From IMG/VR virus record IMGVR_UViG_3300048591_000883, positions 1-32,019 of that record: 32,019 nt of DNA, one strand, 5' to 3'. Positions 1 through 32,019 of this stretch are shown here, piece after piece (position 1 is the stretch's first letter; each line of letters opens with the position of its first letter). The position numbers and the translations under genes were made by a program. The notes under the pieces are model-generated. The model saw only the letters and a list, made by a program, of their open reading frames with translations, ran no database searches and was not told the origin of the DNA. Source of the stretch: a virus.

Positions 1-38
1 ATCGCGCGATCGGTGCGATCTCCGAGGGAGGTCGCTGA
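1..38 (+). CDS. C-terminal end of an upstream gene (partial)
   Basis: Reading from base 3, a short open frame ends in Ala-Ile-Gly-Ala-Ile-Ser-Glu-Gly-Gly-Arg and a TGA at 36-38. That stop shares one base with the ATG of the next gene (TGATG). The one-base overlap is the coupling seen repeatedly in this operon, which is the only reason to call it coding. Too little is present to identify a product. Confidence 0.3.
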   Translation, partial: RAIGAISEGGR

Positions 39-871
39 TGTCGCTGCGCATCATCACCGCCGATCAACGGCTCGCCGAGGCTCATGCCAAGACCACAATG
101 GCAATCTTCGGGCCCTCGGGCGTTGGCAAGACTTCACTGCTCAGGACCCTGCCGCCGGCGGAGACGCTGTGCATCGATCTCGAGGCCGGCATGAAATCCG
201 TCCAGGATTGGCCGGGCGACAGCATCCCGGTGCGCAGCTTCGCTGACGCGCTCGACATCGGCTGCCTGGTCGGCGGCGTTAATCCGGCGGCCGACGAGAA
301 GACCTTCTTCTGCGAAAGCCACTACCGGCACCTGGCCGAGACCTATCCCGATCTCGTCCGCATGATCGCCGGCAAGCGCATCATCTTCGTCGACTCGATC
401 ACCGACCTGACGCGGCTCGCCATGGCCTGGGCGAAGACGCGGCCCGAGGCGCAGTCGGAGCGGACCGGCAAGCCGGACACCCGCGGCGCCTACGGTCTCT
501 TGGCGCGTGAAACCATCGGGCTCCTGAAGCACCTGCAGCACGCGCCCGGCCGCACCGTGATCTTCGTCGGCATCCTGGAGCGCATCACCGACGAGTTCAA
601 CCGCGTCACCTGGCAGCCGCAGATGGAAGGCGGCAAAGCCGCCCGCGAGCTCCCCGGCATCGTCGACCAGGTGATCTCCATGAGCCGGTTCACGGCGGAC
701 GGCGACGCGTGGCGCCACGAGCCCGACCGCGGCGACGTGCGTCGCCTGATCTGCCAGGCCGCCAACCCCTTCGGCCTGCCGGGCAAGGATCGTTCCGGCC
801 GTCTCGACCTCACCGAGCCGCCCGACCTCAGCGCGCTCATTCGCAAGATCAATCAGCCCAGCAAAGGATGA
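38..871 (+). CDS. Sak4/RecA-like AAA family ATPase
   Basis: A 277-aa P-loop ATPase. Walker A is GPSGVGKT at residues 25-32. A Walker B-like strand IIFVDS lies at about 115-120. The compact single RecA-like fold and its position match phage Sak4-type recombinases, which promote annealing or strand exchange together with a phage ssDNA-binding protein. The gene directly downstream looks like such a partner. The ATG at 38 is preceded by GAGGGAGG with about 6 nt spacing, and its first base is shared with an upstream stop. The gene overlaps the next ATG candidate at 868 (ATGA). The family name is inferred from motifs and neighbours. A generic AAA ATP-binding protein is the fallback. Confidence 0.75.
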   Translation: MSLRIITADQRLAEAHAKTTMAIFGPSGVGKTSLLRTLPPAETLCIDLEAGMKSVQDWPGDSIPVRSFADALDIGCLVGGVNPAADEKTFFCESHYRHLAETYPDLVRMIAGKRIIFVDSITDLTRLAMAWAKTRPEAQSERTGKPDTRGAYGLLARETIGLLKHLQHAPGRTVIFVGILERITDEFNRVTWQPQMEGGKAARELPGIVDQVISMSRFTADGDAWRHEPDRGDVRRLICQAANPFGLPGKDRSGRLDLTEPPDLSALIRKINQPSKG

Positions 872-876
872 CTTCT

Positions 877-1611
877 ATGTTCGACATGAACGACGCCGAA
901 CCGCAGAAGAGCGGCGAACTCATTCCCGATGGCACCTTCGCCAAGGTCACCATGAGCATCCGCCCCGGCGGCATCGATGGCCAGAGCGAGATCGACCAGG
1001 CGCTGCTCAAAGCGCCCAAGGACCCGACGAGCGACGTGCGCATGCTCGACTGCGAGTTCACGGTGGCGGAGGGACCGCACGCCAAGCGCAAGTTCTGGCA
1101 GATGTTCACGGTGCAGGGCGGCAAGGTCGACGAGAACGGCGTCTCGATCGCCTGGAAAATCTCCAAGAGCACGTTCCGCGCCATGATCGACAGCGCGCTC
1201 GGCCTCGACGCGCAGGACATGAGCGAGGCGGCCAAGCAGAAGCGCATCCTGCGCGGTCTTGCCGACCTCAACGGCATCACCTTCGTCGCCAAGATCAAGA
1301 TCGAGGCGAGTGAAGACGCCCGCTACAGCGATCAGAACCGGCTCGACCGGGTGGTGCTGCCGACCGAGAAGGAATGGAAGCTCGTCATGGACGGCAAGGA
1401 CGTGCCGGCGAGCCCGAGCCGCTCGCGCGGCGCCGGCACCAAGGCCGCGACCGCGCAACCCGCCTGGACGCAAGGCGCTGCCCCGGGCGGCCAGCCCCCT
1501 GCTGCGCAGCGGTCGCTGCAGGCGCCCAGCGCGCCCGCCTGGTCACAACCGTCATCCGGCGCCGGCGCGCCGGCGGCAAAGCAGCCCGGACCGGCATGGC
1601 TCAACGGTTGA
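877..1611 (+). CDS. Probable phage ssDNA-binding protein (Sak4 partner)
   Basis: A 244-aa protein. The N-terminal 170 residues look like a compact beta-rich domain (segments around DCEFTVAEGPHAKRKFWQ and the following GK/W-rich strands). The last 75 residues are a low-complexity Ala/Pro/Gly/Gln tail ending in PGPAWLNG, as in SSB-like proteins with a disordered tail. I recognise the pattern (DUF669-like proteins of alphaproteobacterial phages that follow a Sak4-type ATPase) but have no direct proof of DNA binding. ATG 877 is preferred because AAAGG sits 9 nt upstream. An in-frame ATG at 868 overlaps the previous stop but has no usable ribosome site. The first ten residues (MFDMNDAEPQ) resemble the start of the primase encoded at 4263. 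Confidence 0.6.
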   Translation: MFDMNDAEPQKSGELIPDGTFAKVTMSIRPGGIDGQSEIDQALLKAPKDPTSDVRMLDCEFTVAEGPHAKRKFWQMFTVQGGKVDENGVSIAWKISKSTFRAMIDSALGLDAQDMSEAAKQKRILRGLADLNGITFVAKIKIEASEDARYSDQNRLDRVVLPTEKEWKLVMDGKDVPASPSRSRGAGTKAATAQPAWTQGAAPGGQPPAAQRSLQAPSAPAWSQPSSGAGAPAAKQPGPAWLNG

Positions 1612-1614
1612 ACC

Positions 1615-1848
1615 ATGACGGACGACGAATGGCAGGCGCATGTGGCGCATGAAGCGGCCAAGGCGATCGGCGAATGGCTCGAAGGAAGAGGACGGCTTCA
1701 TCAGCCAATCCGCTCTTTGACCATGCCCGAGCTCGAAGCCATGGCGCAGAACGCCATCAGCCGCTTCATCGTGCTGGCGTCGCAGCGGATCGCGGAGGAA
1801 CCGGACGAGCCCGGGTCGCAGAAGCTCTCGACGCTGCTCATGGGCTGA
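1615..1848 (+). CDS. Small conserved hypothetical protein, 77 aa
   Basis: Starts 3 nt after the previous stop (TGAACCATG) and encodes a soluble, probably all-helical protein rich in Glu, Ala and Arg. No catalytic motif is visible. Its coding phase continues smoothly from the operon, and its codon use matches the neighbours. It ends in a TGA that overlaps a CTG of the next reading frame, so its translation is probably coupled to the Cys-rich protein that follows. Function unknown. Its place between a putative SSB and the nuclease/helicase genes suggests an accessory role in early DNA metabolism, but that is context only. Confidence 0.6.
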   Translation: MTDDEWQAHVAHEAAKAIGEWLEGRGRLHQPIRSLTMPELEAMAQNAISRFIVLASQRIAEEPDEPGSQKLSTLLMG

Positions 1849-2189
1849 GAGCCTGTGCGCTCTGCAGTCGAGAGGCGCGCGGGTTCTACTACACACACCA
1901 ACTGCGCCCAGATCGATATCCGACCTTCGCGTTCTGCTCGCTGCGCTGCCTCAACGCCGGCGCCGCTATCGCCAAGAGGAACCACGGCATGATCGACAAG
2001 ACCGATCTGGAGACACAGGCGATCAAGGCGGCACGGCGCAACTTTGCGGAGGTGCTGACCGAGCTCGGATTGATGGCGCCGTTCCATGACCGATCGGCCG
2101 ACGAGATCGATCGCATCATCGAGGCTTGTGTCGACGGCTTCCAGGCCGCGATGCATCGCGAAACGCTCAACGACGACATTCCATTTTGA
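1845..2189 (+). CDS. DUF6511-like Cys-rich protein (start uncertain)
   Basis: The frame encodes a protein with CALC near the N-terminus and FCSLRC about 25 residues later, a four-Cys arrangement (C-x2-C, C-x3-C) that would bind zinc. A helical region follows (MIDKTDLETQ onward) and the end is NDDIPF. It resembles DUF6511 proteins of alphaproteobacterial prophages, function unknown. The start is a problem. No ATG, GTG or TTG occurs between the end of the upstream gene and the first Cys. The options are CTG at 1845 overlapping the upstream stop (CTGA), an ATG at 1674 that would overlap the 77-aa gene by 175 nt, an ATG at 1989 that would lose all four cysteines, or a -1 frameshift fusing it to the 77-aa protein. 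I give the CTG position as the boundary. Confidence 0.5.
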   Translation: MRACALCSREARGFYYTHQLRPDRYPTFAFCSLRCLNAGAAIAKRNHGMIDKTDLETQAIKAARRNFAEVLTELGLMAPFHDRSADEIDRIIEACVDGFQAAMHRETLNDDIPF

Positions 2190-2197
2190 GGCCGGTC

Positions 2198-2965
2198 ATG
2201 GATGTTGTCGATCTCAACCACGGCTCCGGATTTGTGTACGGCATCGGCGCGCGCGAGGCGTCCGTTGCGCAGCGTGTCAACACGCTGATCGATGCCGCTC
2301 TATTGACGGCACGGCGCGAGCAGCCCGAGCGCGATTACCTTGGTGCGTCACGGCTGGGGGAACCTTGTGGGCGCCGGCTCGCCTACGAAATCACCCACAC
2401 GCCGCCTGATGATGGTCACGATCTCGAGGGCGCCATGCTGCGGGTGTTCGAAGCCGGCCATCGGTTCGAGGCGTTGTCGATCGAATGGCTGCGCGCCGCG
2501 GGATTCGATCTGCGGACGCAGCGGCGCGACGGCAGCCAGTTCGGCTTTGCGGCGGCTGGCGGGCGGCTGCGCGGTCATATCGACGGCGTGATCGTTGCCG
2601 GCCCCGACATCGGCGTGCCGTGGCCGGCGCTGTGGGAACACAAGGCGCTGAACGCCAAGTCTTGGAACGACGTCGTCAAGCGCGGCCTTCGCGCTGCAAA
2701 GCCGCTCTATTTCGCGCAGGTCCAGATCTACATGGCCTACATGGAGATCGGCGCCACGCTGTTCAGCACGCTGAACAAGGACAGCCAGGCGCTCCACCAC
2801 GAGGTGGTCTCCTTCGATCCCGTTGAAGCGCAGGCGCTCTCCGACAAGGCCGTCGACATTCTGCGCGCCGTCGAAGCCGGCGAACTGCCGCCCCGCATCG
2901 CTTCGGCCTCGGATTATTACCTCTGCCGCTCCTGCCCCCATGCGCGGCGTTGCTGGGAGGAGTGA
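2198..2965 (+). CDS. PD-(D/E)XK exonuclease of Cas4/RecB type with Fe-S cluster
   Basis: A 255-aa nuclease. The PD-(D/E)XK core is visible as GHIDG (Asp129), WEHKA (Glu147, Lys149) and QVQIYM (Gln174/176). Cysteines lie at 57 and at 243, 246 and 252 (LCRSC...RRC), the one-plus-three arrangement that holds a 4Fe-4S cluster in Cas4, AddB and Dna2-type nucleases. The family degrades or trims DNA ends, usually with a helicase. The next gene, 3 nt downstream, is an SF1 helicase, so the two probably work together in end processing or recombination. ATG 2198 is chosen over an upstream in-frame ATG (2126) that would overlap the previous gene. No cas1 or cas2 is nearby, so this is not a CRISPR component. 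Confidence 0.8.
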   Translation: MDVVDLNHGSGFVYGIGAREASVAQRVNTLIDAALLTARREQPERDYLGASRLGEPCGRRLAYEITHTPPDDGHDLEGAMLRVFEAGHRFEALSIEWLRAAGFDLRTQRRDGSQFGFAAAGGRLRGHIDGVIVAGPDIGVPWPALWEHKALNAKSWNDVVKRGLRAAKPLYFAQVQIYMAYMEIGATLFSTLNKDSQALHHEVVSFDPVEAQALSDKAVDILRAVEAGELPPRIASASDYYLCRSCPHARRCWEE

Positions 2966-2968
2966 GCC

Positions 2969-4255
2969 ATGAGCTTCTCGCCATCGCCGCTCCAGGCCAA
3001 AGCGATTGCGGCCATCAAGGACTGGTTCACGAACCGCACCGCTGCACAGCAGGTGTTTCGGGTCTTCGGCTATGCCGGCACCGGCAAGACCACCATCACG
3101 CGGCATGCCATCGCCGAGCTTGGTCTCGACACCGGCGCGAGCGACGGCGTCCTCTATGCGGCCTTCACCGGCAAGGCGGCCCTGGTGATGACCCGCAAGG
3201 GCACGCCGGCCTCGACCATCCACTCCCTGATCTACCGCGTCTCCGAGGCGACGCCCGCCGAGATCGAAAAGGTCAAGGAGGAGATCGCCGATCTCAAGGC
3301 GAAGATCGCGTCCATGGCTGCGGCCGAGCGCCTGTTCGCGGAGTCGCAGCTTCGCTCGCTCGAACTGCGGCTATCCGACATCCACAAGCCGCGCTTTGTC
3401 CTGAACGAGCAGTCGATGCTGCGCGAAGCCAAGCTCCTTGTCCTCGACGAGGTGTCGATGGTGGGCGATGACATGGCGCGCGATCTGCTTGCCTTCGGCA
3501 AACCGATCCTGGTGCTGGGCGATCCCGGCCAGCTGCCGCCGGTCAGGGGTGAAGGCGCATTCACGCAATGTCAGCCCGATGTGATGCTGACCGAGATCCA
3601 TCGCCAGGCCGGCGAGAGCGCCATTATCCGTCTCGCCACGCTGGCGCGCGAAAGCAAATCCATCCCCTACGGCAAGCACGACGAATTCGTCTGGAAGATG
3701 CGCAGGCTCGATGTCGCGGCCGAGCAGATGCTGCGCGGCGGTCAGGTGATCTGCGGCCGCAACGCCACGCGTCTGCAGCTCAACCTCGCCATGAAGCGGG
3801 CGTCCGGCTTCGATGGTGTCTATCCGACCGGCCAAGGCGAGAAGATCATCTGCCTCAAAAACCGCAACGACCTTGGCCTGGTCAACGGCATGTTCCTCGA
3901 CCTCGCCGAGGTCAAGGACGAGGACGAGATTTCATTCACTGCCGTTGTCACCACCGAGGACGGCCAGAAGATCGGAGGCACGAACGGTGCGCGCGAGCGC
4001 TTCCGCATCTACAAGGGCTACTTCGACGATCACGTCACGCCCGATCCGGAACGCGAGCGCCGCGATCACTGGAAGAAAAAGACCATCATCGAAGCGGTCT
4101 GGGGCTGGGCCATCACCTGCCACAAGGCGCAGGGCTCGCAGTGGGAGAACATCATCGTCTACGACGATGGCCTTGGCCGCACGGCCGAAGATCGTGCCCG
4201 CTGGCTCTACACCGCCATCACCCGCGCCGAGCGCGGTCTCGTGCTGCTCGATTGA
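2969..4255 (+). CDS. SF1 DNA helicase, RecD/Dda-like
   Basis: A 428-aa helicase with all main superfamily 1 motifs in order. Motif I is GYAGTGKT (34-41), Ia lies around FTGKAA (66-71), II is LVLDEVS (157-163), III is GDPGQLPPV (184-192), IV-like is EIHRQ (209-213), V is CHKAQGSQWE (384-393) and VI is YTAITRAERG (414-423). The CHKAQG signature is typical of the RecD/TraA/Dda branch, which moves 5' to 3' on DNA. Residues about 95-135 form a charged, probably coiled-coil insertion. It follows the Cas4-like nuclease by 3 nt and precedes the primase by 7 nt, fitting a replication/recombination operon. Full length, with no missing motif. Confidence 0.85.
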   Translation: MSFSPSPLQAKAIAAIKDWFTNRTAAQQVFRVFGYAGTGKTTITRHAIAELGLDTGASDGVLYAAFTGKAALVMTRKGTPASTIHSLIYRVSEATPAEIEKVKEEIADLKAKIASMAAAERLFAESQLRSLELRLSDIHKPRFVLNEQSMLREAKLLVLDEVSMVGDDMARDLLAFGKPILVLGDPGQLPPVRGEGAFTQCQPDVMLTEIHRQAGESAIIRLATLARESKSIPYGKHDEFVWKMRRLDVAAEQMLRGGQVICGRNATRLQLNLAMKRASGFDGVYPTGQGEKIICLKNRNDLGLVNGMFLDLAEVKDEDEISFTAVVTTEDGQKIGGTNGARERFRIYKGYFDDHVTPDPERERRDHWKKKTIIEAVWGWAITCHKAQGSQWENIIVYDDGLGRTAEDRARWLYTAITRAERGLVLLD

Positions 4256-4262
4256 GGTGCCG

Positions 4263-7205
4263 ATGCTCGACCTCAATGACGCCGAACCTGCACGACCGGC
4301 CGAGCGGTTTGATCTCGATGAAATCGTCGCGCGGCTGCGCGCGACTGCCGAGCAATGGGTGCCGCGGCTGTTCCCGAATGGCCGACGGGTGGGCGATGAA
4401 TGGCGGCTTGCCAATATCCGCGGCGATGCGCCGCGCAAGAACGGCTCCTGCGTGATTGCGCTCACCGGCGAGCACGCCGGGGACTGGATCGATTTCGACG
4501 GCGGCCAGGGCGGCGGCCCCATCAACACGCTCGAACACGCGATACATCGGAGCGGGCGTGAGCTGATCAGTTATGCGGCCGAGCTGACCAGGACCGGCCC
4601 GCAGCCGAAGCGGGGCGCCACCAGGCCCTCGTCCAAGCAGGCCGACCAGGCCCGCGAGATCGACCATATCCTCTCCAAGGCCGTGCCGCTCGCAGGCACG
4701 TTGGGCAAACGCTATCTCGCGTCGCGCGGGCTGACGATTCCGGATTGTGCGGACCTTCTGTTCCACCCGGACCTAACACACTGGGAGAGCCGGCGCGGCT
4801 TCCCCGGGCTCGTCGCGGTGGTGCGGGACGGCAGCGGCAATCGGATCGCGCTCCACCGCACCTATCTCGCCGACGATGGCGCCGCCAAAGCGCCGGTCGA
4901 TAACCCGCGCAAAATGCTGGCCTCGATCGCCGGCGGCGCCGTGCGCCTTGCCAATCTCACCGACGATCATGTCGTCGGACTCGCCGAAGGCATCGACACC
5001 GCGCTCTCGGTGATGGCAGCGTGTGCGCGCCTGCCGGTCTGGGCCACGCTGTCGACGTCCAACCTGGAACAGGTCGTTTTGCCCGCGGAAGTGAGGAAGG
5101 TCGTGCTTCTGACCGACCACGACCCCTCCAACGCCGGCGCGCGCGCTGCCGCCGCCGCCGCCGCCCGACTGCACGCCGAGGGTCGGCGCGTCTTCATCGC
5201 CATGCCGCCCAAGGAGGGCGACGACTTCAACGACCTGTTGATGCGCGAAGGCATTGATGCGGTGCGCCGAGTCGTTGAGTCAGCGGTCGAGTGGAACGGC
5301 CAGGGCACCACAGAAAGCATGGCTCTGGTCGTTGACGGCGGCACCCACAGGCCGATCGGCCTGGCCTTGCCCGACCATGCACGACCCCAACTGCGCGCCG
5401 ACAACGGCGATCTCGCCGGTGCGGTCTCGCAGGCCTGGCAAATCCTCCTCACCGCCAACAATCCGCCCTGGCTGTTCCGTGCCGCCGGATGTCCGACCTG
5501 GGTGGTGCGCGACGATGACGGTTTGCCCATGGCGAGGCCGCTCACCGAGGATCGCTTGCGCCCGGTGCTCGCCCAGCTCGTCGACTGGCGAAAGATCAAT
5601 CGCAACGGCGAACTTATTCCCGCCCATCCACCCATGGCGGTGATCAAATCAATCCTCGCCACGCCCGATCCGGCGCTGCCAGTGCTGTCCGGCATCGTCA
5701 CGACGCCGGTGTTCGGCCGCGACGGCGAGCTCATCACCGAACCCGGCTACCATGCGCCCGCGCGCCTGCTCTACGACCCGCCCAAGGACTTTGTCCTGCC
5801 GCCTATAGCCGCCCGACCGACGCCGGCGAACATCACCGCCGCGCGATCATTATTGCTCGACGATCTCCTGGGGGAGTTTCCGTTCACCGGCGAAGCCGAA
5901 CGTGCGCATGCGCTCGCGCTGCTGCTTGTTGGCTTCGTGCGCGCCATGATCGACGGGCCGACGCCGTTGCACCTGGTCGAGAAGCCGACCCAAGGCACCG
6001 GCGCAACCCTGATGGTGGATGTGATATCGCTGATCGCGACCGGCTGCCGCGCGAGCGTCATGGTCGAGGGCAGCGACGATGAGGAATGGCGCAAGCGCCT
6101 GACCGCCAAGCTGCGCCAGATCCCCTCCGTCGTGCTGATCGACAATCTGCGACGGCCGCTCGACTCCTCGGCGCTCGCGGCCGCGCTCACCGCGCCGTTC
6201 TGGGAAGATCGCGTCCTCGGCGTCTCGGAAACCACGCGGCTGCCGATCCGCTGCATCTGGATTGCCACCGGCAACAATGCCGAGTTCTCGGGTGAGATGG
6301 CGCGCCGTCTTGTGCGCATCCGTCTCGACGCCCGCGTCGACCAGCCCTGGCGCCGCAATGGCTTCCGCCATCCCGATCTCATTGGCTGGGTTCATGCCAA
6401 CCGGGCGGATCTTGTGGCCGCCTGTCTATCGCTCTGCCGCGGCTGGATCGCGGCCGGAATGCCACGCGGGAGCAAACACATCGGCAGCTTCGAAGCCTGG
6501 TCCGCCCTCATGGGCGGCCTGCTCGAGGCGATCGGAGTGCGAGGCTTCCTCGGCAACATCGACGAGATGCTCGAAGCCTCCGACGGCGAGGGCGCGGTCT
6601 GGCGCGTGTTCGTCGGTCAATGGTGGGATCGCTTCGGCACGGCAGAGGTTGGCACCAGCGGACTCTATGAGCTCGCCGTCAATTGCGAGCCTCCGCTGCC
6701 GCTCGGCACCGGCGGCGACCGATCCCAGCGCACCCGGCTCGGCAAAGCGCTCGTGCGCATGCGCGACCGGGTCTTCGACATCGCCGGACTGAAAGCGCGC
6801 ATCCGGGCGATCGGGGTTTCCCATCAGGCGCGCCGCTGGCAGCTCACGCTCGAAGGGGAACATGGGGAACGTGGGGAACGTTTTTCGGAGTCGTCCGATT
6901 TCGGGAAAGGGGAACGTCAGGCTGCTTTAGAGCAACGTTCCCCTCAACAGTCCCCGGCCTATCCCATTGATGGACAAGGCGTCGGGGAACGTGGGGAACC
7001 TGGGGAACGTTTTTCCGACCTACGCGCACGCGCGCGCGTACACAATAATAAAGAAGAGCAAACACGTTCCCCACGTTCGTCACGTTCCCAAAACGGTGTT
7101 GGTTCAGACGCTTACGACGGGGAACATGGCGGGGAACGTCATAACGCACGTTCCCCACGTTCCCCGCTGAATGAATCGCCCGATTGGCTGAAGGGGGTGC
7201 CGTGA
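4263..7205 (+). CDS. Toprim primase / AAA helicase fusion, 980 aa
   Basis: A large replication protein. Residues 1-100 resemble a primase N-terminal domain but without zinc cysteines. Residues 235-325 are a Toprim domain (EGIDTAL from Glu242, TDHD with Asp285 and Asp287, DDFND at 320-324). Residues 540-700 are an AAA-type helicase-like region with a Walker B-like VVLIDN (623-628) and sensor-like WIATGNN (666-672). The expected Walker A reads PTQGTGATL (575-583), with Ala where the ATP-contacting Lys should be. Residues about 865-968 are low complexity, made of GER/SPR units encoded by a 9-bp DNA repeat. ATG 4263 gives MLDLNDAEPA. The longer frame upstream overlaps the helicase and is rejected. 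The stop overlaps an ATG (TGATG). Confidence 0.8.
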   Translation: MLDLNDAEPARPAERFDLDEIVARLRATAEQWVPRLFPNGRRVGDEWRLANIRGDAPRKNGSCVIALTGEHAGDWIDFDGGQGGGPINTLEHAIHRSGRELISYAAELTRTGPQPKRGATRPSSKQADQAREIDHILSKAVPLAGTLGKRYLASRGLTIPDCADLLFHPDLTHWESRRGFPGLVAVVRDGSGNRIALHRTYLADDGAAKAPVDNPRKMLASIAGGAVRLANLTDDHVVGLAEGIDTALSVMAACARLPVWATLSTSNLEQVVLPAEVRKVVLLTDHDPSNAGARAAAAAAARLHAEGRRVFIAMPPKEGDDFNDLLMREGIDAVRRVVESAVEWNGQGTTESMALVVDGGTHRPIGLALPDHARPQLRADNGDLAGAVSQAWQILLTANNPPWLFRAAGCPTWVVRDDDGLPMARPLTEDRLRPVLAQLVDWRKINRNGELIPAHPPMAVIKSILATPDPALPVLSGIVTTPVFGRDGELITEPGYHAPARLLYDPPKDFVLPPIAARPTPANITAARSLLLDDLLGEFPFTGEAERAHALALLLVGFVRAMIDGPTPLHLVEKPTQGTGATLMVDVISLIATGCRASVMVEGSDDEEWRKRLTAKLRQIPSVVLIDNLRRPLDSSALAAALTAPFWEDRVLGVSETTRLPIRCIWIATGNNAEFSGEMARRLVRIRLDARVDQPWRRNGFRHPDLIGWVHANRADLVAACLSLCRGWIAAGMPRGSKHIGSFEAWSALMGGLLEAIGVRGFLGNIDEMLEASDGEGAVWRVFVGQWWDRFGTAEVGTSGLYELAVNCEPPLPLGTGGDRSQRTRLGKALVRMRDRVFDIAGLKARIRAIGVSHQARRWQLTLEGEHGERGERFSESSDFGKGERQAALEQRSPQQSPAYPIDGQGVGERGEPGERFSDLRARARVHNNKEEQTRSPRSSRSQNGVGSDAYDGEHGGERHNARSPRSPLNESPDWLKGVP
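6855..7165 (+). repeat. Iteron-like 9-bp repeat array, GGGGAACGT, both orientations
   Basis: About fifteen copies of GGGGAACGT or close variants. Direct units start at 6855, 6864, 6873, 6909, 6985, 6994, 7003, 7119 and 7131. Inverted units (ACGTTCCCC) start at 6935, 7064, 7073 (degenerate), 7082, 7148 and 7157. Several are exact tandem triplets with no spacer. Between the direct block ending at 7011 and the inverted block starting at 7064 lie an alternating purine-pyrimidine tract (7021-7044, CG/CA/TA steps) and an AT-rich run (about 7044-7062). Repeats facing an AT-rich segment are typical of origins or partition sites. Here they also encode the C-terminal tail of the primase. Role as an origin is inference. 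Confidence 0.75.
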
Positions 7206-7252
7206 TGCCGCGCGCCCTTGATGCCAATTTGCTCCGCGGAGGCGCGCCATGA
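7205..7252 (+). other. 15-codon minigene bridging two genes
   Basis: ATG at 7205 shares a base with the primase stop (TGATG), and the 15-aa frame (MPRALDANLLRGGAP) ends in a TGA that overlaps the next ATG (ATGA, 7249-7252). It spans the gap exactly, so ribosomes could pass from the primase to the TSCPD-like gene. A GGAGG ribosome site for the downstream gene lies inside it. It may be chance. No function for the peptide is claimed. Confidence 0.3.
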
Positions 7253-7566
7253 GCCGGCAGCGCCTTCCCGAACGCAGGCCAAGCGTCACGACCACGTTCG
7301 TGCACGACTGCCGGTCCTATGCGGTGACGTTCGGCTTCGACCCGAGCACCGGCCGCATCGGCGAAGTGTTCACGCACGGCGCCAAGGTAGGCTCCGCCAT
7401 GGACGGCATCCTCGACGATGCCTGTATCGCGCTGTCGCTTCTGCTGCAACATGGCGTCGAGCCCACGGCGCTTGCGACGAGTATGGGGCGGCTCGGCGAC
7501 GGCAAGACGCCCGCGTCTGTCATTGGTGCACTCGCCGATCTCATCGCTCTCGAGGTGCAGCCGTGA
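7249..7566 (+). CDS. TSCPD-domain-like protein, 105 aa
   Basis: A small stand-alone protein resembling the TSCPD domain found at the C-terminus of some ribonucleotide reductases. It has a strand pair (YAVTFGFDPSTGRIGEVF), a helix with DDACIALSLLLQHG and a final helix ASVIGALADLIA. The Cys-containing signature that gives the domain its name is not evident. Stand-alone versions are common in alphaproteobacterial prophages and have no assigned role. A GGAGG site lies 6 nt before ATG 7249. The stop overlaps the GTG of the next gene (GTGA). Confidence 0.65.
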   Translation: MSRQRLPERRPSVTTTFVHDCRSYAVTFGFDPSTGRIGEVFTHGAKVGSAMDGILDDACIALSLLLQHGVEPTALATSMGRLGDGKTPASVIGALADLIALEVQP

Positions 7567-7763
7567 GGTGGATGCCCAAGGGATACGGCGGCCACCGGCG
7601 TCCGCCCGAAGAGGTCAAGCGCGAGGGCTGGCACGAGCACGGCATCCTGGTGGTCAGCGCGGACGATCAGCGTCTCACCTGGCCTGAGCGTGAACTGATC
7701 CGGCAACTCGGGGGAAGACTGTACGGGAAGCGATCATCGAACAAGGAGGCGTGCCATGGCTGA
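7563..7763 (+). CDS. Small conserved phage protein, 66 aa
   Basis: Begins at GTG 7563, overlapping the previous stop as GTGA. An in-frame ATG at 7572 is the alternative. The protein is basic and soluble, starting MRWMPKGYGGHRRPPEEVKR, with a central LTWPERELIRQLG segment. I recognise it as a recurrent small protein beside DUF6362 genes in alphaproteobacterial prophages, but no function is known to me. The end overlaps the next ATG by 8 nt, so the two are translationally coupled. Confidence 0.6.
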   Translation: MRWMPKGYGGHRRPPEEVKREGWHEHGILVVSADDQRLTWPERELIRQLGGRLYGKRSSNKEACHG

Positions 7764-8184
7764 TTGGACGCCGGCTTGTGTCGAAGCGCGGCTGCACGAG
7801 GCGGCCGACGTGATGAAGCGTCTGCCCGAGGTCCGCGTGCAGGGCTACTACTCGCTGTGGCCGAAGATGCTCGCCGAGTTCAGCGATTTGGTTGGCCAGG
7901 AACCTCAGCGCCTCAAGCGTCCTCCTCCGTCTCCCGATGCCATCACGCGGATGGAGGAGACACTGGGCTGGTTGCGGTGGCTTGAAGCCGAGGATGCGAA
8001 GCTCGCCTGGGCGCGCGCCGAGCGCACCCCATGGAAAATGATCTGCTGGCGGTTCGGTATCGCTCGCGCCACCGCGCATCGGCGCTGGCAATATGTGCTG
8101 AGCGTGATCACGTGGCGGCTCAACGGGCGGAGGGTGCCGGGGAAGCGGTCACGGCGATTCGTGGTCGAAAGAGCCAAGGCTTGA
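7756..8184 (+). CDS. DUF6362 protein with helix-turn-helix-like C-terminus
   Basis: A 142-aa basic protein opening WTPACVEARLHEAADVMKRLPEVRVQGYY, of which the RLPEVRVQGYY stretch is the family signature I recall for DUF6362. The second half (WKMICWRFGIARATAHRRW, about residues 93-111) reads as a helix-turn-helix, with sequence-like RATAHRRW as the recognition helix. A DNA-binding regulator, for instance of late phage genes, is plausible but not shown. It is the last gene of the early operon and appears intact to its end. Only 4 nt separate its stop from the convergent merR stop, so this is the left edge of the mercury cargo. Confidence 0.65.
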   Translation: MADWTPACVEARLHEAADVMKRLPEVRVQGYYSLWPKMLAEFSDLVGQEPQRLKRPPPSPDAITRMEETLGWLRWLEAEDAKLAWARAERTPWKMICWRFGIARATAHRRWQYVLSVITWRLNGRRVPGKRSRRFVVERAKA

Positions 8185-8188
8185 GATT

Positions 8189-8629
8189 CTATGCTTCAGC
8201 CGGCGGACGACGAACGTCGAGAACGTCAAGCACTGGGCATTCTGGTGCGGTAGTTCCAGTGCAACGCGCAACTGTCTTCGCCAGCAACCGCTCCAGCTTG
8301 CGAAGGTCAGCTATCTTGGCGCGAATCTCGTCGAGATGATGCGAAGCGATTTCGCGAACTTCCCGACATGAGGCTTTTGCGGGGCCGCCGAGCCGAATCA
8401 GCGCGCGGACCTGATCGAGAGAAAATCCCAACTCCCGCGACCGGCGGATAAAGGCCAGGATACGAAGGTGAGTGGCGTCATAGACGCGACGCCCACCGGC
8501 TGTGCGCGGCGGCGCCGGGAACATCTTGATCCGCTCGTAGTAGCGGATTGTCTCGATGTTCACGCCGGTAAGTTCCGACAAATTACCGATTGTTAACGCT
8601 TCCGCTCGCGCATCTGTGATCGAGCCCAT
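8189..8629 (-). CDS. merR: Mercury-responsive regulator MerR
   Basis: A 146-aa MerR-family activator/repressor. The N-terminal winged helix (LTIGNLSELTGVNIETIRYY, residues 12-31) binds DNA and a long helix follows for dimerisation. The three Hg(II)-binding cysteines are present at 88 (KASC), 123 and 131 (C-x7-C, then PVLD), the pattern of mercury sensors rather than of CueR or ZntR. It is transcribed divergently from merT across a shared operator at 8641-8671, so it should repress without mercury and unwind the promoter when mercury binds. The ribosome site is weak (AAGG 9 nt upstream). It converges on the DUF6362 gene. Confidence 0.93.
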   Translation of the reverse strand: MGSITDARAEALTIGNLSELTGVNIETIRYYERIKMFPAPPRTAGGRRVYDATHLRILAFIRRSRELGFSLDQVRALIRLGGPAKASCREVREIASHHLDEIRAKIADLRKLERLLAKTVARCTGTTAPECPVLDVLDVRRPPAEA

Positions 8630-8640
8630 GGTGACCGGCC

Positions 8641-8671
8641 TTGCTCCTGTAGTGACTACAGGAAGTATACC
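8641..8671 (+). promoter_or_regulatory. MerR-controlled merT promoter/operator
   Basis: -35 TTGCTC (8641-8646) and -10 TATACC (8666-8671) are separated by 19 bp, the overlong spacing that MerR-family activators correct by twisting DNA. The spacer contains a perfect 17-nt dyad, CCTGTAGTGACTACAGG (8646-8662, centre G8654). The merR start lies only 11 bp away on the other side, so the same site should autoregulate merR. Confidence 0.92.
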
Positions 8672-8697
8672 GCCCGCGATCCAGAGAGGACAACGAA

Positions 8698-9111
8698 ATG
8701 AGCGAAACGCGCAGCGCCATGGGTTCTATTGCATTGAGCGATCGCCCTGCCAACGCCTCGCCCGGCAAGGGTCAAAAGCTGGCGGCGGCGGGCGGGATCA
8801 TCGGTGCGCTCGCCGCATCGTCGTGCTGCATTTTGCCGGTCGTTCTCTTTAGCCTTGGTGTCAGTGGCGCATGGATTGGAAACTTCACGCAGCTTGCGCC
8901 CTATCAGCCGTATTTCATTGCGGCCACGCTCGCTTTCATCGGCACCGGCTATTGGTTGGTCTATCGCTCGTCAAAGGTCGCCTGTGCAGAGGGTGAGGCT
9001 TGCGCACGGCCATTGCCTAACAGATTCGTTAAGATCGCGCTCATTGCGGCGACCGTCATTGTTCTTGCCGCCTGGGCCTTCGACTATGTCGCCCCCTACG
9101 TGCTGTCCTAA
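8698..9111 (+). CDS. merT: Mercuric ion transporter MerT
   Basis: A 137-aa inner-membrane protein that carries Hg(II) from MerP to the cytoplasm for reduction by MerA. Three hydrophobic segments are visible (about residues 30-56, 70-88 and 110-134). The first contains the vicinal Cys43-Cys44 pair (SSCCILP). A cytoplasmic loop holds Cys96 and Cys102, the second mercury-binding site of MerT. The N-terminus has about 25 extra hydrophilic residues before the first segment, longer than in Tn501 MerT. GAGAGGA lies 7 nt before ATG 8698. It is the first gene of the mer transcript. Confidence 0.93.
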   Translation: MSETRSAMGSIALSDRPANASPGKGQKLAAAGGIIGALAASSCCILPVVLFSLGVSGAWIGNFTQLAPYQPYFIAATLAFIGTGYWLVYRSSKVACAEGEACARPLPNRFVKIALIAATVIVLAAWAFDYVAPYVLS

Positions 9112-9128
9112 CCAATGGAGCAAATCAA

Positions 9129-9413
9129 ATGATGAAGTACGTCATCCCTGTTACGCTCTCGCTCGGCATCATCGGTCCTTCGTCTGCTCGTGCAGCGGAA
9201 AAAACGGTGACGCTCGCGGTGCAGAACATGTACTGCGCCGCGTGCCCGCACACCGTTAAATCGAGCCTGCAATCCGTGCCGGGTGTCAAAGCGGTTTCGG
9301 TGTCATTCAAAAACAAGACTGCCATCGTGACCTTCGACGACGCAAAGACCAACGTGAAGGCGCTGACGACAGCGACGACGAACGCCGGCTATCCGTCCTC
9401 TCCGAAAGGCTGA
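9129..9413 (+). CDS. merP: Periplasmic mercury-binding protein MerP
   Basis: A 94-aa heavy-metal-associated (HMA) domain protein. A cleavable signal peptide ends near SARA-AE (residues 19-24). The metal site is MYCAACPHT (Cys36, Cys39), followed by the ferredoxin-like HMA fold (SVPGVKAVSVSF, then ATTNAGYPS). It would scavenge Hg(II) in the periplasm and hand it to MerT. GGAG is 8 nt before ATG 9129. A second ATG follows immediately at 9132. The size is usual for the family. Confidence 0.93.
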   Translation: MMKYVIPVTLSLGIIGPSSARAAEKTVTLAVQNMYCAACPHTVKSSLQSVPGVKAVSVSFKNKTAIVTFDDAKTNVKALTTATTNAGYPSSPKG

Positions 9414-9420
9414 GCCTCCG

Positions 9421-9672
9421 GTGAAAGCAGCCGGTACCACAATTGGAGCAGTGCTCGTTGGCGCCCTTGCGGTGGTTTGCTGCGCCACGCCAGCGATTAT
9501 TGCGGGCATCAGCGTGACGGCGCTCGCAGCTTGGCTCTCCTATTCGGGATACGTGCTGATCGCAGCCGTGCTGATTGCCGGTGCGGTCGGCTGCGTCCTG
9601 TGGCTCCGGCGTCGCGGCATCAATGCTCAAGCGTGCTGCGGGCCAGCAAAGAAGGCGTCAAATCATGAGTGA
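9421..9672 (+). CDS. merF: Mercury transport protein MerF
   Basis: An 83-aa membrane protein with two hydrophobic helices (about 8-35 and 42-63). The vicinal Cys20-Cys21 lies in the first helix (VVCCATP) and a second pair, Cys72-Cys73, in the C-terminal tail (ACCGP). This is the MerF arrangement, a second Hg(II) importer alongside MerT. It starts at GTG 9421, 7 nt after the merP stop, and its end overlaps the merA start by 8 nt. Confidence 0.9.
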   Translation: MKAAGTTIGAVLVGALAVVCCATPAIIAGISVTALAAWLSYSGYVLIAAVLIAGAVGCVLWLRRRGINAQACCGPAKKASNHE

Positions 9673-11092
9673 CTGTTGCGCGTCTGGAAATCGCGGCAAG
9701 CAATTTGATCTCGCCGTCATCGGTGCGGGGTCGGCAGGCTTTTCGGCGGCGATCACTGCGGCAGAACAAGGTGCGCAGGTGGCTCTGATTGGTCATGGCA
9801 CTCTTGGCGGCACATGCGTCAACATCGGTTGCGTGCCGTCAAAAACACTAATCCGGGCCGCTGAGACACAGCATCAGGCCAGCGCCGCCGCGCGCTTCGC
9901 AGGCATCAGGGCCAAAGGGCAGGTGGGCGATTGGACAGCGACCGTCCAGCAGAAAGACGAGCTCGTTTCGAGCCTGCGCCAATCGAAATACGCCGATCTT
10001 TTACCGGCTTATAACAACATCTCTTACGTCGAAGGGCAGGCCCGCCTTGCCGAAGGTGGCGTGGCCATCAATGGCGATCTGATCAAGGCGCCGCGCCTTA
10101 TCATCGTCACGGGCGCACGGCCTGCAGTGCCCTCGATCCCCGGTCTTGATGCTGTCGAGTATCTGACAAGCACCACCGCGCTATCCCTTGAATGCCTCCC
10201 GAAGTCATTGCTTGTGATCGGCGGGGGTTACATCGGCGCTGAACTAGCGCAGATGTTTGCGCGCATGGGCGTCAAAGTCACAGTCGTTTGCCGCAGCCAC
10301 CTGTTGCCGGCGGCGGAGCCGGAAATCTCGGATGCTCTGTCAGGCTATTTCCGAGACGAAGGCATCGCTCTTGAGTGCGGGGTCACTTACAAGCAGGCGC
10401 GGCAGACTGAAGCTGGAGCGGCTCTTGTCGTCACGCGCGAAGCTCGGGATACGACGCTGACAGCCGAGCGCATTTTAGTTGCGACGGGTCGCGCCCCCAA
10501 TGTCGAGGGGCTTGGCTTGAGAGAAGCCAAGATCGCGCAAGCGGCAAACGGCAGCATTCAGGTGGACGATCGAATGCAGACCACGCGCCCTGGCGTGTAT
10601 GCGGCGGGCGATGTCACCGGCCACGATCAATTCGTTTACATGGCTGCTTACGGTGCGAAGCTTGCGGCCAAGAACGCTCTCAACGGAAACAGCCTGCGCT
10701 ATGACAACACGGCTATGCCGTCGGTCGTATTCACTGATCCGCAGGTGGCAAGCGTCGGGTTGACCGAAGGCGCGGCCCGAGCCGCCGGCCGTGACGTGAG
10801 AGTGTCCGTGCTACCCCTCAGTGCCGTGCCGCGCGCATTGGCGGCGCGAGATACGCGCGGCCTCATCAAGCTTGTTGCCGACAGAAAGAACCGCAAACTC
10901 CTGGGCGCGCACATTCTCGCGCCCGAAGGAAGCGACAGCATTCAGACTGCGGCGCTCGCCATCCAGCAGGGTCTGACGACCAACGATCTTGCCGACGCGA
11001 TCTTTCCGTATCTCACAACCGTCGAAGGCTTGAAGCTTGCGGCATTGGGATTCGAGAAAGATGTCGCGAAACTGTCCTGCTGTGCCGGGTAG
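9665..11092 (+). CDS. merA: Mercuric reductase MerA (short form)
   Basis: A 475-aa cytoplasmic flavoprotein reducing Hg(II) to volatile Hg(0) with NADPH. Motifs are an FAD dinucleotide fold GAGSAG (20-25), redox-active GGTCVNIGCVPSK (Cys51, Cys56), a second GGGYIGAELAQ nucleotide fold near the middle, an FAD motif ending AAGDVTG, and the C-terminal vicinal pair Cys472-Cys473 (SCCAG) that delivers Hg(II) to the active site of the partner subunit. The N-terminal HMA domain of longer MerA proteins is absent. Only a short MSDCCASG leader with its own Cys pair remains. ATG 9665 overlaps the end of merF. A longer in-frame start inside merF is rejected. Confidence 0.95.
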   Translation: MSDCCASGNRGKQFDLAVIGAGSAGFSAAITAAEQGAQVALIGHGTLGGTCVNIGCVPSKTLIRAAETQHQASAAARFAGIRAKGQVGDWTATVQQKDELVSSLRQSKYADLLPAYNNISYVEGQARLAEGGVAINGDLIKAPRLIIVTGARPAVPSIPGLDAVEYLTSTTALSLECLPKSLLVIGGGYIGAELAQMFARMGVKVTVVCRSHLLPAAEPEISDALSGYFRDEGIALECGVTYKQARQTEAGAALVVTREARDTTLTAERILVATGRAPNVEGLGLREAKIAQAANGSIQVDDRMQTTRPGVYAAGDVTGHDQFVYMAAYGAKLAAKNALNGNSLRYDNTAMPSVVFTDPQVASVGLTEGAARAAGRDVRVSVLPLSAVPRALAARDTRGLIKLVADRKNRKLLGAHILAPEGSDSIQTAALAIQQGLTTNDLADAIFPYLTTVEGLKLAALGFEKDVAKLSCCAG

Positions 11093-11096
11093 TTGA

Positions 11097-11483
11097 ATGA
11101 ACGTTGCAGCCCAATCCGCGAGGGACTGGCTCGGTAAGGCCCATACCAGCATCATCGCGTGGTGGCTCCCTAAAGGTGCCGTAGTCGCTGCGTTGTTCGC
11201 CCCGGTGTCGGCACGCGCGGCCGTTTGGTCCGCTGCGCTCATTTGGATGGGCACAGCGTGCATCCTCAATGCAAAGCGTTGCGGGCGCACGCACTGCCGC
11301 TACACGGGACCGTACTATCTCGCCATGATCCTTCCTGTGCTTGTGCTTGCATCCGGCCTCGCGTCAGCAAACTTCTACGGTTGGCTCGCGCTTGCCGCTT
11401 TGATCGTCGGTGGCGGCTGGATCATTTGGTGGGCTACGGAACAAGCGTGGGGCGATTCTCGTAGTGCTAAGGATTGCTTCTAG
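11097..11483 (+). CDS. Unknown membrane protein of the mer operon, 128 aa
   Basis: Starts 4 nt after merA, so it is almost certainly in the mer transcript. Four hydrophobic stretches are visible (about 17-38, 40-58, 73-92 and 95-113). Between the second and third sits a conserved-looking polar block with Cys55, Cys62, His66 and Cys67 (TACILNAKRCGRTHC), then RYTGPYY. Cys/His clusters at a membrane face suggest metal handling, so a role in mercury uptake or sensing is plausible. It is not MerC, MerE or MerD by length or motif order. I do not recognise a named family with certainty. Confidence 0.75.
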   Translation: MNVAAQSARDWLGKAHTSIIAWWLPKGAVVAALFAPVSARAAVWSAALIWMGTACILNAKRCGRTHCRYTGPYYLAMILPVLVLASGLASANFYGWLALAALIVGGGWIIWWATEQAWGDSRSAKDCF

Positions 11484-11560
11484 CTGATCTCGACTTGGCC
11501 GTGTTGCCACCTGATTTCGGGAACAATGGAGCGCAGCGGAGATTCAATACCCGATTCTTC

Positions 11561-11620
11561 TGTCAAGATCATTTTGGAACGTGAGACATTTTTTGGTGAG
11601 ACATTTTTCGGCGAGACGCA
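11561..11620. repeat. Tandem 15-bp repeats, possible IS21-like end remnant
   Basis: After TGTCAAGATCATTTTGGAAC (from 11561) come GTGAGACATTTTTTG (11581-11595), GTGAGACATTTTTCG (11596-11610) and a decayed third unit starting GCGAGAC (11611). The block is AT-richer than its surroundings. Multiple short repeats beginning with TG are typical of the ends of IS21-family elements. No transposase gene or second end is in the window, so this would be a solitary remnant at the right edge of the mer cargo. Confidence 0.4.
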
Positions 11621-11625
11621 GTTGA

Positions 11626-11808
11626 CCGGTTCAGCGTAATTTCGCGTCAAGCTCGGGCGAGGCGCGCTCGACGATCAGCAAGACCGACGCACGGGTCCTC
11701 CCTGGCGCAAAATGGTATGCGGGGGGCAATGGCCCGAAATTTCGCTACAGCCAGCCGCAAAATCTGAGTTACCAGTTACCACCCGACGTTGGCGCCTGTG
11801 TGCCCTAG
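11626..11808 (+). pseudogene. Possible 3' remnant of a truncated gene
   Basis: A 60-codon stretch without a start codon runs from 11626 to a TAG at 11806-11808. It includes GAKWYAGGNGPKFRYSQPQN, and the strong intrinsic terminator follows its stop by 2 nt. That spacing suggests the 3' end of a gene whose 5' part was lost at the mer/IS junction. Open frames of this length occur by chance in GC-rich DNA, so this is tentative. No family is recognised. Confidence 0.25.
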
Positions 11809-11884
11809 AGGCGCGCAACGGCGCGCTTTTTTTCGCTAGGCCGCCTGGTAACCGCGCGTGGTAACCCGCCGAAGCCAGTTACCA
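11768..11884. repeat. Five GTTACCA heptamers around the terminator
   Basis: GTTACCA occurs at 11768-11774, 11775-11781 and 11878-11884, and inverted (TGGTAAC) at 11846-11852 and 11859-11865. They lie just upstream of the methyltransferase operon. They could be operator sites or a small partition/origin-like cluster. Nothing else in the sequence decides this. Confidence 0.5.
11811..11833 (+). terminator. Intrinsic (rho-independent) terminator
   Basis: GCGCGC (11811-11816), loop AACG, GCGCGC (11821-11826), then seven T residues (11827-11833). A 6-bp all-GC stem followed by a T run is a strong terminator on the plus strand. It would stop mer-derived or early-operon transcription before the methyltransferase genes. 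Confidence 0.8.
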
Positions 11885-11910
11885 CCCGCCGCGGTGCATC
11901 GCCGAACCAA

Positions 11911-12001
11911 ATGAAACCGCGACTGCCCGACGCGGTCGAGCATTGGCCGCTCGATCGGCTGAGCCCGTACGCGCAATGCCCGGACTCACGACGACGACCA
12001 G
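11911..12001 (+). pseudogene. Displaced 5' end of the first ParB-methyltransferase gene
   Basis: ATG 11911 opens a frame with VEHWPLDRLSPYA, which matches VESWPIERLLPYA of the second methyltransferase (start 13233). It then runs out of register after GCGC at 11971-11974. Restoring two bases (CG) there gives ...SPYA-R-NARTHDDDQVAQIAAS and joins the main frame, exactly parallel to PYAANARTHPEEQVAQIAGS in the paralogue. The gene has therefore lost 2 bp from a CG run, or the assembly has. Confidence 0.75.
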
Positions 12002-13300
12002 GTGGCGCAGATCGCAGCCTCGATCGTCGAATTCGGCTGGACCAATCCGATCCTGGTCGATGCGGAGGGCGGCATCGTTGCCGGCCACGGGCGGCTCCTT
12101 GCCGCACACAAGCTCGGCCTCGACACAGTCCCGGTGGTCGTCCTCGGTCACATCACACCGGCCCAGCGGCGCGCTTACGTCATCGCCGATAACAAGCTCG
12201 CGCTCAATGCCGGCTGGAACGAGGAACTGCTCGCAGCCGAGCTGCATGCGCTGAATGGCGACGGCTTCGACCTTGCGCTCACCGGCTTCTCGGAGACCGA
12301 GCTCGATGCGCTCCTGGCGCCGCTCGGCGAGGAGACGGATGCCGCGGACGGTGTCGGCGAGGACGCTGCAGACGAGATGCCGGCACCGCCACGCGAGCCA
12401 ATCTCGCGCGCGGGCGATCTCTGGCTGATCGGCAATCACCGCCTGCTGTGCGGCGATGGCACCGACCCTGCGGCCGTGGCGCGCGTCATGAACGGCGAGC
12501 GCGCCGCGCTCGTCTTCACGTCGCCGCCCTACGGTAATCAGCGCGACTACACGACCGGCGGCGTGGGCGATTGGGACACGCTGATGCGCGGCGTGTTCGC
12601 CGAGCTGCCGGTCACGGAGGCCGCTCAGGTTCTGATCAATCTCGGTCTCATTCACCGGGACAACGAATGGCAGCCCTATTGGCAAGCCTGGCTCGATTGG
12701 ATGCGCGAGCAGGGCTGGCGCCGCTTCGGCTTCTACGTCTGGGACCAGGGACCGGGATTGCCAGGCGATTGGAACGGACGCCTGGCGCCGGCTTTCGAGT
12801 TCGTCTTTCACTTCAATCGCAAGGCCCGCAAGCCGAACAAGATCGTGCCCTGCAAATGGGCCGGCCACGTCAACGACACGCATGGCGGCATCCGCCACAA
12901 GGACGGGCATGTCGGCGAGTGGACGCATGCCGGACAGGGCGTCCAGGACACGCGCATCCCGGACAACGTCATCCGCATCACGCGGCACAAGGCGCGCGGC
13001 ATCGAGACCGAGCACCCCGCGGTTTTCCCGGTCGCGCTGCCGGAATTCGTGATGCGCGCCTACAGCAACGAACGGGACATCGTCTATGAGCCGTTCGCCG
13101 GCTCGGGCACCGCCATCATCGCGGCGGAACGCGCCGGCCGGCGCATGAGGGCAATCGAGATCGCGCCCGAATACGTCGATGTCACGCTGCGCCGATGGCG
13201 CAAGCTCTTCCCTGACCAGCCAGTGAAACTCGATGGCGAAGGCCAAACCTTCGAAGCGGTCGCGCGTCAGCGTGGGGTCGCAATCCCAGCCGACGACTGA
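12002..13300 (+). CDS. ParB-like / DNA methyltransferase fusion, 5'-frameshifted
   Basis: The open frame from GTG 12002 gives 432 aa. Residues 1-115 are most of a ParB/sulfiredoxin-like domain (VAGHGRLLAAHKLG at 26-39). Residues 135-420 are a class-beta amino-methyltransferase, with catalytic TSPPYG at 173-178 and the AdoMet site FAGSGT at about 365-370 placed after it. SPPY is the variant more often seen in N4-cytosine enzymes, so target base may differ from the downstream paralogue. The natural N-terminus (from 11911) is separated by a 2-bp frameshift. The GTG has no ribosome site, so whether a shortened protein is made is unclear. The methyltransferase half is intact. No restriction endonuclease gene is near, consistent with a phage orphan enzyme protecting its DNA. 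Confidence 0.75.
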   Translation: MAQIAASIVEFGWTNPILVDAEGGIVAGHGRLLAAHKLGLDTVPVVVLGHITPAQRRAYVIADNKLALNAGWNEELLAAELHALNGDGFDLALTGFSETELDALLAPLGEETDAADGVGEDAADEMPAPPREPISRAGDLWLIGNHRLLCGDGTDPAAVARVMNGERAALVFTSPPYGNQRDYTTGGVGDWDTLMRGVFAELPVTEAAQVLINLGLIHRDNEWQPYWQAWLDWMREQGWRRFGFYVWDQGPGLPGDWNGRLAPAFEFVFHFNRKARKPNKIVPCKWAGHVNDTHGGIRHKDGHVGEWTHAGQGVQDTRIPDNVIRITRHKARGIETEHPAVFPVALPEFVMRAYSNERDIVYEPFAGSGTAIIAAERAGRRMRAIEIAPEYVDVTLRRWRKLFPDQPVKLDGEGQTFEAVARQRGVAIPADD

Positions 13301-14531
13301 GCCACTGCAAGTTGAGAGCTGGCCGATCGAGCGGCTCCTGCCGTATGCGGCGAACGCTCGAACGCATCCCGAAGAGCAGGTCGCACAGATCGCCGGCTCG
13401 ATCGCGGAGTTTGGGTTCAACGTACCGTGCCTTGTGGACGAGCGCGGCGTCTTGGTCGCGGGTCATGGCCGCGTGCTTGGCGCGATGCGGCTCGGGTTGC
13501 AGCAGGTCCCGGTGATCCGGCTCGGGCACCTGACCGACGCCCAGGCGCGCGCGTTCCGGCTCGCCGATAACCGCATCGCGCTTAATGCCGGCTGGGATGA
13601 TGCGCTCCTGTCCGCGGAGCTTGAGCGGCTGAAGGAGGACGGCGTCAACCTCGAGCTGTTGGGCTTTGCCGAGGACGAACTCGACCGGCTGCTCGACGCG
13701 CTCGACGCAGGCGGAGCATCCGAGGAAGAGGAAGACGTTCCCGAACCACCGACGCAAGCCGTCACCCGTCCGGGTGATCTTTGGTTGCTTGGATCGCACC
13801 GTCTTCTGTGTGGCGATGCCACCGTCGCAACCGATGTCGAGCGGCTACTCGATGGGGCGCGACCGCACCTGATGGTGACCGACCCGCCTTACGGGGTCGA
13901 TTACGATCCCAACTGGCGAGTCGAGTCCGGTGTTTCCTCGACCGCGCGGCCTGGAAAGGTCAACAACGACGACCGCGCCGATTGGCGCGAGGCCTGGAGC
14001 CTGTTTCCCGGTGATGTCGCTTACGTCTGGCACTCCGGGATCCACGCACGGACGGTCGCGGAGAGTCTCGATGCTTGCGGCCTCCTGATCAGGGCGCAGA
14101 TCGTATGGGCCAAGCCACGCCTGGTGCTCTCCCGCGGAGATTACCACTGGCAGCATGAACCGTGCTTCTACGCAGTGCGCAAGGGAGCGAGCGGCCACTG
14201 GCAGGGCGCGCGCGACCAAACCACGTTATGGACCATCGCCACCGGCGAGAACGACGAGGCGACCGAGCACGGAACGCAGAAGCCGGTCGAGTGCATGCGC
14301 CGGCCGCTCGTCAACAACAGCGCGAAGGGCGATCTCGTCTATGAGCCCTTCGCCGGATCGGGTTCGACACTGATCGCTGCCGCGTCCGTCGGCCGCGTTT
14401 GCCTCGCCATAGAAATCGACCCGCGCTATTGCGACGTTACTATCGAGCGCTGGCAGCGCCACACCGGGAAAGCGGCATCACTCGCAAGCGATGGGCGGGG
14501 CTTTGATGAGGTGAAGGGCGAGCGATTGTAG
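13233..14531 (+). CDS. ParB-like / DNA methyltransferase fusion (N6-adenine type)
   Basis: An intact 432-aa paralogue of the previous gene, overlapping its end by 68 nt in another frame. The ParB-like domain spans about residues 25-150 (NARTHPEEQVAQIAGSIAEFG at 41-61, VAGHGR at 75-80). An acidic linker (ASEEEEDVPEPP) leads to a beta-class methyltransferase with DPPYG at 217-221 and FAGSGS at 373-378. DPPY plus this order is typical of N6-adenine enzymes of the CcrM/Dam-like beta group. Such fusions are common in alphaproteobacterial prophages, and the role of the ParB part is not established. A convergent terminator follows 12 nt after its stop. Confidence 0.85.
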   Translation: MAKAKPSKRSRVSVGSQSQPTTEPLQVESWPIERLLPYAANARTHPEEQVAQIAGSIAEFGFNVPCLVDERGVLVAGHGRVLGAMRLGLQQVPVIRLGHLTDAQARAFRLADNRIALNAGWDDALLSAELERLKEDGVNLELLGFAEDELDRLLDALDAGGASEEEEDVPEPPTQAVTRPGDLWLLGSHRLLCGDATVATDVERLLDGARPHLMVTDPPYGVDYDPNWRVESGVSSTARPGKVNNDDRADWREAWSLFPGDVAYVWHSGIHARTVAESLDACGLLIRAQIVWAKPRLVLSRGDYHWQHEPCFYAVRKGASGHWQGARDQTTLWTIATGENDEATEHGTQKPVECMRRPLVNNSAKGDLVYEPFAGSGSTLIAAASVGRVCLAIEIDPRYCDVTIERWQRHTGKAASLASDGRGFDEVKGERL

Positions 14532-14543
14532 GCCTGAACGGCA

Positions 14544-14575
14544 AAGCGCCGTCGGGTTTGCCGCCGACGGCGCTT
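14544..14575. terminator. Bidirectional terminator between convergent genes
   Basis: A perfect 12-bp stem, AAGCGCCGTCGG (14544-14555) and CCGACGGCGCTT (14564-14575), with an 8-nt loop, placed between the plus-strand methyltransferase (ends 14531) and the minus-strand DUF3489 gene (ends 14592). Terminal A/T pairs on both arms let it act in both directions, though the T runs are short. Confidence 0.7.
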
Positions 14576-14591
14576 CGAAATTCGATCCGGT

Positions 14592-14870
14592 TCAGGCGAT
14601 GCGATAGACGCGCCCGCGGCCTTCGACTTTCTCCGACTGCACGTTCAGGCCGAGCTTCTTTTTGAGGGCACCGGCAATCGCGCCACGGACTGTGTGCGCC
14701 TGCCAGTCGAACTTCTTGACGATTTCTTCGATCGTGGCGCCTTCGGGACGCTTGAGCATTTCGATGAGTTGCGCCTGCTTGCTGTTGGCGCGTGTGCCGG
14801 GCGTCTTGGCTTTTGCTTGGACCTTCCGCTTCTGAGAGGTCTTGGTCTTTGCTTTGCTCGACTTGGGCAT
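14592..14870 (-). CDS. DUF3489 domain protein, 92 aa
   Basis: A Lys-rich N-terminus (about 30 residues, KAKTKTSQKRK type, probably disordered and nucleic-acid binding) is followed by a winged-helix-like domain: SKQAQLIEMLKRPEGATIEEI, then FDWQAHTVRGAIAGALKKKLG and the strand GRGRVYRIA. This is the DUF3489 pattern I recognise, widespread in alphaproteobacteria and their prophages with unknown function. A DNA-binding role is likely. AAGGAG lies 6 nt before the ATG. It is the last gene of a three-gene minus-strand unit. Confidence 0.8.
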   Translation of the reverse strand: MPKSSKAKTKTSQKRKVQAKAKTPGTRANSKQAQLIEMLKRPEGATIEEIVKKFDWQAHTVRGAIAGALKKKLGLNVQSEKVEGRGRVYRIA

Positions 14871-14963
14871 CTGAGGCTCCTTCGTGGTCGGGCCGCGACC
14901 ATCGCGACCCTTCTACGACCCCGAGCCCCGCATCGGAGCGGGGCGTAGAGGTGCGGAAGTCGA

Positions 14964-15209
14964 TCAGTCTTGACCCGACAGGACGCGGTCCATGGATTGC
15001 TGGAAGCTTTCGTTCGGGCGGGCTGTTTCCGCCGCGCGACGGATCGCGCCGAAAACAACAAGCTGCACGCGTCTGACGGCCTGTTCGAGTGTCTCGCCCG
15101 GCAAGATTTCGGCCTCGCAATTCGCGAGGAATTTTCGCAGCGCGGGCTCGCGTGCAGCGGCGACGCGGGCGCGAATCTCTGCGGGCGTGAGGCCGGACCA
15201 GTCTTCCAT
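14964..15209 (-). CDS. Hypothetical protein, 81 aa
   Basis: Encodes MEDWSGLTPAEIRARVA and a mostly helical, charged protein with no visible catalytic motif. GGAAGGAG precedes the start by about 8 nt, which decides for this ATG over the much longer in-frame extension upstream. It lies 20 nt after the 120-aa gene on the same strand and 93 nt before DUF3489. A weak GC hairpin (14925-14944) sits between it and DUF3489. Function unknown. Confidence 0.6.
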   Translation of the reverse strand: MEDWSGLTPAEIRARVAAAREPALRKFLANCEAEILPGETLEQAVRRVQLVVFGAIRRAAETARPNESFQQSMDRVLSGQD

Positions 15210-15229
15210 GGCAATGCTCCTTCCGGTTG

Positions 15230-15592
15230 TTAGGCGCTCGCTTCGGCCACGATCTCCCAATCGGTGACGAGGCCGACAAGGTAGGGCAGTCCGCGCGGGA
15301 TGCCGGTCTCGCGTGACGTGCGCCGATCGATCGTCCAGTTCATCCAGCGATCGACCGCGGCATCGATGGCGTCGGCGAGACCGCGCCCTTCGAACAGTCC
15401 GTTGGCCACATCGTCCGCGAAATGCCGGCCATGGCGGCAGTCGAGGAAATCGCGAACCCCGATTTCGGAGCACCCGGTCGCCTCGGCGATGGCCCGCATG
15501 GCGAGCGGCCAGGCTTCGACGGGATCGGCGTGGTGGCGGATGGTGCCAAAGAAGCCCCAGGCTTCGTTGTTGCTCGGCAGGACCTTGGTCAT
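15230..15592 (-). CDS. Hypothetical protein, 120 aa
   Basis: Starts MTKVLPSNNEAWGFFGTIRH and continues as a soluble helical protein (MAIAEATG-like helix, then DFLDCRHGRHFADDVANGLFEG). The GGAGAG site 4 nt upstream favours this ATG. An in-frame ATG at 15622 would add 10 residues. I have seen similar proteins beside DUF3489 genes in alphaproteobacterial mobile DNA but know no function. It is the first gene of the minus-strand unit, divergent from the packaging operon. Confidence 0.6.
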   Translation of the reverse strand: MTKVLPSNNEAWGFFGTIRHHADPVEAWPLAMRAIAEATGCSEIGVRDFLDCRHGRHFADDVANGLFEGRGLADAIDAAVDRWMNWTIDRRTSRETGIPRGLPYLVGLVTDWEIVAEASA

Positions 15593-15711
15593 GGCGCTCT
15601 CCGTTTTGATGGCGCCATACACGCGCTGCTTCCGACGGAAGCCAAGTCAATAATCGCGCGGACTGCATCTTTTTCCGCGGCATGTCGCGGTGCAAACCGG
15701 CCCTGACCTGA
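15593..15711. promoter_or_regulatory. Divergent promoter region with a small inverted repeat
   Basis: A 119-bp gap between divergent operons (small minus-strand genes and the packaging/structural genes). It holds the inverted repeat GCTTCC-GAC-GGAAGC (15628-15642) and, on the minus strand beside it, TTGACT, which could be a -35 element. No convincing -10 at normal spacing is seen. The late-gene promoter of the phage is expected here, but this is inferred from layout. Confidence 0.4.
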
Positions 15712-16269
15712 ATGGGAATCTCGATCCGCGCTTATGCCAAGGCACGTGGCGTAAGCCATGTGGCCGTGCTCAAGGCCGCCAAGGCCGGACGCATCCCGCT
15801 TGAGCCTGATGGTACGATCGACCCGGCGAAAGCCGACGCCGCCTGGCAGCGCTCCACCGATCCTGGCCGCTCGAAAGCAAAGCTGAAGGCGCCTAACGAA
15901 AAACTTCGCCCGGTTGGCGAGGCTGCGCTCGGCTCGGTGCGCGAGACGCTGAAAGAGCAGGGCTTGCCCGCCGGTGGCAACGTCACCTTCGTCCAGGCCC
16001 GCACCGCGCACGAAATCGCCAAGGCCCATCTCGCTCGCCTGCGCCTGCAGCGCATGAAGGGCGAGCTCGTTGATCGCGCGCGGGCGACGGCGCTGGTGTT
16101 TCGGCTGGCACGCGAGGAACGGGACTCCTGGCTCAACTGGCCGGCTCGGGTCGCGGCCCTGATCGCGGCCGATCTCGGTGTCGAGGCGCACGCGGTCCAG
16201 AAACTCATAGAGACGCATGTCCGCGGTCACCTCGCCGAGCTCGCCGAGATCCGGCCAGAGCTCCGCTGA
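15712..16269 (+). CDS. Terminase small subunit (Nu1-like)
   Basis: A 185-aa protein. Residues 2-45 (ISIRAYAKARGVSHVAVLKA...IDPAKADAAW) form a winged helix-turn-helix of the type that recognises phage packaging sites in Nu1-like small terminases. A Lys/Pro linker follows, then a helical region (AKAHLARLRLQRMKGELVDRARA) that would contact the large subunit. It overlaps the large terminase gene by 53 nt, supporting a functional pair. It is the first gene of the late operon. Confidence 0.75.
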   Translation: MGISIRAYAKARGVSHVAVLKAAKAGRIPLEPDGTIDPAKADAAWQRSTDPGRSKAKLKAPNEKLRPVGEAALGSVRETLKEQGLPAGGNVTFVQARTAHEIAKAHLARLRLQRMKGELVDRARATALVFRLAREERDSWLNWPARVAALIAADLGVEAHAVQKLIETHVRGHLAELAEIRPELR

Positions 16270-18229
16270 CCTGTTCGGTTTCGAGGGCGCCGACGAGCTT
16301 GGCCAGTCCTGGCGCGACGGGCTCACCCCCGATCCGGCGCTGACCGTCTCGGAATGGGCCGACCGCCACCGGGTGCTGAGCCCGCGCGCGTCGGCCGAGC
16401 CAGGCCGCTACCGCACCGATCGCACGCCCTACATCCGGGAAATTGTCGACGCGCTGTCGCCGATGCATCCGGCGCGCCGCATCGTGGTGATGAAATCGGC
16501 CCAGGTCGGCTTCACCGAAGGCGGCAACAACTGGATCGGATACGTCATTCATCATGCGCCGGGCCCGATGCTCGCGGTGCAGCCGACCGTCGAACTCGCC
16601 AAGCGCTTTTCCCGCCAGCGCCTTGAGCCCCTGATCCATGAGAGCCCTGCGCTCCGGGAGCGCGTCAAGCCGGCGCGCTCGCGTGATGCTGGCAACACGG
16701 TGCTCTCGAAGGAGTTTCCCGCCGGACTCCTGGTCATCACTGGGGCGAACAGCGCCGTCGGCTTGCGCTCGATGCCGGCGCGCTACCTGTTCCTCGATGA
16801 GGTCGATGCCTATCCGCCGTCGGCTGACGAGGAAGGCGACCCGGTCGCTCTCGCCGAGGCACGCACCCGCACCTTCTCGTGGCGCTCCAAGGTTCTCCTC
16901 GGGTCGACGCCGACCATCCATGGCCTATCGCGCGTGGAGCGCGAGTACGAGGCCTCGGACCAGCGCCGCTACTTCGTGCCGTGCCCGCACTGCCGGGAGA
17001 TGCAGTGGCTCAGGTTCGAACGGTTGCGCTGGGACAAGGGCAAGCCCGACACCGCACATTATCTCTGCGCCTCTTGCGAAGAACGGATCGAGGAGCACCA
17101 CAAGACGGCCATGCTCGAGGCCGGGGAGTGGCGTGCCACCGCGGACTCGGAAGACCCGGGCACCATCGGATTTCATATTTCGGCGCTCTACTCGCCGGTC
17201 GGCTGGCTCTCCTGGGAGCACATCGCGCGGCTGTGCGAAGCTGCGACCACCGACGAAGCTAGGCGCAGCTTCAAGAACAGCGTGCTTGGCGAGACCTGGG
17301 TCGAGACCGGCGAGGCGCCGGACTGGCAGCGCCTTTACGAGCGCCGCGAGTCCTGGCAGATCGGCACGGTACCGAGCGGCGGCTTGTTCCTGACGGCGGG
17401 CGCCGACGTCCAGAAGGACCGCATCGAGGTCGATGTCTGGGCCTGGGGCCGAGGTCTCGAAAGCTGGCTCGTCGACCACATCGTGGTCGAAGGCGGACCC
17501 GAGCAAGCCGAGACCTGGGAGGAGCTTGGTCTCCTCCTCGATCGCACCTGGCTTCATGCGCACGGTACGCGGCTTGGCCTTGCAAAGCTCGCGATCGACA
17601 CCGGGTACGAGGCGCCGGCCGTCTACGCCTGGGCTCGCAGGGCCGGCCATGCGCAGGTTGCGCCGATCAAGGGCGTCGAGGGCTTCAACCGTACGGCGCC
17701 GGTTGCCGGTCCGACCCACGTCGACGTCACAGAGGGTGGCAAGAAGCTTCGACGCGGGGCGCGGCTCTGGACGATCGCGGTCGCCACGTTCAAGAGCGAG
17801 ACCTATCGCTACTTGCGATTGTCGGCGCCGACCGACGAGGAGATCGCGGCAGGCGCAAAAATTCCGGCCGGCTACGTGCACTTGCCGCGTGGCACCGAAG
17901 CCGAGTGGGTGAAGCAGCTCGTCGCCGAGCAGCTTGTCACGGTGAAGACCAAGCGCGGTTTCAGCCGGCTGGAATGGCAGAAGCTGCGCGAGCGCAACGA
18001 AGCACTCGATTGCAGGGTTTATGCCCGCGCGGCCGCGTGGATCGCCGGCGCCGATCGCTGGACCGAGGCCATGTGGCGCGACCTCGAGCAGCAAGTCGGA
18101 ATCTCGGCCGACGCAAATTCCGACCAGGCCATTGAGCCTGAGGCGGTGGGCGCGACGGTGGCGGGTGTCATCCGACGCCGCCCCGAGCGCCGTGCACGCC
18201 GCGTTTTCCGATCGAGCTATCTGAGCTGA
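16217..18229 (+). CDS. Terminase large subunit (lambda gpA family)
   Basis: A 670-aa packaging motor and nuclease. The ATPase domain has a lambda-type deviant Walker A KSAQVGFT (93-100) and Walker B YLFLDE (190-195). A four-Cys zinc site sits at Cys256, 259, 284 and 287 (PCPHC ... CASC). The C-terminal RNase H-like nuclease begins AGADVQKDRIEVDVW, with Asp397 as the likely first metal ligand. Size and motif order match gpA, so packaging probably starts at cos-type sites with cohesive ends. The start at 16217 lies within the small-subunit gene. The end is rich in Arg (RRRPERRARR), as expected for a portal-contacting tail. Confidence 0.92.
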   Translation: MSAVTSPSSPRSGQSSADLFGFEGADELGQSWRDGLTPDPALTVSEWADRHRVLSPRASAEPGRYRTDRTPYIREIVDALSPMHPARRIVVMKSAQVGFTEGGNNWIGYVIHHAPGPMLAVQPTVELAKRFSRQRLEPLIHESPALRERVKPARSRDAGNTVLSKEFPAGLLVITGANSAVGLRSMPARYLFLDEVDAYPPSADEEGDPVALAEARTRTFSWRSKVLLGSTPTIHGLSRVEREYEASDQRRYFVPCPHCREMQWLRFERLRWDKGKPDTAHYLCASCEERIEEHHKTAMLEAGEWRATADSEDPGTIGFHISALYSPVGWLSWEHIARLCEAATTDEARRSFKNSVLGETWVETGEAPDWQRLYERRESWQIGTVPSGGLFLTAGADVQKDRIEVDVWAWGRGLESWLVDHIVVEGGPEQAETWEELGLLLDRTWLHAHGTRLGLAKLAIDTGYEAPAVYAWARRAGHAQVAPIKGVEGFNRTAPVAGPTHVDVTEGGKKLRRGARLWTIAVATFKSETYRYLRLSAPTDEEIAAGAKIPAGYVHLPRGTEAEWVKQLVAEQLVTVKTKRGFSRLEWQKLRERNEALDCRVYARAAAWIAGADRWTEAMWRDLEQQVGISADANSDQAIEPEAVGATVAGVIRRRPERRARRVFRSSYLS

Positions 18230-18235
18230 ACCAAA

Positions 18236-18448
18236 ATGACCCTCGAAGAGATGACCGCGCAACGCGACGCGCTGCTGGCGGCGCGCTTCCGTGGCGTGCG
18301 GACGGTCGAGATCGACGGTCGGCGCGTCACGTATGCCACCGACGCCGAGATGGCGGCCGCCATCACAGAACTCGAACGCCGGATTGCAACTGCGGGCGAA
18401 GGCGGCCGACGCCGACGGATTCTGACCTCTGCTTCGAAGGGACTTTGA
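18236..18448 (+). CDS. Head-tail joining protein, gpW-like
   Basis: A 70-aa protein starting 6 nt after the terminase: MTLEEMTAQRDALLAARFRG, a beta hairpin (TVEIDGRRVTYAT), then a helix (EMAAAITELERRIAT). This helix-hairpin-helix outline and its slot between large terminase and portal are those of lambda gpW, which joins the filled head to the tail. The stop is directly followed by the GTG of the portal gene. Confidence 0.8.
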   Translation: MTLEEMTAQRDALLAARFRGVRTVEIDGRRVTYATDAEMAAAITELERRIATAGEGGRRRRILTSASKGL

Positions 18449-19936
18449 GTGCTCGCTTCGCTGCAACAGTTCCGGCGGCGTGTCGGGGCATTCATTGGCG
18501 GGTTCGAGGCCGGGCTCGCAAACCGGCGACTGAAAGGATTCCAGCCGAGCCGGGCGCATCTCAACACGCTGATCGCGGCGGCCGGTGCGGACATCACGGC
18601 GCGCGCCCGCTGGCTCATTCGCAACAACGGCTACGCCACGAATGCGATCGAGAGCTGGGCCGGCAACGTCGTCGGCGCCGGCATCAAACCGTCGTCACTG
18701 ATCAAGGACGCCGGCTTGAAAGCAGCGGTCCAGGAGCTCTGGCTCGGCTGGACCGATGAAGCCGATGCGGAGGGCTTCACTGACTTCTATGGTCTGCAGC
18801 GCCGGGCCGCGCGCGAGGTGTTCATCGCAGGCGAAGTGTTCTTCCGGTTCAGGCCGCGCCGGCCGCAGGACGGACTCACGGTGCCGCTGCAGCTGCAGAT
18901 GCTTCCCTCGGAGATGCTGCCGCTCAATCGCAACGAAGTCATGCCCGGCGGCAATGTCATCCGCCAGGGCATCGAATTCGACGGGATCGGCCGTCGGGTC
19001 GCCTACCATTTCCTGCGGCGGCACCCGGGCGACATCACCGATCCCGGACTCGCTGGCGACATCGTGCGGGTGCCGGCCTTCGAGATCATTCACGTCATCG
19101 ATCCGGTCGATGCCGGGCAGCTACGCGGAGTGTCGCGCTTCGCGGCCGGCATCGTGAAGCTGTTCCTGCTCGACCAGTACGACGATGCCGAACTCGACCG
19201 GAAGAAGGTCGCGGCGATGCACGCGCTCTTCATCACGACGCCGGCACCGGCCGAACCGCTCGATGCCGCGGAGGGGCGCGATCAGAACGACGAGCGCACG
19301 ATCGACCTGCAGCCCGGCCAGATCACCATGCTGGAGCCCGGCGAGGAGGTGCAGACTTCGGCGCCGGCCGACGTCGGCCAGACCTACGAGCCGTTCCAGT
19401 ACCGGACATTGCTACAGGTCTCGGCCGCGCTTGGCGTGCCTTACGCCTATCTCTCCAACGATATGCTCAAGGCGAACTATTCGAACTCGCGCCTGGCCCT
19501 GCTCGAATTCCGCCGGCGGATCGAAGCCTATCAGCATGCCGTCATCGTCTGGCAGCTGTGCCGCCAGGTCTGGGCACGCTGGATGGACACCGCGGTACTT
19601 GCGGGCACGCTCGCACTGCCGGACTACGACCAGCGCCGGCGTGAGTATCTGGCGTGCGGATGGCTGCCGCCGAAGTGGGATTGGGTCGATCCGCTGAAAG
19701 ACGCTCGCGCCGAGATCGAGCAGATCGACGCAGGTTTAAAGAGCCGCACGCAGGCGCTGGCCGAGCGCGGCTACGACGCCGAGCAGGTCGATGCCGAGAT
19801 CGCGGCCGACAAGGCCCGCGAAAAGTCATTGGGATTGAGTTTCGGATCGATATCGCCGTCAAGCGCCGAGCCGGCGCCAGGCGATCCGGCTGATGTCTCC
19901 TCTGCTGATACCACCAACCCACCCGCCAACGATTGA
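18449..19936 (+). CDS. Phage portal protein (lambda gpB family)
   Basis: A 495-aa portal subunit, forming the dodecameric ring at one capsid vertex. Features of the lambda portal family are WLIRNNGYATNAIESWAGNVVGAG-type N-terminal residues (about 51-75), a central FIAGEVFFRF strand region and the C-terminal YSNSRLALLEFRRRI helix. It begins at GTG 18449, immediately after the gpW-like stop. It ends in a disordered Ser/Pro/Ala tail, and the last bases overlap a TTG that could start the protease gene. Length is usual for the family. Confidence 0.92.
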   Translation: MLASLQQFRRRVGAFIGGFEAGLANRRLKGFQPSRAHLNTLIAAAGADITARARWLIRNNGYATNAIESWAGNVVGAGIKPSSLIKDAGLKAAVQELWLGWTDEADAEGFTDFYGLQRRAAREVFIAGEVFFRFRPRRPQDGLTVPLQLQMLPSEMLPLNRNEVMPGGNVIRQGIEFDGIGRRVAYHFLRRHPGDITDPGLAGDIVRVPAFEIIHVIDPVDAGQLRGVSRFAAGIVKLFLLDQYDDAELDRKKVAAMHALFITTPAPAEPLDAAEGRDQNDERTIDLQPGQITMLEPGEEVQTSAPADVGQTYEPFQYRTLLQVSAALGVPYAYLSNDMLKANYSNSRLALLEFRRRIEAYQHAVIVWQLCRQVWARWMDTAVLAGTLALPDYDQRRREYLACGWLPPKWDWVDPLKDARAEIEQIDAGLKSRTQALAERGYDAEQVDAEIAADKAREKSLGLSFGSISPSSAEPAPGDPADVSSADTTNPPAND

Positions 19937-19947
19937 CCATCCGGACA

Positions 19948-21219
19948 ATGTTGAACCTTCCCCACGTTGCGGCCCGCGTGTTCGGGACGCCGCTGATGAT
20001 CGCCCGCGCCAAGCTCGAAGTGATCCTCGGCGTGCTGGCGCCGCGCCTCGCGGGAGGTGCCGCAGAACCGATCGAAGCCGAGAGCGATCCGGCACCGATG
20101 GTTTCCGTGACGGTCGAGCGGATCGCGGTGGTCTCGGTCATCGGCACCCTGGTGAGCCGCTCCAGCTATCTCGACGCAGCAAGCGGCCTCGTGTCCTACG
20201 GCGAGATCGCGGATGCGATTGCCGGCGCGATGAGCGACCCCAGCGTGCGCGGCGTTGTCCTCGATGTGGATTCGCCCGGAGGAGAGGTCGGCGGCCTGTT
20301 CGACCTGGTCGAACAGATTCAAGCGATCAGTGACGCGAGCGCCAAGCCGCTCTGGGCGGTGGCTAACGAATGCGCGCTATCCGCGGCTTACGCCATCGCG
20401 AGCACGGCCGATCAGCTCTACGTGACGCGCACGGGCGAGGTTGGCTCCATCGGCGTGGTTGCGGTCCACGTCGACGAGAGCGGGGCAGACGCCAAGGCGG
20501 GACTGGCCTGGACCTTCGTGTTCGCGGGCGCACAGAAGGTGGATGGCAATGCCCACGAGCCGCTCTCCGAGCGCGCCCGAGCGACAATTCAGGCGGACGT
20601 CGATCGCCTCTATTCCGAGTTCTGCGCGCTGGTTTCGGTCAACCGCGGGCTGACAAGCGAAGCAGCGCGCGGGACGAAAGCCGCGATCTATCGCGGCGAG
20701 CTCGCGATCCGCGCGGGCCTCGCCGACCGCCTGGGCACGCTCGACCTTGCCATCGCCGAGATGGCCGCTGAACTCGATCGCGCGGCGACCGCGCGCCCAT
20801 CCACCAAACCGAGACAGAAGAGGAGTCCGTCCATGGCGACGAACGAAACGGAACAGATTCCAGACGAGCCGAACGCGCCGCAACAGCCGGTCGAGCCTCA
20901 GCCGGCACCTGCGGCAGTTCCTGATCCTACGCCTCCTGCGCTGGAACCAGCGTCGGCGCCCGCGGACAAGCTTCGCGCGGAATTCGCCGAGATTGCCGCC
21001 GTCGCGGCTCAGGCGGCCCGGCTCGGGGTGACGGTCGACGCAGCGGATGCGGTCGCTAAGGGCGTTTCGGCGGACGCGCTTCGTCGCTCGGTGCTCGACA
21101 CGCTCGCGGCACGCACCGAGGCGACCAGCGTCATCGCCGCTGCGCCCTCCACCCCGACGGCCGGCGATAGCCCGATCGTCCGGCGCGCGCGCGAGCGCGC
21201 CGCAGCGGCCCGCAGTTGA
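19948..21219 (+). CDS. S49/SppA-like prohead protease with scaffold tail (lambda C-like)
   Basis: A 423-aa protein. Residues 50-280 are an S49 (SppA/ClpP-fold) serine peptidase: oxyanion strand VDSPGGEV (107-114), nucleophile Ser145 in CALSAAYA, and Lys197 in AGAQKVDGN as general base. It would cleave scaffold and portal parts during capsid maturation. The last 128 residues are a Pro/Ala/Glu-rich, helical scaffold-like region with its own ribosome site and in-frame ATG at 20833, the lambda C/Nu3 arrangement. ATG 19948 is chosen. TTG 19933, overlapping the portal stop, is the alternative and adds five residues. Confidence 0.88.
   Translation: MLNLPHVAARVFGTPLMIARAKLEVILGVLAPRLAGGAAEPIEAESDPAPMVSVTVERIAVVSVIGTLVSRSSYLDAASGLVSYGEIADAIAGAMSDPSVRGVVLDVDSPGGEVGGLFDLVEQIQAISDASAKPLWAVANECALSAAYAIASTADQLYVTRTGEVGSIGVVAVHVDESGADAKAGLAWTFVFAGAQKVDGNAHEPLSERARATIQADVDRLYSEFCALVSVNRGLTSEAARGTKAAIYRGELAIRAGLADRLGTLDLAIAEMAAELDRAATARPSTKPRQKRSPSMATNETEQIPDEPNAPQQPVEPQPAPAAVPDPTPPALEPASAPADKLRAEFAEIAAVAAQAARLGVTVDAADAVAKGVSADALRRSVLDTLAARTEATSVIAAAPSTPTAGDSPIVRRARERAAAARS
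20833..21219 (+). CDS. Nested capsid scaffold protein (Nu3-like), internal start
   Basis: ATG 20833 lies in frame within the protease gene, preceded by AGAAGAGGAG about 7 nt upstream, a much better ribosome site than that of the full-length protein. It would give a 128-aa acidic protein: a Pro/Gln/Glu-rich half, then a helix-rich half (KLRAEFAEIAAVAAQAARLG) and an Arg-rich end (RRARERAAAARS) suitable for binding the capsid protein. This matches Nu3, the scaffold made from the 3' end of lambda C. Separate production is inferred. Confidence 0.6.
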   Translation: MATNETEQIPDEPNAPQQPVEPQPAPAAVPDPTPPALEPASAPADKLRAEFAEIAAVAAQAARLGVTVDAADAVAKGVSADALRRSVLDTLAARTEATSVIAAAPSTPTAGDSPIVRRARERAAAARS

Positions 21220-21240
21220 TTCCCATAAGGAGCTCCAGAC

Positions 21241-21630
21241 ATGGCCACTCTTACCAAAGCGCCGACGCTCGGCGACCTGCTCAAGTATGAGCTCAACGGC
21301 AACTACACCCGGGAAACGATCACGCTGAAATCCGGCACGGACTACGCACTCGGTTCCGTGCTCGGCAAGATCACCGCTTCCGGCAAGTACCGGCTCTCGC
21401 CCGCCGCCCAGGTCGTGGGTGACGAGGGCGCCGAGACGGCTGTGGCGGTCCTGATCGAGGCGGTCGATGCGACCGCGGCCGACAAGACTGGCCTCGTCGT
21501 CGCGCGCGGGCCCGCGATCGTGTCCAAGGCGGCGCTCGTCTTCGACGCGTCCGTCGACCAAGCGGCCGAGAAAACCGCCAAGCACGTCCAGCTCGCCGCG
21601 GCCGGCATCGTCGCCCGCGACACTGCCTGA
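21241..21630 (+). CDS. Head decoration protein (lambda gpD family)
   Basis: A 129-aa capsid-stabilising protein. It opens MATLTKAPTLGDLLKYELN and continues with the beta-rich core typical of the HDPD/gpD family (TLKSGTDYALGSVLGKIT, then AVAVLIEAVDA and KTGLVVARGPAIVS). AAGGAG precedes ATG 21241 by about 9 nt. It sits between the protease/scaffold and the major capsid gene as in lambda, where gpD trimers cement the expanded shell. Confidence 0.88.
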   Translation: MATLTKAPTLGDLLKYELNGNYTRETITLKSGTDYALGSVLGKITASGKYRLSPAAQVVGDEGAETAVAVLIEAVDATAADKTGLVVARGPAIVSKAALVFDASVDQAAEKTAKHVQLAAAGIVARDTA

Positions 21631-21657
21631 TCCCACGCCACTCGCTGACCGCAACCG

Positions 21658-21683
21658 GGCCTCGACGGATTTCTGTCGGGGCC
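21658..21683 (+). other. Stem-loop between decoration and capsid genes
   Basis: GGCC-T-CGAC (21658-21666), 8-nt loop, GTCG-G-GGCC (21675-21683), pairing over nine positions with one G-U. No T run follows, so it is more likely an mRNA-stability or partial-attenuation element ahead of the highly expressed capsid gene than a full terminator. Confidence 0.4.
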
Positions 21684-21710
21684 AGAACCATTTTGAGGAG
21701 ACCCAAAAGA

Positions 21711-22733
21711 ATGGCCCCGATAATCAATCCCTTCGACGCGGGCGGCTACACGCTCGCCGAGATGACCACCGCCATCAACATCCTGCCGAACATCTACACT
21801 CGGCTCGGCGAGATGGGCCTGTTCCGCTTCGAAGGGGTGACCCAGCGCAGCGTCATCATCGAGCAGGCCGAAGGCGTGCTCAACCTGCTGCCAACCGTCC
21901 CGCTCGGCGGGCCTGCCACCGTCGCCAATCGCGACACGCGCTCGATGCGCTCCTTTACGGTGCCGTGGATTCCACACGACGACGTCATCACGCCGCAGGA
22001 CATCCAGGGCGTCCGAGGCTTCGGGGTGGCCGACGCGGCCGACCCGCTCGCAACCGTCATGGAACGCAAGCTCACCCGCATGCGCGCCAAGCACGCGCAG
22101 ACGCGGGAATACATGGAGATCAACGCGCTCCGTGGCATCGTCAAGGACGGCGCAGGCGTCGCGCTCTACGACTACTTCGACGAGTTCGGCCTGGTCCAGC
22201 AGTCGGTCGATTTCGTGCTCGGGACCGCCGGCACGAACGTCCAGGGCAAGTGTCGCGAGGTCCTGCGCAACGTCGAGACCGAGCTTAAGGGCGAGACCAT
22301 GAACGGCGTGCTCGCGTTGGTCAGCCCCGGCTTCTTCGACAAGCTCATCGGGCACTCCAAGGTCGAGGAGGCCTACAAGTATTTCTCTTCGACCGGCGCG
22401 CAGCCGCTGCGCGAGGACACCCGCCGCCGCTTTCCGTTCTCCGGCATCGTGTTCGAGGAATACAACGCAACGGTCACGCTCTCGACCGGCGCGACCGAGA
22501 CGCTGGTTCCGGCGAACGAGGGCATCGCGTTCCCCCTCGGCACCATGGACACCTTCGTCACCTACGGGGCGCCTGCAAACCTGATCGAGACCGTCAACAC
22601 CATGGGGCTGCCGATCTATGCCCGCCAGATTGCACGGCCCGATGGCAGCGCTATCGATGTCAAGACCGAGGCCTCGCCCCTGCCGGTGAACAAGCGGCCT
22701 CGCCTCGCGGTGAAAATCCTGAGCAGCAACTGA
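21711..22733 (+). CDS. Major capsid protein E (lambda gpE family)
   Basis: A 340-aa major head protein of the phage E family (HK97 fold). Recognisable parts are INPFDAGGYTLAEMTTAIN near the N-terminus, the RSVIIEQAEGVLNLLPTVP region, and VERKLT/MRAKHAQTREY-like helix followed by ALRGIVKDG. GAGGAG is 10 nt before ATG 21711. An in-frame ATG six codons earlier (21693) overlaps that ribosome site and is rejected. Length is normal. Hundreds of copies per head would be expected, matching its strong ribosome site. Confidence 0.92.
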   Translation: MAPIINPFDAGGYTLAEMTTAINILPNIYTRLGEMGLFRFEGVTQRSVIIEQAEGVLNLLPTVPLGGPATVANRDTRSMRSFTVPWIPHDDVITPQDIQGVRGFGVADAADPLATVMERKLTRMRAKHAQTREYMEINALRGIVKDGAGVALYDYFDEFGLVQQSVDFVLGTAGTNVQGKCREVLRNVETELKGETMNGVLALVSPGFFDKLIGHSKVEEAYKYFSSTGAQPLREDTRRRFPFSGIVFEEYNATVTLSTGATETLVPANEGIAFPLGTMDTFVTYGAPANLIETVNTMGLPIYARQIARPDGSAIDVKTEASPLPVNKRPRLAVKILSSN

Positions 22734-22738
22734 GCCGC

Positions 22739-23059
22739 ATGATGGATGCGTTTGCGGCTGCGACCGACGCGCTGTTCGCCGACCCGAACATCGCCCGCAA
22801 CGCGCTCTGGCGCGCGGGCGGTGCGGGCGATGGCGTCGTGATCCGCGTCATCACCAAGAGGCCCGACCAGGCCGCCGGTTTCGGCGACAGCCGCGCCATC
22901 CTGCCGACGGTGCTGATCGACGTGCGCCGGTCGGAAATCCCAAACCCAGTCAGCGGCGACACGGTCGAAATCGACGGCATGCTGTTCGAGGTCCTCGCCA
23001 CTCCGGTCGCGGACAGCCTCGGCCTGGTCTGGACCTGCGAGGCCGCACCACCGCCCTGA
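22739..23059 (+). CDS. Head-tail connector (FII-like), 106 aa
   Basis: Starts 5 nt after the capsid stop with MMDAFAAATDALFADPN and is a small beta-rich protein (GVVIRVITKRP, TVLIDVRRSEI, GDTVEIDGMLFEVLATP). Position after the major capsid gene and the strand pattern match FII-type head-tail attachment proteins, which complete the neck. The assignment is by context and fold-like pattern rather than strong sequence identity. Confidence 0.65.
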   Translation: MMDAFAAATDALFADPNIARNALWRAGGAGDGVVIRVITKRPDQAAGFGDSRAILPTVLIDVRRSEIPNPVSGDTVEIDGMLFEVLATPVADSLGLVWTCEAAPPP

Positions 23060-23063
23060 TCCG

Positions 23064-23720
23064 ATGCGCTTCACGCTGAAGACCGACGACCTCGTCAAAG
23101 GCCTGGCCGAGGCAGAAACCGACGCGGCGCGTTCCGTCACCGGCGCCATGCGCGAGGTGACGGAGGGCTTGAAATCCGACCTGCGTGCCGACGTCGTCGA
23201 TGGCGGCCTCGGGCAACGCCTCGCCAACACCTGGCGCGGGAAGACCTATCCGGAAAGCGCGGTGAGCCTCGAGGCGGCTTCGTTCGTCTGGTCGAAGGCG
23301 CCGAACATTGTCGACGCGTTCGACCGCGGCGTGACGATCCAATCCAGCCGTGGCTTCTGGCTCGCGATCCCGACGGCAGCCGCGGGGGTGAAGGGCATCA
23401 GTACGACCGGCGCCATGAAGCGGATCACGCCGGGCGGCTGGGAGCGGCGCACCGGAATGCGGCTCCGCTTCGTCTATCGCCGCGGGCGCCCTTCGCTGCT
23501 CGTCGCTGATAACGCGCGGCTGAGCAAGAAAGGACTGGCGCGGCCGAACATCGGCCGCACGCGCGGCGGCGCGCAATTCACGCGGTTGAAGGGCCGCTCG
23601 ACAGTCGTCGTGTTCATCCTGGTGCCGCAGGTCACGCTTCGGAAACGGTTCGACATCGGCAGCGCCGCACAGCGCTGGGCCGATCGCGTCCCGGGCCTCA
23701 TCGCAAGTCGCTGGAGATAA
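23064..23720 (+). CDS. DUF6441 minor tail protein (gpZ-like position)
   Basis: A 218-aa basic protein with a helical N-terminus (DLVKGLAEAETDAARSVTGA) and a core containing ASFVWSKAPNIVDAFD, which I recognise as the DUF6441 signature, followed by GFWLAIPT. In lambda the equivalent slot holds gpZ, needed to finish the tail top so it can join the head. That role here is inferred from position. It starts 4 nt after the connector stop and ends 2 nt before a small membrane-peptide gene. Confidence 0.75.
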   Translation: MRFTLKTDDLVKGLAEAETDAARSVTGAMREVTEGLKSDLRADVVDGGLGQRLANTWRGKTYPESAVSLEAASFVWSKAPNIVDAFDRGVTIQSSRGFWLAIPTAAAGVKGISTTGAMKRITPGGWERRTGMRLRFVYRRGRPSLLVADNARLSKKGLARPNIGRTRGGAQFTRLKGRSTVVVFILVPQVTLRKRFDIGSAAQRWADRVPGLIASRWR

Positions 23721-23722
23721 TC

Positions 23723-23806
23723 GTGGAAGGCAACGAGCTCGCAATTTGGATTGCCGTCCTGTCGTTCTCCGTCGTCGCGTTCGTGCTGGTGGCAACCGCG
23801 CTATGA
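23723..23806 (+). CDS. 27-aa single-span membrane peptide
   Basis: GTG 23723 with GGAG 6 nt upstream encodes MEGNELAIWIAVLSFSVVAFVLVATAL. The gene starts 2 nt after the previous stop and its TGA overlaps the next ATG (ATGA, 23803-23806). Residues 7-27 are a continuous hydrophobic helix after a short acidic start. Good ribosome site, exact fit between two genes and coupled ends argue that it is real. Function is unknown. A membrane peptide is odd in a tail operon. Confidence 0.55.
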   Translation: MEGNELAIWIAVLSFSVVAFVLVATAL

Positions 23807-24237
23807 CGAGCCGGCGAGAACAGGTGCTGGACGCGATCAAGGCTCTCGTTGCCGCGGCGCTGCCCGATGCCGACGTGAAGCGCAACCTGGCCAAGCCTGA
23901 GCGCATTGCGCCGGGTGGCCTCGCCATCATCCGGGACGGCGATCCGGGCGAGCCGGAAGTCATTCTATCGCCGCTCACCTACGTCTTTACGCACCGCGTC
24001 CCGATCGAGATCGCGGCCTATGAAACGTCAAGCCAAACCCGCGAGCAGGTGCTCGACGCCATGCTCGGAGCGATCGGTGCCGCCGTGGTCGCGGACCGCA
24101 CGCTCGGCGGCCTCTGCGATTTCATCGAAGCCGAGGCTCCGTCAACCGACGATGTCGAGACCGCAGGCGCTCGCGCCGGCCGCTGGGCTGATCCTTCGAT
24201 CGTTGCGGTCTACGGCACGACCGATCCACTGAACTGA
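23803..24237 (+). CDS. Tail terminator-like protein (gpU position), 144 aa
   Basis: Begins MTSRREQVLDAIKALVAAALPDADV and has the alternating helix/strand outline of small tail-completion proteins (LTYVFTHRVPIEIAAYE, REQVLDAMLGAIGAAV, WADPSIVAVYGT). It is placed between the gpZ-like gene and the tail tube gene, where lambda has gpU, the ring that ends tail growth. Some database entries call relatives acyl-CoA transferase, which nothing in this sequence supports. ATG 23803 overlaps the membrane-peptide stop. The longer frame upstream is rejected. Confidence 0.7.
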   Translation: MTSRREQVLDAIKALVAAALPDADVKRNLAKPERIAPGGLAIIRDGDPGEPEVILSPLTYVFTHRVPIEIAAYETSSQTREQVLDAMLGAIGAAVVADRTLGGLCDFIEAEAPSTDDVETAGARAGRWADPSIVAVYGTTDPLN

Positions 24238-24262
24238 ATTCCATCAAACTTGGGAGAGTCCC

Positions 24263-25204
24263 ATGGCACGCGCGCGCGGCGCCAACGCCGTCATGGCTGC
24301 CGCATTCGAGACCACGTACGGTATGCCGCCGGTGGCCGGCTACAAGAAGCTCCCATTCGTCTCCTCGGCGCTTGGCGACGAGCAGAACCTGATCGCGAGC
24401 GACCTCCTCGGCTATGGCCGCGAGCCGTTGCCGCCGAGCCGGGACGTCGTCAACAACGAGGGGGACGCCGTTGTCCCTGTCGATCTGCGGAACTTCGGCT
24501 ATTGGCTGAAGCTCCTCCTGGGAGCCCCGACGTCGGTCGACAACACCGGGGTCTTCACCCACACGTTCGTGTCGGGCGCGCTCACCCTGCCGTCCATGGC
24601 GATCGAGATCGGCATGCCGGAGGTCCCGAGCTACGGGATGAACTTCGGCGTCCGCGCCAACTCAATGAAAATCCAGCTGCAGCGCTCGGGGCTCCTCAAC
24701 GCCACCATGAGCCTGATCGCGCAGGGCGAGACCAAGGCGGCGGTGTCTGGTGCCGGCTCTCCGAGTGAAGCCGTGATCGAGCGCTTCTCGCAGTTCATGG
24801 GCGAGATCAAGCGCAACGGCACGTCGCTCGGGCAAATCGTCTCGGCGGAGCTCATGTACTCGAACAACCTCGACAAGGTCGAGGTCATCCGGCCGGACGG
24901 CCGGATCGAGGACGCCGATCCGGCGATGGTCGGCGTGTCGGGCACCGTGAACATCCGCTTCGCCGATACCGTGCTGCTCGATCAGGCGGTGGCCGGCACT
25001 GCATGCGAACTGTCGTTCGGCTGGGCGATCAACGCCAACAAATCGCTCCTGTTCACCGTGCACGAGGTCTACCTGCCGAAGCCGAAGCAGCCGATTACCG
25101 GGCCTGGTGGCATCCAGGCGGCGTTCGCCTTCCAGGCGGCCGAAGACCCTACGCTTCAGAAGACGCTGACCGCCGTCCTCACCAACGACATCACTGCCTA
25201 CTGA
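24263..25204 (+). CDS. Major tail tube protein
   Basis: A 313-aa beta-rich protein (MARARGANAVMAAAFETTYG start, FTHTFVSGALTLPSMAIEIG, MKIQLQRSGLLNATMSLIAQG) typical of siphophage tail tube proteins of the Phage_tail_3/TTP type. These form stacked hexameric rings around the tape measure. GGGAG precedes ATG 24263 by 7 nt. The following tail chaperone genes confirm the slot. Longer than lambda gpV, which leaves room for an extra surface domain in the C-terminal third. Confidence 0.85.
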   Translation: MARARGANAVMAAAFETTYGMPPVAGYKKLPFVSSALGDEQNLIASDLLGYGREPLPPSRDVVNNEGDAVVPVDLRNFGYWLKLLLGAPTSVDNTGVFTHTFVSGALTLPSMAIEIGMPEVPSYGMNFGVRANSMKIQLQRSGLLNATMSLIAQGETKAAVSGAGSPSEAVIERFSQFMGEIKRNGTSLGQIVSAELMYSNNLDKVEVIRPDGRIEDADPAMVGVSGTVNIRFADTVLLDQAVAGTACELSFGWAINANKSLLFTVHEVYLPKPKQPITGPGGIQAAFAFQAAEDPTLQKTLTAVLTNDITAY

Positions 25205-25273
25205 TCCACTGGCTCGATCCCATGAGCGATTGCGCTCCGTTCGGGATTTCGCGCTTCACTCCAAGAGGTTCCG

Positions 25274-25627
25274 ATGCTCAAACTCGCCTTCGATCGCGAG
25301 CCGTTCTGGCTCGACATGCTGCCCGGCGTCCGGGTGCAGTTCCGGCCGGTGTCGGTCGCCGCCATCCTGCTGGCGCGCACCGCTGCGGCCGACGTGCTGC
25401 GCGCGGGCGGCGATGACGCCATGGTGAAGGCGGGCGTCGCCTTCACACGGTCGCTGGCACATTCCGGCATTGCCGCCTGGGAGGGGATCGGCGATGCCGA
25501 CGGAAATCCAGTCGAGCCCTCGAAGGAGACGATCGACGCGGCGCTCGAACTGTGGCCGATGTTCGATGCGATCGATCGCCTCTATGTCGGGCCGGCCATC
25601 ATCCAGGACGCGGAAAAAAACGTCTGA
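25274..25627 (+). CDS. Tail assembly chaperone, short form (gpG-like)
   Basis: A 117-aa protein starting MLKLAFDREPFWLDMLPGVRV. It lies between the tail tube and tape measure genes, where dsDNA siphophages encode chaperones that wrap the tape measure before tube assembly. AGAGG precedes ATG 25274 by 6 nt. The frame ends GAA-AAA-AAC-GTC-TGA, a slippery stretch just before the stop, so part of the translation should shift to the -1 frame and make the extended form. Confidence 0.85.
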   Translation: MLKLAFDREPFWLDMLPGVRVQFRPVSVAAILLARTAAADVLRAGGDDAMVKAGVAFTRSLAHSGIAAWEGIGDADGNPVEPSKETIDAALELWPMFDAIDRLYVGPAIIQDAEKNV

Positions 25628-25929
25628 TCGCTCTTGCCGAATGGCACTTCGGCGGGGGCGAAGGCTATTGCGCCGCGTGCCCCGAAACCTGCCCAGCGTG
25701 CCCCTACCAGGAACACGCCCCGACGACGGCCGAGGGCATTGTTGCCTGGGGCGTTCTCAAGCGCGCGGCCGGGCAGGTCCGCGCCGTCATGGGCGGCGTC
25801 TACGCGCTCGATTTCGGCGCGGTGCTGCTGCTCGCCGACGCCATGGGCGCGCTCAACTCGCTCCTGGTCGACATCCTCCCCGAGATCGAACCGATCATCG
25901 TCCGCGCCTACGCCCGGGACTCAGACTGA
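25274..25929 (+). CDS. Tail assembly chaperone, frameshifted long form (gpGT-like)
   Basis: A -1 shift at A-AAA-AAC (25615-25621) fuses the first 116 codons to a 102-residue extension in the overlapping frame, giving about 218 aa and ending with a TGA just before the tape measure ATG. The extension has no start codon of its own in a sensible place, so it needs the shift. It contains four cysteines in CAACPETCPAC, a probable zinc site, then a helical region (EGIVAWGVLKRAAGQVRAV). In lambda gpGT the T part binds the tape measure. The same role is likely here. Confidence 0.85.
25615..25653 (+). promoter_or_regulatory. Programmed -1 ribosomal frameshift signal
   Basis: Slippery heptamer A-AAA-AAC (25615-25621) in the correct phase, preceded by GGA so that seven A residues are continuous. 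Fourteen nt later a perfect 6-bp stem, GCCGAA (25636-25641) with loop TGGCAC and TTCGGC (25648-25653), could pause the ribosome. The zero-frame stop lies between them at 25625-25627. Confidence 0.85.
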
Positions 25930-28900
25930 ATGAGCACCACCCAGGTCTCGATCCGCCTCGGCGTCGAGGGCAAGGCGGAGGTCAAGCGCGCATTCGATGA
26001 AGTCGGCAAGGCAGGGCAGGATGCGTTTCGTGGCGTCGCGTCCAGCATGGACGCTACGGGCGCCGCCACCGACCGGCAGGCCCAGCGTCTGCAGCGCCTG
26101 GCGGAGGCGGCACGGCAAGCTGGCGCTGCCGACCAGGCGCAGCGCAACTTCAATTCGGTCCTCGGCGTCGGCACGGCGCCGAAGTCCGCGCGCGAGTCCG
26201 CGGCCGTCTTCGAAGAGTCGGCCAAGGCCGCCGAAGACCTCGCTGCTCGCACCGCGGCGCTCCGCGCGCAGATCGATCCGCTCGGCACTGCGCAAGCCAG
26301 GCTCAATGCCGAGATCGCAGAAGCGAACAGCCTCTTTAAGGCCGGCGCGATCACCGCCGCGGAACAAGCGGCCGCGCACGGCTTGGCGCAAGCCCGCTTC
26401 GACGGCACGGCGAGGGCGCTTGGAGCGATCGGCACGACGGGCAAGCTGACATCCAATCAGCTCGTCAATCTCAGCTACCAGCTCAACGACGTCGTCGTCT
26501 CGCTCGCGAGCGGCCAGCGCCCGCTGATGGTGCTGATGCAGCAGGGCTCGCAGATCGCCCAGATCTTCGGCCCGGGCGCAGGCGTGAGCGGCATCCTGCG
26601 CGGGGTTTGGCAGGGCCTCACCAGCCTGATCACGCCCACGACCGCGGTCGTGGTCGGCATCGCGGCGCTTGGCGCCGCGGTCGGCTATTCCTACTACCGA
26701 TATATCGAGTCGCAGAAGGAGCTCGAGGTTGCGCTTGCCGGCACCGGCCGGGCTGCGGGCGCGACTGTCAGCCAGATCGAGCGCATCGCGGAGCAGTCGG
26801 CGTCCGCCGGCAGCGTTTCGGTTGCGGCCGCGCGCGAGATGGAGGCCGCGTTCCTGCGGACCGGCAAGATCGCGGTCTCGAACTTCGAAGGCCTGATCAA
26901 GGTCGTCAAGAACTACGCAGCGACCACGGGAACGGACGTTAGCGCAGCCACCAAGGAGCTGGCTGGTGCTTTCGCCGACCCGATCCGGGGCGCGGATGCG
27001 CTCAATGACAAGCTCAATTTTCTGGACGACCGGACGCGGCAGTATGTCCGCACGCTCGCCGACCACAACGATCGCACGGGAGCCCAGCGCGTCATGCTCG
27101 ACGCGCTCAAGGGCAGCCTCGTCAACGCGGCGGAAGCAGCCACCGCGCTTGGGCGCGCGTGGGACTTCGTCGGGCGGATGGCGTCGAACGCCTACGACGC
27201 CATGGGCCGCGCGATCTCGCGCGTGCTCGATGGCGCCCCGATCGAACAGCGGCTCAAGGAGCTCCAGCAGGAACGCGCGCGCCTGCAGGCGCTGATCGAG
27301 AACCCGCCGACCCGCTTTGCCGCCCAGGCCCGCAACTTCAACACGCGGATGCTGGCCGAGGTTGATGCCGAGATCGCCAAGATCGAGGCGAAGCTCGCCA
27401 ACATCGAAGTCCGGGCGAAGGAAGCGAAAGCCAACGAGCTTTCCGTCCGCGCTGGCACGGTTGCCCGCGACCTCACGCCGGGGTTCGAAGAGCTGCAGAC
27501 GCTCAAGGCCCGCCAGGCGCAGCTTCGTTCCGCGCTCGACGACCCGCTCATTCGACAGAAGGTTGCCGACCTCAAGCAGGTCGAGACCGCCTATGACGCG
27601 GTCACCCGCGCGATCCGCACTTGGCTCGACCCAGCCGAGAAGGCCCGCCGCCTCGACGAACTCGAAATCCAGGCCCTCCAGGCCAAGACCCCGGCGCAGA
27701 AGGCTGCCATCGCCGAGGAGCGAAGACGGCTTGAGCTTGCCGGACAGGCGATCCCGGTTGCCATTGCCGAAGCCGACATCACGCGGGCCGGCACCAAGGC
27801 GCGCGCCGAGGCGACGCAGGCGCACATCGACCAGTCGCGCGTCGTCGAGGTCAATACCAAGGCGACGCTCGGCCTGGCCGATGCGTGGCTCAAAGGCGCG
27901 GCGGCGGCCCAGCAGGCGGAGGTCCGCCGCAAGGCGCTGACCGAGGCCGTGCAGAACGGCGTCGATGTCGAGACCCGCGCGCGCGAACTCCTCCGCGAGC
28001 AGATCGCTGAGCAAGCCGCGCAGTCGGCGAAGTCCGCCACCGATCTAACCGCTGAAGCCGCTGCGCAGCGCAAGCTTAATGATGCCGTTGCGGCCGGCAC
28101 GATCTCAAGCGAGCAGGCGCAGCGCCTGATGCAGGTCGAGCAGGCGCTCCGGCCGCTCATCATTGCGCAGGCGCTTGCCGAGGGAAACGCAAAGGGCACG
28201 CTCGCGCGCGTCATTGATGCGCTGCGCGGAGCCTATGCGCGGCTGCACGGCGAGCAGGCGCGCGCCGCGGCGCTGCAGACGATCGAGGGCCAGAAGAACC
28301 AGATCGAGCTGCTGCAGAAGCAGATCGAACTGACCGGCCAGGGCGAGTCGCAGCGGGCGATCATCATCGCGCAGCTGCAGGCCGAGCAGCAGCTACGGCA
28401 GAAGGGCATCGATCTCGCCAGCGCCGAAGGCCAGGCGATCCTCGCCAATGCGGCCTATATCGAGCGGCTCAACCAGGAGCTCGCCCGCTCTAACGGCGCA
28501 ATGCAGGCGCTGCAGGGCATCACCGACACGACCTTCAACCACTTTGCGACCCTGATCGCGCAAGGAAAGACCGACTGGAAGTCCTGGGCGGATGCGGGGC
28601 GCGCGGCGCTCGCCGATATCGAGAAGGAAATCCTCAAGCTCGCCGTCCTCAACCCGCTCAAGAACTTCCTGTTCGGAACGAACCTCACGACGCTTAACAA
28701 CGTCGGCGGCCTCTTTGGAGGCTTGTTCGGCTTCAAGTTCCACGAGGGCGGTGTCGTCGGGGTGGGCGGGACACCGCACTGGGCGCCCGCACAGGTCTTC
28801 CGCAATGCGCCGCGCCTGCATGACGGCGCGTTCCTTTCGCCCGACGAAGTGCCGGCAATCCTCCAGCGCGGCGAGCGCGTGCTCAACCGCGCCGAGGCCG

Positions 28901-29046
28901 CGTCCTACGAGCGCGGCACGAAGGCGGCGCCGATCGTGCTCAACTTCGCGGTCACGACGCCGGACGCGGCCTCGTTCCGGCGGGCGCAAAGCCAGATCAC
29001 CGCCGACATGGCGGCCGCGCTGCGGCGGGCGGAGCGCAACCTGTGA
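25930..29046 (+). CDS. Tail length tape measure protein
   Basis: A 1038-aa protein starting immediately after the chaperone stop. The N-terminal part (about residues 170-220: LVNLSYQLNDVVVSLASGQRP, then LMVLMQQGSQIAQIFGPG) is the TMP_2 tape-measure signature. A hydrophobic segment lies at about 237-256 (TTAVVVGIAALGAAVGYSYY) and could insert in the host membrane during DNA ejection. Most of residues 380-860 are long coiled-coil helices rich in Ala, Glu and Gln. A Gly/Phe-rich patch (GGLFGGLFGFKFHEGG) precedes the C-terminal domain. By the usual rule of about 1.5 angstrom per residue the tail would be roughly 150 nm. Confidence 0.92.
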   Translation: MSTTQVSIRLGVEGKAEVKRAFDEVGKAGQDAFRGVASSMDATGAATDRQAQRLQRLAEAARQAGAADQAQRNFNSVLGVGTAPKSARESAAVFEESAKAAEDLAARTAALRAQIDPLGTAQARLNAEIAEANSLFKAGAITAAEQAAAHGLAQARFDGTARALGAIGTTGKLTSNQLVNLSYQLNDVVVSLASGQRPLMVLMQQGSQIAQIFGPGAGVSGILRGVWQGLTSLITPTTAVVVGIAALGAAVGYSYYRYIESQKELEVALAGTGRAAGATVSQIERIAEQSASAGSVSVAAAREMEAAFLRTGKIAVSNFEGLIKVVKNYAATTGTDVSAATKELAGAFADPIRGADALNDKLNFLDDRTRQYVRTLADHNDRTGAQRVMLDALKGSLVNAAEAATALGRAWDFVGRMASNAYDAMGRAISRVLDGAPIEQRLKELQQERARLQALIENPPTRFAAQARNFNTRMLAEVDAEIAKIEAKLANIEVRAKEAKANELSVRAGTVARDLTPGFEELQTLKARQAQLRSALDDPLIRQKVADLKQVETAYDAVTRAIRTWLDPAEKARRLDELEIQALQAKTPAQKAAIAEERRRLELAGQAIPVAIAEADITRAGTKARAEATQAHIDQSRVVEVNTKATLGLADAWLKGAAAAQQAEVRRKALTEAVQNGVDVETRARELLREQIAEQAAQSAKSATDLTAEAAAQRKLNDAVAAGTISSEQAQRLMQVEQALRPLIIAQALAEGNAKGTLARVIDALRGAYARLHGEQARAAALQTIEGQKNQIELLQKQIELTGQGESQRAIIIAQLQAEQQLRQKGIDLASAEGQAILANAAYIERLNQELARSNGAMQALQGITDTTFNHFATLIAQGKTDWKSWADAGRAALADIEKEILKLAVLNPLKNFLFGTNLTTLNNVGGLFGGLFGFKFHEGGVVGVGGTPHWAPAQVFRNAPRLHDGAFLSPDEVPAILQRGERVLNRAEAASYERGTKAAPIVLNFAVTTPDAASFRRAQSQITADMAAALRRAERNL

Positions 29047-29630
29047 CCGGATTCCATGATGTGCGGTTTCCCGACGCAGTGGCGCGCGGGGCGACTGGCG
29101 GGCCGGAGTTCTCAACCGACATCATCGCGGTCGCGTCCGGCTTCGAGCAGCGCAACGTGAACTGGTCGGCGGCGCGCGCCAAGTACGACATCTCGACCGG
29201 CATCCGCACCCGCGAGCAGATGGCCGAGGTGATCGCGTTTTTCCGCGCCCGCAAAGGTCGCGCCTATAGCTTCCGCTTCCGGGACTGGAATGACTTTGAA
29301 GCGGAGGCGCAGCCGCTCGCGGCGACGGCCGATCCGCTGGTGTGGCAGCTGACGAAACAGTACGCCTCCGGGCCCTCCGCGGAGCAACGCGTGATCACCA
29401 AGCCCGAGGCCGGCACCGTCGTCGTTCGCGTCAGCGGCAACCCGGTATCGGTCGATGTCGACCACCTAACCGGGCTTGTCACCTTCACATCGGCGCCCGC
29501 GGCACAGCCCTATGCCGACTTCCTGTTCGACGTGCCGGTGCGCTTCGACACCGATCACCTGCCGGTGGTGGCAGTCGCCTACCACATCCAGCAAGTCTCC
29601 TCGATCGCTTTGATCGAAATCCGGTCCTGA
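29043..29630 (+). CDS. Distal tail protein, DUF2460 (GTA ORFg12-like)
   Basis: A 195-aa protein starting at GTG 29043, overlapping the tape measure stop (GTGA). It has the DUF2460/TIGR02217 pattern: FHDVRFPDAVARGATGGPEF at the start, NWSAARAKYDISTGIRT and FFRARKGRAYSFRFRDW in the middle. In the Rhodobacter capsulatus gene transfer agent the homologue is the distal tail protein that links the tube to the baseplate hub. Context (hub and peptidase genes downstream) agrees. Confidence 0.9.
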   Translation: MTGFHDVRFPDAVARGATGGPEFSTDIIAVASGFEQRNVNWSAARAKYDISTGIRTREQMAEVIAFFRARKGRAYSFRFRDWNDFEAEAQPLAATADPLVWQLTKQYASGPSAEQRVITKPEAGTVVVRVSGNPVSVDVDHLTGLVTFTSAPAAQPYADFLFDVPVRFDTDHLPVVAVAYHIQQVSSIALIEIRS

Positions 29631-29632
29631 CC

Positions 29633-30472
29633 ATGAAGACCATGTCCGCCGAGCTCGCCGCGCACATTGCAGCCGAGGTGACGACGCTTGCGACCTGCTG
29701 GCGGCTGGAACGGACCGACGGTTGGGTGCGCGGCTTCACCGACCATGACCAGCCGCTTGTTATCGATGGCCTGACCTACGTCGCCGCAACCGGATTCCTT
29801 CCCAGCGCGATCAAGTCGGGCGCCGACCTCTCGGTCGATAACCTCGATGTCGACGGGTTTCTCGACGACGACGCGCTCAAGGCCGAGGACCTGTCCGCCG
29901 GCCTGTTCGATGGCGCGAAGATCGATATCTTCCTCGTCAACTGGGCCGACCTGTCGCAAGGCCGCGTGCTCCTTCGCCGCGGCTCCCTTGGCGAAGTCAA
30001 GCGCGCCGACAATCGCTTCTCCGCCGAAATCCGCGGCATCGCAAACCGCCTTCAACAGGTCGCCGGCAAGCTCTATTCGCGGCTCTGCCGCACCGATCTC
30101 GGTAGCGCCGAGTGCAAGGTCGTGCTCGGGCCGCTGACCGACGAGCTTGCGATCTCGGCGGTGTCGAGCGGCGACACCTTCACCGTCCCGACGGCGCGGC
30201 CGACGGGATTCTACACCTTCGGCGTCTGCACCTTCCTGACCGGCGCGAACGCCGGTGCGGCGACCGAAGTGCTCCAGCACATTGGACAATCGATCCAGCT
30301 GTTCACGCCGATGCCACGCCCGATCGTCGCCGGCGACCAGGTCCGCCTTGTCGCCGGCTGCGACAAGACTCCGGAGACCTGTCACGCCCGCTTCGGCAAC
30401 ATCCTCAACTTCCGCGGCGAGCCGCACATCCCCGGCAACGACAAGGTCTTCTCCTACCCGATCAAGAGCTGA
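29633..30472 (+). CDS. Baseplate hub protein, DUF2163 (GTA ORFg13-like)
   Basis: A 279-aa protein with the DUF2163/TIGR02218 pattern: TCWRLERTDGWVRGFTDHD at residues 21-39 and GCDKTPETCHARFGNILNFRG toward the end. Cysteines at 152, 161, 243 and 250 (LCRTDLGSAEC and GCDKTPETC) correspond to the set that binds an iron-sulfur cluster in the GTA hub. Cys199 is extra. The hub closes the tail tip and opens on adsorption. ATG 29633 is 2 nt after the DUF2460 stop. A longer frame upstream is a shadow. Confidence 0.9.
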   Translation: MKTMSAELAAHIAAEVTTLATCWRLERTDGWVRGFTDHDQPLVIDGLTYVAATGFLPSAIKSGADLSVDNLDVDGFLDDDALKAEDLSAGLFDGAKIDIFLVNWADLSQGRVLLRRGSLGEVKRADNRFSAEIRGIANRLQQVAGKLYSRLCRTDLGSAECKVVLGPLTDELAISAVSSGDTFTVPTARPTGFYTFGVCTFLTGANAGAATEVLQHIGQSIQLFTPMPRPIVAGDQVRLVAGCDKTPETCHARFGNILNFRGEPHIPGNDKVFSYPIKS

Positions 30473-30903
30473 TGTTCACGCGCGACGCAGTCATCGCCGA
30501 GGCGCGGAGCTGGCTCGGCACGCCCTGGCATCATCAGGCATCGCTCAAGGGAGTCGGCTGCGACTGCATAGGATTCATCCGCGGCGTTGCCCAGCCGTTT
30601 GTCGGGGACATCGCGATTCCGCTCGACTATCCGGAGACCTGGCACCTCTATCGCGCCGAGCCGCGCATGTATCTCGGCTTCAAGGCGCGCGCCGAAGAGA
30701 TCGACGCGGCCGATGCGAGACCCGGCGACATCCTGCTGTTTGGCGCTGGCAAGGGACCGGCGCACCACTGCGCCTACGTCGCTCCTGACGGGGGCCTGAT
30801 CCACTGCTATCGCGAAGCCGGCAAGGTGGTCGAGCATGGCTTCTCGCCCTGGTGGCGGGCAAAGCTCCGCCACGCGTTCCGCATGCCCGGCATCGAGGAC
30901 TGA
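30472..30903 (+). CDS. NlpC/P60 cell-wall peptidase (GTA ORFg14-like)
   Basis: A 143-aa peptidase overlapping the hub stop by one base (TGATG). The NlpC/P60 site is visible as GCDCIGF (probable nucleophile Cys32) and GPAHHCAYV (His98/His99), with a preceding EARSWLGTPWHHQ helix. It would cut peptidoglycan cross-links so the tail can reach the inner membrane. In GTAs and related siphophages the same gene lies between the hub and the large tail-tip protein, as here. The usual Gly after the second Cys position is retained as CIG. Confidence 0.9.
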   Translation: MFTRDAVIAEARSWLGTPWHHQASLKGVGCDCIGFIRGVAQPFVGDIAIPLDYPETWHLYRAEPRMYLGFKARAEEIDAADARPGDILLFGAGKGPAHHCAYVAPDGGLIHCYREAGKVVEHGFSPWWRAKLRHAFRMPGIED

Positions 30904-30905
30904 GC

Positions 30906-31538
30906 GTGGCCAAGATCGTCCTCACGGTCGGCGGCTATGTGCTGGGTAACCTGCTGCTGCCCGGACTCGGCGGCGCGATCGGCGGGCTGGTTGGCGGTTA
31001 CGTCGGCGGCATCGTCGACCAGCAGCTGTTCGGCGGCACCGCAAGCCAGACCGTCTACGGCGCGCGCATGCAGGATCTGCGCGTGCAGTCGTCGAGTTAC
31101 GGCGCGGTGATCCCGCTGCTCTACGGCAAGGGGCGGATGGCCTCGAACGTCATCTGGATGCGCGGCTTCGATGAGGAGGTCCGCACCGAGACGCAAACCG
31201 TCGGCGGCGGCGGCAAGGGCGGCGGTGGTGGCGGCACGACCGTGACCAATGTCAGCTATCACTACTATGCCGATGTCGCGGTCGGCCTGTGCGCCGGCCC
31301 GATCGCCGGCGTGGACCGCGTGTTCGCCGACGGCAACGCGTTCGAGGACGACAAGGTCGGCGACATGCGAGTGTACGTCGGCAACGAGTCGCAGACGCCA
31401 GACCCGCTCATCCAGGCTGTCGAGGGCGTCGACCGGACGCCCGCTTATCGCGGGCTGGCCTACGTCGTGATGGAGCGGCTCTACATCACGCCGTTCGGGA
31501 ACCGCCTGCCGAACCTCACCTTCGAAGTCGAGACGTGA
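30906..31538 (+). CDS. Tail-tip protein, J/megatron N-terminal-like, 210 aa
   Basis: Starts at GTG 30906, 2 nt after the peptidase stop. It has a hydrophobic Gly-rich N-terminus (LGNLLLPGLGGAIGGLVGGY) like the start of lambda J and GTA megatron proteins, and a short Gly-rich loop (GGGGKGGGGGG) followed by SYHYYADVAVGLCAGPI. It ends normally with LPNLTFEVET and a TGA, so it covers only the first domain of the ~1000-aa family. Its neighbour downstream is a clear paralogue, so it is either a duplicated short copy or one of a pair that works together at the tail tip. Confidence 0.75.
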   Translation: MAKIVLTVGGYVLGNLLLPGLGGAIGGLVGGYVGGIVDQQLFGGTASQTVYGARMQDLRVQSSSYGAVIPLLYGKGRMASNVIWMRGFDEEVRTETQTVGGGGKGGGGGGTTVTNVSYHYYADVAVGLCAGPIAGVDRVFADGNAFEDDKVGDMRVYVGNESQTPDPLIQAVEGVDRTPAYRGLAYVVMERLYITPFGNRLPNLTFEVET

Positions 31539-31541
31539 AGC

Positions 31542-32019
31542 GTGGCCCAGCTCGTGTTGACGCTCGCCGGCGGCGTGCTCGGCGGCGGGATCGCGGGCGG
31601 CCTCGGCCAGTCGCTCGGCGCGCTGTTCGGCGCCTATGTCGGCGGCATCCTGGACCGCGAGCTGTTCGGACCGCAGCAGGACCGGCGGACCGTCGAAGGC
31701 GCGCAGCTCACCGAGCTCAACCTGTCGGGGTCGGCCTATGGCCAGACCATGCCGGTGGTCTGGGGCCGGATGCGGGTGCCCGCCAACATCATCTGGGTCC
31801 GCGGCATCCGCGAGGTGGTCCGCACCGAGACGGTGGGAGGCGGCGGCAAGGGCGGTGGCGGGGGCGGCGGCACGCAGACCATCACGCGCACGAGCTACCA
31901 CTACTATGCCGATGTAGCGCTCGGGATCTGCGAGGCGCCGGTCACCTCGATTTATCGCATCTGGCTCGACAAGACGCCGCTCGATCCCGAGCACGTCGAT
32001 GAAATCCGCGCCTACTATG
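31542..32019 (+). CDS. Tail-tip protein paralogue (partial, runs off the window)
   Basis: GTG 31542 opens a frame to the window end (159 codons). It repeats the preceding gene's architecture: GGVLGGGIAGGLGQSLGALFG, YVGGILDRELFG against YVGGIVDQQLFG, a Gly-rich loop and SYHYYADVALGICEAP. This is probably the true J/megatron-like host-recognition protein, with the bulk lying beyond the edge. Because it has no stop in the window it would be missed by simple ORF listing. Confidence 0.75.
   Translation, partial: MAQLVLTLAGGVLGGGIAGGLGQSLGALFGAYVGGILDRELFGPQQDRRTVEGAQLTELNLSGSAYGQTMPVVWGRMRVPANIIWVRGIREVVRTETVGGGGKGGGGGGGTQTITRTSYHYYADVALGICEAPVTSIYRIWLDKTPLDPEHVDEIRAYY

Follow-up and report, generated by a model that had tools for sequence, protein, structure and literature searches.

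The mercury resistance operon and its surroundings

The window (the whole stretch of 32,019 nucleotides of viral DNA analysed here) carries a mercury resistance operon between phage genes (Table 1). A preliminary description had reported merR, its operator, merT, merP, merF, and merA, all intact, at 8189–11483. The open reading frames of all five genes, the family matches, and the operator dyad agree with this. A sixth gene within the stated range, orf128, was missed by the description. A mercuric reductase with both of its cysteine pairs (redox Cys51/56 and C-terminal Cys472/473), MerT and MerP above their family cut-offs, and a divergent merR with an operator are present; MerA is without an NmerA domain. 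In the family profile search, the best equivalog for MerR was TIGR02051, at 113.6 bits and thus below the cut-off of 150.85; that it senses Hg(II), and not some other divalent metal, is therefore a presumption. Likewise, MerF scored 25.1 bits against NF033565, below the cut-off of 50. The operator core is kept in five other aligned mer loci, with an imperfect left arm in one of these (L158).

In several mer loci outside phages, a homologue of orf128 follows merA, and searches of Pfam, NCBIfam, and PHROG gave no match to it. Its structure model was poor (mean pLDDT 57), containing four helices, and was too weak for a structure search. The terminator scan listed none after orf128. Visual inspection shows a GCGCGC hairpin and a run of seven T residues at 11811–11833, to the right of the probable cos site.

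Two other claims also hold. Just 4 nt separate the DUF6362 stop, ending at 8184, from the merR stop codon, beginning at 8189. The composition differs from that of the phage genes, the cassette having a GC content of 60.2 %, close to the lowest values in the window, versus 66.0 % to its left and 66.9 % to its right, with GC3 of 0.62–0.74 in the mer genes versus about 0.75–0.89 in most phage genes.

Table 1. Features of the window, with positions and supporting matches
Feature	Position	Strand	Remarks
Sak4-like ssDNA annealing/recombination ATPase	38..871	+	phrog_124, E 2.7e-35; PF13479
Dda-like helicase	2969..4255	+	phrog_325
Primase/helicase	4263..7205	+	Toprim PF13362; DUF7146; phrog_510
DUF6362 phage gene	7756..8184	+	Left border of slot; PF19889, 136.4 bits; phrog_6836
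Inserted segment relative to empty relatives	about 8170..11557		Homology breaks
merR	8189..8629	-	Divergent regulator; convergent with DUF6362; Cys88/123/131; PF13411 and PF09278
MerR operator/promoter	8641..8671	+	-35-like TTGCTC and -10-like TATACC, 19 bp apart; perfect 7-bp dyad in the spacer
merT, mercuric ion importer	8698..9111	+	PF02411, 90.0 bits (cut-off 32.9); Cys43/44, 96/102
merP, periplasmic Hg(II) binding protein	9129..9413	+	TIGR02052, 112.2 bits (cut-off 92.55); Cys36/39
merF-like importer	9421..9672	+	GTG start; Cys20/21, 72/73; NF033565, E 1.1e-5
merA, mercuric reductase	9665..11092	+	TIGR02053, 543.8 bits (cut-off 454.45)
orf128	11097..11483	+	Sixth gene; small, all-helical, probably a membrane protein
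Probable cos	11693..11731	+	Right border of slot; GGGTCCTCC ... TATG/CGGGG; motif and gene order as at RcBaka end joint
Five GTTNCCA repeats, cosB-like	11768..11884		5 of the 13 copies in the window
ParB-like/N6_N4 methyltransferase	12002..13300	+	PF01555; phrog_498; 5' end disturbed in window record
Second ParB-like/N6_N4 methyltransferase	13233..14531	+	PF01555; phrog_498
Terminase small subunit	15712..16269	+	phrog_57
Terminase large subunit, GpA type	16217..18229	+	PF05876; PF20454
Portal, lambda family	18449..19936	+	PF05136
Major capsid protein, E family	21693..22733	+	PF03864
Tail tape measure protein	25930..29046	+	PF06791

The phage and its host

The window has the gene set of a tailed phage, including a GpA terminase, a lambda-family portal, a capsid protein of the E family, and a tape measure protein. 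Integrated relatives were found in Pseudolabrys MAGs. One of them (L156) is a complete prophage that encodes a serine recombinase (PF00239/PF07508) and a lysozyme and is bounded on either side by host genes; the integrase region is absent from the window record. Among the genes of this complete prophage, none could clearly be assigned as a CI-type repressor. Its flanks share only a 10-mer, which is unconvincing as an att core, and a search of G001 and G003 with bluB DNA for the empty attachment site gave no useful match. In two other contigs (L084 and L085) the border between phage and host lies at a phosphoketolase gene; this region of L084 had no match in G001–G003, and the best among 248 family genomes was 69 %. 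As for a tRNA attachment site, eight pieces of G001 lack any tRNA, and four pieces of G002 hold a single tRNA-Ser, approximately 10 kb from the prophage. Judged by its genes and relatives, this is probably a temperate, tailed, and probably cos-packaging phage of soil-type Hyphomicrobiales.

It had been noted that the case would fail if the flanking modules came from two abutting elements, or if the assembly had joined two contigs at the borders. Neither fits the relatives. Both L084 and the complete Pseudolabrys prophage (87 %) keep the flanking modules in the order of the window, the prophage being colinear with it throughout, and the same junctions are present in L083, L084, L156, and L157, the left one also in the diverged L086. 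In the parts compared, L084 is 99.8 % identical to the window over 4196–21087 and 100 % over 24194–32019. An artificial joining, be it of the mer operon or of one arm of the phage, is suggested by the metagenomic source of the record and by the G001 chromosome, where two carrier places have odd joints (merA to an inverted portal region, and the terL interior to a tail gene). However, chimerism could exchange existing mer flanks but not generate several distinct mer-bearing ones, and with shared junctions, colinear relatives, and mer-free relatives in which the modules join directly, an assembly chimera or abutting elements is highly improbable and was rejected. Comparison of the sequences thus confirms that the mer segment lies within one phage, not at a seam. 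The junctions in the G001 MAG appear to be rearranged.

Insertion point and cargo slot

Comparison with mer-free relatives had been proposed as a way to find the insertion points. In these relatives both modules join directly, placing the edges at about 8170 and 11557. Homology on the left to L004, L091, L092, and L093 ends at 8168–8169, within the final codons of the DUF6362 gene, and on the right it starts again at 11558–11581 in L093, L095, L096, L098, and L102. These five are empty sites, in which the genes on either side of the insertion are adjacent. The cargo slot is therefore between DUF6362 and the probable cos site. In relatives it is short or is occupied by toxin-antitoxin or Fic genes, which marks the mer operon as "moron" cargo; a promoter of its own is present upstream of merT.

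Mer operons usually move on transposons, and they are a textbook load of these and of plasmids. This usual carriage would fit insertion of a Tn21/Tn501/Tn5053-type transposon into the phage; the record of the P1-like Salmonella phage SJ1 carries such a Tn21-type mer, and the 7-nt GAGATTC at both edges (8183–8189 and 11539–11545) could be a target duplication or chance. However, none of the six cassette genes encodes a transposase, the cassette edges are without long repeats, and a search for 30-base ends of the Tn21/Tn501 type matched none within three mismatches anywhere in the window. With 0 matches to these terminal inverted repeats, a Tn21/Tn501-type mer transposon was rejected, and arrival by transposon is improbable overall. 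For a plasmid source, megablast of 8000–12000 against 72,556 plasmids gave no match.

A cos site is probable between the DUF6362-like and ParB-like genes, based on a short motif, the gene order, and the repeats. In the Rhodobacter phage RcBaka, five GTTNCCA copies lie within the first 115 bases; L091, L092, L099, L060, and L065 have one such repeat or none. Local alignment of the joined RcBaka ends with the intergenic region of the window scored 18, against a mean of 17.9 for shuffled sequences, 981 out of 2000 of which scored equal or better; this counts against a simple claim of cos homology.

Spread between phage backbones

The block at 8185–11736 has 0 mismatches out of 3552 to the complete prophage L156, the flanks of which are only 85.9 % and 82.9 % identical to those of the window. 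Elsewhere there are 2 mismatches out of 3552 (L083), 1 out of 3552 (L157), and 0 out of 3069 (L085), with right flanks of 87.5–89.7 % identity that also differ from one another. Such a near-identical block on diverged backbones indicates recent movement of the cassette between phages, and the carriers may come from one shared site. Identity stops just beyond the probable cos. It is possible, though doubtful, that this end is the swap point, where right arms bearing the cargo are exchanged between left arms that have diverged, the joint falling at cos or slightly beyond it, via Sak4-like annealing recombination or cohesive-end joining and a second crossover; phages would then be a transposon-free vehicle sweeping mer through Hyphomicrobiales prophages. 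One lineage would carry additional metal genes along in this way, namely a cation-efflux transporter and MauE with DUF305.

Comparison with L086, which has an older copy of mer in this slot, shows purifying selection, with a dN/dS of 0.115 over 935 codons; values are 0.110 between the window and L087, where mer is in a second slot, and 0.130 between L086 and L087. Part of the divergence may predate carriage by phage, above all for L087. In the MerA tree, L086 clusters with the window block (95/90), and the tree gives no firm order for L087 and the chromosomal L158, so that one capture and two are not separable. A passenger role for the cassette, neutral or decaying and bringing no gain to lysogens, might be argued from one G001 copy in which merA is cut after residue 201 and from the disturbed orf128 in L088. 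The low dN/dS in all three comparisons, the intact cysteines of MerR, MerT, MerP, MerF, and MerA in the window copy, and the recent spread of the block over several backbones make this improbable.

Proposed role of the operon

The operon is very probably a mercury resistance moron on a temperate, probably cos-packaging Hyphomicrobiales phage, spread between phages. In a lysogen, mer would be run from its own MerR-controlled promoter, independent of the phage switch; MerP would catch Hg(II), MerT and MerF would import it, and MerA would reduce it to volatile Hg(0). It is proposed that capture, import, and reduction make the lysogen tolerant of mercury, and that carriers are thereby favoured. 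The block would pass between co-resident or co-infecting phages via homologous recombination, its anchors being DUF6362 and the upstream genes to the left and the conserved cos region to the right. The Sak4-like annealing protein plausibly assists; this mechanism is inferred from the breakpoints.

Alternatively, mer could act mainly in the lytic cycle, where it would be read from the early operon and serve, as auxiliary genes do, to protect the cell under infection. It is just downstream of that operon, in the same direction, and no terminator was listed between DUF6362 and merT. This is unlikely, however, as mer has its own regulator and an inducible-type promoter, and carriers occur integrated. 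Since an integrated relative has a serine recombinase, the proposed lysogenic conversion to mercury resistance is the best reading of the sequences and is well founded.

The empty sites, the other cargo found in the slot, and the recent transfer over multiple backbones would make this a mer operon that temperate phages have spread with no transposon in sight, which bears on how mercury detoxification moves among environmental Alphaproteobacteria. The block, with its known insertion point and sharp right limit at the probable cos, can be used to study moron movement.

Comparison with known systems

No published account of a mer operon as a phage moron was found in a search that covered the subscription literature only in small part. 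Metal resistance genes are described on temperate phages, including those of Alphaproteobacteria, in the accessible parts of accounts of Paracoccus prophages (PMC6536676) and of phages from chromium soil (PMC8240259); these parts name transporters, reductases, and tellurite or arsenite genes, rather than a mer operon. A survey of mercury-contaminated Oak Ridge groundwater reports metal genes on its viral assemblies, with no mer among them (PMC11128244).

Like SJ1 (OQ595196), the window is a phage record containing a mer operon, annotated as such in SJ1; there, however, the record is P1-like and 24.5 kb long, and its mer, of the Tn21 type, has RepFIB genes and IS elements around it. RcBaka, of the RcC cluster, has a TerL 63.4 % identical to that of the window and a similar gene order around its genome ends, with TATGCGGGG spanning the end joint; an 11-base 5' overhang is given for these ends in PMC8601537. 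Unlike the window, RcBaka is without mer, and the part of its annotation seen has no N6_N4 methyltransferase pair beside the end.

Chromosomal alphaproteobacterial mer loci (L158 in Pseudolabrys, L159 and L160 in Hyphomicrobiales, and L186) have the same order, merR divergent from merT-merP-merF-merA, with MerA 77–90 % identical and orf128 following merA in L159 and L160, but they lie amid housekeeping or metal genes, whereas the window unit is inside a phage. As with other phage morons, the mer of the window lies between phage genes, is missing from near relatives, and has lower GC and its own promoter; it differs in size, with the five genes of a metal operon and one more, versus one or two genes, and in being seen on several backbones and, in L087, at a second slot.

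Organization of the mer operon

The window record (32,019 bases, no end repeats) runs, from left to right, through early replication and recombination genes (Sak4-like, helicase, primase, TSCPD, DUF6362), mer, two ParB-like/N6_N4 methyltransferases, terminase, portal, capsid, and tail. The operon anatomy claimed in the preliminary description (merR, operator, merT, merP, merF, merA) is borne out by gene calls, family matches, and the operator, the core of which is common to five other mer loci. MerA, MerP, and MerT passed the curated cut-offs of their family profiles; MerR and MerF were recognized at scores below theirs. The MerR cysteines (88, 123, and 131) are spaced by 35 and 8, compared with 35 and 9 in Tn501 MerR.

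Features of the mer region (window positions)
Feature	Position	Strand	Remark
TSCPD-domain gene	7249-7566		PF12637
DUF6362 gene	7756-8184		left border of cargo slot
GAGATTC	8183-8189, 11539-11545		both insert edges
merR	8189-8629	-	left end of mer unit
Operator	8641-8671		between merR and merT
merT, merP, merF, merA			in this order after operator
orf128	11097-11483		last gene of unit
CTGTCAAG	11560-11567		former DUF6362 end
Probable cos	11693-11731		right border of cargo slot
Hairpin	11811-11833		right of cos
Methyltransferase 5′ end	11911-12010		disturbed

The TSCPD-domain protein of the early operon is small; the Rhodobacter phage RcBaka has a gene annotated as ribonucleotide reductase at a similar position. 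At the disturbed 5′ end of the first methyltransferase, the aligned stretch of L084, another mer carrier, is longer by 2 bases than that of the window, and the L084 frame matches from residue 5, not 41, reflecting either a frameshift or a sequencing error.

Insertion into one phage genome

L084 is 99.8 % identical to the window over 4196-21087, and its contig 100 % over 24194-32019. The L156 contig, from a Pseudolabrys MAG, holds a prophage (about 48,340-94,060) colinear with window positions 1-32019 at 87 %, with host genes on both sides and a serine recombinase, DUF2924, full-length head and tail genes, and lysozyme. These two comparisons place mer within one phage genome. In the early region of this prophage, L211 (3171-3746) weakly matches sigma-70 region 2, at 23.5 bits against a cut-off of 24.

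The comparison with mer-less relatives that had been proposed located the borders. Left homology ends at 8168-8169 in L004, L091, L092, and L093 and at 8129 in L095, L096, L098, and L102, and homology returns at 11558-11581 in L093, L095, L096, L098, and L102; in L093, the flanks are only 12 bases apart. The former DUF6362 end is still recognizable right of the cassette. The insert is therefore about 8170-11557, replacing the last DUF6362 codons. The GAGATTC pair is either a target duplication or chance.

The cargo slot and a probable cos site

In RcBaka, the TerL of which is 63.4 % identical to that of the window, cohesive ends with an 11-base overhang are described (PMC8601537). Its record opens between the last HTH gene (36 % identical to DUF6362) and the first ParB-like gene. 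Its end joint, TATG/CGGGG, recurs as the same nine letters at 11716, starting 24 bases after the start of GGGTCCTCC. Five of the 13 window copies of GTTNCCA lie within 11768-11884, and the first 115 bases of RcBaka likewise contain five; in the relatives L091, L092, L099, L060, and L065 these repeats are missing or single. Plain alignment of the RcBaka ends with the window was no better than shuffles. The site beside the cargo slot is a probable cos. To its right, a GCGCGC hairpin followed by seven T was seen by eye; it is absent from the terminator-scan listing.

Among 107 locus rows that match DUF6362, TATGCGGGG stands at its expected position in 29, or 25 sequences when repeated loci of one sequence are counted once. 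The slot is short (44-144 bases) in 12, 415-2208 bases in eight, and mer-filled in five (window, L083, L084, L156, and L157), each exactly 3532 bases. By Pfam, other cargo comprises a PIN toxin (L091), HigB toxins (L011 and L099), and Fic (L058); by eye, the L092 and L103 slots resemble those of L011 and L099. No ORF was called in the L004 slot, and the annotation left out L100. Inserts between DUF6362 and the methyltransferase, without the exact cos letters, also occur in L106 and L114 (PIN) and L105 (GGDEF). Among the 18 of 69 DUF6362 loci with at least 80 % identity, mer is present in three (L086, L089, and L090) and absent from 11; four contigs (L094, L097, L101, and L104) end before mer could be scored.

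Recent and older carriage

Over block 8185-11736 (3552 bases), L156, L157, L083, and L084 have 0, 1, 2, and 1 mismatches with the window, and L085 has 0 in 3069. The right flanks (12000-14499) are 82.9, 87.5, 89.7, and 100 % identical, respectively, and 87.7 % in L085. The left flank (7000-7799) is 85.9 % identical in L156, 100 % in L157, L083, and L084, and absent from the L085 contig. Right flanks of L157, L083, and L085 are mutually 94-95 % alike, the remaining ones being more distant. The fragment L088 has four adjacent mismatches in 1227 block bases and a 73.0 % right flank. In five block-sharing backbones, the first rightward mismatch is at 11737-11766, just past cos; because the region is conserved, right crossovers can be confined only to an interval that begins at about 11692 and runs on for a few hundred bases. 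On the left, L156 has its crossover immediately past 7845; in the other carriers it is at a more upstream position. As the block has no synonymous differences, protein selection cannot explain its identity; judged from sequence, it has moved recently between phage backbones.

L086 shares the left junction of the window, with diverged mer genes (dS 0.44, dN 0.05, ratio 0.115; 935 codons), and its MerA clusters with that of the window block (95/90), suggesting that mer has long resided in the DUF6362-side slot under purifying selection. L087 has a mer unit (1827-4881), reversed and lacking orf128, in the gap that separates terL from the following gene, where L008, L013, and L096 have other inserts. 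The MerA tree does not fix its branching relative to chromosomal Pseudolabrys L158, therefore a second capture is likely. Extra metal-type genes, a MauE and DUF305 pair and a cation-efflux transporter, lie between tail genes on the L085 contig (L215, 10603-11431 and 12708-13751).

In bacterial genome G001, one chromosome carries at least three prophage fragments belonging to this phage family (contig 1, about 1825000-1927000; L202-L207), and some of these are rearranged. One copy of mer breaks off within merA, where it abuts DNA of the portal region in inverted orientation; the two sides have about 9 bases in common, and the joint is either a real defect or a misassembly.

The sixth gene, orf128

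No match to orf128 was found in Pfam, NCBIfam, or PHROG at the limits used. In the non-phage loci L159, L160, L177, and L180, a homologue lies after merA. A search of 199 genomes from the order gave seven with a match, one of them the genome that carries the query itself; merA is directly upstream in two of the other six (L223 and L225), L221 has a merR homologue and, by eye, a MerF-like small ORF nearby, and L222, L224, and L226 have no mer match within the short flanks fetched. With such mixed flanks, orf128 is often, not always, mer-linked; it may have a metal-related membrane role. The match to orf128 in L088 (588-967) is split between two overlapping frames, the four adjacent mismatches falling at window 11334-11337, probably owing to a small indel.

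Rarity and proposed role

MerA-like matches at 1e-40 occur in 14 of 50,697 phage records, three reaching 45 % identity: MT835550, an 11-kb Enterococcus record, and the P1-like record of Salmonella phage SJ1, whose mer is of Tn21 type. MT835550 (L002, 'Bacteriophage sp.' in GenBank) includes a mer operon and is probably mislabelled; its annotated 16.8 of 34.0 kb (bases 1-16841) looks non-phage by eye, with genes resembling bacterial metal and redox genes. The MerT search matched two phage records. All six viral contig loci with a close MerA relative have homologous phage sequence of the window's kind, and three of 46 genome loci (L156, L157, and L192) are this phage.

Gene content, operator, insertion point, slot, block identity, purifying selection, and integrated relatives are established at the sequence level. 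MerR would turn the promoter on with Hg(II), Hg specificity and expression being predictions, MerP, MerT, and MerF would pass Hg(II) to MerA for conversion to Hg(0), and lysogens would gain mercury tolerance. Recombination between phages would spread the block, the Sak4-like gene product being a plausible helper. The original interpretation, mer cargo conferring lysogenic conversion, is very probably correct. Phage morons and mer operons are each known as kinds; as far as the searches go, a transposon-free mer moron adjacent to a probable cos, shared almost base for base among diverged prophages, is new.
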